Origin: Isoetes taiwanensis
Taxonomy: Eukaryota > Streptophyta > Lycopodiopsida > Isoetales > Isoetaceae
Length of the DNA stretch: 64,000 nt
NCBI GenBank assembly: GCA_021234155.1
Contig: JAJEKV010000002.1
Location: 43,823,203-43,887,202 of the forward strand
Reading direction: 5' to 3'
Shown here: one piece after another, positions 1 through 64,000 of the stretch
Layout of the letters: each line of letters begins with the position of its first letter
Position numbering within the stretch: position 1 is the first letter of the stretch
Translations under genes and position numbers: made by a program
Notes under the pieces: model-generated
Database searches by the model: none
What the model saw: only the letters and a program-made list of their open reading frames with translations
What the model was told of the DNA's origin: nothing

Positions 1-2568
1 TTCAGCTTTCCATTTCACATGGTAACGTGAATGCTGACTGTTAAGCAAGGCTAACAAATACCGAGCAAGCCTTTCTTCCCCAATAATTTCGTCATTTATT
101 GCTCCTTTTAAAAACATAAGCAGCAAAATTTAACCAGGCTCGTGTGGCACACTAAGATATAATATACTCCTAATGTATACCTGTTACAGCAAGTTTGAGA
201 CCACTTTCAAGGTCAGGAATGCTCGTATGTAGCAATCCTGGAGTATCCAACATATAGATTGGTGGTGTATGACCTACCTGAAAATACTTTTTAATTTTTT
301 GTTAAATAACATTATTTACTCCTAGTTTTCTAGTGTCAGGTCTTTGCTTACCTTGGCACTCATGATAGTCCTGGTGACACCAGGTAAGGGACCAACTTCT
401 GATAAGGTCAACTTCTCTTGCCCTGGAATACAGGACGATAAAATGAAGACTCTACAACGGAAATAACATCAAAGCAAATTCATCCATATATATCTAACGT
501 CTTACAAAAGAGACTCTTATTAGAGGACATTCAATTCTTTGAATATGCCGTTTTCCATGTTGATTTGTTGCTGACTTTCACAGAAACAGTGTATTTAGAA
601 GATAGCAGACTAACTTGATATTTGATGACGACCAATTCGATGTGCTGTATTCATAAGAGCTGACTTTCCCACATTTGGAATACCCACAACCATTGTCAAT
701 ATAGGCTTATTATAGCTTATGTGCTTTGTCAACCTCGACCGCATAATCCTCATCAACTATTAGGTAAAAAAAGACCTTAGCAGCAAATCCTGTTATCTGG
801 AGAAAATTCAACTGAACTATTCTTGAGGCTTGAGCTTACAGATTTGACAGAGTCTTGATTGTGGCCATTAACATAAATGCATTCTGTGCCCTGTGCTTGA
901 AAATAGCGTTCCCAATCCTATGAAATAGAAAAGAAGTGGTATTGAGCATCTGCAAGTGATTAATAAACTTTAGTTGTATGGACGGCCACACCAATCCCCG
1001 TGGAATCAAATGGAAAGAGGAAATATCATGCATATCATCAAAACCTAAACCAAAAACTGCCATTTCATGAGGTAGTGCCAAATTGAAAGTATATGAATAT
1101 GGTGCTTCAAAAGCCACGCATCTATCAACCCAGCCACTTACTTTATGGGATCAAAAACCCTGAATTTTGTTCTTAAAATAAGCACCCTACTTTAACTAGT
1201 GTAATGTGATGTTGATAGCTAATCGTGCCATTGTATATAAGCGATGGCCTACTTGTTGAACCGCCAATTTTGAGGGGTGAAATATGAAGAAAAGATTGGA
1301 TCTTATGCAAATTCAAGGAAGATCTGTTAAATCAACTTTCCATCTGGTTCATACTCTTGTAGGCATTCAAATGGCTATCCTGACAATACGAAATAACCAC
1401 GAGAAAGAATATATAGTGCTCTACCCATTTACCTTCTCCTGTCCATGTTCGTACTCTTTTGCATTTCTTTTAAGCAGGAACGACATTGCATGCAACCACA
1501 ATGTCAATTATGCAACTTAGAAATGTTCCTAAGAAAGACTTTCATTTGCTAAATTAGGAGGTGTTGACCTTGTCTGATTCGGCAACATCAGACAGGAGTA
1601 ATCCACAAGCAATATTTCCAAAAGGAAGAATAAGATTCTAATGAATAAACAGGCCATCAGGTTACTCCAAAGGTAGAACAACACCCTATAGTAAACCAAA
1701 AGGCATGATGCGCTTGTGTGTTAACAACCAGTAATGCCTAATATTCAGGCTTGTGAATGGAATCATCTTGTACCACAGTCATTTAGCATTAAAAGAAAAA
1801 AGATGACATTGATGGTTAACCAGGCCCATTAAATAAAACACTACATCAGCAATTCTCTTAACGTCGCATATTAACCAGGCCCATCATCATCATCTTCATT
1901 GATGACCCACAGCCATAAATCAATCCTTATGCAATAGGCCCAACAACTTGTTACAAGAGGGTATCAAGTTCAGGCTTTACCAAATGATCAATATAAGCAT
2001 GTGATTACACTTTTTATATTTAATGGATGAAAATTTTATATAGCAGAAAGTAGGCTTTAAAAGTTATATGACATAAATTGGGCCTTCGGATGATTGACTT
2101 GTACGAAGCTATATCAAAATGCAGATTATGGACATTGCTATTACCTGTTTTGGGTTGGCAAGGTCCATTTTGTTCAAAACAAGAAGGTGCCGTTTTTGCC
2201 TTAGTATCTCCTGTAGCTCTTCATTAGCAGAGCTCAACGGTAGCTGCACCAGATTAATGAGTCAAACAGCAATGCAATAGCATAAAATATTTTGCGGAAC
2301 ACATGAACATTTTTTCAGGTTATGCAATTCCTGAATGCTATTGCCTATGTTTAGGATAGTGGAGTGCAAGTTTATTCCATACCCGAGCGTCTCTGACCTC
2401 CAATATAAAATCCGCAGCTCTAGCCCTCTCTCTAATCTCTCGGAAAACAGTAGAGCATGGAGGAGGACAACCCCAATCCAACGGCGCTGATTTTGTGGCA
2501 ATGAATTTAAGTGCACTGGACGCTGTTTGCACCAGCCCAGCCATGTATGAAACCTCGCCAATGCGCAC
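1..2568 (-). CDS. DAR GTPase 2 / MTG1-like mitochondrial ribosome-assembly GTPase (3' end missing)
   Basis: Circularly permuted GTPase of the YlqF/MTG1 family, which in plants includes mitochondrial DAR GTPase 2 and acts in organellar ribosome assembly. Exons read on the minus strand: 2383-2568, 2145-2243, 840-917, 615-756, 352-422, 181-277 and 1-104. All junctions keep frame and have GT..AG borders. Exon 1 carries RERARAADFILEVRDAR, the family's DAR signature. Exon 2 has the G4 motif NKMDLANP, exon 4 the P-loop GIPNVGKSALMN, exon 5 G2 (PLPGVTRT) and exon 6 G3 (LDTPG). The order G4-G1-G2-G3 is the permuted order expected. Exon 7 (GEERLARYLLALL) runs off the left edge, so the C-terminus is not visible. 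The ATG at 2568 opens the first frame. No stop or frameshift was seen, so the gene looks functional. Exon borders are my own reading of splice signals. Confidence 0.88.
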
Positions 2569-4747
2569 AAGTCTTGGTCTCTGGGTTTTGCTTAGAATAT
2601 GCTGCGGAATATGTTATGCTTGGGATTTTGCGATTTCAATTTATTGACACGGCAGTTGTATACCACAAGTATTTGCGTTAGAGAAGCTCCGGTCTCTATA
2701 TGAATTTCTGTCCATGCAAAAGCCGCGAAAATAATTTCCTCTCATCACGATAAGGTTTGCAAATTATCTGTGGAGTATGATTTTGGCAGTGGTTGACCGA
2801 GAAATGGGGGTTAGGGTTATAAAAAAAATAATGGAGATTGCGTTTCATGGTCGTCTGTTGCAAAATCGTGGCGTGCGTCCTCCGAGCATGTCGGGGGGCT
2901 GATGCTTGCTCCCATGTGCTTGGGGAGATGGCGGGCATGCCGGACACCCAGATGCTGCTCCTCCTGATTTGGAGCATGGCTGATGCTTGCTGCCGTTCGA
3001 GGATGGCGGCCGGCTGATACCATGGATTTGAGAGAGGATTTGAGAAACCAAGGAAGAAGAAGAGGCAAAGAAGCGGGAGAAGCAGAGGAGCAGAGGAGCC
3101 GGATGCAGAGGGAATGAGAAGGGCACCTGCCAAGCTTCTGCCTTTGTGGCAGCTCCCGCCTTACAGAGCAGGGCAGATGCAGACAAAGGGTTTTAGTTTT
3201 GAGCTGTTGGGTGCAATAAATTCTTTTTGCCTTGTCGTGCCCCTCTAGATTCGTGCGAATCGGCCCATGCCGCCATAGCCATTTTCATTCGAGCTTTTTC
3301 CAGGAGCTCTGTTTCTTTGCAATAATCAGATGGGCGATCACTTTTGCTTTTGGGTTCAATGATTCTGACTATTTTTTGCAAATGTGCTTCAAAACTTCCT
3401 CTTCTTCTCCGTATCAAGCTCAATTTCTTTTCCGCAGAGGTTCAGAACTTCTGGTGAGGATGCAGTTCTGTTTGTGTTATGTCACGTTCTCAGGAAATGC
3501 TACGTCTTCAGTCTCTTTCCTTCTTATATGTTCTTCACTCTTATTTGTTCTTATCTCATTTCTTCTTTATATGTTCTTCACTCTTATTTGTTTTTATCTG
3601 TGTTGTGTTCTGTGAATGCACAATGGTGATATATTCATTTCTCATGTGTATGGATTCAAGTATACCATGTATGTATATACGTATTTAGACATATGGGGTG
3701 CGCAAACTTATACGTGAGGCTGATGCGTAAATTTCACGACCCTTCATTTGGCATATTCATAGAACTATGCTTGGATCCAATGATCCAAAAACAAAATAAG
3801 GATAGTGCAATAAACATCTAAATAGACAAGCCCGCCCAAAAAAGGGGACTGTGGCAGATCGTCTTATGTCAAACAACGTTTGATTCAATTCCATCAAGGC
3901 CTAATCAACAGCAAGATTAAATTACGTCAAAATTATAGGGCGTAGACGTGGCAGGTTTTAGGGGAGCGGCACCGCTCGCAGCCAACGCCTCTCGCAGCCA
4001 GGTAGGTTCCCCCCGGAAACCCCTCAAACCAAGCTGTAATGCGCTCGTGGGTGGAAATTCCGTCCTTTTCTTTTTTCTGGCGACGGCGGAGCTCCAGTTG
4101 GCGATGGCGCCGTCTCTCTTCCTGGAGGCGCTTGAGATGTTTTTGTGATTTTGGAAGGTCCGGTTGCTTTGCGCGACCTTCCTTTTCATTTTTTCTTGAA
4201 AATGTGGTGGATCTGGTGCTTTGTTGGCGATTTCTTTGTTCTTGAGAAGCTTGAGGCCATTTTGTGATTTTTGAGGTTCTGTTGCATGCCAGCAGCTCTT
4301 TGTTGAGAACTTTTTACTAATATTTCTTCTATTTTGTAGGTTTTTTAAAGGATTCTTGTTATGGGTGAAAGATCCAGCCATAGGAACATCTGCTCGGAAA
4401 TGTTGGATTAGCAGCTTTTCTTCGGCATCAGGAGCGCCAATTCACTTGCATCATGTTTTTTTGCAGAAGATTGGAAGCTCGAAGGTCCTCATCAGCTTCA
4501 TTCCTTCTTTCTCTTATCAGTTAATCGATGGGTACATGGGTTTGTCTTTTTCCCCTTCTATGCATAGCTTCCACCATAATCCGCTTCTAAAGATATTTTC
4601 ATTACCAAGTTGCTTAAGATCTTTTCACTGCCAACTTGCTTAAGTTCCTTTATTCCTGTTCCTTTATTCCTGGCTAAGCTTTTCTTTTCTTTTCTTTTCT
4701 TTTCGAAGCTTTGTTACGGCGATGGCATTTTTTCTGTTTTTAAAAGA

Positions 4748-4948
4748 GTCTGTTCTTAAATCTGTTAAGTCTGTTTTTGTTAAGAAATATGTTGCTGGTG
4801 CTTTGGACCGGGCTTCAATTCCCTGGGCAGTAAAGAAATCTGTTCTTAAATTTGTTAAATGTGTTCTTCAGTCTGTTTTTGTTAAGAAATCTGTTGCTGG
4901 TGCTTTTTGGACTGGGGTTCAATTCCTTGGGGCAGTAAATGTTCAATG
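4748..4948. repeat. Two-copy tandem repeat, ~100-bp unit
   Basis: The block containing TCTGTTCTTAAATCTGTTAA, then GTTAAGAAAT, TGTTGCTGGTGCTTT and TCAATTCC, occurs from about 4748 and again from about 4844. The second copy has small indels. No coding potential is evident. Confidence 0.75.
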
Positions 4949-4969
4949 TTTTGTAAAACTAAAACAAGA

Positions 4970-5095
4970 AAGCAGAATGCGAGTCAAAATGCAGGTAAAA
5001 AGCTTAGAATGCAGGTAAGTATCCGGGAATGCAAGTAAACTTCAGAATACAGGTAAGAAATTTTAGTATAACGATTAAAAACTTAGAATGCAAGC
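4970..5095. repeat. Minisatellite of GAATGCAGGTAAG-like units
   Basis: About six degenerate units of roughly 20-30 bp share the core (A)GAATGCAGGTAAR: for example at 4987-5000, 5007-5020 and 5027-5040, with a weaker copy near 5086. The core happens to match a plant 5' splice-site consensus (CAG/GTAAG). Confidence 0.6.
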
Positions 5096-5499
5096 TAAGA
5101 GGACATTCCGGGAAAGAAAAGATGACAAGGGTTTTGTTACGGGGGATTTTAAGGAGGATGTAGGCATTGTTTTTGATGTGATAAGACCCATCTCAAGAAT
5201 GCCACGGTTCTATCTCGCAATAGAACCGACATTCCTTGGATGGGGACGTCTTTTTTCATGTCTCCTATTTATTCTACCTCTTGTCTCATTTCTAGTCATC
5301 GACGTTCTCTTGAGCTCCTTTCCATTTTGCTCCTTCTTGGCTCCACAAATTTTCCACCTGCCTCTCCCTCCCGTGGAGCTTATTTGTCGTTTCTGAAGTT
5401 TTCGAGGGGGTCTAGTGCATGGTTATAGCTCTTTTCTATCATGTGGCTTTTAATTTCTTTTGCATAGTCTCATTTTCAGAAAACGGGGTATTTGGCCAC

Positions 5500-5935
5500 A
5501 TTCCCCCCTTTGTGATTTTGTAGATTAGTATTCTCTTATTTGAAGTTTTTTTTACATCCCCCATTGCCATATGCAATGTTCATACCCCATTTCTTACAAT
5601 TAATGTTCATATCCTTTTCTAGCAACAATCCCCCTTTGTGATTTTGTAGTTTAATATCCCCTTACTCGAAAATTTCTTCATTTTTATCCCATTTCGACAT
5701 ATGCAATATTCATACCCCATTTGTTGCAACCAATATTCATACCCCTTTCCTCAACATTTTATGATTTTGTAGTTTCATATCCTCTTACTCAAAACTTTCT
5801 TCATTTGTACCCCATTTCTACATATGCAATATTCGTACCCCATTTCTTGCAACCACTATTCATACCCCTTTCCTTCACAATCCCCTACAATCCCCCTTTT
5901 GTGATTTTGTAGTTTGATATCCGGGTGTAAAATCG
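5500..5935. repeat. Degenerate tandem repeat, ~115-bp C/T-rich unit
   Basis: Three to four units each contain CCCCTTTGTGATTTTGTAG, a CTCTTACTC-AAA stretch, then TTCTTCATTTGTACCCCATTT, CATATGCAATATTC and TACCCCATTTCTTGCAACC. Related pieces recur at 29395-29515 and 31255-31345, so the unit is dispersed in this genome. Confidence 0.7.
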
Positions 5936-5977
5936 CTAGTGGGGTACAACTTTTGGCGAAGCGTTTAAGCACTTTAA

Positions 5978-8345
5978 GTGCTGAAACTCGCTGACGTCGA
6001 AGCCCGTCACACCCTTCTCCCTCCTTTTCCCCTGGGCGCGAAAACTCAGATCAGTGTTTCACTATTGATGATGGAGGCATGGAGCGCGGATGATTTTCAC
6101 AGCATCAGAGGTCTGTGCAATTCGGGGGTGAAGCCCCACGAGGAAGAAACTTGGTTGGAAAATAATGTCACGGATCGAGATTGGGAATCTGTTTGGACAA
6201 AGAAGTTGAACAAGGGAAAGATAAAATGGCACTGTGCAAAGGAGCATCTTCAAGAGAAGTTGGAAACACTCTGCCGAAAAATCTACATGAATTGTCACAA
6301 CAAAGAAGTAAGAAAGCAACTGGCTCTTGCTTTTGCGTTTGAAAATTGCACTAGATCAATAGTTGCACCTGAGGAACACAAAATAAACTGGGCTGCATTT
6401 GCTGTGCAATGCCAAAGATACCACAACAATAGACAAGTAAAAACAGAGGCAGATGTTGTAGCACATGTTAGGAAAACTGAAATGAAGGCAAAGCCAAAGG
6501 TGGCAGCTGGACCAAATGAGATCAGTGCATGTGATGAAAACATAAAAACCTTAGAGAATGCAGTACAGAAGATTGGAAAATCAGTTTTACTTATCACAAA
6601 GAATCTGGAAGCAGTAGGAAGTGAGCTGAAAGGCAATGAGAAGGCCTCTGAAGTACAGAAAATGATGTTGGAAGAGGTTGAAAACAGTTTAAGAAAGGCC
6701 ACAAATGATTTGGCTACAAAACAGGAGGAGTTCAAGCTTAATCCAAACTGTGAGTTGGAGGCAGAAATTAAAGATTTGGATATTGTCCAGATGGAAACTT
6801 GGCACAGGAACAAGGTACAAAAAGCAATGAACCCTACATCTGTTAATGAGCAGGTCAAATGTAAAATCAAACTTGAGGAGGAGTTAAAAGTTCTTGAAGA
6901 AGAACAGAGACTTCTGCATTTCTACATAAACAACTTGTGGAAGCTGAAAATGGATACTCCTGCAACATTTAGCATCTCTACTATTATACGAGATAAGTTG
7001 TTAGTGCAAGATCCATTTTATACATGTTCAGCATGTGGTCTGGAATTCACTAAAGCTTACATGTTAAGTTTAGCACTGAATTGCCAACATGAGTATCATA
7101 TAGCTTGTTGTTCATTGTTGAGAGGAGGACAATGTATTCATGGTTGCCCTGGAAAGGTGCCAGAGGGTGTATTTGACGAGCTAGGTTTTGGCCATCTTGC
7201 AGGTGCTTCAAATAGTACACCAGAGAAGGATGAGTTAATCTGTCCTGCAATTGAGGTCTCACCCTACAGGGTTCAAAGAAGGACAATGGCTTCATTTGAA
7301 GATGCACAACACCTGCAAAGTCCTATAGGAGTACAGTCAATTGTGACTGATTTGAATGTAACAGCAGAACCACCACCACCAGTCCAAGAAGCTGTCCAAG
7401 AAGCTATAGAAGAAGCTGTAAACACGGCACCAGTTGTAAACACATTGTAGAAAAAATAACAGACCCGAGTGTACACACTGAAGCACTTAAGGAAGTTGAG
7501 GGAGTCATTCCATTGGATGAGGGCAACTTGGGTGAATTTTTGCCAAAAGGAAAGGCCAGAAGAACAAAGAGGGGTAAGCACCAGGATAGCAACGAAGTTG
7601 TTCAGGCTACAAGAAAGAGAACAAGAAGTAGCACTGTGAAAGATGCAGGAAGCAGTCTCAATCATGACACCACACCTATCAAAGTGTGTTCTGAAGAAAA
7701 TGCAGAATCAGGCCCTCAAGTTTCAGGTGAGCCTGATCTTCAACAAGTGATTGATGCCCTTAATAACCCTGGAAAGTCAGTGTGGGAAGTGCTGGCCAAG
7801 AGGATTACCAGTTGATTCTGTTATGTCAGAGAATCCTGCTGTTGATACAGAAAGGTTTCCACATTCAACCCATTTTTCATTTTCATCTTCATCTATTTAT
7901 TCATGTAGTAATTCCTGTTGTGTAGGTATTCAGGATGTTCGAACGTACTAAATATTGATTTGGCAGCAAAAGATAAACTCATTGTCTTGGATTTAAATGG
8001 TGTGTTGGTAAAAACTTTTGGTGCAAATGAACACATACGCTTGGAATCAGGATTGACAATGACATACACTAGCAGAAAGAAAGTGATATTCAGACCAGAA
8101 GCAGTGTTCTTCCAGAAAACTTTGTTATAGAAGTGTTGTGTTGGTATATGGTCATCAATGCAACTCTCTAATGTAGAAGATGTGCTGCAAGTACTATGTC
8201 CAGATTTGAGGGACGGATTTCTATTTGTATGGGGACAGGAAAAATGTGTGAAGACCAGTTTTCACCACCCTAACAAACCTGGCTGTCCAGTCATGATGAA
8301 GCCACTTGGGAAAATATATGAGTCATACCCAAGATTCAAAGGTAA
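5978..8345 (+). pseudogene. N-terminal part of an interrupted gene: coiled coil, Cys/His cluster, FCP1-like HAD phosphatase
   Basis: The first block (5978-7450, 490 codons; a start at 6068 is equally possible) has a Lys/Glu-rich coiled-coil middle. Near codons 350-400 it has a Cys/His cluster, CSACGLEF followed by NCQHEYHIACC and QCIHGC, which resembles a RING or PHD zinc ligand set. Coding continues in another frame near 7440 (VEKITDPSVHTEAL), shifts again near 7805, then passes a likely 75-bp intron at 7853-7927. The next part is an FCP1/NIF-type HAD domain: LIVLDLNGVLV (the second motif-I Asp is Asn), CVGIWSS and FVWGQEKC, with KPLGKIYESYPRFKG at the end. An in-frame TAG at 8128-8130 interrupts the HAD domain. 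The domain then stops at 8345, where a 13-kb element begins, and resumes at 21514. Two frameshifts, one stop and the insertion indicate a dead copy, although the single-base shifts could be assembly errors. Calling it one gene rests on the restored frame at the intron and at the insertion point. Confidence 0.72.
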
Positions 8346-8370
8346 AACAAGGTTTAAAATGAAACGCACT
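8346..8370 (+). repeat. Left terminal inverted repeat of the 13.2-kb element
   Basis: 24 of 25 bases match the reverse complement of 21485-21509. GTAA precedes it at 8342-8345. Confidence 0.85.
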
Positions 8371-8846
8371 TATTTAAGAAGTGCGTTTGAAAGATTCCTT
8401 CTGAAAATTTATAAAATTCTGAAATCCCTCTAAAAAGGGCCTTTTTATTACCTTTAGTCCAAAGATTTATAAAACTGCCCGTGAAAACAGACATTTTAAG
8501 AAGACTTAGTATTAAGGAAAAACACACACACACAAAAAATCCCATTGTAGAGAGGGAAAGAACTACAATGAAATTCAAAGATTTACTATGGGGCAAATTC
8601 GTATGAAGAAATTAGATGCTTTTGTACCTTGTCCTGAAAATTTTTTATATTAGTTGTTTTAGAAGCGGGGAAATTTGTTATTTCACAACCATTTTTTTTG
8701 AACATCCTAATGGACCTTAAAACACATTGGGAGGCAGTTGAACAAACTTCTTGAATGACAAACCATTGTTTTTGCATCACATAGTATTACAATTACCAAT
8801 ACATCCACGATATTTTGTCATTAAGCTGAAGTTTTGGTTGATGATG

Positions 8847-8866
8847 CAGTATAAATTTATACCGAG
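8847..8866. repeat. Solitary subterminal palindrome, left arm
   Basis: AGTATAAATTTATACCG matches the palindromic unit of the right-arm array (CGGTATAAATTTATACCG) with one change. It lies about 500 bp from the left end. The nearest right-arm copy is about 570 bp from the right end. Confidence 0.7.
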
Positions 8867-8898
8867 GATACAAAAGTTGAAGTAATGAAGCCATGTGA

Positions 8899-9183
8899 TT
8901 ACATGCCCTCCTTTTTATTCTCGGAGATGTATTTTGAGCGCACATACCAATCTACAACATGGTGATGCTCGGGGAGATAGTCAATCTCCTTAGCAATGTT
9001 GAGCATATTCATCACAATTACGCTATCATCGAAAGCGGTGGGCACCATGCACATTTCTCTGGCGGTGAAGTATTGATGCATTTTACCCTTTCCTAAATAT
9101 TTTGTAAATAAATAGGTAAACTTAGAGGGGTTGCTACTCTTCGCTCCCCTCTGGGATAAACCACGTGGTTTCCTTCTAGTCAA
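8899..9183 (-). CDS. Small ORF in the left arm (94 aa), unknown
   Basis: Open frame of 94 codons with no recognised family. The N-terminus is basic (MTRRKPRGLSQRGAK). It then has an aromatic stretch (FTYLFTKYLGKGKMHQYF) and an acidic, His-rich part (EIDYLPEHHHVVDWYV). It has the same orientation as the retroelement genes and ends about 30 bp from the subterminal palindrome. It could be a real element-encoded small protein or a remnant of a 3' exon. The composition looks protein-like, but one copy gives no conservation evidence. Confidence 0.35.
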   Translation of the reverse strand: MTRRKPRGLSQRGAKSSNPSKFTYLFTKYLGKGKMHQYFTAREMCMVPTAFDDSVIVMNMLNIAKEIDYLPEHHHVVDWYVRSKYISENKKEGM

Positions 9184-9515
9184 ACACCTGTGTCACCATA
9201 ATATTTTGGAGTTCTTTGCCTTTAGTAGCAATTTTTTAGTACTCAAGTGAAGTTCGCATGTATGTAGAGAAAAAAAAAGTAGAAATAACAACATGATTCG
9301 ACTACTTTATGCTCTAACATTGCATTACAAGCTCAGAAATTTTAGAACAGTTTTAGAACTTTTTAGACTAAAAAACTAAGAAAAGTGTGTAAAATTATCC
9401 CTTATGTGTGTTACTTTAGTAGTTTTCAGTTGCCAAACCCTTTCGCGAGTAAGAAAGACCCCAAAAGATTTTACACGATATATACTTTACCTCTGGACTG
9501 CATATATATATATAC

Positions 9516-12500
9516 ACAAGCCTGGGCCTGATCCAAAGACCATTACCAGACATCTGACCAAGACCAGGATATCCTAGTCCGGCCAGACTTATCAGTTCCA
9601 TTTTTTATAGTGAGGATAACCTTATAAAGGTGCCATGCAGTCCGATTTCAACAGTCATTTAAATGAGAACAGATATTTGAGTTGTAACACCACTAAACCT
9701 TGCCTTTTCATAAGAAATGTATCTATACATACCAAATATAGCTGTTACAATTAAATCCCATAACAAAGGCCAAGGATTTTACTAAATGAGCAGTATAAAC
9801 TGTTAAAAGGATCTTAGCCAAGCAAGTTTGTTTACAGCAAGCCATACAATAGTGTTTTCAAAGACATATGTCTCCAAAGGTAAGAGAATTAAAAGCAACT
9901 CATAAAGAGCAAAAATCATATGTATTGATCAAGTACTTTTCGCCAAGATTGAAACAACTTAAAATGTTTTTCATAAATATCATCTGATTCACAAAAACTT
10001 GCTTATCAAAATCTCGTCATAGAGTAAATACCAGAAATATTATCAGGCATTAGACAGACCGAAATGCCTAGTTATGTAATAAAACTGTAAGTTAATCTTT
10101 ACTCAGCCAAAGAAGATAAAAATTCGGTCTCAATGAGTTCAGCATTTTGCTTGTTAAAGCATTTGCTGCAGCGAAAATTGGGGAAAAGATAGAACCTGAA
10201 TATCTTAAAAACGACCAAATGCTCAAGAAATTTCATGTCTTTTTTAATTGCTAACACATTACTGAACCAAAAGTCTTTGCAGGCGACACACTGCTCCGAG
10301 TGCTTCATGCAGTTAATAACATGAGAGTAAGTAGATGAGATCCCGGTTACCTGCAATCCAACCATTCATATATTAGCCAAAAAGGGTAATCATGAAAGGG
10401 ATTAGCAGGTAAGCAATGGAATCACATGGCATATAGCCCTTCAACTTTAAAACTTAAAAGACATTAACACTTAGCTGTAGTAGCCACTGTATTCTGCTGT
10501 AATAACAGTACTATTTAAATCAGATGTACCAAATCAGATCTATTAACTAATTTTAAAGCAATCATATAAACCTGGAAGTAAATAAATAGATAAGGGATAG
10601 TAAAACCTCCTGTGTGACAGCCAGCACTTAGGAATCACTGCATTTTACCTTAATGCAGTATAAACTGGATAGCATGGGTGCAAGATGCATCATATCGAAT
10701 TTATTCAACCTAAACCTAAGCAATCATTCCTGTTTTTGTATTACCCTCCCGATTTTTTACTTGATCTTTTGTTACCATGTGAGAAAGCATCAGAATAATC
10801 AAATGGACCTGATTTAGTGGTACGCAATCATCCTCCAGAAGTTCGTCCTCAGCAGCAGCCAGGTTAATGCTGCTCCCAACATTTGGATTTGCAGGCAGAT
10901 TGCTTTTTCCAGCGATTACTAAACGGCATGCTTCAATACTTGAACCAGGGCGTTTCCCCAACACTGGCTTCTTGATAAAATTGAGGTTAATACCAGCATG
11001 CCTAGCCATATCCTCCAGAACAGATTTCTTGATGGCCACTCCATCATTCTTACAGTCAATCCCCTTTTCCCTTAACAAACTGATGATATCAGCTTTAGTG
11101 GGCTTAGAATTGCCTGATCCCTCAGTTCTTGTCATTGCAGCAAGGTGAAGGAGATAGCGGAATGATCTTCTCCCTTTAGTATTTCGTAATGCAATCTATC
11201 AGCACAAGGGGTTTCCTTTAATTCTTTATTACCTTACTCATATGACGGTTTGATGATAAATAAAGAGGATCAAAGACTTAGGTTATGCTCGGGTACATCA
11301 TTAAATGCCGGCGGCAGCATATTTTCATGGCTGAGTAATGCATATCCACCAAGTATACCAAGATTCAGAAGTTACCGTGAGACGAATCCAAATCTGCTTT
11401 ATCAGAGTAGAGCCAGCAGTCGTACCTTATATGCAGCCTACCGTGAACCCTATGAAACCAAAACCCTTCATGTTTTGTCCCATCACCCATCCAAATCGCC
11501 ATATTCGGCATAAACTTATGCGTGTTCAAGAGGCCAGCAAGATCTTCTTTGCAATAAGTTAAAGTGGAAAAAAGCTTGACTCCCAAATACGTACCGTAAT
11601 ATTCCGTTTAAACATGCCATGACAGTAAGCTATCCGTGTAAACTGTGCTGGAATGAAGTCTCACCAAACCTTGGCCGCCATTCTTCCTTTTCTGCCATTC
11701 AAACCCTAATGTAGACTTACCCAAACCATCCCGTTCACTAGGAGTACCCTGCCACTAGATACACTAATACCCTTGTACGTATACTTTAATTTCCAATAAA
11801 TACATCCGTGTGTTTTAACCAACTTATTTAGATTTACCCCAAGGTTAGCTACAGTCATTATATTCCCATTTTTGTTCGATTATAGAGAGTATTCCCAGTC
11901 AGGATGTACCCTAAATAGGAAATTAACAGTGAGAAATCTTACCAATCCTAGGTGTAAGTTCATCGTAAAACACCTTATTCCAATAAATAGGGAATTTACA
12001 CATAGTTCCATATTTGCCACTAAGGCTCTAAAGCTGACTTGGGTTTGTCTTGCTTAAAATATCCTGGTCCCATTCACGAATTGCTTATAAAAGCCAAATA
12101 TCCATAATATCATTATGTCATATCGTTAAAAATTGTCTAGCAGAACTAGCACAAGAGTCCTAGTGTCATAAACATATGGTGTATCCCATAATAAAGAGGT
12201 CAAATCATATCTAGAGCTCCATAATTGTTGAGATGTTCTTTATGACAATAATCACACCGGGCCATAAGATTAGGTCACAGATTGTGCCAAAGGCATCAGT
12301 ATGGCTGATCATACTATGCGCCCAGAGCAGCAATTTAAAGGTTAGAATAGTGAATTACAACAGTATGAGTATACTGCCCTAAGCCAACAGTTCAAAAGTT
12401 TATAGAAAATCAGTTTACTAGAGATGTTCCATTAGACCTTGTGCAGATCCTAGCCATAGCAAAATGTAGCCAATTAGCCCCTTCCACATAGGGGTAAATC

Positions 12501-12785
12501 ATTGTTCTCTTAGGTTTTGAATCCTTTCAAAGCAGACCTTAATATTATAGTTATTAACCCCCGCAGAGCATATTATTTTCTTTCTATAGTTATCAGAGAG
12601 ACAAGTATAAGGGACCTATGATAAATATCAGTCTACCAAAAATAGTTAGTCATAAAGTTTCTAGAGAACCATAATGCTATAGGCATTCCCCTTGTCTACC
12701 ATCACACGAGGCCGTATAACTAGGTCTTCGAGTGCGCCTAAGGCAGCCATTTGGATATATATGTATATAGATATATATATATATA
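9516..12785 (-). repeat. 3.27-kb direct repeat, downstream copy (pseudo-LTR-like)
   Basis: Nearly identical, with scattered substitutions and short indels, to 17246-20490. Both copies start at ACAAGCCTGGGCCTGATCC and end in the same TA-rich microsatellite after GCCATTTGGATATATATG. The unit period is about 7.73 kb. This fits a head-to-tail partial tandem of a Penelope-like element, in which the repeats act as pseudo-LTRs. It is an alternative to true LTRs, since no TG..CA ends or target duplication were found. The copy includes an ORF pair at 10099-11135. Confidence 0.85.
10099..11135 (-). CDS. Repeat-encoded ORF pair: SAP-like N-terminus and Cys-rich C-terminus
   Basis: Two open segments lie in each long repeat. 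The upstream one (10716-11135, 139 codons) starts MTRTEGSGNSKPTKADIISLL. It has a helix-turn-helix-like stretch (TKADIISLLREKGIDCK) reminiscent of SAP or LEM domains. The downstream one (10099-10365) contains CMKHSEQCVACKDFW and FRCSKCFNKQ, a plausible zinc ligand set. A GT donor after LSHM (CACATG/GTAACA, near 10777) and an AG acceptor near 10350 (TTGCAG/GTAACC) would join them in frame, giving one protein of about 210 residues. Splicing is inference. The copy at 17820-18850 differs by a 6-bp deletion that keeps frame, which is mild evidence of coding constraint. Confidence 0.5.
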
Positions 12786-12851
12786 ATTGTGCCTACCTCC
12801 TGCCGGGAAGTGAGGCAAGGTCCCTATTTTTATGTATAGAGGGAGGCGGAG

Positions 12852-12875
12852 GGGTCCCTAAATACATAGGGACCC
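12852..12875 (-). other. Perfect hairpin 3' of the reverse transcriptase ORF
   Basis: GGGTCCCTA and TAGGGACCC form a 9-bp stem around a 6-base loop, 39 bp past the RT stop codon. It sits just inside the internal region, beside the long repeat. It could be a 3'-UTR recognition structure for the element's reverse transcriptase. The role is inference. Confidence 0.5.
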
Positions 12876-12913
12876 ACCCCACAACCTACTTTCTAAAGTA
12901 AAGATAACTGTAT

Positions 12914-15034
12914 TTAGCTAAATAATAGAACACCACTGCTTAAAGAAATAAAGTCCACATACCTGTATTTTCTAAGTTCACTTGTCATAGTGCTGGCATC
13001 ATATTGCAGCCCAGGGAAATTCATGTCGTTGCATGCCTTATATAGTGACCTCCAAACGTCCTTTTCCTTGAATCCCTTACTTATGAAAATAGTCACCAGT
13101 TTGAATAAATCATTAGCAGCTAGCAGCGGGTTGCTATGCACGTATAAATAGGGCATGACTTGTGACATGATCACATTGCAGGCCATTAGATACGGCCTGC
13201 ATCCACTAGAATGTACAAATCTGGATGCTTCAAAGGGTAGGTTGTCCCTCTTGTCATATCTATAAGTGCAATATCTCCCTTTAAACCTGTCAATGACCTC
13301 AATGGTCATATTTAAGAAATTAGCCTTTCTCCCAACCTTATGATCCTGCTCAAGTGACCAATATTCTGTTTCATCTTTAATTTTAAGGATATTAAGATCA
13401 TATATGGATTCGTGTATGCTCCCATCATTGATCAGTCCAAGATACATTCTCATATAGTAACTGTTAAGACCAATCAGATCATCCATGTATCTATATGTAT
13501 TGCAAAAGGTAGAGGCCTCCATCATTTTACCACTTCTGGCCAAACCCAATATAAACTTTAGCTCAAACATGGCTAAATAAAGGTTACACCATGCAGGGCT
13601 GCATGGGAAACCCATAGGTATTCCTTTTACTTGCTTCCAAGTACCCTGACCCATACCCAAAAAACAGTTATTTAGTAGCCATATGTTAATGTTACAGAAC
13701 AGTTCCTGGTCTAAGGGTAACCACTTCTTGCCCTTAGGTGCAACCTGTTTCCATTTAACCTCAATGCTTGCATTGCCATTGATGCAGTACCATAGAGAGT
13801 ACTTATTGTTAACAGCCCTTTGGCTTTTCCAAGTCAAATTGCAGACTTCCCGTATAATTGTACTGATTCCTTGTTCTCCATTTAACGGAATGTTTTCGAA
13901 ACACTTAGTTATGTCACAAACAAAGATATCATCAACCTGGTGAGGTAGGTTGCAGGCCAAATCATAAATAGAATTTATAACCCATGAAGCCTTGATTTTG
14001 TATTGACTGAAGAGATTGAACCCTGCACACTTTTCATGGCAGATTCTTGGCCAAATTTCAAGCACCGTGTTTAACCCTGCAGCTACAAGTGAAGCAATGC
14101 TAGAAAAGATAGTGTTATGCGCATTTGTGATCCATCGATATTCACCCTTATGGGCCTTAAATATCCCCAATAAATATGGCAGTTCAGTCCCAGCCATGCA
14201 GATGTCCCCAACAAGTGCCTTGATTTCCATTTCAATCTTCAGGGTAATTTCCTTATTATTGGCTGATATCTTTTCAAAATCAGGCCCATTAAGCCTTTTA
14301 TAAGCCTCATTCCTTATGTGTTGTGGACAAATAAAGGATGCATTATTAGCAGCCTTGTCAACTCCAGATATGTAAGTATTTTCCATAAGCCAACTAATAT
14401 TTCTCAAGACATCAGGGTCAGTCATCAGAAATTTAGTTTTACTGTTCTTATTACTGCGAATAAGCTCTGTTGCAGCATGCTTGGCTTTACAGAAAATATC
14501 CTCCTTACATTTTTCAAGGATAGGCAACTCATTATTATGAAAGGAGAATCTATGTAGAGAGAAGAACTGCTCAATAGTTATCCTTATTTCCCTTTTAAAT
14601 TGCTGCAGAGTGAAGGGTTGATCCGGGATGTGATTTAAACCCAACTCAAAGCACTTTCTCAAGGAATCATGGTGTATGATACCTAAATCTGTTGTACGAA
14701 CATGGCCGATGCCTTGATCAATGTATTTTGATAAAGTAGGATTTTTACAAGGGCATTTCAGAGTCTTATTTTCAGCAAAGATCCTTTTGGGCCTGTAGAA
14801 CATACTTTTGAGGTTTCTGGTATACCTCCATCCAAATGTGGAGTTTTCAAAGATCAATGTTCCCTTTTCCCCAAATGTTTCTTCGAGTTGTTCCTTAAAA
14901 AAACTGCCAATTTTCAATCTACTAACTGCCTTTGAGAAGAAACAGAAGTGTATAAACTTCTTTTTGGCCTTATCCTTTGAGAGGGTAAGCATCCATTTTC
15001 CATCACTGTTTAGAACCAGGGTTCTCTTCAACAT
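12914..15034 (-). CDS. Penelope-like (endonuclease-lacking) reverse transcriptase, 706 aa
   Basis: Complete ORF with the reverse transcriptase motifs of Penelope-like elements. An N-terminal GLNHIP block lies near residues 132-137, and PYLLGIFKAHK...RWI (286-302) corresponds to the PLE P-K-HK...RPI region. Motif A is CDITKCFENIP (373-383) with the catalytic Asp. Motif B is GIPMGFPCSPAWCNLY (471-486). Motif C is YRYMDDL (514-520) with the paired Asp. ANFLNMTIEV (571-580) and RFVHSSGCRPY (605-615) match the PLE palm-thumb blocks. All three catalytic aspartates are present. After about residue 650 only 55 residues remain, so there is no room for the C-terminal GIY-YIG endonuclease of canonical Penelope. 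This makes it resemble the endonuclease-deficient Athena/Coprina group, which is known from rotifers, fungi and plants. The ATG directly follows a 3' splice-site-like TTTCAG, so the message may be spliced. Family assignment is from motif recall, not a search. Confidence 0.82.
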   Translation of the reverse strand: MLKRTLVLNSDGKWMLTLSKDKAKKKFIHFCFFSKAVSRLKIGSFFKEQLEETFGEKGTLIFENSTFGWRYTRNLKSMFYRPKRIFAENKTLKCPCKNPTLSKYIDQGIGHVRTTDLGIIHHDSLRKCFELGLNHIPDQPFTLQQFKREIRITIEQFFSLHRFSFHNNELPILEKCKEDIFCKAKHAATELIRSNKNSKTKFLMTDPDVLRNISWLMENTYISGVDKAANNASFICPQHIRNEAYKRLNGPDFEKISANNKEITLKIEMEIKALVGDICMAGTELPYLLGIFKAHKGEYRWITNAHNTIFSSIASLVAAGLNTVLEIWPRICHEKCAGFNLFSQYKIKASWVINSIYDLACNLPHQVDDIFVCDITKCFENIPLNGEQGISTIIREVCNLTWKSQRAVNNKYSLWYCINGNASIEVKWKQVAPKGKKWLPLDQELFCNINIWLLNNCFLGMGQGTWKQVKGIPMGFPCSPAWCNLYLAMFELKFILGLARSGKMMEASTFCNTYRYMDDLIGLNSYYMRMYLGLINDGSIHESIYDLNILKIKDETEYWSLEQDHKVGRKANFLNMTIEVIDRFKGRYCTYRYDKRDNLPFEASRFVHSSGCRPYLMACNVIMSQVMPYLYVHSNPLLAANDLFKLVTIFISKGFKEKDVWRSLYKACNDMNFPGLQYDASTMTSELRKYRYVDFISLSSGVLLFS

Positions 15035-15361
15035 CTGAAATTTAGTAAAGTCTGATCAACAGATCCATTTAAGACGTAATGCCTCAGTGGGCATTGAAAC
15101 AATTTAGTTCATTGCTTTGTGGAAATTACCCCCCTTATTTTCCTTTTCTTTAATACACCAAGGATAAGTAGTGTTTATACTAAAACATGTCATCAACAGT
15201 TAGCATGGATTACCAAGCAAAAATCAAAGCTAAATGCAGAATTCTACAGTGCATAATCTGGATAAGCATAATTATGTAACAGTAAAGTAATAAGATATTA
15301 ATAGTCATAGATATAGACATTCGATTCATGTAAAACAATACTAGGGTATTGCAGGCTAACC
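15035..15361 (-). other. Probable intron between ORF1 and the reverse transcriptase
   Basis: On the minus strand, CAG/GTTAGC occurs 10 bp after the ORF1 stop. ACTTTACTAAATTTCAG lies directly before the RT ATG, with a branch-like CTAA(A). No open frame spans the 337-bp gap. Introns kept in Penelope-like elements are established in animals. This instance is inferred from splice signals only. Confidence 0.4.
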
Positions 15362-15371
15362 TGAGAAATCT

Positions 15372-16994
15372 TCACATGTCAAATTCACGATTTGAGATGT
15401 CATATGACCTGCTGCATGAGGCGCTGGTCTTTGTAACAGAACGATCAGCAATTTCGGAATCCTCCACTTCTATGACCTCATTGTTATAGTTGATGGAAGC
15501 CTTGGAAGCCTGAGAGTAGCTTGTTTCCGGCCTAGTGTACAGCTTAGGCGGCATAATAATAGTACTGCTGGGACTGTCAGGCTCACTGAATCTTTTTCTG
15601 TTATCAACTGTAAATCCAGCATTGCTAAGATCCTGCTGCTTGCCAATAAGGAATTTGAGAGGTTTGATGGTCTTTTCAAGGATATCAGTGAGTTTTGTTG
15701 ATCCAAATTCCATGTTTAAATCAGAGTTAGGGTCCTCTGCATACATGACCACCATCCTATACATGATGTCTCTTGCTCTAATATATCCCACAAGTGCAAT
15801 AACAGCAGTTTGCATAGGCTTTGTAGATAAAAATGAACAGAATAAACCAAACCTCACAACTGTAGGCAGCGTGGGCCATGCCATATCCAGGTTGTTCATT
15901 AAGAACCAGACAGCGTGATCCAACCATATGATAGTGTCAGGACATTCCCCACTTTCTTTGGCAGTTTTACTGCAAGTGCATTTTACGAATGGGCAGAAGG
16001 ATCGCCACATCTTCTTGATGTAGAAGTCATGTCTTCTTTCATCCATCCGGGCCTGATGGCTTTTTTGCCCGATGCAGATTTTCTTACTGTTACTGCAGGT
16101 CAGTCCAAGGCACTTGGCTGGAAAAGGTAATACTACTTCCATTCTTTCGACCCTTCTGATACAGTTGTCAGAATCCTCATATGCCTCCTTGAGGTTAGTA
16201 TCATTCAGACTAGCCAGCTTTTTCCATGATTCAAAACTGATTGGTGCCAAAACTCCCAGATTCTTACTTCTCCATAGTGCTTGCTTGTACTGCTCACCAT
16301 GGGATTCAACCTCCCTTTGGGACATAATGGGGAATCTGCCACAGTTGAATAGATTCAGCATGGCAATAGGTGGTCTCTCCTCTTCCTCAGTCTGCTTGTT
16401 AGCATTTTCGTTGTTAAAACCTTCATTGCTAGCTGAAAAAGCATTTTTGTATTCATCTGGTAGCATGCTGACGCTAAAAAGGCAATTGCTGACCATGGTG
16501 TTAGGTGTCATTATGACAGGCTCAGCAGTGGTCTTTGCACGGATTCTCCTGTTATTATTAGGAGGAAAGGTAAATTTAACTCCATTAGCCCGCTCCAGGG
16601 CAGTGAGCCCTTTGACAAAGGTTTTTAGATTTGAAGCTTCCCTCTCGGTGGCCTTAAATTGTGCAAGCGGTAGCCTTGAATAACTGCTGTTAATCAGGTT
16701 TTTGCAGGCTTCAATGTCATACTCAGCCTTAGTAAACCCAGCAACAAGAGTTAGGAAATTGCTCATTCCCATGTGTATGATAGCAGAATGATCACTGTTA
16801 GGTACATTTGCCTCCATCTTGATGATATATTGGTGTAAGTCTGAGTGCAGGATACAAGATAGCACTGTTTGTACAGCATAATTTGGAGCAGGACGTCCTA
16901 GTAGGTTGTAGCCATGTGTTACAAGCTCCGGGAACCAAGTATTAGCAGCAGGAGGTCCATTCCCAGCATTCTCGTTAACTGTAGAAGTTTGCAT
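15372..16994 (-). CDS. ORF1 of the Penelope-like element, 540 aa, unknown
   Basis: Intact ORF upstream of the reverse transcriptase on the same strand. I recognise no family. It is mostly helical-looking, with a Pro/Asn-rich N-terminus. A Cys-containing region around residues 310-360 has CLGLTCSNSKKICIG and CPFVKCTCSK, which could bind zinc or nucleic acid. A Ser/Thr-rich acidic tail follows. A perfect branch sequence TACTAAC and an acceptor TTATAG/GAAGG lie 20-40 bp upstream of the ATG (exon start about 17015), so the 5' leader is probably spliced. By position it is analogous to ORF1 proteins of other retroelements. No gag zinc knuckle, protease or integrase is visible. Two long intact ORFs suggest a recently active element. 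Confidence 0.65.
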   Translation of the reverse strand: MQTSTVNENAGNGPPAANTWFPELVTHGYNLLGRPAPNYAVQTVLSCILHSDLHQYIIKMEANVPNSDHSAIIHMGMSNFLTLVAGFTKAEYDIEACKNLINSSYSRLPLAQFKATEREASNLKTFVKGLTALERANGVKFTFPPNNNRRIRAKTTAEPVIMTPNTMVSNCLFSVSMLPDEYKNAFSASNEGFNNENANKQTEEEERPPIAMLNLFNCGRFPIMSQREVESHGEQYKQALWRSKNLGVLAPISFESWKKLASLNDTNLKEAYEDSDNCIRRVERMEVVLPFPAKCLGLTCSNSKKICIGQKSHQARMDERRHDFYIKKMWRSFCPFVKCTCSKTAKESGECPDTIIWLDHAVWFLMNNLDMAWPTLPTVVRFGLFCSFLSTKPMQTAVIALVGYIRARDIMYRMVVMYAEDPNSDLNMEFGSTKLTDILEKTIKPLKFLIGKQQDLSNAGFTVDNRKRFSEPDSPSSTIIMPPKLYTRPETSYSQASKASINYNNEVIEVEDSEIADRSVTKTSASCSRSYDISNREFDM

Positions 16995-17245
16995 AGTGGA
17001 GTAAACAGCACCTTCCTATAAGATGTATGTTAGTATAACTGCAATGACCTTTACATCTTGAGAATTTTTATACATGTATCTGTGGAACTGCATAAACGCA
17101 AGCAGCCTTAATTAACAAAGTTCAACCTAAACACCCCATTCAAGCCAGAATCATGAAGTGCATGTAAGACAAAAGAATCATATGCATGGAACCACTTATA
17201 AGATCAAAACCGGTTAAACCAGTTAACTGAAGGCGCAGAATATAT

Positions 17246-20200
17246 ACAAGCCTGGGCCTGATCCAAAGACCATTACCAGACATCTGACCAAGACCAGGAT
17301 ATCCTAGTCCGGCCAGACTTATCAGTTCCATTTTTTATAGTGAGGATAACCTTATAAGGGTGCCATGCAGTCCGATTTCAACAGTCATTTAAATGAGAAC
17401 AGATATTTGAGTTGTAACACCACTAAACCTTGCCTTTTCATAAGAAATGTATCTATACATACCAAATATAGCTGTTACAATTAAATCCCATAACAAAGGC
17501 CAAGGATTTTACTAAATGAGCAGTATAAAATGTTAAAAGGATCTTAGCCAAGCAAGTTTGTTTACAGCAAGCCATACAATAGTGTTTTCAAAGACATATG
17601 TCTCCAAAGGTAAGAGACTTAAAAGCAACTCATAAAGAGCAAAAATCATATGTATTGATCAAGTACTTTTCGCAAAGATTGAAACAACTTAAAATGTTTT
17701 TCATAAATATCATCCGATTCACAAAAACTTGCTTATCAAAATCAGTAAATACCAGAAATATTATCAGGCATTAGACAGACCGAAATGCCTAGTTATGTAA
17801 TAAAACTGTAAGTTAATCTTTACTCAGCCAAAGAAGACAAAAATTCGGTCTCAATGAGTTCAGCATTTTGCTTGTTAAAGCATTTGCTGCAGCGAAAATT
17901 GGGGAAAAGATAGAACCTGAATATCTTAAAGACGACCATTTGCTCAAGAAATTTCATGTCTTTTTTAATTGCTAACACATTACTGAACCAAAAGTCTTTG
18001 CAGGCGACACACTGCTCCGAGTGCTTCATGCAGTTAATAACATGAGAGTAAGTAGATGAGATCCCGGTTACCTGCAATCCAACCATTCATATATTAGCCA
18101 AAAAGGGTAATCATGAAAGGGATTAGCAGGTAAGCAATGGAATCACATGGCATATAGCCCTTCAACTTTAAAACTTAAAAGACATTAAAACTTAGCTGTA
18201 GTAGCCACTGTATTCTGCTGTAATAACAGTACTATTTAAATCAGATGTTCCAAATCAGATCTATTAACTAATTTTAAAGCAATCATATAAACCTGGAAGT
18301 AAATAAATAGATAAGGGATAGTAAAACCTCCTGTGTGACAGCCAGCACTTAGGAATCACTGCATTTTACCTTAATGCAGTATAAACTGGATAGCATGGGT
18401 GCAAGATGCATCATATCGAATTTATTCAACCTAAACCTAAGCAATCATTCCTGTTTTTGTATTACCCTCCCGATTTTTTACTTGATCTTTTGTTACCATG
18501 TGAGAAAGCATCAGAATAATCAAATGGACCTGATTTAGTGGTACGCAATCATCCTCCAGAAGTTCGTCCTCAGCAGCAGCCAGGTTAATGCTGCTCCCAA
18601 CATTTGGATTTGCAGGCAGATTGCTTTTTCCAGCGATTACTAAACGGCATGCTTCAATACTTGAACCAGGGCGTTTCCCCAACACTGGCTTCTTGATAAA
18701 ATTGAGGTTAATACCAGCATGCCTAGCCATATCCTCCAGAACAGATTTCTTGATGGCCACTCCATCATTCTTACAGTCAATCCCCTTTAACAAACGGATG
18801 ATATCAGCTTTAGTGGGCTTAGAATTGCCTGATCCCTCAGTTCTTGTCATTGCAGCAAGGTGAAGGAGATAGCGGAATGATCTTCTCCCTTTAGTATTTC
18901 GTAATGCAGGGGTTTCCTTTAATTCTTTATTACCTTACTCATATGACGGTTTGATGATAAATAAAGAGGATCTAAGACTTAGGTTATGCTCGGGTACATC
19001 ATTAAATGCCAGCGGCAGCATATTTTCATGGCTGAGTAATGCATATCCACCAAGTATACCAAGATTCAGAAGTTACCGTGAGACGAATCCAAATCTGCTT
19101 TATCAGAGTAGAGCCAGCAGTCGTACCTTATATGCAGCCTACCGTGAACCCTATGAAACCAAAACCCTTCATGTTTTGTCCCATCACCCATCCAAATCGC
19201 CATATTCGGCATAAACTTATGCGTGTTCAAGAGGCCAGCAAGATCTTCTTTGCAATAAGTTAAAGTGGAAAAAGCTTGACTCCCAAATCGTCTAAGTAAT
19301 ATTCCGTTTAAACATGCCATGATGATAAGCTATCGTGTAAAGCTTGTCTTTGGAATGAAGTCTCACCAAACCTTGGCGCCATTCTTCCTTTTACGCCATT
19401 CAAACCCTAATGTAGACTTACCCAAACCATCCGTTCACTAGGAGTACCACCGCCACTAGATACACTAATACCCTTATGCATTATACTTTAATTTCCAATA
19501 AATACATCCGGTGTGTTTTAACCAACTTATTTAGATTTACCCCAAAGGTTAGCTCTGATCATTATATTCCCATTTTTGTTCGATTATAGAGAGTATTCCC
19601 AGTCAGGATGTACCCTAAATAGGAAATTAACAGTGAGAAATCTTACCAATCCTAGGTGTAAGTTCATCGTAAAACACCTTATTCCAATAAATAGGGAATT
19701 TACACATAGTTCCATATTTGCCACTAAGGCTCTAAAGCTGACTTGGGTTTGTCTTGCTTAAAATATCCTGGTCCCATTCACGAATTGCTTATAAAAGCCA
19801 AATATCCAGTAATATCGTATGTCATATGCGTTAAAAAATTGTCTAGCAGAACTAGCACAAGAGTCCTAGTGTCATAAACATATGGTGTATCCCATAATAA
19901 AGAGGTCAAATCATATCTAGAGCTCCATAATTGTTGAGATGTTCTTTATGACAATAATCACACCGGGCCATAAGATTAGGTCACAGATTGTGCCAAAGGC
20001 ATCAGTATGGCTGATCATACTATGCGCCCAGAGCAGCAATTTAAAGGTTAGAATAGTGAATTACAACAGTATGAGTATACTGCCCTAAGCCAACAGTTCA
20101 AAAGTTTATAGAAAATCAGTTTACTAGAGATGTTCCATTAGACCTTGTGCAGATCCTAGCCATAGCAAAATGTAGCCAATTAGCCCCTTCCACATAGGGG

Positions 20201-20490
20201 TAAATCATTGTTCTCTTAGGTTTTGAATCCTTTCAAAACAGACCTTAATATTATAGTTATTAACCCCCGCAGAGCATATTATTTTCTTTCTATAGTTATC
20301 AGAGAGACAAGTATAAGGGACCTATGATAAATATCAGTCTACCAAAAATAGTTAGTCATAAAGTTTCTAGAGAACCATAATGCTATAGGCATTCCCCTTG
20401 TCTACCATCACACGAGGCCGTATAACTAGGTCTTCAAGTGCGCCTAAGGCAGCCATTTGGATATATATGTATATAGATATATATATATAT
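17246..20490 (-). repeat. 3.25-kb direct repeat, upstream copy (pseudo-LTR-like)
   Basis: Near-identical partner of 9516-12785, located 5' of ORF1 in the element's reading direction. It would contain the promoter. Differences include a lost 13-bp stretch near 18905 and small indels around 19290-19400. It abuts the palindrome array at its outer side. Confidence 0.85.
17820..18850 (-). CDS. Second copy of the SAP-like/Cys-rich ORF pair
   Basis: Open segments 18437-18850 (137 codons) and 17820-18086 (88 codons) correspond to 10716-11135 and 10099-10365. Differences are few: a 6-bp in-frame deletion turns LLREKGID into LLKGID, and there are a few substitutions. The same splice signals that could join the two segments are present. 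Because it lies upstream of ORF1 within the transcription direction, it could be the first ORF of the element's message. Confidence 0.5.
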
Positions 20491-20515
20491 AAACGTTTTA
20501 TATATATATGCAATT

Positions 20516-20938
20516 CGGTATAAATTTATACCGTTTCTCCGTATAGATTTATACCGCAAGAGTTCTCTTTTCTTCGGATATATATATGTAAGTATGTATA
20601 TATATTATTATATATATATACACATATATGTGTATAAATTGATTGTCTGAAGGTTGTCTGCGGTATAAATTTATACCGAGAGAGCTGTCGCGGTATAAAT
20701 TTATACCGAGAGAGCTCTCGCGGTATAATGAGGGAGCTCTCACGGTATAAATTTATACCGTGGGAGCTCTTGTAGTGAATCGAGAGAGCTCTCGCGGTAT
20801 AAATTTATACCGCTCGAGTCCTCTTGCGGTATAAATTTATACCGCTCGAGTCCATTTGCGGTATAAATTTATACCATGCGAAATCTCTGGCATGTTATAT
20901 CCGCACAGCACTACCTATTGTCGTATAAATTTATACCA
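20516..20938. repeat. Array of CGGTATAAATTTATACCG palindromes
   Basis: Perfect or near-perfect 18-bp palindromes lie at 20516-20533, 20539-20556 (degenerate), 20661-20678, 20691-20708, 20743-20760, 20795-20812, 20827-20844 and 20859-20876, with a weaker copy at 20922-20938. A half unit sits at 20721. From 20661 spacing is close to 30-32 bp or multiples with offsets. The spacers hold a second palindrome, GAGAGCTCTC. The block around 20560-20640 is TA microsatellite. Spacing and two-fold symmetry suggest repeated binding sites for a dimeric protein. The function is inference. Confidence 0.85.
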
Positions 20939-21484
20939 CCCAGAAATTTATTTTGAAGACATTATGTCCACGCATTGTCATCGCGGTATACATAAGTCTA
21001 TAGCAAGACGGATGAGCAAATAAGAGCAAGTATATAAGACGAAGAGCGAGCGTCTTCGACTCCAACTTGCGCTTCAAAGTGTAAGTTTGTTCAATGAGGT
21101 ATACTTTCATGTGAAAATGTTTGCTTCAATGAGGCAATGTCAAAATGTGTTGCATTTTTTACAGTTTTGTTCATAGTTTTGTACTAATTTTGGAAACTTT
21201 GAATAAAATACCTTTTTGGCACTTTAGTGTGCTTGCTGTTTTTTTCAATGTCTATTTTGTTTAGTTTTTGAAAATATTACTATTTCTCAAACCAAACTAG
21301 GGGGGCCAAAAAGGGATGTCAAACAATTTTGAATGGAAGCTAAGTTCACATCCCCCCCAAAAATGATGCCTAAAATTTTCAAATTGTCACACTTGTCACA
21401 AATATACCATGAAAAGGGACCTTTTTAGGGGGGGGTTTAGGGAATCTTTCAAAGATTCCTTTTGAAGTGCGTTTTGAGCAAATT

Positions 21485-21509
21485 AGTGCGTTTCATTTTA
21501 AACTTTGTT
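21485..21509 (-). repeat. Right terminal inverted repeat of the 13.2-kb element
   Basis: Inverted match to 8346-8370 with one mismatch, followed by the GTAA duplication at 21510-21513. Confidence 0.85.
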
Positions 21510-21513
21510 GTAA

Positions 21514-21847
21514 GACTTTGCTTCTTGATGATTCATTATACAAGTCTTACCTTAGCAGCCCCTGGAAACTTCTGCTAGTACCTGCATTCAAGATGGATAT
21601 CTGTGATGAAGTGCTAACAGTACTCACCCCAAAGATAGAAGAAATACTGCAGGCCAAGACTGAGGAAAAAATGAAGTTACTGGTGAAGAACACACACAGA
21701 TGCATGCCCTGGCCTATGACAGATAGAAAGATTATGAAGCTATGCTTGGAAAGACTTTCTGGAAAACAATTGCAGTTGTGCACCCTTGTGAATGAGGAAT
21801 TGGAGAAGGTTTATGGTGATGAACTTTGTCATCCTCCATTACTGTGA
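21514..21847 (+). pseudogene. C-terminal part of the interrupted FCP1-like HAD gene
   Basis: Reading from 21514 gives TLLLDDSLYKSYLSSPWK, the last HAD motif (paired Asp) and cap-side segment expected directly after the YPRFKG that ends at 8345. It continues through a helical, charged tail (ICDEVLTVLTPKIEEILQ) to a TGA at 21845-21847. Rejoining at the GTAA duplication keeps frame, so the two parts were one exon before insertion. This half shows no stop or frameshift of its own. An ORF that reads in from the TIR is probably incidental. Confidence 0.72.
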
Positions 21848-24732
21848 TTAAGCCTGAGACATTTACGATTATTGGCCTGATTGTCATTTATTTAGGCCAA
21901 GGAATCCTACACTTTTCATGTACCATCTTTATCTTATATTAATTTAAAAATGTTTTTGCTATATTGTTTATATAGTTCAATGCAGACTTGTCTATAAGTT
22001 TTTGCTATATTGTTTATATCTAGTTCAATGCTGACTGCAATTGCTTGCAAGTGCTAGTTTGGTATGAGTCTTAATGGCAGATACTGCTTACTGTCATGCA
22101 GTGACAGTTACTAAGTATGTAGTTGCTTAACGCTAGCAGAAGTGTTAATGTCATCAAGTGCTTACTGTCATGCAGTTAAGGTGCAATGCTTCTTGTTATG
22201 CTATATAAGCTGTTTAAAGCTAATTTGTTTATTGCATAAGTGCTTTCGTGTGTTTCGGTGCTTACTCACAAAAAGCTTCTTTGAAACTAATTAAAGTGCT
22301 TAGTGTTTGAGCTAGTGCCTTTGTTACATTCAAGCGAGAATCACGAATGAATTTTGTACAAGAATTCAATGTTTTGCCACCGCATGGAATATGTAGCATA
22401 ATAGCGGGGGTTTTCTTTTGTGTTTTATGCGGTTTTCACAAAAGGTTTTTCTAAGATTTCATGGCGTATTTGAATGGATGTACTAATGCATTACATCTAG
22501 AGTGCATCATTTCTTAGTCGTTGATTTAGTTTTTTTTTTTTTTTCAAAGGTCCAACATCGAAGGGCTCACAACAAAAGCCCTCTTTTTATTTTAGTTGTT
22601 ATTTTTGAGTTTGGCATGCAAGCATCGTGCCATCGTGTTTTAGGGTTAGGAAGAGAGAAATCATGTTTTATCATGTTTTGCATCTTTGAGCCCTTCTTGT
22701 TTTGAGAAATTTGGCGCTAAATGTAGGGTGAGCAAACTTTTGAGCGAGTAGATCCATAAAGAGTAAGATCTGTTTTCCCGGGCTAATCAATTTTTCTTTT
22801 GGGCGGGAAGTTATAAGCCTCTGCTTTTCTTAGACGGAACATCGGCATACTTTCCTTGGCGCCAATGGTTCGGGGAAGAGTCGAAGAACCCGGATCGGAG
22901 GTGCGATCGCATTTGAAGAAGCGGGATCGGAGGTGCAAAATCTGAAGAAGCCGGATCGGAGGATCGAGAGGTTTCTTTGTGGTGCATAATTTGAAGATTC
23001 AGGTTTTCTTTGTTGTGCGGTCGGCGATAACAAAGAGACTCCTTCGGGGTTCTTTGTGGTGCATGTTTGATCCGGAGTTGCGGGGTGTTCTTGCCATTTG
23101 CTTCTTTTATGGATCTTTGCTTGCAAAGATGATATCTACAAACCACGGATCGAAAAAGCAAACTGAAACTCCTTCCTTTCACGAATACGCCAAATCTGTA
23201 GCTGCTCCTCTGCTTGCCGTTTTCATATTTATAGCTTCATTACGCTTGCATTGCTTAGTAGGGATCTTGCCTTCATCATTGTTCTTAAGAGAAAACTCTG
23301 GCTTCATCTTGCATCTGTATATCTGCTTGGGGTTTTTTCCTTATGGTTCGTAAGGAGCTGAAGTATCTCAACTATCTGCGCTTTATAAGTTTACTCAGTC
23401 TAAATCGGGGCATTTATTACATTTTTTTGTGCATTCTCCATAGCACATACAAAGGGGTATTTATCTGTTAAAAGTGCATTCTCCATAAGCATGCAAGGTT
23501 AAAGTGGTTGTAATTGCTTATCCGTTGAAATTGCTTAAAGAAGAAGAACAAAGGTATCTTTATTTTCGGTTTTACACAGAAGGCAGAGGAGAGGATTTCG
23601 TGGTTGTAATTGCTTATCTATTCTATTCTAGAAGAAGGGTGTTTCCGTTTTTGGTCAACCGAAGAAGGAGAGAAGATGATCTTGTGGGTGTGCTTATCCG
23701 AGGGACCGACTATTCAATTGGAGGCGGAACTATTGAGGAAATTAGAGGAATTGATTGGCAATTGGTAATTGGTGTTTGTGCGGAACTTTTGTGTACGCTT
23801 TTTAATGCAGTGGAATATGATATTAGCCTATTTTGGATCTGTCAGAATGATGCCAGCATAGCATCTCATAGTGTCTTGTAGTAAATATTTTGAACCTTCA
23901 CTAGTGTCTATGGAGTAGTTATAGAAAACCTCAAGCCTAATGAAGTTCCTTGGCTTTCCATCAAAGAAAGCTATTTTACAAGAGAAAATTCTATATAGTA
24001 ATGGCTTAACAGGGAATTGATGCTACCCATGCAAGACATGTTGATTTGGCATTTATGCTATCTTATTACTGGTTTTGGGCAGTTAAGGACTCTGTGTATC
24101 TCTGTATTGAATAAGGCAACCATGAAGAGGACTCCGAGGTTGCAGAAAAGGACTAGTCTCGAGCTAAAGTATAAAAGTAAGCAAAGCAGATGGCCATGGA
24201 TAGCCCTTCCCAATGTTTGACGTTGAGTTCGGTCCTATAGTTGGTTTAAAGCGTGGAAGAATCCAAGCACTTCCTACTCGGCTTGAATTGAAGAAACAAC
24301 AGCGCAGCGGTTTTGCTTTTAAGGTAGGCTTTTTTTTATCTTGTTCATTCTTCTACTCCTTTACACGAAACATCACTCTCGCAATTTGATGTCTAGAAAG
24401 AAGTCTTTCCCCGTGATTTCAATCATTTTTTATTTTATTATATCTATCTGTATCAACAAGAAATTTTGATGTCTTGAAAGCGGGCATTGGCTTTAAATTT
24501 CTAAATAAAATGCTTTTATAGCATATATAATTATATTACATTATACTCATGTTTCATTTTACTATATACCCTTTTTTTTTCTTAATCTTTGCATATTACA
24601 TAACACATATTGCTACATGTTTTAAATGTCTTTTATATTCTCACGCATTTTTTTTTTTTTTTATGGCGAAGAACCAAAATTTTTTTAGTATAATAACCAA
24701 CACATAACTACCATTGACATTAATAAATATAA
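21848..24732. other. Sparse region, no gene recognised; possible isolated exon near 24210-24323
   Basis: 21850-22500 is probably 3' flank of the interrupted gene. 22880-22970 has three short repeats of AAGAAGCCGGATCGGAGG. At 24210-24323 a frame reads MFDVEFGPIVGLKRGRIQ and ends in a clear donor (TTTAAG/GTAGGC), which could be an exon of an unknown gene. No partner exon was identified. 24330-24720 is T-rich. Confidence 0.4.
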
Positions 24733-25103
24733 CCATTGGATCCAACACATTTAAATTAAAATCCCCTTAAACCCCCTTTGGTTTGGGTGCATATTCACCG
24801 CGAGGGGGGTGGCGTAGGGCGGCGAGAGCCCTCATAATTGTATTTTGCGTCTGAAATCAACACCATATAGTATTCCGGTTGAAATCATATAGTATTTTGC
24901 GAATCTTATTATACAGTATAGCAAATCTTGTACTTGCATACCCCACAAACGAGGAACTTTACGTACGGTGTAGATTAAAGAATAAGGGGCGAATATGCCA
25001 ATCCGACAGCTCTCGATGCCCGGAGTCACCCCCCGTGTGAATATGCACCCAAACCAAAGGGGGTTTAAGGGGGATTTTAATTTAAATGTGTTGGATCCAA
25101 TGG
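24733..25103. mobile_element. MITE, 371 bp with ~66-bp terminal inverted repeats
   Basis: 24733-24798 is the inverted complement of 25037-25103 apart from one inserted C. Both begin CCATTGGATCCAACACATTT. The ~240-bp interior has no coding capacity. Structure and size fit a miniature inverted-repeat transposable element. The target duplication is not clear (flanks ..ATAA and AACA..), so the superfamily is open. Confidence 0.85.
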
Positions 25104-25355
25104 AACATCAAATGAATTCATTCTTTACATAATGGAAAAAACAAAATGTGAGACACAACAAAGAACAAAGTAGATGACAACAAAGCAAGTGAGATAATCA
25201 AAGAACAAAGTAGATGAGACAAAAAGCTTCATATATTTGATAGACAAAAAGAACATTTGATAGAGAAAAAAAATGAATACCAAAGAACAAAGTGCTAGAG
25301 ACAAAAAACTTTTTATATAAACAAAATATTTTACAAAAAAAAGGCCTTTAGGCCA

Positions 25356-25450
25356 GTGTTTTCGGGGGCTTTCAGGGGGGCTTTCGGGTGTCTTCGGGGG
25401 CTTTCAGGGGGCTTTCGGGTGCTTTCAGGGGGCTTTCAGGGGCTTTCTGG
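25356..25450. repeat. GGGGGCTTTCAGG tandem repeat
   Basis: About six units of 13-20 bp with core GGGGGCTTTC(A/G)GG. It lies 15-110 bp past the stop codon of the neighbouring acidic gene. Confidence 0.75.
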
Positions 25451-25463
25451 TTCAGACTCGGGC

Positions 25464-25869
25464 TCACTCCACACATTCTCCTCCAATTCCCGCCTCCTCT
25501 TCTTCGTAGCAGCTCTCGAAAATGAGTTGTTTTTCCTCTTCTTCATCTGCCTCTTCATCCTCCTCTTCCTCTTCATCCTCCTCTTCCTCAGAATTCTCCT
25601 CCTCTTCCTCTTCAGAATTCTCCACTTCCTGCTCCACTTCTGTAAACAAAAAAGCATTTAGTTAGAACAAAAGAAAAACAAAACAAAAAAAAATTGTAAA
25701 ACAAAAGAATACCTTCTTCTTCCTCACGGTCCTCAGTGTCCGCTGCTTCTTCTGGACGAACCGGCTCAAAAAAATAGGCGTTTCTGTATTGCGGAGCGAT
25801 GTCCGCATCCTCAGGCACCTGCTTAAGCACATACTCTGGTGCTTTATTTCCGCTGCATGCAGAGGCCAT
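25464..25869 (-). CDS. Small acidic two-exon protein, unknown
   Basis: Exon 1 (25713-25869) starts MASACSGNKAPEYVLKQVPE and ends DREEEE. Exon 2 (25464-25639) starts EVEQEVENSEEE and ends GIGGECVE. The donor GAAG/GTATTC and acceptor TTTACAG/AAGTGG are in phase, giving about 110 residues. The N-terminal half is ordinary, with aromatic and Pro residues. The C-terminal half is an almost uninterrupted Glu/Asp run followed by IFESCYEEEEA. Such tails occur in histone chaperones and nuclear proteins, but that is too general for a function. It has no membrane or signal segments. The opposite-strand or out-of-frame Arg/Lys-rich ORFs here are shadows of this acidic tract. Confidence 0.55.
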
Positions 25870-26399
25870 TGCAAAGGAAATAGACGGAATGGGGGTAAGA
25901 AGAGGATTTGGGCAAGCGGCTTAAAGGCGAGGCGTGAGGCGTAAGAAGAGCTTAAATCCTATGATTAGGCGCCTAGTGCTTAAATCCTATGCTTAGGCGC
26001 GTCAGTGTACGAAAAACCTCACACGCGCCAGAACAATTAATTCGTAACCAGGCTTAAATATTTCGTATGACCATTGGAATTGACACATGTCACATCGAGG
26101 AAACGCCTTGACAATATAATTTTGCCAAGAATGTTGGGATAGTGATGGTACCAAAATAAATAATTGAATGTTATTCCAATGTCACAAATGTACATTCTTA
26201 AACAACAATTCAATCTTCATTTCGAAGTACGTGTCCATGCACACCACCCTTGTGCATCCTCACTATTATTAATATATATACAAATGTGTGCTTACGTGCT
26301 TAGGTGCTGGAACAACAAATCACTTGCAAAGAATTACATCAATTTTGGTTAAGTGTCAAAGAATTACAATGTTATTGGGAGACTGGCCATAATTTTTTC

Positions 26400-29078
26400 A
26401 TGGGTCTCCTGTGAAATTTTGTACATGTTTATGCCTTCTATTTTGTCCATATCAACTTTAGGATATCTTACCACATGGCTGTGCACGGAGGCTTCGGGTT
26501 GTTTAGTGAGCAACATGTACTTGAAATTACCCAAGAATTGATATCTGATCCACTTGAGATAACCTCATGCACTCCAAATTTTGCCCCCACCATCTTTGTA
26601 TGAATCTTCAAGTGTGCATTTGGGTTACGTGCACTTGAGGATGTAGAAGTCCACACCCTCTGAATTGTCTACCTCGGCATTCAACTTTGCAAAATTGTCA
26701 CCTACCTCTACCAAATTCTTGATCCATTCATTGGCTTGTTCAAGAGTCTCCTTTTTCTTCTCAACTCCACGGTTTTAAGTTAGTTACCTCCCACTTTCCA
26801 AATCTACGTATTGATCAGAAGTCCCAATTCTCGATCCATACAAAACAAATGAGAAACATGACAGGGCATCTATGAGCAAGCTTTGTTTGGTCTACTCTTC
26901 TTGTGGCCAGTGTCGATACAATGAATCTTCTTTGTGCCTTTAAGTGTTTCAATTTCATATTCTTGCATGTTTGCCACAACAGCAGGTTCAATTTTCCAAA
27001 AATATCTTTTGATCTCATTTGTTTCATCAACTGGTAGACTGCTGAATATCTTTAGCATGCCTCAGTTGCACACCATTGGGTTTGAGTTGTTCCTTACTTA
27101 GCAGCCTTTTGATAACAGCACCTGCACCATCATGTTCACCTTTACCATGAGCAGTGGCAAAGTAGTTCCACACTATTTCCTTGTCATTCATTGTGAAGTA
27201 TCTCCCTAAGAAAAAAAAAAAGGTTTTTTGACTTGAATTGTGATGGCGATCATCACTCCAAACCAATGCTTCTTATACTCTATTTTCTGTTCCTTAAGCC
27301 ATGCAACATGCTTTTGTAGGCAGTGTTCCACAAATAATGAGTCATGCACTTTATCATCAGAAATGTAAAAGTGAGTCTCTTTTATGATCTTCCTACCATT
27401 GTTGAGTCTATTCATGATCTGCTCCAATCTTCAGTTCTTTTTTTTTTTCTTCTTTGGGCAGGTCTTCTTACATGCGCACACAAACGAGGAATATCGGCAC
27501 TTTTGTCATGTCTATATGTTATGTGAACAAGTATAAAAACTTGGTGCGTATGCGGTGCATTGGTGGGGCTCATTCGGATCTTGATCTTTGTAATTTTACT
27601 GCAAAGTCAATAATGGATACAATTGTATCTTCTGAAAATGATGACACACACTGTTTAAACTGATTGGCCTGCCAATGTGCTATGTGATTGTGTGGAAGAA
27701 AATCTGATATTACCTTCTTCACATCCTCTTGAAACTCTTTGGGACTTCTCTCATTCTATACTAATCTTAAGACAGGTTTGTACCTCAAAGCCTTTCTTGG
27801 ATCCCTGAATTCTCTGTCCTGGTCCACAGGTTGCTTTTCAAATGTCTTCCAAGTAACTAGTAATGAACCCGTGCCATCCATTTCCTGTGGACATTTTCTA
27901 ATTCTATCCAACCCACATTTTTTACACGCCAACATCAAGCAATTATGATCAAACCACTCCTCATCATCACCTTTCTTTGCGGACCACTTGTCTCCATAAA
28001 TCAGCGATGCACTTGATTGTATGCTTCTTGGCTGCACATTACGGGGCAGGGGCCACAAATCTCCGCGATTGGCGGTTGCAATTGTCATGAACTCCACTCG
28101 ATTTTCTCAAAAGCTGTTCAATCCACGCATGATGTATTCAAATTTCAAGTGGTAGATGCAGCGACATGTATGCCTCTCCGCATCCTCCTTACAAAACTTC
28201 GGTTTCAACCTCTCAAAAGTACGCAATGCAATTTTGATATGAGGATTCTCCTCTCTAAACCTGAGGTAGAATTGCAACTGCTGGGGAAATCGTGTGAATG
28301 CCAAATAAATGCTACATATAATGAACTCTACAATATAGGATGAATACTTACTTGGCTGACTTCAAGAAGGTGAATTGGATGTTCCATCTTTATTCTGTCT
28401 TTGATACATACCTCCTCCTCCGTCTTTCTTGTATGGAGAAACTCTTGTATTTTCTGTCGGAACTTGAGAGCGACTTCTCTATTGTAATCTAACATGCTAT
28501 CCATCCGCTTCCTCTTCACGAACATTGACCAAGGTCCTTCCCTTTGTTAGCTTGCACCCTTCTTTGAAAAGCATTAGAAATTGTTTTTCGGGGATCTTTG
28601 AACAATCGGCCGCCACATTTTGATTCAATGGCTTGACACCATTTGTACCTGTTGCTGCCATTATTAGGGTGGACTTCCTTGCACGAAGCATGTCATGATT
28701 CCTCTTATACGTATGTTCTTGCATTGTTTCCTTCAAATTCTTCACCATTTGCTCGGCCATAGTAATCTGCTTAGATTTCTTTATAGAAGCAATTGGTAAA
28801 TCCCTTGCCCTCCAAAGAAGATTGTCAAGGATACGGCCTTTGTCATTGTCATCAACATTTGTACTAATTTGGTTGAATACTTCAAAAATTTCTCCTGAAA
28901 TTTCTCTTATTCTGCGGTCACTCAGTCTCAATTTCTTATTCTTCTTTGAAGGCGAATCTTTAGAAGGGGAATTCTTCTTCATTGCTACCTTCTTTGCATA
29001 CAATCTCTGCCTCTGATGTCTCTTCCTTGCTGCATCAATGGCTTTGTAAAGTGAACGGGGAGAGGAATTGGGTTTCAT
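26400..29078 (-). pseudogene. Decayed multi-exon transposase-like gene (HGKGExDG family)
   Basis: Minus-strand segments in order share one protein's features. 28497-29078 is basic and coiled (MKPNSSPRSLYKAIDAARKR). 28328-28525 (RKRMDSMLDYNREVALKFR) follows after a frameshift near 28510. 28107-28304 carries ENPHIKIALRTFERLKPKFC and HTCRCIYHLKFEY. 27756-28097 has a CKKCGLDRIRKCP cluster. 27027-27420 carries HDSLFVEHC and the distinctive YFATAHGKGEHDGAGAVIKR. 26870-27058 (YFWKIEPAVVANMQEYEIE) and about 26470-26690 (VDFYILK, then GAKFGVHE) complete it. I remember this architecture from uncharacterised, transposon-like genes of lower plants and aquatic animals, where HGKGxxDG lies in a DDE-like core. 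No terminal repeats were found. Several frame changes and stops suggest a pseudogene, though some gaps are introns. Confidence 0.5.
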
Positions 29079-29394
29079 CTATCCCAGATTTCTGTGTATT
29101 GCAAAATTGGTGAGGGCAAATTGTTGAATTTCGGTTCAGGCAATTCTTGGAAACAATTAGTCCCTCCATTTTGCTTGAATTCAAGATGGGTAAGCCCGCC
29201 ATCCACGAATATGGCGGACTCTGAGTGCATTCATGTTTCCGGCACCATTCAAGCTCATGATTCTCTCTCACCGCCATTTGGCCAGCGCACCCTACATGTC
29301 AATTGATCAATCACGCACGTCGTGTTTAAAACACGCCGATTTTAAGCACTTGTAAGCGGCGTCCGGACGGTGATTTCTGCTACCCAGTACCGAT

Positions 29395-29517
29395 TTTGCA
29401 CCCATCCCCTTACTCAAAAAATTCTTCATTTGTACTCCATTCCATATGTGCGTACCCTTTTTAAAACAACCAATGTTCATACCCCATGACAACAATCCCC
29501 CCTTTCCTCCTCTCATT
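29395..29517. repeat. Dispersed C/T-rich repeat fragment
   Basis: Resembles the 5500-5935 unit (CCCCTTACTC, TTCTTCATTTGTACTCC, AACCAATGTTCATACCCC). A poly(T) tract and a retroposon follow directly. Confidence 0.6.
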
Positions 29518-30560
29518 TTTTTTTTTTTTTTTTTGAAGGTAAGAGTCTGTATTTTCTATTGATGAAAAAATTTACATACAGTCGAGTCCGTAACAGGAAA
29601 GCACTTCTCAGATCTATGCTTAACTGCTCAGACTTTAATGATATTTACGAGAAGTAAATTCGATGCAATAGTCTTCTCAACATCTTCCCTTCATGAAGGG
29701 TACTATAAGAGTTAGCTGCCCTCTTCACTACAAGGTAGATACTAGCAACGGCTTCCTCAGTATCTTCTCCTGCATAATGGTACTATAGAAGGCAGATTAC
29801 TACTTCTCATAGCACTCATGTAATTGCCTTCAAAAAATATTGGCCTAAGATAGAAAGTGTCAAGCACATGCCTTGAATGTCATTCAAACCACAATGCAAC
29901 CATAGAGAAGCAATAATCCACTGCTAGATAGTGGTGCAAAAGTCCGATGACGCTCCTCTTCTGAAAGCAGCAATCCTGGCAGTCCACTGTTCAATTTATT
30001 AGACCATAGATTTCGTCATTTCAAGACCTTGTTTCCAACCGCGCGAGGTTGGAGGTCCGTATTTTAAAAAACCTTGGGGTTATCAGACCTTGCAATGCAT
30101 AACATGACTACCTCTAGATCCAAACACCAACATCAAGCCCTTGTGCATCCGACTGCTGCAAGTCTTGCCTCTTGCATGTTGTCAAGTGTAGAGCTTATCC
30201 AAACTCTCCCGCCTTTGGGGCCCGTGGCTTCAACGTGATTGAACTCTGGATCCTACAACAAATCAAGGCCCCCCCCAGCTGGATGGAGAATCACGGCCAA
30301 ACTGAAATCCTTCAAGCTAACATTCCTACTAAAGTTAAGAGCAGCACCAATTTTAAGTGACCAATGTATAAGGAAGTCAACTTTCCATGAAACATTACTA
30401 CAAGGGAAGTACCCAGTTCCACTGTAGACAGAACCATAAAGCTCCCCACCTGAAGATATATCTGAAGGATAAATCCACACCATCTTCTTGCTCCATAGAG
30501 TACTATAAATAGTAATCACTATTCTTTCCTGAAGATCCTTTCCTTCAGCCACAAAAGCCC
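29518..30560 (-). mobile_element. Probable 5'-truncated LINE-like retroposon with poly(A) tail (minus strand)
   Basis: Begins with about 18 T, which is a poly(A) tail on the minus strand. The next segment (GGTAAGAGTCTGTATTTTCT, then TTTACATACAGTCGAG) resembles the 3' end of the element at 41446-42270. On the minus strand, 30253-30552 encodes GTGYFPCSNVSWKVDFLIHW-like sequence. Its 5' border was not found; 30560 is a guess. No intact RT domain was recognised. Confidence 0.45.
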
Positions 30561-31839
30561 ATCTTTATTATAAACATAGGACAATGTAGCTATAGAAGTT
30601 AATCGCCTCCATGGAACAAAAATAGGTGACAAACTAGATACCTTAGAATGAGCATTGACGGACTAGCTAATGAGGGCTACAAATAGTTTAGAGCCAGCAA
30701 CACAGAAGCCCCTTAGTTATGTGGCCATAAGAGAGTGAATGGAAACAAAAAGAAAGGGAAAATGGAAGGGCAAAGCAGAGAGTCGAGAAGAAGAAGCAAG
30801 CAGGACCGAGCAACAACATACATATACAAAGAAATAAGAAGCATGGAAAAGATAAGAAGAACAGGGGAAAAAAGGATGGGTTTGCAAGATATGAAACATT
30901 AAATCGAAAGGGGTAAACCAGAGGAGCATGATAGAAAACAAAAGCCGGGAATGTAATGAGAGGCAAGATACAGGATGGAATAGAAAAAATACTTACTGGT
31001 CTAACCAGAAGTAGAAAGCCACAGAACAAATTCTTGTGAAGGCTGAAAATTTTGGCCAGACTAATGGTAGCCCTCCGTGTGCAATCAGAGTAGAAGATAT
31101 TCCTTGAAGCCCAACTCCGTAGCACACTAATCCTCCAGCCCCTAATCCGAGATCGCTCTTGGCAAAGCTTTGACTGGTCAACTATGGCAGCCACCGTGCC
31201 GCCTTTCTAGCCGGACTCGAGTTCTCTTCTAGTCCTGGTTGGTAGTGTTTAGGGTGTCAAAAATTCTTTCAGTTGTACTCTATTTCTATATGCAATGTGT
31301 TCCCCCTTTCCATATGCAACAATCCCCCATTTCCATATGCAATGTTTTAGCCTGTTCCTTGTTTCTGCAACTTTCCCTTTGTATATTATAGACTAGTATA
31401 CTATCCTCTTATCATCGCATCCTCTTATCATGGCATGACATGTTGTTAATGTCTATAACTTGTAATACAATTAATGTAATTTCCTGACTGATACCTATTG
31501 TTGCCAAACCAAGATTACTTCTCATTTGCTATAGCACCACATCATAACTCAACTACCTAACAATTTCTCACTTTACCAAAGATTTCATCTTCCTTATTAA
31601 TTGCTAGACATAACAAGTATGTGCTAAAACTGGCCTAGGGACCTGTTACGCTGGATGTGGAAACAACATGAATGCCTATTATTTGGCAACCGCTGTAACA
31701 AAAATGTGCAGATTGTCGCTCCAAATGGAGTTGCAAATCCAATGTTGTGTATCCCACTGTTGTGTGACCATTTGGACGGATATTTAAAAGCAAATTGCAG
31801 CATCTGAAACTAGCATCAGATATTGACCTGTAAATTAGA

Positions 31840-32110
31840 GGATCCCCATGTTCTAAATTGCAATGCCCCATTACTCCCTCATTACCCCTACTAACCATGA
31901 CTACCCCATTTCTCCTCATCCCCTATTCTTCATTTTTTTTAGTAGAAATCCCCATGTTCTAAATTGCAATCCCCTTATTACTCCCTCATTACTCTAGTAC
32001 CCCTGACCACCCCATTTCTCCTCATCCCCCATTCTTCATTTTTTTACAGAAAATTCCCGTGTTTGAAATCGCAATCCCCCCGTTACTCCCTCAGTACCCC
32101 TAACATAGAA
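31840..32110. repeat. Three-copy ~117-bp C/T-rich tandem repeat
   Basis: Units share TCCCCATGTTCTAAATTGCA, ATTACTCCCTCATTAC and ACCCCATTTCTCCTCATCCC followed by ATTCTTCATTTTTTT. The third copy is the most diverged. Past it, 32172-32205 matches 5148-5182 (ATTTTAAGGAGGAYGTRGGC). Confidence 0.75.
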
Positions 32111-33966
32111 CTATAATCCCCTTCTCCATAGGAAATTATCATTTGCTCGTCAATTCCCCATAAAGGAGTTATTTTAAGGAGGACGTGGGCATCGTTTTTT
32201 ATGTATATGACACAACAACTTGGCCGATAGAAGAGGAACCTACCTCACAAAGACTGAGGCAAACGAAGACAACAAGAGGAATACTTGGATGACTTGTTAA
32301 CATAGGCAACTGGAACCAATAAGAATAGCAGGTTAAGCAGGCGGATGAAGTAACTAAGGTCATCGAGCAAGAGGTATGATAAATGGACACCAGTAGGGCA
32401 GAAGGAACTGGCAAGTGAAGAGGTGGGGCAAACAAATGAAGAGGATAAGAACATAGAAGATCTAAGACATTTAAAGAGGTAGGATGAAAGAAAAAAGAGG
32501 AAATGCAAATGTGGAAAAGAACTAAAAACAAAAGAAAAGAAATACAACGCTGGTAGATATCCATATTCCAAGTTTAATATGTACCAATCCACAAAGACAA
32601 AAGATGAACAACTGTGGGCATCCAGATCAAACACACTCAACAAGAAAAAATGCAAGAACATGTCAACCGATCATCAAGACTGCCAGAGTGAAAAAAGAGC
32701 ATGACTAGTTTAAAAACTAAAAAAAAGAGAGACAATTGCAACACTAAAACGAGGGCAAACCTACAACCAAACGAGAAGGAAGATAATGGATAAAAAGCTA
32801 GAAATGAATAGAGTATACCAGCGAAAACACATATCTAAGAGTTGATAGAGCTGAAGATGCAACAAAAGGAGATTAATGGGATGCTATGATCAAAGGCATT
32901 ACGAAAGTGCAGAAAGAGCAATGCGGCCAAAGGAATCATGGAAGTGCCAAAGGAGCAAATGGAACTAACCTAAAGAGAGTGGCTAATGGAACGTTGCATA
33001 GCGAAAGTTCAAAAGGGATAACAAAACAAATCGAGCAACTGGAGCAAAATAAAATATAATGGAAAAATTGAGGCCAATGGAACTCATGCGACTAAAAGGG
33101 GAAAGGTAATAGCAAGACTCAATGGATAAACTCAAACTAGATGGAGCAGAGATATGACTGAAGCGACCCCCGGTACAATAAAGTAATGGAATAATGGGAT
33201 TACTCACACTCGAACAGTGAGTATGGAACAACATGGAGCAATGGAGCAAATGGAAAGAAAGGAACAAAAACAGTAGAAGAAATAAAGCAAGTAGCTCAGA
33301 TGAGAAGACGAAGTAAAGAAATCAACTAAGTCATAGAGCAAAGGAGAAACCAACCATTAGTAAGCTAAAAAATGAGCAAAATTGCAACCTACCAAAAAAT
33401 GAGAAGCTTGGTGTAATGCACCATTCCCATACGACGATACTGCTAGAATAGAATGAGTTGCCATATAAAAGAGCGTGGTCCTGATTGCAAAATTTGGAAA
33501 AGCCACCAGACCAATACAAATTGTTTGGGGATGCCCGCCTTGTCAAAATAGCACGGGTGAGGCATTGCAATGAAAAACTTTACATATTGTTCTGTGTTCT
33601 GGAGAAAAATAGAGTTAAGGACAGAGGTACCTTGTATGAAGCAACTCAAAGTGATGCTTTGTTCTCCAAAACATCAAAAAAGGAAAATGCCAATATAACG
33701 GATTGTTAAATAAATTCATCTAAAACAGTTAGGGGATCCAATTCGAAGAAGACTATCCTTTCTCAACAAATCATGCTCGTGCAAAATCTGCATTTGTTGC
33801 AATGTTGCGGTACCCTAAACCTCTTGGAAAAACATGATTTCCCTGGACTTGCCAATCCTTCACATTCCCAGATCAATGGTTGAACCTATTGTAAACGAAA
33901 TGAAAAAAGCACCTCCAAGGGGATGAATGGAAATGGATCGATTTATTACATGGGCATGGGAGGCAA

Positions 33967-34130
33967 CTAAGTTTGGGTGACGTGGGTGTCCATGTGGACA
34001 GCTTAGAATTGCACGAAATCGTGGACCTCCAATTAGGCAGGCAGGCCTGCTAAGTTTGGGTGACGTGGATGTCCACGTGGACAACTTAGAATTGCACGAA
34101 ATCATGCACCTCCAGTTAGGCAAGCCTGCT
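33967..34130. repeat. Two-copy ~82-bp tandem repeat
   Basis: CTAAGTTTGGGTGACGTGG, a GTCCA-GTGGAC palindrome, and CTTAGAATTGCACGAAATC occur from 33967 and again from about 34050, with few substitutions. Confidence 0.8.
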
Positions 34131-34298
34131 AAGAACTCCGAAAACAAAAGATGACTTTTTAAAGTAATTAAGCTGCTCAAGCATGGCAAAATATATGGTT
34201 TTACATACAATACGTGCCAGGAATTATAGCCCCAACCATGCGAGGAAAGCCCTCTCACAATAAGAAATGAAATATTGCAAGTTTATGGGAACCTTATG

Positions 34299-34385
34299 AA
34301 GGGGATAAACACTCCTGAGAGCCCATTACCTCAGACGAGCCTGTTTATCTGAGGTAATAGGCGAGCAGGGGTGTTTATCCCCTTT
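34299..34385. repeat. 87-bp foldback hairpin
   Basis: Left arm AAGGGGATAAACACTCC ... GCCCATTACCTCAGA pairs with right arm TCTGAGGTAATAGGC ... GGGTGTTTATCCCCTT around a loop of about 12 bases. The near-perfect 35-bp stem could be a tiny foldback element or a small-RNA precursor. Confidence 0.75.
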
Positions 34386-34418
34386 AACTGTGCAGACAAG
34401 TTTCCTCATCCATAGCTG

Positions 34419-34535
34419 GGTTATCATAGGTTCGGCAGGCTGCAGCTCGATTATCAGAGGTTGGGCAGGCTATAGATCGGTTATCAGAGGTTCATAGATG
34501 TTATAGATCGGTTATCATAGGTTCTAGATGCAAAG
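34419..34535. repeat. ~33-bp tandem repeat (GGTTATCAKAGGTT)
   Basis: Four to five degenerate units with the core CGGTTATCAGAGGTT, at about 34419, 34450, 34479 and 34508. Confidence 0.75.
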
Positions 34536-35469
34536 AAGTCCATCCGAGGCTGAGTTGCACGCCGTTGCCCCTTCACAGAGTTTGCTTGCCTGTTATGCCC
34601 TATCACAGAGCATGGATCAATGGCCAGAAATGGCTTGATCCAAAAGCGTGCCAGTTAAGGTTAGAGAAAATACAAAAGGTAAGGAGATGCTTGCCTTCAC
34701 TAACCAACAAAATCCCGAAGCTCGTGGAATGTGGAATATAAGTACAATGGTGTCCATGTTGAGCGTAACGAAGGGTTGCATGTCGCCGCTTCGCCAAGGT
34801 CATAATCTGGTTGACAACGAGGGAGCAAAGACTCTGTCAACAGAGGAAAAAGGAAAGATTCTTGGATCTTGGCAATTCATTTAAGCCCACACCTTGGATA
34901 TTGCGAGGGCCACCACTTGGCATCTCAATATTCAGACACTCAAACTTCTCATGTGACCTAATCAAGTCATGACAATTGGACGTTTAAAATTGTCCCATAT
35001 TTTCTGAGCCGTCCATCGCTTGTAGCTCTCTCTGCCCTTTCTTCACCCTATATTTGGGCCCATCTTCTAGTAGAAATTTCTGTGATCGATCCATCGAATC
35101 TATCGTGGATTCTTGCTCTAAATTAACTCGGCATGATCATCTGATGTAATCTTCACGTAGAGCACGATCTGCCAAATTTTCGATTTTTGCGCCCCGTCTT
35201 CGGTCATGAGTTGCATTCGATTTCAAGTTCTAGTGCCGGTTGAAAGGATCCGGCATAGCTGCCAATTGCTTGGGGCATGTGTTTGTTCACGAATTTGGGG
35301 TTTCTAACAGAGGCCATTTGGATCAAAAGCTTTGGAAGCGTATAGTTCAGTCTGATATAAAAGTTGCTATTCCAATTCGTATTACTCTCTGAAGAATTGG
35401 CTCTATCAAACACTAAAAGACGTAATACAGTAGTGTAGGCTTTATAAAAGAAGTTGTTGTGCCGAAGAA

Positions 35470-38400
35470 GAAATAATGGGATTATAGCTGCAGGAAATCT
35501 TCATTTTGGATCGGTGAGTCCTTTGCCTTTTTTCCTTTGATGATATGCTAATTCCTTTACAGTAACCGCACAGTGAAGTCTTCTTGTGTTCTCTAAGCTT
35601 AGCCGGATGATATATGTTTTGTCAAAGTCATTAAAATCTTAGATCATAAAGACAAAGGGAAACATTACGATTTTGCATGATTGATTATAGAAGGCTGCAT
35701 TTGCATATGTTCTTAGTTTTGTCCTAGGATATACATTCACGTGCAAAGAAGGTTATCGACAGACTGATATCGTAGCCAAATGCTATAAGTTACTTTTTTA
35801 TGCCGAGAAAAGTGCTTTTACATCTTGTTGACTAAAGCTATTTGTGAAAGATGATTTCGGACATTGGCTATGAAGTTGTCCTACGGCATTGTTTCATGGT
35901 GGAAGGAATGATTTTAGTTGTAACAATTAGTTGTTGTAGATAGTGTAGTAACTCTGGCTTCTGTGTTCTTCAGCTGTGACATAATGGCGGACAGATCAAA
36001 GCCTCTATATGTGGTTTTGATGGATGATGAAGCCAGTTCTATTGATGAAAGTGCTACACAGGAGGCTTTTTGTTCGCGTTACACCCGTGCTGCACTTCAG
36101 AGTACTTTGCAACTCATGGGATGCAAATCAAGACATGCTTTCAAGGTGTGTTTTATTTGTTTACGTAGTGTTCTATCATTGTTTGTATTATTGACATTTG
36201 CAGTCTTTTATGGCGGAACTAATTCCAGTAAAATAGTTATAACAAGGAGATGCATGCACAAGCCTGGTTGAAATGCATTTGCTGTGTTTGCACATGACAT
36301 GGCTCTCAATGCTACTAATTTTTTTGAGGTGCAAAATCCCTTTGATTGTAAAGTCCATTTGACTGTTACAACCTGATAATGAGGCATATGGATAATACCT
36401 CACACATGGGGTACGATGTCTGCAATGTGATTAAGACAATGCATATTTGTTGTGGGAATTTTTTTTTTTGGTGAACTGGCTAGTAGGACTATTCATTCGG
36501 CATATTGCTTGATCTTTGTTTATTTTAAGATCTTTTACAATTGTTTTATGCTCTGCCAGTGCTTAGTTCTGCTTTTTTGGTTAGAACAGATAAGTAACAG
36601 AGTGTTTGATGTGCTGTCGGGGCCACCATACAAGACAATATCCTATCATGGTAAGAATGGACATAGGAAGTTGGCTGAGCTGGAGTCCTACAAGGATCTC
36701 TCAAGTAAGCCACTGGCTCATTCTTGTTTGGACTCTGGTGTTAAAAAGCCTTTGAAGACGAATAGAAAAAGGTCCATGGTGGTAATAGGACGTGAGAAGT
36801 TCCTGAATGTTGTTTGTGATGCCCTTGCTCAATATCAATACGTGGGCCCTAATCAAAGAGCCGACCTCATGTTAGCCTGCAGGTAAGCTCAGTTAAAGAA
36901 TTAAGGAAGTTGTGTAAGTATTATATTACTAGTCTGGTCTAAGAACTGCAATTGCTCCTTTTTTTTAATAATTAAGATATTACTAGTCTGGTCTAAGAAC
37001 TGCAATTGCTCCTTTTTTTTAATAATTAAGATGTTCTCCTTTTGTTATAATAACTAAGGAAGTTGTTTAGGTATTATTATCACTAGTTTTCTCTAAGAGC
37101 TGCGATTGCTCTCTTGTTTCTTTGGGCACATGATTGATAATGGATGTTATCTTGTTCATTATAGATAAAGAATTAACGAATTCAACGTTAAAGAATTAAT
37201 GAAGCCCCAAAAAACATGTGTCCAACATGTGTTCAACTAAGGAATTAATGAAGTCGGTCATTCTTGTAGTAATTATGATTTGGAGTCAAGGTTTTACGTT
37301 CTGAAAGACTATTATTTGACTTCCTTTTTCTTAGGGTAAGAGAGCGGAAGACTTCTGTTACAATTTTGTTATGTGGTACGAGTGGCTGTGGTAAATCTAC
37401 GCTGTCTTCATTGCTGGTAATTGTGCATCGGGCTGGTAGTTGTTTGCTTGTATACATTTCCAACGGGGATGATTGAAGTTGTATGTTTGTTTGTGAGCTG
37501 TAGGCTAGCAGGCTTGGCATTACGACTGTTGTTTCAACGGATTCAATTCGGCACATGATGAGAAGTTTTGTTGATGAAGAAACCAGTCCTTTGCTCTGGG
37601 CTTCAACTTACCATGCTGGGGAATATTTGGATCCAGTTGCTGTGAAGGAGGCAGCAATGAGGAGGAAAGCTATGAAGTCTGCTAATAGTACAGTCTATAA
37701 TGTCTCCTATGAAGATTTGGGTGGTGGAGTGCAGTCCTCAACAGCAAGTACTGGCTACCCAGAGCATCAGGCTGTCAGAGAGTTGCATGCAAAAAGTGAG
37801 CAGAAAGAGGATGCTGATGTTAGTTCAAGTACAATGGTGATAGAGGGCTTCAAAGCACAATGTGAGATGGTCATTGACAGTTTAGATCGGCTGATAACAT
37901 CATGGGAGGAGAAAAACGAGTCGGTGGTTGTAGAAGGTGTACATCTGAGCTTAAATTTTGTGGTAAGTGGCCTATGTTAGTATATTTAAATGGTTGGTAT
38001 TTGACCAAACATTCTGATTTGACGCATGGTGCATGGGGTAGGGATAACTCTAATATGGTAGAACTTACTGCACTCATTGTGAAGGCAAGCCTTATAATCT
38101 TGGTCATCCTTGTTAATGAGTGCTTGTGTCATGGAGGTGGCAGCAGTCAAGAGAGGGCGATATGGTAGGCAAGTAATGCTGTTACTACTGACTGACTAAG
38201 AAACTGTGAACCTCGTCTTCTTGCTGCTTAGCATGGTTTTTGGCATTTAACAAATTTCTACAAAGCTGTTGGCACGGCAACAGGCTTTGACCTGTGATAA
38301 CTGATTGTTCTGCCTTGGTGGTCTCTGAGTGCATCACAAGGTATTTACCAGGGACAATGCAATATTAATACGGAGCTTAGGCAGCAATCTGCAGTATCAA

Positions 38401-40164
38401 TGATTTGTTCATTTGCCGTTCCAATTTGCTCCTTGATTTGCACGCAGCATTGATTATCAGATACTTGTTTTGATTTTTCGCTTTAGGTCGGCTTTTTATT
38501 AGCTTTATTGCATGTGTGATTGGCAAAAGATCTAATAAACTGGCTACTGATTTATTTTTCCAAAAGGGTAATGTAGACATGGATAAGGCATTCTCTTGCT
38601 TCTTGGTTTGTAGAATGTAAGATAAAATAAAGTTTGTGAATGTAAAATGAAATATAATACCTACGCATGTTTGAGGGATGGATTTAGCTGTTGCTAGTCT
38701 TGCATTGAAATGTAAACTTTTGTTTAAACGTGACAACTGAGTAGATTGGTATTGTCATGTTTCAACTTTTCAGATGGGACTTATGAGGAAGCATCCATCC
38801 ATAATACCATTCATGGTACACATAACAAATGAGGATAAGCATTTGGAACGATTTGCAGTTAGAGCGAAGTATATGACATTAGATCCATCAAAGAACAAGT
38901 ATGCGAAGTACATTGGGAACATCCGGACTATTCAGCAATACCTTTATAAATGTGCTGACAAGCATTTGGTACCAAAATTAAATAATACTAACGTTGATAA
39001 GAGTGTTGCTGCAATTCATGCAACTATTTTTAGTCGCCTACGTAGAAGAGAAGCTGGTGAACCACTCTATGATCAGCCAACAAATACTGTAAAGGTTGTT
39101 GATCAGGAGTATCGGAGTCAGTATGCAGCATCTTCGTTGGGATCAAAATGCATGTTCCAGTTAATACAAAGAAAAGGTTCTTCCCATCATTTAATGACAT
39201 TGATGAATATTGATGGATCTGTGGCCAAGGCATGGCCTATTGAGTCTATAGATACAAGTGGAAACTACATTTCAGGTAATGGCAGTGAAACCCTCGGAAG
39301 TCCTGTTTATGGACCTTTGCAAATAGCAAAGGCTGAGCCGGTGAATTTGCAGTTTGGAAACTTTGGTTTAAGTGCTTTCCCTGCGGAAGCAAGCAGCAGT
39401 GTTGATACTCCTGGCAGAGATGTTACAGAGGCCGGAAACTGCATGAATGCAGATTCACCTCGCTACGGAGAAGGTGCAGAAAAGGAGGTACGGCTGTCAA
39501 GTCATTTGATTTTTTTTCTTGCATTGATGTGCATCTGGCATCATTTAAATGTTCATGATTTTATTAATTCCATAAATTTAGGTTTTACTAATCCGAGTTG
39601 TAAATACAGTTGCTTGATGAGGCAACGGAGTTTGTACATGAAGAAGAAGCTGAAGAAGTAACTGCTTGCCTTGATAGTGATGAAGATCTTGATGAAAATG
39701 CACAGAAGCTAGAGGATGAAGAGGTTGTGCCAAGGTTTTGCTATTCAAATTTCATCCTTATTTTCTCTATGTTTGCTTAAAGTGGTTGATCCTATAACTG
39801 GCAGTTGGAGGGCTCTGTGAATGAGAGTATGAGGTCTGATGAAGAGGAAACTGAAGACAATGTTATTGATCACATTGAAGACAATGACACTGCGCATGTG
39901 GAGTCCAATTCGTCTGATGAACATGATGAAGATTATGCCACTGGGAGTACGTCACTCCCACGCATTGAAGATCTTTCTTTTTATATGCCTAACCACATCA
40001 GGAATGGCTTTGGTAGTTGTGGAAATGACTATTGTAGTTCTGTAAATGCAGATAAGGTGGTTGATTTTGATAAGCTAAAACAACCACAAACAGCGGAGAG
40101 CTCTGTCTCTCTATATGGGAAAGAGATGCAGAGTTTAGGAAAAAAGACATTTCCATGCTTCTAG
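35470..40164 (+). CDS. LPA1: LPA1-like P-loop NTPase (2-phosphoglycerate-kinase-related), complete
   Basis: Homologue of the plant LPA1 family (rice LOW PHYTIC ACID 1), linked genetically to seed phytate. The exact reaction is not settled. A leader exon ends at 35513 (ATCG/GTGAGT) and its intron ends at the AG before 35972. The ATG is at 35984. Coding exons are 35984-36145, 36590-36882, 37335-37416, 37504-37962, 38774-39487, 39610-39723 and 39805-40164, all in phase, for about 727 residues, which is near the family length. The Walker A motif is [12 protein letters not shown] in exon 3. [12 protein letters not shown] and EYLDPVAV in exon 4 and [14 protein letters not shown] in exon 5 are family signatures. 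The C-terminal part is acidic and low in complexity, as in orthologues. The last small donor (GAG/GTTGTG at 39723) is weak; the other junctions are strong. No disruption seen. Confidence 0.88.
36918..37030. repeat. 56-bp tandem duplication inside an LPA1 intron
   Basis: TATTACTAGTCTGGTCTAAG through GCTCCTTTTTTTTAATAATTAAGA occurs twice back to back in intron 36883-37334. The copies are identical, so the duplication is recent. Confidence 0.85.
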
Positions 40165-41440
40165 TAGTCCCAGGCTTAGCATGGCTTTTGTTATGTTCTG
40201 TTAGAAGATGACAAGGCTAAGCACTATGCAGCTATGAGGGAGCAAGCCGAGCAGTATGCATTTGTGTTTGGTGCAATTTTGTGTGATGCACTAGGATTGG
40301 AATTTGATTACAGGGTGCAGGAGTGAGATTGGCGTGAGACAATAGGTATGAGGTGAGAGGAGATATTGGCATGAGGTACAGGGATCTCTCTGAGAAAATT
40401 ATAATGTGAGATACAGGTATGTGAGAAATTATTTGGTGAATCCGGTTTGTGCAAATCATGTGTCGTAAGCTTGTTGGGATCTTAACAAGCTCAATGTGTT
40501 GTAAGCTCAATGTGATCTTGTCGGGATGTACAACAAGTTGATGCTTAATGTCATGTTCACGGAATTTTGCATGTAAAACTGAAATCCATGGACCATCTAT
40601 CTGGTAGCCATGGCTTTTTAACGTGGTTGCTGGCTTGCATTATAGTCCGTTTGAGAATATTTGCGATGGCTTCTCTGTTGCCTGTCCGAGGTGGTTTATT
40701 CTTTACCCAAGGTTGTTTATTTCTTTATATAGGCTTTTTGAAGGTGATGCTAACAATTGTTAAGCAAGGCTTTTAGAGTGGCAGTGTATTCCAGACTAGA
40801 AGACCCATCGCGAGCATTTTGCTAGTGCATTTGCATTTGAGCTTTAACTTGAAGCTTTACGTGGATGGGGAACGTTAAAACACCTTTAATTACTTTGCTC
40901 TTTGCTCATGATTAAGTTTTCAAAAATGTATCCAAATAAAATTCATATACAGAGTTATTAACGCTGATTGTCTCGAATTTTGAATTTAAGGCTCAATACG
41001 TGGATAGGGAACGTTAAAACACCTTTAATTACTTTGCATGATTAAGTTTTCAAAAAAGTATTTTATGTTGAAATACGTGGATAGGGAACGTTAAAACACC
41101 TTTAATTACTTTGCTCTTTGCTCATGATTCCAAATAAAATTCATATACAGAGTTATTAATGCTCATTCGTCTCATCTTTAATCTATATGAAATTGCGGTA
41201 TATCATTAATTTTATTTGATATATATGATGTATATATCTACACATGGATATACAAGTTATACACTGTTGGGGTGGTTTTAAGTTGGGGGTGGTGTAAAGG
41301 GGGCAGGTGTGTAACAAAGTTTTTAACAGTGGGGTGGTGTAAAAATGACAGGTGTGTAGAAGGTTTTTAATGTTAAAATTTTGTTAGATTCTATGAAGAT
41401 CCCTTTAGATTTTTTAAGATTGTATGAAGGTTCTTTTAGA
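40165..41440. repeat. LPA1 3' flank with three-copy tandem repeat (40858-41165)
   Basis: TACGTGGATRGGGAACGTTA, AAACACCTTTAATTACTTTG, then CATGATTAAGTTTTCAAAAA and AAATAAAATTCATATACAGA form units starting near 40858, 41000 and 41074. Unit length varies by internal deletions. 41268-41370 holds a GGGGTGGTGTAAA repeat pair. No gene is seen. Confidence 0.7.
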
Positions 41441-41443
41441 TTT

Positions 41444-42270
41444 TTCTAGAATTTTTTTTTTTGTGGGCAAGATGTTTATACTGTATTATATCCGAAAGAT
41501 GAAAATATACATACAGTTGAGCCAGACCTGCTACCACTTCTCCAATCCATGATAGCAGGCTGTGCTCGGGCCGGTACTTAGAGCCCCTCCCTCACCTTCT
41601 TCTCCGAGGGATACTATAGGGAAGGAGGCACTAATTTCCCGGACCACAATTTTCTAAAATGGCATGAACCTTATTAGAGTGGCTCCACAATAGGCGGATG
41701 TAAGATCTAGTACAATGGTTTGCCCCTCAGATCCAAAATCGAGGGTCTCAAGACTGATATGAAACGCCCAATGTTGAACAAAGAAACAACGTCGAAGATC
41801 CGGAATCGGCCACTCGCTGACCATCCAAGCTCAACACCGTAGGATGCCCGAAGAGATGAGGTGCGTTGGGGAGCAGATCTCATCCCGTTAACTTTCGACC
41901 AAGGATCCATTCCCGCAAGCTTGTACTATAGGAGATCGGACTGCTGTTCGGTGATGTACTATGGGACTCGACACTGTCTTCCATTAATGCAGAAGCTCAT
42001 ACTGGCCTACCCATTAAGGGTGGTTCAAATGCTCCCAAATTTCCTCTCATTCTCCTAGCATAGGCTGCAATATCGGATGCTCAGCTTCCCTATTAGTCTA
42101 GAAGCCAAGTTCCCTCACTTGGCCCCAGCCCAATAAAGAGGCAGCCATAAAGAACCTTAGTCTCCCGAACCAAGAATCCTTCGTACAACCTTGATTCACT
42201 GTCCAAAACCGTTCAAAATCACACCCATCCATTGAACCAGATTTCCCCTTGCTGGGAAAGGGGGTGGATG
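41444..42270 (-). mobile_element. Poly(A) retroposon with ~13-bp target duplication
   Basis: CTAGAATTTTTTT occurs at the left end (about 41445), merging with the poly(T) start, and again at about 42275. It brackets roughly 0.8 kb, the pattern of LINE-type target-primed insertion on the minus strand. The target is a TTTTAGATTTTTTAAGAT-type AT repeat, visible on both sides. The 3' end (AAATATACATACAGTTGAGC region) resembles that at 29518. No intact ORF remains. Confidence 0.65.
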
Positions 42271-42849
42271 AAACTAGAATTTTTTTAGATTCCTTTAGAT
42301 TTTTTAAATCCTCTTATATTTGTAGGAGGTTATGTTATGGAGATTCTTTTAGATTTTATAAGATTCGCTCAAATTTTATCAAGATTCTCATGGATTTTAT
42401 TGAAGTCCTCTTGGATTTTAAAAAATACAATTATTATTGTTAGCAACTTCTATTTTAAATTGAGGTGCCTATACATGCTAATTGATCAGTCAATGTTCAA
42501 TTTACCTCTACAAGAAATTTATCGTCGCGGCCAAGCCCGCCGCGAACATTTCTTTTGTCCAACTTTTCTTAAATTAAGTCGAAATGATCACAGTTGTGAA
42601 CCTGCAAAATTGATTAAACTAAATAAGCTTGAAAAACTCAAGTTTCCATATTTTCCAGAATAATGATAAATATATGATACAAAAAACAAATACTATTGCC
42701 AAATACATCTTTTACATCTGAAGAGTTTGTTTTTATTTATTTCCAATGTCTTATATATGGCATTGTGTGGAAACATTTCATCTGACATGGGCAAAACATT
42801 TTGTCTTGCATTTTCTAAGTGATGATCCAATTCCCTTATTCTCTCCAAG

Positions 42850-43238
42850 GAGTTTTCATTACTTGAGATTGCAGAAGTCCATCAAATATATACCGAACTA
42901 AAGTTGTTTACTGTGAACGTGGATCTACAACTTTCTCGCCCCCAGCCTCATCTAAGCAGATTGACTGCATTGACTCAATGGCAAATCTAGAAAAGCAAGA
43001 ACAACGACAATTTTAGAGGCACAAATCACACAAAGGACCAAGTTCACAAATTTGCCCACACTCTCATACCTCATGAACTCATGTGCATCTTCTTGCCTTC
43101 CAGACCCAAGGTGGTTTTCAATGTCACGCAGACGTGACAAAATAAGAATGGGGAAAAATGGATTCAGATGTGGGTTCTGAAAAGCTTCTAATATATGATT
43201 TCCAAGTTCGCACATAAAGCACCACATTTCGTTTGCCT
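42850..43238 (-). pseudogene. UBP15/16-like deubiquitinase fragment with premature stop
   Basis: Two adjoining exons of the peptidase C19 domain are readable. Exon a (about 43071-43238) encodes MWCFMCELGNHI ... LSRLRDIENHLGSGRQEDAHEFMR with a donor at 43070. Its QEDAHEFMR is the catalytic-domain block of plant UBP15-19. Exon b starts at 42986 after CTAG and encodes [20 protein letters not shown]. An in-frame TAA (42908-42910) then replaces the Glu expected before TTL. Homology (VRYIFDGLLQSQV) continues to about 42850 and ends. The MYND finger, the Cys box and the C-terminal His box of a complete enzyme were not found. This is a gene fragment, probably captured or left by deletion, beside the HIG1 gene on the same strand. 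Confidence 0.75.
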
Positions 43239-43378
43239 TTATACCAAGAAAGAAACCAGTATTAACATCTATATGATAAGGACTTCGAATAGTTGAGACT
43301 TAGTAAAAACACCACCATTTGTATAAGATAGTCAGTGCAAAAGTTTCGGTTTAGTGCAAAGAAGACAATTATAGCACA

Positions 43379-44236
43379 TCAAATTCCCTTTTCAGCAGGT
43401 ACAGGTACATGTTTAGTATATTGTTTTGCTTTCTCCCCTGATTTATACTCATAGTATCCACAACTGCAGCTCCAGAAAGTGCTAATAAAGTTAAGGCCTG
43501 TGCATGTATCCTGAAAGATGCAAGTTGCATGTATCAGTTACATAAAATAAAAAAATTTATGGGCTTCTAACATGTAACTCTCATAAAATGATTAACAGAC
43601 TTCTTCTGCTTCTTTGTTCTTAGCTAACTTACCAAAGTAAACAAATTAAGGCAGAAGAAAGAACAAAAATAGCTTACACACTCCTTTCTATTATCATCTC
43701 TGTAAATAATAGTACTATACGTAGGTATTCACATGTTAAACTATCCGCATGTTAAACTCCTTGAAGAGAAATATTTTAGATCTTAATCTTCAATATATTC
43801 ATGCTATTCAATGCAATAAATACACTGTTTATTGCACACTAGGGCCACAGTAGAGCCATAAGTGAAAAAATAAAACCGATCGATTTAACATAATCTCACC
43901 ATATCACAGCTCAACAGACCAGGTTATCATCAGCAAAATAAAAAAGGCAAGCAAAAATTTCCCATACCTGGCATGTATGATCTTTACACTCAACTTCCTG
44001 GGCTGGGAAAAATTCCATGCGAATGATCCTGCCAAAGCCATGGCCCAAAACGTCCCTAACCATATTGAAAAACTCACATTATAGCCATGTGATAAGGAAT
44101 TCAACAGATAAGCGATAGGAAAAAAAAGAAAAAGCCCCAAAAAAGGCTTACCGACAGTGCGAAGCTTATGATCGACGACCCAAGTGCAAAGCGATTCCAT
44201 AGTAGTCTTTTCTGTCTTTTGGTCGGAAGAAGCCAT
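43379..44236 (-). CDS. HIG1-domain mitochondrial inner-membrane protein, with an apparent 1-bp frameshift
   Basis: Plant HIG1 (hypoxia-induced gene domain) proteins are small two-helix mitochondrial proteins associated with respiratory complexes. Exon 1 (44152-44236) has MESLCTWVVDHKLRTV. Exon 2 (43968-44055) has GTFWAMALAGSFAWN and KLSVKIIHA. Exon 3 starts at 43510 with RIHAQALTLLALSGAAVVD. The RxIHAR...HAQALTL order is diagnostic. Junctions are in phase with GT..AG. After VVD the expected YYEYKSGEKAK continuation exists only in a shifted frame: one base appears to be missing at about 43456-43460 (GGATAC where GGATTAC would fit). The shifted frame ends at TGA 43379-43381; unshifted, a different tail runs to about 43372. 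Either an assembly error or an altered C-terminus. Confidence 0.8.
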
Positions 44237-47200
44237 GGAAGCGATTGAAAGGAAGATTAGATCGAAGATTTAAAGGAAAGATGGTAAAGCAGAAGGTCTG
44301 GCGAGCTAGAGGGGGTGGCTTGCTTGCGTATATGGATTTAGAACGAAGGATCCTCTGCGCTAGGTCAGTTTCAGCAATTCAATCGATTCAGAGCCACAAA
44401 TGCAGAATCGAAAAATAAAAGGGCCTGAAAGATACAAAGGCAGGGGTCATGTCTAAAAACCCAAATCTAGCTTGGCTATGGTAGCCGAGCAAAAAGGGGC
44501 CATTTGAAAGAGATTTTTTCTTAAGATCATAGCGAGGTTGCAAAGAATGCCAATTTGAATATGGTTTATCTAGCTATTAGAAATTTTCTTGACAAAAGGC
44601 ATGAGATCTTGTAGCACTATCCAAGCTTCGAGCTCGCAGCTTGGAAGCAAACTAATTCGTTGCTTACCAAATTTCAGCGATTCGAAGAGCTTGGACCAGG
44701 GTAAATCGGGTCTGTACCAGGCCTAAATTGTAAATTTTGTGAGGATTTATCCATGCCAAGGTTGATTTGAAGCAGATTGCTGCCGAATTTTCCTGCCACC
44801 AATTCCTCTACAATCGGTTCCGCCATAAATGCTCATAAATGCGTCTGAACACGCATTAATGCCCTGCAATCAATGAGTGCACGTGTCATGTTTTCGTAAT
44901 TTTTAAGGAAGAAAATAAAGGAGAACAAAAATGGGACACTGCATTACATAAGAAGGATGACGTTTTGCAAAATCTAGTAGAAATTACTATAAACTTACTA
45001 TTCTTAGATACTTTTTATTTTAGGTTGAAGTCCTTATCCATTCTATCAAAGAACATTCTAGAGCTATCTAGAAGTTTCTGGAATATTCTAGAGCTTTAGA
45101 AATCACTCTAGAACTATCTAGAACATTTTAGAACTTTTCTAGACAAAGTATTGGATTAACGAAGTTAAAAAAATAATATCCCTAATATATAATTGTAATA
45201 CGACTGATAAAGGGGCAGCTTAAATAATTATTGTTTATAGAAACTTCTATGCTTACAATTAAACACGTGCAAGCCTCAAGAATTTTAAGAAGCAAGCGGT
45301 GGCTTCGAGAAGCTTTTGTTGGTTCTGGAACCTTCTAGGTCATGGCTCTTCTAGAACACGAAGCTCTCTCCATTCTAAAAGTATCTAGAAGCTTCTCTTG
45401 CAAGCTTTGTGTGATGTTCCAGGGAAATATACGCCATAAATACGTATATTTTTAGGTCTATCATTATACAAGTCTATCTCCATAGCCTTGTATACCATAG
45501 ATTAGTGTATACCATAGGTTAGTGGCATAGGGTGCATGTCTAAGTTATTCATACAAGAAATTTATCCTGCATAGTTCGACTTGCTATTTATATCAAACAT
45601 CTAGTAATATATTGCTATTCAATTCTCGATTTTTGTCTGTCTAATCCTACCCTGGACTTGATTTTTGAGCTATTTTATGAACATGAGGCATGACAAACGA
45701 ATAATGTTTTAGTTGCATATTTGTTATAGGCATTGTGCGGATTAACACCATTGCAGGTTAAGAAAAAAGAAGTAAAACAAATTTGGGGCAACAATCAACA
45801 TATGCTTAGTTAGCATTTGCTTAAGAGTACCAAAAGCATTTGCATTTCCTCGTTGAAAGGAGTTAAGCACTAAGGAAGTATGTGTTAGTATCATTCTCAT
45901 TATTGCAAAATCCATTGAATGTACTATACTCATATTTGCATTATACTCGTACTGATTTTTGTGTCCTTCCTTTTTTAGTGACCATCACTAAGCAGTCACT
46001 GTATTTAAATAACCCTCGTGATGGTATTAGATTTTTGACCCTCAGGGATTTAAGTCCCTGAGCTTCTCATCGAAGCTATGAACAGATGGTTTCGAACCCT
46101 ATCTAACATTTGCCCTTTTCTGGAAAGCACGATTTTGGAGAGAAAAGCTCTCTCTGTGTTCTCTGTTTACAATCGATTCAACATTTCAGAAGCATCACGG
46201 TCTCTCGTTACTGGCCAGAGAAATGCCCAGACATAATTGCTGACAAACCGCACAGAGATGGCAAGAGCCGATGAACACTGCCATCATTCCAAGTTCTTTA
46301 TTTTCTGAATGTTGGTCACTGTGCCTTCTACGCTCAAGTTGTGGAATGTATGTGGCTCCATTTAATGCCACGAGGATCGTTGCCTATCCAACTACTTTCC
46401 CAGTGCTACGTCCTTTTGGAAGTTCTGAGCAAATAGAGGAAATTATCCAGTAGTGAAGGCTGCGTCAAACAACTCAAAATTGCAGTAAACAGGGACAGAT
46501 TTTGCAGAAGCCGCTCAGAAAGAACCTTTCAAGGCCTGATTTTTCGATGTGCTGACCTGTCCAAGCTAAACCCACAGTTCAGAAAACTCCAGTTTCGCTG
46601 CTAAAATACCTGCGCTCCCTGTTCGCTATTCACTGCTGACCATCGATACCCTAGATAGGCTGGCGACCCAAGAAGAACAAATCCGAATCCACTAATCTCT
46701 ATAGATCACCCCATTAGAATGTAGATGCTTTCCAGGCAGACATTTTCCAGTGCTGGTAATGAAGTATAATTTCATTCAAATACAACAGAAGAAAGAACTG
46801 GAGCATGATCTCTGCAATTAGATGAAGCAAATGAAAAATGCTGAAGACCAATTTAAAGCGAATAATAACAGACGAGAAAAAGGAAAAGCGGGGGGAGCAG
46901 AATTGCGAGGAATTTTAAGGCGAGAAGGAGGAGGAGGAGGGGGCTGCAGAGGATCTGAGGGCGAAGGAGAAGGAGCATTTTGGGCAGGAAGATCGACAGA
47001 CAGAATTCCATTAGAAGATAAAATCAACTGCAGCTCAGCCATGTGGGTAGCCTGATAATCCGTCAGAACAGCAAACTGAAGCCTGTCAAGCTTGGTCTGC
47101 AGATAAACGTAACCACTAACAAGAACCTCGCCTGGAAAGAATTCCCACTAATTGTTCTTCTTGTTCGAATTCGGATGGATTCGGATGAATCTTCTTGTTA

Positions 47201-47480
47201 GAGATTTGGATTCAGAGCAGATTCTTCCACCGAATCCGGCGATGCAGGAATAGGGCGATGCATCTTTGATTTTAGGGCAAAGGCACAGCTCTGCCATCGT
47301 GCCCGCCCGTCGATCCAGCTTGCTTGACCGTACCATACCAAGATGCTTTTAACGGACGAGATTCATCCACAAAAACGTGGCAATTAAACGCAAGCCTGGA
47401 TTGCGGCGCAGAACAAGAAAAAAGGAAAAAGAATAATTACAAAATGATTTATATATGTTTTGATAACTTAGACACCCTTA
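44237..47480. other. Intergenic region; TCTAGAA-rich cluster; no firm gene
   Basis: 45050-45400 is dense in TCTAGAA, CTAGAAG and related motifs. A minus-strand frame at 46818-47042 starts MAELQLILSSNGILSVDLPA and runs into Pro-rich sequence. It could be a first exon, but no partner exon or homologue was recognised. 46560-46800 shows nothing. Confidence 0.4.
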
Positions 47481-48000
47481 GGGTAAGGCCATTTTCCACG
47501 TGCCTTTATCCTATTGAGCAACCGCCACACGGCATTACCTTATTGGAGCCACGTGGCATAACATGTGAACCCTAACCTATAAAGGCCTAAACCCTAACCC
47601 TAGGCCTCTTTTCTGGCTCCAATAGCCTGGGAACCTTCTTCGCGCTCGAAACTCCATTTCGAGAACCGTTTGCTGTGGCATAGCCTAGCACAGCAACCCC
47701 CGGAGCGTGTGCGCGTCAGTAGGAGTGAGAGCTACTTCAACGACCTTGAAGACCATGGAGACGCCAAAAGCAGGAGGGGGTTCCTTAGGAGCAGGTATTT
47801 GGGTTAGAGTTCTTTGTAGATCATCTGGAAGTTAAGACTCTAGATGAGTTAGCATTTCGTGTCTCTAGTAAAGCCTTCTTAGAACCCTCAGTCTAGATCT
47901 TGAACCCTAATCAATGAACCCTAACTGTAAGTTAGATGTGTATGATTAGGTTTAGATGTTATTCTCATTATTATCATGTATGTGGATATGTGATGTTGGT
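47480..48000 (+). mobile_element. Probable 5' part of an older, diverged LTR (target of the nested element)
   Basis: Contains a TATA box (CTATAAAGG, about 47578) beside telo-box-like repeats (CTAAACCCTAACCCTAGG) and an ATG leader. It ends exactly at the TTGGT duplication of the chromovirus. The flank on the other side (61188-61690) resembles the middle of the chromovirus LTR, so both flanks together could be one interrupted relative. The upstream border at 47480 is a guess. Confidence 0.4.
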
Positions 48001-49683
48001 TGTGACGTTCCAAGTATTTATACGGTATACGTATAAATATATTAACACGTCACCCAGTATAGATACGCCACCATGGGGTATGGTAACCTAGGGGGTTGAC
48101 CTAAAAGGGATTAAATTAGCTATGCTAATTTAATTATTAAGGATAATAACCTATAATTAAGGAATTAATATTTAAGAAGGATAATTAAGCTAATTATGGT
48201 TTGGGAAGGCGCCACCTGGCCAAACCCAATTGGCCAGCATGGTGAATACTAATTGGAACCATCAAGGTGGATCACCACCCCCATATCAACCATAATCGAC
48301 CAAGAGAAGCTGAGCGCCTACCTTTGCCAAGCTGAGCGCCACCTTTGCCAAGCACTTATACTTGTGTAACCAGGGCTGAGCACCAAGTCCCAGGAAGATG
48401 GAAGCACCAAATGACAACGGATCCAGTAGGAACTCAGGTGGGTGGTTAGTATAGCTTGAGAATTCTAGGGTAGCGCCCCTGTTGGGCACTTGTTGTGTTG
48501 TTCTGTCTGTTCTCTCTGTGCTTTACTTGTAGGAACTAACCCTTGATTGTCAAGGTAAGTTCTCTTTATATTCTGATTCTGGTTCTGCTCTTAAAGGATG
48601 GATTGATAATTCTTTGCATAGTATTACTCTGGAAATGGGGGAATTAAGGGGGGTAGAGACCTCTGAGCCATGATAGTAGGATGCTCCTAGGTTGATCCCT
48701 GTATTTCCCAGTAGATTGCGGCCTGTGTACAAGAGACCACCGAGTCGTGGATGCTATGGAGTGACTTAGCACCAAACAAGGGACACAGTGGTGAAGTGGG
48801 GGTGGGGTCTTGCACGAACATAAAAGGCTCCTGAGACTCCTACAGTGGGCTAGGCCTGATAGCCGGTCACGTAGAGGGCCGGGTATGGGTCTGACACTCT
48901 CTGGGTGTAGATAGCCGGTCACGTAGAGGGCCGGGTATGGGTCTGACACTCCCTGGGTGTAGAGGTGTGATCCGTATGGAGCATCTTGCACTTTGAGTAG
49001 ATTTAGGGTGAGTAAGTCGGGTACGGATGCGGGGGTCGCTGATGCGGCACGTATTCTCTAGCTCACCCATGAAACCACTGTGATCCTGGAAGGGGACGCT
49101 TCCCCGACCTGCCTCATCGGACGGGGCTTCATGAACCCTGTAGTAGGCTCGAAGGGTGATACCTTGAGTCTGTGTGTCCGGAAGGCTATAGTGACGCCAT
49201 AGCATGATTGGACTCATCTGCAAAGTGTGCACAGGAGGGGCGGATGGAGTGGACAACCCTAGCCAATGTTCTATGCCAGCCAACGCCATGCCAAGATTCG
49301 GTCTGCTGAGCTCTTGAGACCTAGCCGTCAGTCGATCCTCACTGGAGTCTGAGCCGGGGTAGAACCATGGGTTTGGGTGTTTTCCTTAGTATTAAATGCA
49401 TATTCGTTGTTGTTGTCACTTGGATGGATGTGCCACCCCTCGTGGTGGTAAATTATGATATGATTATGTTGTGTGCTGACCTTGTATTCACGCTTCCGCG
49501 ACGTAGGAGCCCCATTGAAGGCGTGGGCCGAATGACCCCTCTGTGTCCTTCACTTGAGCATCTTTTTTTATAGATGCCCCGAGTTAGACGAAGGGCCCTG
49601 CTCATGGTGGGTTGGTCACCATGGGAGGGGAAAGTCCCAGTATGTATACGTCCGAGTGTCGTATATGTTCAGGGAGCGTCACA
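48001..49683 (+). repeat. Left LTR of the chromovirus
   Basis: 1683 bp, TG..CA ends. It has two copies of a ~53-bp block (ATAGCCGGTCACGTAGAGGG...) at 48855-48963, where the right LTR has one. It has two AAGCTGAGCGCC-type units, where the right LTR has three. Confidence 0.92.
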
Positions 49684-49684
49684 G

Positions 49685-49697
49685 TGGTATCAGAGCC
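49685..49697 (+). promoter_or_regulatory. Primer-binding site, initiator-Met tRNA type
   Basis: TGGTATCAGAGCC begins one base after the left LTR. It matches the usual plant LTR-retrotransposon PBS complementary to tRNA-iMet. Confidence 0.92.
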
Positions 49698-50390
49698 GTG
49701 ATTTTGGTTACTCGAAATCATAGCACTGATCAAACCCTAACTCGTTAGTTCGGTAGTTAGGTGGGAGTTAAGCTAGTGCGATTGTTTAGCTCTTTGATGT
49801 TTGGTTTTGTGCTATTGTTGTAGTAGAATTGTAAGTTTTTAAGAGGTTTAGGGCGACTGGAAGACCCAAGTTTGGAAGGGCTATAACTTTTTGTAGGTAG
49901 CTCGGATGAAGGCGAAAACGGCTCCAATGGATCGGGCACCTCCCAAATACCCTAAGGGGCACGTCTCCCGAGGGCGAACAGACAACAGCTGGCCGAAAAA
50001 TCAAAAGGGGCGCTGCTGTCTTCGGAGGTGTTTTTCTCGACGAGTTGAGGCCGTATAAGGATCGCAGCGCTCCATACGGTCGCGCGTATTTTTATACGCG
50101 CATGTTTAATTTTTTTTTTTTTTTTAAAAAAAATATATTTTGAAGAAAATTTTTATAAAAAGTTAAAAGTTAAATTTTAAATTTTGAACCACTTTTTGAA
50201 GAGTGTGCTTTCTCGTGCAACTTCCTACCGCCATAGCCGACGGACCTGAGCTCCCATCTCGCCATAGCTGACCTCCACGGCTACTCTGCATCTGCTCTAA
50301 GCCCTAGCGCCCTCGCCTACCCTCCAGCGCCGCCTATCCCAGCTTGAGCGCCCTACCTCTTCTCCCTTGTTGTTCATTGCCAGTGCTACC

Positions 50391-51211
50391 ATGCCGCGTT
50401 TTAAACTTACCGTGGACCTCAAGAAGATGAACGTATTTCAGCTGTTTAGCGTGCTAGTAGATCATCTTTCGGATGATAGCCCCACCATTGATACGGTTTT
50501 AGACCTTTTTGTGAAGCACTTCATTGAGGGCCGCAGAATCCCCTACCCCAAATGAGCGCTTCCTTATGAAACTAAACGCTGCAGATCAGCCTTACACTCT
50601 TGTAGAGCAGCCGGACCACGCTTGGGCCGTAGTTAGGTTCTATCCCTCAGCCAGGACCAGATGAGGACCCCGTGAGAGCTTATCGAAATGAGGCCCAAAG
50701 GAACATGCACCTTGCTAGGGTAGAAGACCTTGACAAATAGCTAGTGCCCCACCGGGCCATGCAGGCTAACGCTTTTTTACTACCTTGGTAAGGGCCGTGT
50801 ACTTATGTATCAAGACTATTATAATCTTCCTACCTTCTTTTGGAATGAAGACCTTAATAGCTTCATTTTTGAAAATGTTCCACCTAATTTTGACCAAGCC
50901 CGCATGGACCTCGTGCAAAGTGACATCCGGAAGCCTTCGGATAGGTACCATCTGAGGAGATTGCCAGTTAATATAAATGCGCTTTGGACAAAGAGGCCGG
51001 GATGCGAAGAGAGAGAGCCCAGAAGGAAGAGGAGGATGCCCAAAATCAGCAGAGCGGGAACCAACAGGTGGATCAGCAAGACGACCAGCAGGTTGATCAG
51101 CAGCAGGAACAAGATGTTGATCAGCAGCAGAATTCAGATGTTGATCAGCAGTAGGATCAAGGTGTTGGTCAGAATGTTGACCATCAGGGAGACCAGAATA
51201 CGGGTCAAAAT
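50391..51211 (+). pseudogene. N-terminal part of the element's H3 fusion protein, unknown domain and Gln-rich linker
   Basis: Starts MPRFKLTVDLKKMNVFQLFS and continues through two frame changes (near 50550 and 50650-50800) into NERFLMKLNAADQPYTLVEQ, DEDPVRAYRNEAQRNMH and DYYNLPTFFWNEDLNSFIFE. I recognise no family. From about 51010 the frame CEERAQKEEEDAQNQQ leads into a VDQQ-repeat, Gln/Asp-rich linker (51060-51240) with a TAG at about 51152. This linker reads directly into the H3-fold ORF. The frames are open long enough that the interruptions look like later damage to a single coding region of about 450 codons. It sits where chromoviruses normally have only a leader. Confidence 0.5.
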
Positions 51212-51760
51212 GTGAACCAACCGGTAGATCAGAGCGGGCCCCAGAATAGGAAGCATACGGAGTGGGGTAACAGGAAGTTGAAGAGAAAGAACACCAAACC
51301 CGTTAAGGGAGGTGTGGATTACAAGACCCGATTACAAAAGAATGCCGCCATTGCCAAGAAGACATCAGCTCAGAGGCGGGAGCAAATCGTGCAGCGGGTC
51401 AAGCATCCAACTACCGGTGGGAAATCCCTCCCATCGCTAAAAGCGACCCTCAAGCCGCGAAAGCCCCATAGATACCGACCGGGCACGGTAGCACTTCGGG
51501 AGATACGTAAGTATCAGAAGTCTACTGAGCCAATGATTCGTCGGCTTCCTTTCCAGCGGCTTGTACGGGAAATTGCCCAGGAGTTTAAAACTGATCTGAG
51601 GTTCCAAGCCTTTGCAATCCTCGCACTCCAGGAGGCTGCTGAGGCTTACCTCATAGAGATTTTGAGTGACGCCAACCTCTGCGCGATACATGCGAAGAGG
51701 GTTACCATCATGCCCAAGGACCTCCAGCTAGCTCGAAGGATCCGAGGGGAGTTTCGGTGA
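51212..51760 (+). CDS. Histone H3-fold protein carried by the retrotransposon
   Basis: Open frame of 182 codons; the true start is probably further upstream. Residues 1-64 are basic. From residue 67 the sequence is histone H3: TTGGK corresponds to the H3 tail around Lys14. It is followed by a tail about ten residues shorter than canonical H3. [20 protein letters not shown] (84-103) is the alpha-N region. [20 protein letters not shown] (111-130) is helix 1 and loop 1, and LQEAAEAY (139-146) belongs to helix 2. [16 protein letters not shown] (155-170) and LARRIRGE close the fold. Loop 1 is not lengthened, so it derives from ordinary H3 rather than centromeric CENH3. The fold has no stop or frameshift, while flanking pol is broken. 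Known function: H3 forms nucleosomes with H4. Whether this product enters chromatin is unknown. Confidence 0.92.
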
Positions 51761-52059
51761 CTAGGCGACTCTCTTTCTTCTATTGTAAAAATTTTTGTGG
51801 ACTTAATTATGTGAAATATTCCCAATTTTCGGGTTGTGAATATAAAAAAATGTTTTTTTTCGCCACTTGGTGTGAATTTAAAAATAAATTATTAATTAAA
51901 TAATAATTTCTAATAATAATTTCGGGAAACGTGCTGAAAAGTATAAAGCCCCTTTTTGGCCATTAGGGTTTCATTTTCCCTTCTTGCTTTTCGCGTTTTC
52001 CTTCTCCTCTCTTGCGCCTTCAACCTTATGGATCGCCCAACCTTATAGCAGTGGTATCT

Positions 52060-53028
52060 AGATGGAGAGCATTGGGACCCCGCGGTCCCCTTTGACCTTC
52101 TTCACCCTTATCTCCTCCAGCAGGTAGACCTCGTCTCCAACATGCGGCACCCGGACTATCTTTGCCTTCCTTCCGGTTTTCCATGAGGAGATTGTACGCC
52201 TTGCGTCTTCAATGAAGACGACACACAACTCTATCTCGACTTCCACACTTTGCTCGAGATGCTAGGAGATGATGAGCACGCCCGGAATGTCATCAAGGGC
52301 ATAAGGAGGCGGGGGACTGACCTCCCTATTGTTACAATAGATCGGGAAACTTGTTTTGAGGCCCGATTTGCATTGGCCATCATCATGGACCAGTATATTG
52401 AGGACGAGGAGATAGGCTGGCGAGCATTCCTCTACGCTGTACCTCGACCCGGGAGGAAGGCGAAGTCGTCGTCGGCGAAAGCGAGATTTTGTAAGGTGGA
52501 GGGAACTTGCCACTGAAGCCCCTGCAAGTCGAGAGAAAGCCCTCAAGCTCGAAGGGCTAAACCTTCTCCCTACAGTACTCTTGAATAACCAAGAGTACCT
52601 AATTCTTGAGGACATTATGTGGGCCTACCGCGTCATTGCTGGGATGCGGGGCCGCAAAAAGATAGAGGTCCTCTATGATCTTGCTGAGTATTGCCAGGAC
52701 GACTTCCTCGACTTTACCACACCGGTTGTGCATCCCTCACCAGTTGAGAACTTGTTGGCATACCGGCCAGAAGAACTAGAGCCCGTTGAGACCCTTTTGT
52801 CACTTCGGTCGTTCTTGTTGACTGGCACACCCCAGCCTCCGGAGGAGCACTTTGCAGCTCAGATGCGCCCCCCACTCGCAGATCCGCCTTTGCAAATCAC
52901 CATGGGAGAGCTGGATCAGGAAGAGGAAGACCTTTGGGACACCAAGGTCAGCCTTAGAGATGACAAGGAAGAAGTAGAGGAGGAGAAGCTCCCCGTGAAC
53001 TTGGAAAAGGGATCCTCAGATTAGGGCA
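52060..53028 (+). pseudogene. Accessory reading frames after the H3 domain (acidic, unknown)
   Basis: Segments in three frames form one plausible ~320-codon coding region: WYLDGEHWDPAVPFDLLHPY near 52060, then CVFNEDDTQLYLDFHTLLEM (about 52200) running into 52250-52516. ELATEAPASREKALKLEGLN (about 52505) continues into 52581-53024, which ends with an acidic tail (EEDLWDTKVSLRDDKEEVEE). No family recognised. Frameshifts near 52180 and 52480 separate the pieces. Confidence 0.4.
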
Positions 53029-54266
53029 ATGGGTAACCATGTGCCCCGATTCTTTCTTTCAGCTTTCCGGCAAGGAGAGGTACTGTTCTTCTCCAAGAAC
53101 TTGGGGCCTTCTTCTGAAGCTTCTTGGTGGGCGCTCCGAGCCATATCCACTTCAGCGGGCCATAAGAAGATTGACTATCACGCCACTACCATTACCTTGG
53201 TCCGTAGGGATTTGGCTATAGCAGCATTGGGGGACGTGGCAGGCTGCGCTAATATGCGGCTCCTTGTGGCGGCACCTTTGGCCACTTGCTTACCACCAGA
53301 GGCAGCAGCTCGAGCCGCCCTCTCTGCTAGCCCCAGTGCTACCTTGATGTGCTACCGTCCACCTCGTCAGCCTATGGACGAAGAGGAGGGACCTAGTTCT
53401 TAGAGATTTGTGTTACGCATTTTGTACTGCATATAGTTGTAAATTTTGGTTTGGCATGAATACAATTAAATTGTTCTCTTCCATGATACGTCCTTGTAAC
53501 TGTAAGAGCTTAGAATATAAGGAAATTGTGCAATGTTCTATATTCATTCCTACCGTCTTGCAGACGAGGGACTCGAAGAATATGAAGAAAGAATTACCAA
53601 CCAGATACGAAGGGGTGATCCAGGACCACCTGACCAGGATTATGGCCAGCGGAATGGGGAGGTAGGCTACGAGGTAGGGGAACCCGCACAGCCAGGAGAG
53701 CCCTATGATCCAGCCAAGGGGATGGAGGTAGTTAACATTCTCAGGGAACGGGCCTTTGACGACCTGAAGCAGACTCTTCGTCGCACATGGGACTATTGGG
53801 ACATGTCAAGGCACGAAGCTTTTGAGGATGCCAACGATCACCTGTGGCAGATTTTCTATGCATTAAGGAGGCTCTTCAATCTCCTTATCATTAGCCCAAC
53901 ACTGGATTATCAACCTGTTATCGTCCAGGCTTGGGCTCGCTACAAGTTTAATAGTGAGAGCTGTACGCGAGAGCGTTCGCTACTCTATCTTGTACCCTTT
54001 CGCGAACCCCTAGGCCTGGTTCACTCAGTTTTGTTTTTTTTCTATGTTATGTGTGAGTTAGAGAAATGTCCAATGTATAATACTTGTCTTTGTATTGTAT
54101 CTCTTTAAGTTTTGTCACTACCAGTGTACTAAACTCTGATGTAACACTATTCCCACCTGTAATAAAGATCTTTGCTTATACTCTTTTATGTATTTTCTCT
54201 CAATACTATCCGAAATGATATTCTTCATGAGACTTCATATCACTAAAATTCTGCTTATATCTTTTC
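53029..54266 (+). pseudogene. Further accessory ORF upstream of gag, unknown
   Basis: 53533-54108 contains DEGLEEYEERITNQIRRGDP, a Gly/Pro-rich stretch, then NILRERAFDDLKQTLRRTWD and a hydrophobic helix (FYALRRLFNLLIISPTL). Similarity seems to end near 53960. 53029-53403 is an alternative open frame of low conviction. I do not recognise either. Confidence 0.35.
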
Positions 54267-55640
54267 ATGCTCGATAAAGACGGTGCACGTAACGTCGTCT
54301 GGCAGCCGCCCTCAAATGCCAGTAGACTAACACCTGAGCAAGAACTAATGTTGATGAAGCGACAATTAGTTGAGCTGCAAACCTATGTCTTGAATGCCAA
54401 CCCACCGCAGCAGGTACAGGAGGATGGACCGGAGTTACCTCCGTTGCCGCCAAGTCCACTACCCCAATAGCCACTTGCACCTGAACCAAGCCCTGTACCC
54501 GCACAAAGGAAGCACCGTTCCAAACGCCATCGAAGTTCCTCTGGGGATAGTGCCACACCCTCACAATCAGCCACTTCTGAGTCCTCTGAGTCATCCGTAT
54601 CCTCGCGTGATCACCCAAAGCGCCGGGACAAGGAATACCGTAAGACGGTTGATACGGCCATAACCAGTATATGGAAAAACAGGAAATTAGCCCAGTTCGA
54701 TGGGAAATCTAGAGGCGGGCTGAATGCAGAGTCCTGGTTGGACGAGATGAAGGAGTTTGGGAAATCCTATGGCATGACAGAAAAGGATACAGGAAAGGTT
54801 GCCACCACAAACCTTACAGAAGCTGCTCGTATTTGGTGGAAGGGCTATGCCAGAGCCAAGCATCTGGACAGAAGCAGATGCAAATTCAGGAAGTTTGCCA
54901 AAGCTTTTAAGTCGCATTATGTGCCTCGTGCGCACAAATGTCAGCAGATTCAAACTTTCTACCGGTTAGAGCAGAAGGGTATGTCAGTTCAGGCCTACAC
55001 TGATGAATTCATGCGCTTGAGGCTGTATGTGCCAGGAATGAATGAAAAAAGGGCGGTGGAGGGCTACATTGAAGGGTTGGCCCCATCAATTAAACGAATG
55101 GTTAAGGCCATAGACCAGAAATCAGTTGCAGAGGCTGAGGCTAAGGCATTGAGCCTCGAGGAGGACATGCCAAGAAACCAGTACCCGCATCCTGCTCCTT
55201 ACTCGCAACCACGCCCGTCTACACCTTATAAACCCCGCTCACCGAGTCCGGGGCCCTCTCAGCAGAACTCCAACGGCCGCCCGGAAAAGAAAGTCACCTT
55301 CAACATGCCCGACAAACCGAACAACGTTGGTAAGGAAGTTCGGAATCTCTTACAGTCTATTTCCAAAGAGGCTCGAGAATAGCTCCGCCGAGATAAGGCA
55401 TGTTATAGGTGTATGCGGCCCGGGCACTTCATGCAGAATTGTCCCTATGTCACGCAGACTGCCCAGCTGGCCATGGCTGACCTCGATTGGGATGACCTCG
55501 AGTCCACTCTACCTGTCGAGGAGGAGCCTCCCGAGTACATTCAGGGTGAGTCCCATATCCTTGCAGCCATTGAAACTGGCAATGCTGAAAGTCAGCCTGC
55601 CGTTATTTCCACCATAGGTCAAGTAGACAGCAAACCTTTT
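54267..55640 (+). pseudogene. gag (capsid and zinc knuckle)
   Basis: Starts MLDKDGARNVVWQPPSNASR. A frame change at about 54460 leads to RDKEYRKTVDTAITSIWKN, then the capsid core with AARIWWKGYARAKHL and QTFYRLEQKGMSVQAYTDEF, typical of the plant Ty3/gypsy retrotransposon gag. CYRCMRPGHFMQNC is a CCHC knuckle near 55405-55450. An in-frame TAG at 55380-55382 precedes it; a C-to-T change of CAG is the simplest cause. Gag forms the virus-like particle and packages the RNA. Confidence 0.88.
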
Positions 55641-58600
55641 ATAATACTGATGGATACGAGTAGTACACATAATTTTGCTTCTCCTAGAATGGCCCAGGTA
55701 TTGCGACTTGAAACTTTGAGATCCCGACCGAAGCCTGTCACTTTAGCCAGTGGTAAGATCAGACACACTCATGGCCGTCGCATTAACCTTAAGATGCAGT
55801 TGCCAGGTGCACCAGTTGCCTTGGGTGCCGAGATAATGGATATTGGCAAATATGATCTTATTGTTGGATGGAATTCTTGGCATCTGCAAAAGCCAATATA
55901 GACTGCGAGAAATGGGAACTTACCTTCAACGCCGCTAACGGAGCCCGCGTGACTATAAAAGGTGACTCCTTAAATTCCATTATGCAGTCTATCACCATCG
56001 GGCAGTTAGATAAGGCTATACGTAAAGACAAGTTGCTTTGCATTATTAGACTTGCCTCCATTGAATCAGATGCCAAGCAGAAGCAAGTAGTTGACACCTT
56101 GCCAGAAGGGATTGCCAATATTCTTCGAGAATTCACCGATCTTTTTCCAGAGGAGATCCAGAAGCTTCCTTCTTTTAGAGGGGTAGAATGTGAGATAGCT
56201 TTGGAACCAGGTACCAAGCCTACCAGTAAGGCCCCGTACCGTATGAGTCCCCCTGAGTTGGCAGAGCTTAAGAAGCAGCTTCAGGAGTTACTAAACCTAG
56301 GGTTCATCCAGCCTAGCGTTTCGCCCTTTGGCGCTCCTATCTTTTTTGTTAAGAAGAAGGATGGCTCTTTAAGGATGTGTATTGATTATCGGCAACTCAA
56401 TAAGCATACCATCAAGAATCGCTATGCTTTGCCTAGGGCAGATGATCTAATGGACCAGTTGCAAGGGGCCAAGTATTTCTCAAAGATTGATTTACGCTCC
56501 GGATATCATCAAATAAGGATTAAGGAGGAGGACATCCATAAATCTGCTTTTCGCACTAGATATGGGCATTATGAGTTTACCGTTATGCCTTTTGGATTAA
56601 CTAATGCCCCCCGCAACATTTATGCGGTTAATGAATGATGTCTTCCGACAATACTTGGATGATTTTGTTGTTATTTTCTTTGACGACATTCTCATCTATA
56701 GTAAGACCCTGGAGGAGCATGAGAAACATCTTCGGTTGGCCCTAGAGAAGCTAAGACGCCATCAGCTCTTTGCCAAGTTCTCTAAATGCAAGTTTGCCAC
56801 TCCCAAGGTGGATTATTTGGGACATATCATTTCAGCAGAGGGCATTGCTACAGATCCAGCAAAGATAGAGGCAGTAAGAGACTGGCCTATTCCGGGTAAT
56901 GTTTCAGAAGTCCGGAGTTTCTTAGGACTAGCAGGATATTATCGGAAATTTGTTAAGGATTTTGCAAAGATTGCCGCACCTCTTACTGATCTCACAAAGC
57001 ACGAGAAGGTGAAGGATTGGATTGAACACTGGAAAGCAAAAGTCCAGGTAGGTTTTCAGCAGCTTAAGGATGCTTTAACGTCAGCACCAGTCCTCACATT
57101 GCCCGATCCTGAGAAGGATAAATTAGTAGCAACGGATGCCAGTAAAATTGCTACCGGTGGAGTCCTAATGCAGGAAGGAAGGGTTATTGCCCATGATTCA
57201 AAGAAAATGAGCGAGACGGAGCAGCGATACCCTACCCATGATCAGGAATTGTTAGCCGTTGTCCGTGCTCTACGGATATGGAGACACTACCTTCTTGGTA
57301 GAAGATTCTAGCTGGATACGGATCATCAGAGTCTCCGTTACTTATCCACCCAGCCAAATCTCAATCTCCGTCAGAGAAGATGGATGGAATTTCTGGAGGA
57401 ATATGACTTCGAGATTATGTATAAGCCTGGGAAACACAATGTGGTTGCGGATGCCTTGTCACGTCATCCCTTGGTAACCCGAACCCATTGTAATGCAATT
57501 TCTACACTCACCAGTGAGTTTGGGAAACAGATAGAACAGACCTTGGCCACGGATCCCGGGTTCCGTGATGTGTGGGATAGTTTGACTAAGGAAGCTCGCA
57601 CAGATAAAGATCATGAAGCTGTCCGTTCGTATAAGAAAGAAGGCAACTTGTTATATTACAAGGATAAGTTGTGTGTACCTGAGACTTCAGGAGTACGTAA
57701 ACTCATTCTCCATGACACGCACAACAGCCCTATAGCTGGACATGCCGGTTTTATGAAGACCTACTTTAAGATCTGCTCCAGTTATTTCTTGGCCTTCGAT
57801 GAAGAAGGACATCGCCAGGTATATTAAACAATGTCAAATCTGTCAACAGACCAAGGCTGAGCAACTAAGGATTCCAGGAGAGTTGCAACCGTTGGATGTG
57901 CCCAATGCTAAGTGGGAGGTGATAACCATGGCTTTCATTGTGGGCCTTCCACGTACTCTCCGTGGATACGATGCATTGATTTTGCAAAGGAGATCTTCAG
58001 ACTGCACGGAATGCCACAAGTTATTGTGTCCGACAGGACCCCAAATTCGTAAGTGCCTTCTGGAAAGATTTCTTTGCTACCATCCAGACCAAGCTTGCTA
58101 TGAGTACGGCATATCATCCCCAAACGGATGGTCAGACTGAGCGTACCAATCGTATTATAGAAGATATGCTACGGAGTTATGTGTGGAGTAAGCAATCCCA
58201 ATGGGCTGACTATATTTATCTGGTCGAATTTGCCTATAACAGTATGAAACAGGAATCTTCCAGAATGTCTCCCTTCATGATAAATTATGGTTATCAATGC
58301 CTTACTCCAGACACATGGCATAACCCCGTTTCTAAAGTGGAGGTTTCTCAACAACTCCTCCTGGAAATGCAAGCTTTGGTTGAAGAAGTACGTGGGTACT
58401 TATTAGCGGCACGCAGTCGTCAGAAGAGTGTAGCCGATAAGCACAGAACCCCACGCGTCTTCCAGGTGGGCGAATCAATTTGGCTTAAGATTAAAGTAAA
58501 ACAAGCCAAGCTTAAAATTGGTAACTGCAAGAAGTTGGCACCCAGATGGGCTGGGCCGTTCAAAATCACTGAACGTGTTGGGGAACAGGCATATCGCCTG

Positions 58601-58976
58601 GAATTGCCACCCCACTTGAAGATCCACACGGTCTTCCATGTGAGTCTTCTAAAGCAAAGACACCCCCGGATCGGAGGAGATCTTGGATACACCCACCCTA
58701 CTTGAGATGACAGAAGAGCAATTAGATATAGTGCCTGAAGCTCTTCTTGATCGAGTATATAAGCAGACCAGGAGGACCCAACTGCTACAATACTTGGTCA
58801 AGTGGAAACACTTGCCAGTTGAGGATGCTACGTGGGTAATGGAAACAGATCTTGAGAAGCACTATCCGGACTTCATGCGCGAATCTCAAGGCCGCACCAT
58901 CAACGATGCTATCAACCCCGCACCCGGCGGTAAGCGTGGAAGCTTGATTGCCGACAATAGCGCTGTAGAGGGGTAG
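55600..58976 (+). pseudogene. pol: protease, reverse transcriptase, RNase H, integrase, chromodomain
   Basis: Protease: ILMDTSSTHNF, where the usual active site DTG reads [38 protein letters not shown] and [10 protein letters not shown] (about 56370-56710). RNase [18 protein letters not shown], then TDHQSLRYL. Integrase: HNSPIAGHAGF with CQICQQTK (zinc part). The first catalytic block reads MAFIVGLP in place of the usual MDFIVGLP, so the first Asp is lost. About 60 codons after it are deleted near 57980. VSDRTPNF and STAYHPQTDGQTER follow. The chromodomain YLVKWKHLPVEDATW lies near 58790-58835. Frames change near 55885, 56610, 57800, 58000 and 58690. An in-frame TAG sits at 57309-57311. Non-functional for autonomous movement. 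Confidence 0.92.
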
Positions 58977-59570
58977 ATGCATCTTAAATAAAAAGGGTAC
59001 CGATGATGAGATCACCTTTGTCTTCTCTAGGACGTGGTGTACTGTCGATGTTGACATGACCACGAATTGCTTGGAGCATATAGTTGATAGGCCGCGTTCA
59101 TCTCGGCTACAATGGGAACTTCACCATTCCCTACGCTGCAATGAATTGCAAACCATATACATGATAGGTTTTCCCGTAGCTAGATTTTCTTTTATTTCTT
59201 ATAGGGGGTGGTCCCTTCAACCACAACTTAATCATCTTATATATATTATATATACTGATGTGCTCACATGTGCAGGCCAGTGAGCAGTACGTGACCTGCC
59301 CATGTATAGAGAGTTGCTGATGGCTCGACTTTTCCAGTTTTCATTGTGTCTACATGTGTTTCCTTCTTGTTACTCTGATATTTGATATTGGACTTCGGTC
59401 CTTGAACTTCTTGCTTATGATAATCATGTGAAATGCACCTCGGTGCTTAAACTGTTTTAAACTTTAAAGTTTTAATATATTACCTTCGGAAATAAGGAAT
59501 TACCTTCCTTCATAATGTCATTTCCTATATTTATACCTAGCCCCAATGCTGGGGACAGCATTAATTCTAA
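58977..59570. other. 3' untranslated part of the chromovirus
   Basis: No coding sequence recognised between the chromodomain stop and the polypurine tract. A short TA-rich stretch lies near 59235-59255. Confidence 0.6.
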
Positions 59571-59581
59571 GGAGGGGAGAA
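59569..59581 (+). promoter_or_regulatory. Polypurine tract
   Basis: AAGGAGGGGAGAA directly precedes the right LTR. It is the plus-strand priming site of LTR retrotransposons. Confidence 0.9.
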
Positions 59582-61187
59582 TGTGACGTTCCAAGTATTT
59601 ATACGGTATACGTATAAATATATTGACACGTCACCCAGTATAGATACGCCACCATGGGGTATGGTAACCTAGGGGGTTGACCTAAAAGGGATTAAATTAG
59701 CTATGCTAATTTAATTATTAAGGATAATAACCTATAATTAAGGAATTAATATTTAAGAAGGATAATTAAGCTAATTATGGTTTGGGAAGGCGCCACCTGG
59801 CCAAACCCGATTGGCCAGCATGGTGAATACTAATTGGAACCATCAAGGTGGATCACCACCCCCATATCAACCATAATCGACCACGAGAAGCTGAGCGCCT
59901 ACCTTTGCCAAGCTGAGCGCCTACCTTTGCCAAGCTGAGCGCCACCTTTGCCAAGCACTTATACCTGTGTAACCAGAGCTGAGCACCAAGTCCCAGGAAG
60001 ATGGAAGCACCAAATGACAACGGATCCAGCAGGAACTCAGGTGGGTGGTTAGTATAGCTTGAGAATTCTAGGGTAGCGCCCCTGTTGGGCACTTGTTGTG
60101 TTGTTCTCTCTGTTCTCTCTGTGCTTTACTTGTAGGAACTAACCCTTGATTGTCAAGGTAAGTTCTCTTTATATTCTGATTCTGGTTCTGCTCTTAAAGG
60201 ATGGATTGATAATTCTTTGCATAGTATTACTCTGGAAATGGGGGATTAAGGGGGTAGAGACCTCTGAGCCATGATAGTAGGATGCTCCTAGGTTGATCCC
60301 TGTAGCCTGTGTACAAGAGACACCGAGTCGTGGATGCTATGGAGTGACTTAGCACCAAACAAGGGACACAGTGGTGAAGTGGGGGTGGGGTCTTGCACGA
60401 ACATAAAAGGCTCTGAGACTCCTACAGGTGGGCTAGGCGATGGCAGGTCCGCGTGAGGGCGGGTATGGGTCCGACACTCCCTGGGTGTAGAGTTGTGATC
60501 CGGTATGGAGCATCTTGCACTTTGAGTAGATTTAGGGTGAGTAAGTCTGCACGGATGCGGGGGGTCGCTGATGCGCACGTATTCTCTAGCTCACCTATGG
60601 AACCTTTGTGATCTGGAAGGGGCGCTTCCCAGGCCTGCCTCATCGGACGGGGCTTCATGAACCCTGTAGTAGGCTCGAAGGGTGATACCTTAGTGCGTGT
60701 GGGAAGGCTATAGTGACGCCATAGCATGATTGGACTCATCTGCAAAGTGTGCACAGGAGGGGCGGATGGAGTGGACAACCCTAGCCAATGTTCTATGCCA
60801 GCCAACGCCATGCCAAGATTCGCTCTCCTGAGCTCTTGAGACCTAGCCGTCAGTCGATCCTCACTGGAGTCTGAGCCGGGGTAGAACCATGGGTTTGGGT
60901 GTTTTCCTTAGTATTAAATGCATATTCGTTGTTGTTGTCACTTGGATGGATGTGCCACCCCTCGTGGTGGTAAATTATGATATGATTATGTTGTGTGCTG
61001 GCCTTGTATTCACGCTTCCGCGACGTAGGAGCCCCATTGAAGGCGTGGGCCGAATGACCCCTCTGTGTCCTTCACTTGAGCATCTTTTTTTATAGATGCC
61101 CCGAGTTAGACGGAGGGCCCTGCCATGGGAGGGGAGAGTCCCAGTATGTATACGTCCGAGTGTCGTATATGTTCAGGGAGCGTCACA
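59582..61187 (+). repeat. Right LTR of the chromovirus
   Basis: 1606 bp. Matches the left LTR throughout with scattered small deletions (for example around 60300, 60430-60480 and 61125). TTGGT follows at 61188-61192. Confidence 0.92.
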
Positions 61188-61690
61188 TTGGTTGATCATG
61201 CCTTGCTCCTCTTGTATTGGGAAGGGGGGTAGAGACCTAGTAGCCATTACTTAGTGATGCTCCTAGTTTAGACCCTTTAGTTCCTATTATTATGCGGCCT
61301 GTGCATAGGAACCCACCGGGCTATGGGGGCTATGATATAACTCAGCACTACATAACGGGGCTAGAAGCGAGACGGAGGAAGGGTCCCTACTGAGAGCGGC
61401 TACTGGGGACCCATAGCGGGCTAGGTTTATGGCCGGACACTTCAAGTTGGCCGGGCATGGGTCCAACACGTCCTGGGGCAATGGTGTTGCCCTGCCTCTC
61501 AAGAGTTGCAGGTGACGTCTGGCTCTTGTTTTGGGGGGTTAAGTCGGGGAAGAATCGTGTGTCACCATGATTCTCTAGCCGCCCGTGGAACCTCTAGACC
61601 CCGGGAAGGGGAGATGGAACCCTTCCTGCCTCGACGGACCGGGGAAATGCAACCCGGTAACGACCCAAGCATGAAACCTCGAAAATTGGA
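61188..61690 (+). mobile_element. Diverged LTR fragment related to the chromovirus LTR
   Basis: GGGGGGTAGAGACCTAGTAG, ATGCTCCTAG, GCGGCCTGTGCATAGGAACC, then GGGCTAGGTTTATGGCCGG and GGGCATGGGTCCAACACG follow the same order as 48645-48960 of the left LTR, with clear divergence. This is best read as the remaining half of an older related LTR that the chromovirus split. Confidence 0.6.
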
Positions 61691-61782
61691 AAAAAAAAAA
61701 AATTCATCTTTAGAACAATAAGTTAAGCTAATGTTAATTAGGAAAAGTAAAATTAAAAATATTATAGACCTGAAAATTTTGG

Positions 61783-62077
61783 CCATTAGGGAGTCACTCC
61801 TCACAGAGTGCGCCAAGACCCTTAGATAAATTTTAGCTTGAGGCTCTCGTGCACTGTGTGAATGTTTGACCGTTGTTGACCCAGAAAGATGCATAATTAG
61901 AGTAATCTAATAGCACAGAGCAGTTTAGAATTTGATTTTAAGCCAGGATAACATGTTATAACACCAAGAAACTGTTTAGAAAACCTAAAATAGAGTAAAA
62001 AAGGAGTCACCCCTCACATAGTGCGCCAGGGCCCCAAGCTAAAATTTAGAATGGGCCTCTCGCACACTTGTGAGTGG
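61783..62077. repeat. Direct repeat pair with GAGTCACYCCTCACA core
   Basis: 61789-61865 and 62000-62077 share AGGAGTCACYCCTCACA, GTGCGCCA-G-CCC, TAAATTTTAG-like and CTCTCGYGCAC blocks. The pair lies upstream of the TATA box at about 62188 and the H3-tail-like ATG at 62301. It could be promoter repeats or part of an old LTR. Confidence 0.6.
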
Positions 62078-62185
62078 TAGCAGTATTTTTTGTCTAAAGG
62101 AACCTAATGTCTTAATCCAACAACGCAAATGTTTTAAGTAATCGTATAACATGAAAATTGCAGGTAGAAACTCTAAAACTCCCAG

Positions 62186-62200
62186 ACCTATAAATAGACC
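62186..62200 (+). promoter_or_regulatory. TATA box upstream of the second H3-derived gene
   Basis: CCTATAAATAGACCC lies about 110 bp before the ATG at 62301, a normal plant core-promoter spacing. Confidence 0.6.
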
Positions 62201-62300
62201 CTTAGGGTTCTTCATTCTCACTATACTCCTCCAGCTTGCTGCTTTCTGACCAAGAAGACGATTTTTAGGCACTCGGAAGGTGATCGCAGTATTTCAAAAC

Positions 62301-64000
62301 ATGGCCTGTACCAAACAGACTGCTCTAGTGGTTATGGAGGACAGATCGACAAGCATCCAAGTGCTTGTTTGGGGTCTGGGTTCGGGAACTCCTGCAAGAC
62401 AGCCCTCTGTGAGGACCCTTGGATCTAACAAGAGAATCCGGGGGACTATGTCACGCGGGATTTGCAAGAAAAGAACAAGAAGAAGAAAACAGAACAAGAG
62501 AGAACAGTGAGAGGAAAATGATAAGCTTCCTTGATATCAATGATGAACATACATGAGCTCTCGCAATTGAGAGAAGACTGGAGAGAGACAAGACTCAAAA
62601 CTCATCTAAAAACTCATGTGCTAGCTCTACTCATATATATAGTACAATGGCCTTTGGCCCAATATAGACACTCTGACTGATCTCGGTGCCGACTCCTGGA
62701 AGGAGGCCTGATTTGAAGGAATGTTGGCGGTGCCTCTTGAAGTGCCTCGAATCACGCTGACGCTGACGCGGGCGGTGGCGGGCCGTCACTTGTCTGAGCG
62801 GCGCCTCTTGTTGACGGACGCAGGCATTGACTGCGTGGTCTGCTGCTTGGTCTTCTGCTGAGCTTTTGATGGCTGACCCGTGGCTGACTGTGGATCCTTG
62901 AGCTTGACCTGGTCCGTCGTATGCATGAATAGTTCTGAACCAGGAGGCACAGGACTAACAGTGCTTATCGCCGAACAGAAGGCGAGAGAGGCTCGAGAGC
63001 GAGCCAGAAATGAAGAGACCTCAAACCCAAGCCCGGACCCGTCAAACCTGGAGAACCAGGAGGAGAATGAGCAAGATCAGGATCAACAAGGACATCAAAA
63101 GAATCCGGATTAGCAAGAGAACCTGGAGAATAGGAGGATGGGGACGCGGAGGATGATGATGAGGAGGACCCTGCAATAATAGAGAAGTTGGCCCGTCGCA
63201 TCAGGAAAATCAGCAAGAAGAAGAGGGAAGCCAAAAGAAGGATACTTGCAGATAGGGCGGAACTCTTGAAGCAGAGGGAAGAGAAAGGGAAGAAACCAAC
63301 TCCCCCGAAGAAACCCCAGAGGAAAACCAAGAATACACCCAGCAAAGGGGTGAAACTCACGGAGAAGAAGCCAGACAGACCGCCATCGTCCTCCTCGAAC
63401 ACATACTCGGATGATGATGCCTGGAGGATCCTCCGCTCCGCCAGACAAAAGGAACGGGACCCTCCAATCCCAACAACCAGGAAGTTGCAGCCCCACCTCC
63501 CTACCCACCCGGCATGGCCAAAACCAGCGACAGATCTGAAGAAGCCCAAGCCAGCATAGGCGTCATACGTACTCAAGTATGAGTGAGAGTACAAGAAGAA
63601 GCTGAAGGAGTACAAGGAGTATATGAAGATGTATGAGGCGTACTCCAAATACTATGAAGAGCGCAAGTTTACGTATATGGGAGGAAGGCCAACCAAAGAA
63701 AACATTCTGAAAAAGACCCCAGAAAGACACGTACCACCAAAGAAGCCCATGAAGCGGAAGACAGACTCGTACTTTGCCAAAGCTGCTCGGGAGATTTGGC
63801 ACTTCCAGAGGAGCTACGGACTTCTTATCCCAAGAGAAGCATTCGCAAGACTGACCTAGAGATCCTAGAAGAATTCGACAAGGAAAAGTGAGTCACAGAT
63901 GACAATGCTACTTGCCTTGTAGAAAGCAGTGGAGCATGCGCTCTTCATGCGAAGAGAGTCACGTGCATCCCCAGAGATATGAAGCTGACAAGATTCAGGA
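62301..64000 (+). pseudogene. Second histone H3-derived fusion gene, split by a solo LTR, runs off the window
   Basis: Begins MACTKQTAL, one residue off the H3 start MARTKQTA. After 62365 it is interrupted by a solo LTR. From 62961 the same frame continues with IAEQKAREARERARNEE and an acidic Gln/Asn-rich linker to a TAG at 63111. A shifted frame continues with EDGDAEDDDEED, then a Lys-rich block (RRIRKISKKKREAKRRILAD) and a long basic Pro-rich linker, with in-frame stops at about 63557 and 63592. FAKAAREIWHFQRSYGLLIP (about 63773-63832) matches H3 alpha-N to helix 1. After another shift, ALHAKRVTCIPRDMKLTRFR at the window edge matches H3 [16 protein letters not shown] and what follows. Helix 2 seems shortened by about ten residues. 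It is far more diverged than the copy at 51212 and clearly damaged. The layout (unknown part, charged/Gln linker, H3 fold at the C-terminus) is the same. Confidence 0.7.
62366..62960. mobile_element. Solo LTR, 595 bp
   Basis: TGTTTGGGG...GGACTAACA, ends TGTT..AACA, flanked by GTGCT on both sides (62361-62365 and 62961-62965). Removing it plus one GTGCT joins the reading frame that starts at 62301 to IAEQKAREARER. No internal coding region, so it is a solo LTR left by recombination. Ty1/copia or gypsy origin is not decided. Confidence 0.82.

What the first reader, a model, noticed from the sequence alone, without database searches (positions are those of the whole stretch)
50391..51760. Ty3/gypsy chromovirus carrying a histone H3-fold protein between PBS and gag
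The H3 fold at 51404-51757 is nearly canonical (alpha-N, helices 1-3, [12 protein letters not shown]) and intact. It lies inside a retrotransposon with PBS, polypurine tract, LTRs and TTGGT duplication all visible. It is fused to an unknown N-terminal region through a VDQQ-repeat linker. Survival of the H3 frame while pol is broken hints at constraint or recent capture. A retroelement bringing its own H3, together with its integrase chromodomain, could influence chromatin at its target or in the particle. I know of no described plant LTR element of this kind.
Basis: partly seen in the sequence, partly recalled or inferred. Interest (0 to 1): 0.95.

Follow-up and report, generated by a model that had tools for sequence, protein, structure and literature searches.

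The report
Jumping gene carrying its own histone
A large, old family of plant retrotransposons carries its own copy of histone H3, joined to an unknown protein and stripped of the tail that cells use to write silencing marks, and evolution has kept that histone intact.

Summary
The window holds a Ty3/gypsy chromovirus (LTRs, TSD, PBS, PPT, gag-pol, chromodomain) with an H3-fold ORF between PBS and gag. In this copy ORF1's N-terminal half and pol are broken; the H3 part is open. The host is almost certainly the lycophyte Isoetes taiwanensis (matching assembly size). The genome holds 1,030 exact hits to an H3 motif, 15 host H3 loci found, and 1,398 of this family's LTR-PBS junctions. Many copies have one open ORF1 of 418-459 aa: N-domain, acidic linker, basic tail, H3 fold. 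A second lineage (pol about 45% identical) has the same plan, yet the H3 folds are 81-86% identical. The fold is under purifying selection (pN/pS 0.08, like RT; 7 synonymous and 0 nonsynonymous changes in one lineage-B pair). Synonymous sites are saturated against host H3, so the capture is old. The canonical tail (K4, K9, K27) is gone; residues recalled as DNA and H3-H3' contacts remain. Most likely it forms nucleosomes or tetrasomes that cannot carry tail marks, shielding or targeting the element: inferred, not shown. My searches found no retrotransposon-encoded histone; the nearest precedent is a fungal hAT transposon with an H3-like gene.

The parts
47996..48000 (.). target-site duplication TTGGT (left copy)
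48001..49683 (+). 5' LTR, TGTGACG...CGTCACA
49685..49697 (+). primer binding site TGGTATCAGAGCC (initiator-Met type, name recalled)
   Evidence: sequence; 1,398 such LTR-PBS junctions genome-wide with at most one mismatch
50391..51760 (+). ORF1: N-domain + acidic VDQQ linker + basic tail + H3 fold; in this copy the frame is broken in the N-domain and by a stop at 51152-51154 in the linker; 51155-51757 is open
   Evidence: open frames of 440-485 aa in other copies
51092..51172 (+). 24-base tandem repeat encoding the VDQQ linker
51461..51757 (+). H3 histone fold (99 codons, alpha-N to C-terminus)
52028..53400 (+). ORF2 remnant (unknown protein, 463 aa in L017), frame broken here
   Evidence: alignment of five copies; no Pfam hit, no PDB match
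53524..54009 (+). ORF3 (unknown, about 167 aa)
   Evidence: no Pfam hit
54348..55412 (+). gag region (Retrotrans_gag)
55563..56912 (+). protease and reverse transcriptase, frames broken
56916..58666 (+). RNase H and integrase, frames broken, part of the integrase core missing
58683..58976 (+). ORF with the chromodomain at the integrase C-terminus
   Evidence: (Chromo E 1.8e-10)
59569..59581 (+). polypurine tract AAGGAGGGGAGAA
59582..61187 (+). 3' LTR
61188..61192 (.). target-site duplication TTGGT (right copy)

Best explanation
SHOWN: a high-copy Ty3/gypsy chromovirus family encodes, as the first long ORF after the PBS, a protein of about 450 aa: a unique N-domain, an acidic Q-rich linker, a strongly basic segment and a histone H3 fold. 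The fold evolves under purifying selection as strong as that on RT, and its synonymous sites are saturated against host H3. That it was caught once, from a host-type H3, before lineages A and B split is inferred from shared layout and shared odd residues. INFERRED: the protein pairs with host H4, forms H3-H4 tetramers and enters nucleosomes or sub-nucleosomes on the element's own DNA or on host chromatin. Its canonical tail is replaced, so such nucleosomes cannot carry K4, K9 or K27 marks. They display the N-domain instead and resist the silencing that normally acts on such elements, and/or mark chromatin for the integrase. The changed positions 86, 87 and 89 at the start of helix 2 suggest a changed deposition route.
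For: Copy number and linkage to the element. ORF1 N-domain and H3 in all 20 lineage-A copies read; ORF2 in 17 of these 20 and in the window copy; the other 3 (L011, L012, L014) lack ORF2 and ORF3 but keep ORF1-H3 next to gag-pol. Purifying selection: H3 fold pN/pS 0.079 over 190 pairs of 20 copies, median dN/dS 0.050; RT 0.080 in the 6 copies with open PR-RT, H3 0.073 in the same 6; wrong-frame control 2.4 and 5.4. Lineage B: 7 synonymous and 0 nonsynonymous changes between L044 and L061, and 32.5/6.5 and 29.5/6.5 for the other two pairs. The H3-blind copy L069 against L045, L044, L061: 23/1, 28/4, 26/4 synonymous/nonsynonymous. Between lineages the H3 fold is 81-86% identical, while ORF1 N-domain is about 35%, gag 32-47%, PR-RT 43-46%, RH-IN 48% (gag-pol from one B copy with broken frames). 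Per-position table: positions 110, 111, 113, 116, 123, 126, 129, 130 and 42, 49, 53, 56, 63, 69, 72, 83-85, 115, 117, 118, 120, 122 keep the host residue in the majority of both lineages; their roles in H3-H3' and DNA contact are recalled. Tail lost. The segment between linker and fold has net charge +18 in L009.
Against: No expression, binding or localisation data. The N-domain has no credible Pfam or PDB relative. A basic tail could also serve nucleic-acid packing. 8 of the 12 junctions fetched among the 28 without the exact motif had neither H3 fold nor tail at the expected place, so many copies are decayed or rearranged, as expected for any element. The exact PBS 12-mer was found upstream of ORF1 in 14 of 20 copies only. 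The AF2 model without an alignment was poor (pLDDT 50). Copies for dN/dS were chosen for open frames (A) or similarity to host H3 (L044, L045, L061), which lowers pN somewhat.
Confidence: 0.45

Rival explanations
1. Particle or cDNA packaging and nuclear import: ORF1 with host H4 coats element nucleic acid in the particle or pre-integration complex, and the basic H3-like part gives nuclear entry through the H3-H4 import route.
For: ORF1 lies before gag, with a +18 basic segment and a conserved DNA-contacting fold. ORF1 is retained when ORF2 and ORF3 are lost.
Against: Gag with a weakly matching zinc knuckle already exists (L011). H3-H3' interface residues are kept, which packing alone need not require (roles recalled).
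Confidence: 0.25
2. Integration targeting: the H3 variant is laid down at particular chromatin and its N-domain (or the chromodomain) draws the integrase there.
For: The same element carries a chromodomain integrase. Position 87 is F in all 20 A and 3 B copies, and 86 and 89 are changed in most.
Against: No insertion-site analysis was made; the I. taiwanensis paper reports an even distribution of repeats (passages).
Confidence: 0.17
3. Chaperone or H4 decoy: free ORF1 soaks up H4 or H3 chaperones and so weakens host chromatin assembly on new copies.
For: The fold as a whole is conserved, 60 of 99 positions identical in host and all 23 copies compared.
Against: Positions recalled as DNA contacts are conserved too, which a soluble decoy would not need.
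Confidence: 0.09
4. Passive passenger: a host H3 pseudogene caught once and copied along without function.
For: Many copies are broken, including ORF1 of the window copy; by my count 39 of the 150 scored rows show a stop inside.
Against: pN/pS 0.08 across deep divergence, saturated synonymous sites, retention when ORF2 and ORF3 are lost.
Confidence: 0.03
5. Assembly chimera.
For: None found.
Against: The same arrangement at many loci on many contigs and in a diverged second lineage.
Confidence: 0.01

Closest known systems
hAT DNA transposon with H3-like gene (H3L) in the fungus Pyrenophora tritici-repentis (PMC3538342; passages read)
   Same: A mobile element carries an H3-like gene in many copies, beside an ORF of unknown function.
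   Different: DNA transposon with TIRs and hAT transposase, 26 very similar and recently expanded copies in a fungus; the authors leave selection as an open question. Here an LTR retrotransposon in a lycophyte, of the order of a thousand copies, two old lineages, purifying selection, fused N-domain, tail replaced.
Orchid (Phalaenopsis) Gypsy elements with an AlkB RNA demethylase ORF (PMC9289625; passages and section 12 read)
   Same: A plant Ty3/gypsy element has fixed a captured host domain that may counter host control.
   Different: Enzyme acting on RNA, not a chromatin structural protein. That screen of 121 angiosperm genomes reports 15 extra domains; none of the nine named in the text of section 12 is a histone; its figures and supplement were not seen.
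Bracovirus histone H4 (CpBV-H4; PMC5423620, abstract and outline read; review PMC9145170, passages)
   Same: A mobile or viral genome encodes a core histone whose N-terminal tail matters; the viral one joins host nucleosomes.
   Different: H4 in a polydnavirus of wasps; no retroelement.
Plant chromoviruses, including those of Selaginella (PMC3350952; passages read)
   Same: Gypsy LTR elements whose integrase bears a chromodomain.
   Different: No histone ORF is mentioned in the passages seen.

Membership tests
Ty3/gypsy LTR retrotransposon, chromovirus | LTRs with TG...CA ends, target-site duplication, PBS, PPT | tested here: met
   (window copy)
Ty3/gypsy LTR retrotransposon, chromovirus | gag, PR, RT, RH, IN order with RT before IN | tested here: met
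Ty3/gypsy LTR retrotransposon, chromovirus | chromodomain at the integrase C-terminus | tested here: met
   (Chromo E 1.8e-10 in the window, 6.3e-8 in L011)
Ty3/gypsy LTR retrotransposon, chromovirus | assignment to a named clade (Tekay, CRM, Galadriel, Reina, Tcn1) | not tested
   no reference RT set at hand
Histone H3 | H3-type histone fold with alpha-N helix | tested here: met
Histone H3 | canonical N-terminal tail [10 protein letters not shown]...KAARKSAP | tested here: not met
   only a PTTGG-like remnant in lineage A, an insertion before KPHR; K4, K9 and K27 contexts absent
Centromeric H3 (CENH3) | longer loop 1 and strongly diverged fold (feature recalled) | tested here: not met
   loop 1 has the length of host H3; fold 83-86% identical to two host H3 proteins
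Histone H3 as a nucleosome component | binds H4 and DNA in nucleosomes | not testable with these tools
   only residue conservation
hAT-H3L transduplication element | hAT transposase and terminal inverted repeats | tested here: not met
   element has LTRs and pol

The most novel reading that the evidence does not exclude
A retrotransposon-encoded H3 variant is deposited into plant nucleosomes, replacing the modifiable H3 tail by a 220-aa element-specific domain, so that the element builds chromatin on which host silencing marks cannot be written: a selfish counterpart of a histone variant, kept for as long as the A and B lineages have been apart.
Probability: 0.35. Interest if true: 0.97.

Novelty: new variant of a known kind. 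Interest (0 to 1): 0.92.

Why it matters
Transposons are silenced through marks on the H3 tail. An element that has kept its own tail-less H3 under strong selection suggests that the histone itself is a weapon or tool in the conflict between plants and retrotransposons. It makes testable whether mobile elements build their own chromatin, how a large N-terminal fusion is tolerated in a nucleosome, and what the changed helix-2 positions do to H3 chaperone choice. It also warns that H3 gene counts in such genomes can be swamped by element copies.

Tried and rejected
Rejected: single-copy pseudogene, assembly chimera, recent capture (saturated dS), CENH3, homology of ORF1 N-domain with ORF2 (hhalign probability 0.1). 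Led nowhere: N-domain profile against Pfam and PDB (best PDB E 0.022, a GNAT acetyltransferase, not believed); ORF2 profile against PDB (nothing); AF2 of the window H3 ORF without alignment (helices in the order expected of alpha-N, alpha-1, alpha-2, alpha-3 but pLDDT 50; not used in a fold search). I thought L073 might be an H3-less sister family; with L075 it proved to be a copy that keeps the ORF1 N-domain and has lost what lies between it and the RT, H3 included. Presence in other Isoetes or lycophytes could not be tested: the genome search says that G000 has no relatives here.

Full report
What is in the window. The 5' LTR is 48001-49683 and the 3' LTR 59582-61187, both beginning TGTGACG and ending CGTCACA, with TTGGT on either side; a TGGTATCAGAGCC primer binding site follows the 5' LTR and a polypurine run precedes the 3' LTR. 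Between them lie, in order, the H3 ORF region, two ORFs of unknown function, gag, protease, reverse transcriptase, RNase H, integrase and a chromodomain. The LTRs differ by 25 transitions and 21 transversions in 1,582 aligned sites (K2P 0.030); at a generic plant rate of 1e-8 per site and year (recalled, not measured for this host) that is about 1.5 million years. ORF1, ORF2 and pol of this copy are broken by frameshifts or stops, and part of the integrase core is missing; the H3 part is open.

The H3 fold. Residues 84-182 of the 182-aa ORF (51461-51757) match H3 without a gap from alpha-N to the C-terminus (Pfam E 8.1e-43; PDB H3.3 E 1.6e-51). The GTG-started 182-aa ORF is only the end of a larger protein. 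In the 20 other copies chosen for it the frame is open for 442-485 aa, and in 17 of the 20 it has an ATG equivalent to 50391, from which it runs 418-459 aa; in L012, L021 and L028 that ATG was not found. In L009 (452 aa) the protein is an N-domain of 219 aa (net charge -8), a Q-rich acidic linker (-10), a basic segment of 64 aa (+18) and the H3 fold (+9).

The host. The window's genome has 1,658,258,908 bases in 1,110 contigs. The Isoetes taiwanensis paper gives 1658.30 Mb in 204 scaffolds and 909 contigs, 1,113 in all (PMC8566536, passages). I take the host to be I. taiwanensis; this is an inference from size, in keeping with host H3 genes that differ from angiosperm H3.1 (angiosperm residues recalled). 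The word 'histone' does not occur in the main texts of that paper or of the I. sinensis genome paper.

Copy number. A protein search gave 8,992 first-look candidates, of which the 150 best were scored; all 150 matched, at 79-99% identity, and by my count by eye 111 of the 150 rows show no stop inside and 39 do. A query with canonical H3 gave 9,030 candidates, 150 scored: 15 host H3 loci at 96-99% and then 135 element-type rows at 82-88%. Because only the best are scored, I counted in another way. The degenerate pattern for [11 protein letters not shown] occurs 1,030 times exactly, 0 times reversed; this includes host genes and short remnants (L049, L054 and L055 hold little more than the end of the fold). 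The family's LTR end plus PBS, with at most one mismatch, occurs 1,398 times, 0 times reversed.

An H3-blind test of linkage. The 41 exact LTR-PBS junctions listed on contigs C1 to C852 were compared with the motif list, which is complete to C852: 13 of 41 have the exact motif on the same strand 1.4-2.6 kb downstream; about 0.0004 per junction is expected by chance. Of the remaining 28, I fetched 700 bases for 12, all on the plus strand and not drawn at random: 3 carry an H3 fold (L069, L070, L072; the last two damaged), 1 the tail only (L074), 8 neither. So the H3 belongs to the element; many copies are decayed or rearranged.

Lineage A. Twenty copies chosen for long open ORF1 among the 150 scored (L009-L028) were read 10 kb each. 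ORF1 N-domain and H3 were found in 20 of 20, the exact PBS 12-mer upstream in 14 of 20, ORF2 in 17, at least part of ORF3 in 13, gag in 14, and gag or pol in 16; none of gag or pol in L009, L016, L020 and L022 within the 10 kb read. L011, L012 and L014 lack ORF2 and ORF3 yet keep ORF1 with H3 next to gag-pol, L011 and L012 with the same junction and L014 with a slightly different one.

Lineage B. A second, far diverged lineage (L044, L045, L061 which is also L046, and L062) has PBS, ORF1-H3 and ORF2 in L061, and ORF1-H3, ORF2, ORF3, gag and pol in that order in L062; in L061 no ORF3, gag or pol was found within the 10 kb, and in L062 no exact PBS. Identity to lineage A: ORF1 N-domain 34-35%, ORF2 35-52%, ORF3 37%, gag 32-47%, PR-RT 43-46% (and a 22-residue piece at 77%), RH-IN 48%; gag-pol figures rest on one B copy with broken frames, which depresses them. 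The H3 folds of A and B are nonetheless 81-86% identical. Shared peculiarities (F at 87 and A at 107 in all 23 copies, L at 124 in 20 of 23; a KTS..RR tail motif in most) speak for one capture before the split. Degenerate copies such as L047, L051 and L058 hint at further lineages.

Selection. In 190 pairs of the 20 A copies, pN/pS is 0.079 in the H3 fold, 0.225 in the N-domain, 0.457 in the linker and 0.217 in the basic tail. In the 6 copies whose PR-RT is open, RT has 0.080 and the H3 fold 0.073. Reading the H3 fold in the wrong frames gives 2.4 and 5.4. In lineage B the L044-L061 pair has 7 synonymous and no nonsynonymous difference over 99 codons, the other two pairs 32.5/6.5 and 29.5/6.5. 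The H3-blind copy L069 differs from L045, L044 and L061 by 23/1, 28/4 and 26/4 synonymous/nonsynonymous changes over 86 codons. Against two host H3 genes, synonymous sites are saturated (pS 0.75-0.89). A tree of 24 distinct H3 folds puts host, A and B each on one side of a branch, with support 99/94, 98/95 and 93/84; B has two distinct rows and the root is arbitrary. Limits: A copies were chosen for open frames and similarity to the window, B copies for similarity to host H3; both choices lower pN somewhat, which is why L069 matters.

What was kept and what was lost. The canonical tail [30 protein letters not shown] is absent; lineage A keeps a PTTGG-like stretch, followed by an insertion before KPHR. 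The PTTGG weakly favours an H3.3-like source, since the host's L029 has SAPTTGG and the other host genes SAPATGG. In the fold, 60 of 99 positions are identical in the host H3 row used and in every one of 20 A and 3 B copies, single-copy decay included. The fixed or common changes are at 41, 54, 57, 59, 60, 64, 77, 86, 87, 89, 101-105, 107, 124, 125, 134 and 135. Residues that I recall as H3-H3' or DNA contacts keep the host letter in most copies of both lineages, apart from the changes at 41, 64 and 86. Positions 86-90 are recalled as chaperone-discriminating.

Mechanism. The anatomy and the selection fit a protein that still does what H3 does, pairing with H4 and holding DNA, but presents another domain instead of the tail. 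The reading I commit to is element-coded nucleosomes or tetrasomes that cannot take K4, K9 or K27 marks, giving resistance to silencing and/or a handle for integration. Nothing here shows expression, complex formation or chromatin location. Packaging or import, targeting and decoy remain open rivals, with the confidences given. The window chromodomain aligns best to a CHD1 chromodomain; compared with HP1 from memory it seems to lack two of three cage aromatics.

What is in print. Of ten searches of the held open library, eight asked for retroelement-borne histones and two for the host genome and for viral histones. No paper in the rows listed, or in the passages I read, describes a retrotransposon that encodes a histone; some searches had more hits than rows shown, and subscription papers and preprints are not held. 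The nearest precedent is a hAT DNA transposon of the fungus Pyrenophora tritici-repentis that carries an H3-like gene in 26 very similar copies (PMC3538342, passages). A screen of 121 angiosperm genomes reports 15 extra domains; the nine named in its section 12 include no histone, and its figures and supplement were not seen (PMC9289625). In a review of viral histones the word retrotransposon does not occur (PMC9145170).

Verdict. Real, old, constrained, and new for retroelements as far as I could search; the mechanism is inferred. Because the base is a known kind (chromovirus with a captured ORF) and a DNA transposon with H3 is known, I file it as a new variant of a known kind, with high interest.

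Noticed in passing
window 9510-12786 and 17240-20492, with ORFs 12914-15034 (-) and 15372-16994 (-): 3.28-kb direct repeats (97.5% identical) flank a 706-aa ORF with a weak RVT_1 hit below the Pfam cut-off (E 1.3e-5) and a YMDD-like motif, plus a 540-aa ORF without Pfam hit; looks like an unusual retroelement with long terminal direct repeats.
   Followed up: no
L011, L012, L014 (lineage A copies): Derivatives that lost ORF2 and ORF3 but keep ORF1-H3 next to gag-pol; L011 and L012 share the junction, so that form has probably multiplied itself.
   Followed up: partly
window 52028-54009; L017 4192-5580: ORF2 (463 aa in L017) and ORF3 (about 167 aa) between H3 and gag are recognisable in lineage B too (35-52% and 37%). 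No Pfam hit for either, no PDB match for ORF2; ORF3 was not compared with PDB.
   Followed up: partly
L047, L051, L058: Degenerate H3 copies that differ from both A and B, possibly further lineages of the same element group.
   Followed up: no
L030-L043: The host's A31-type H3 genes have Y41 and L90, unlike angiosperm H3.1 (angiosperm residues recalled); four of them lie on C1025 within 0.3 Mb and two on C445.
   Followed up: no
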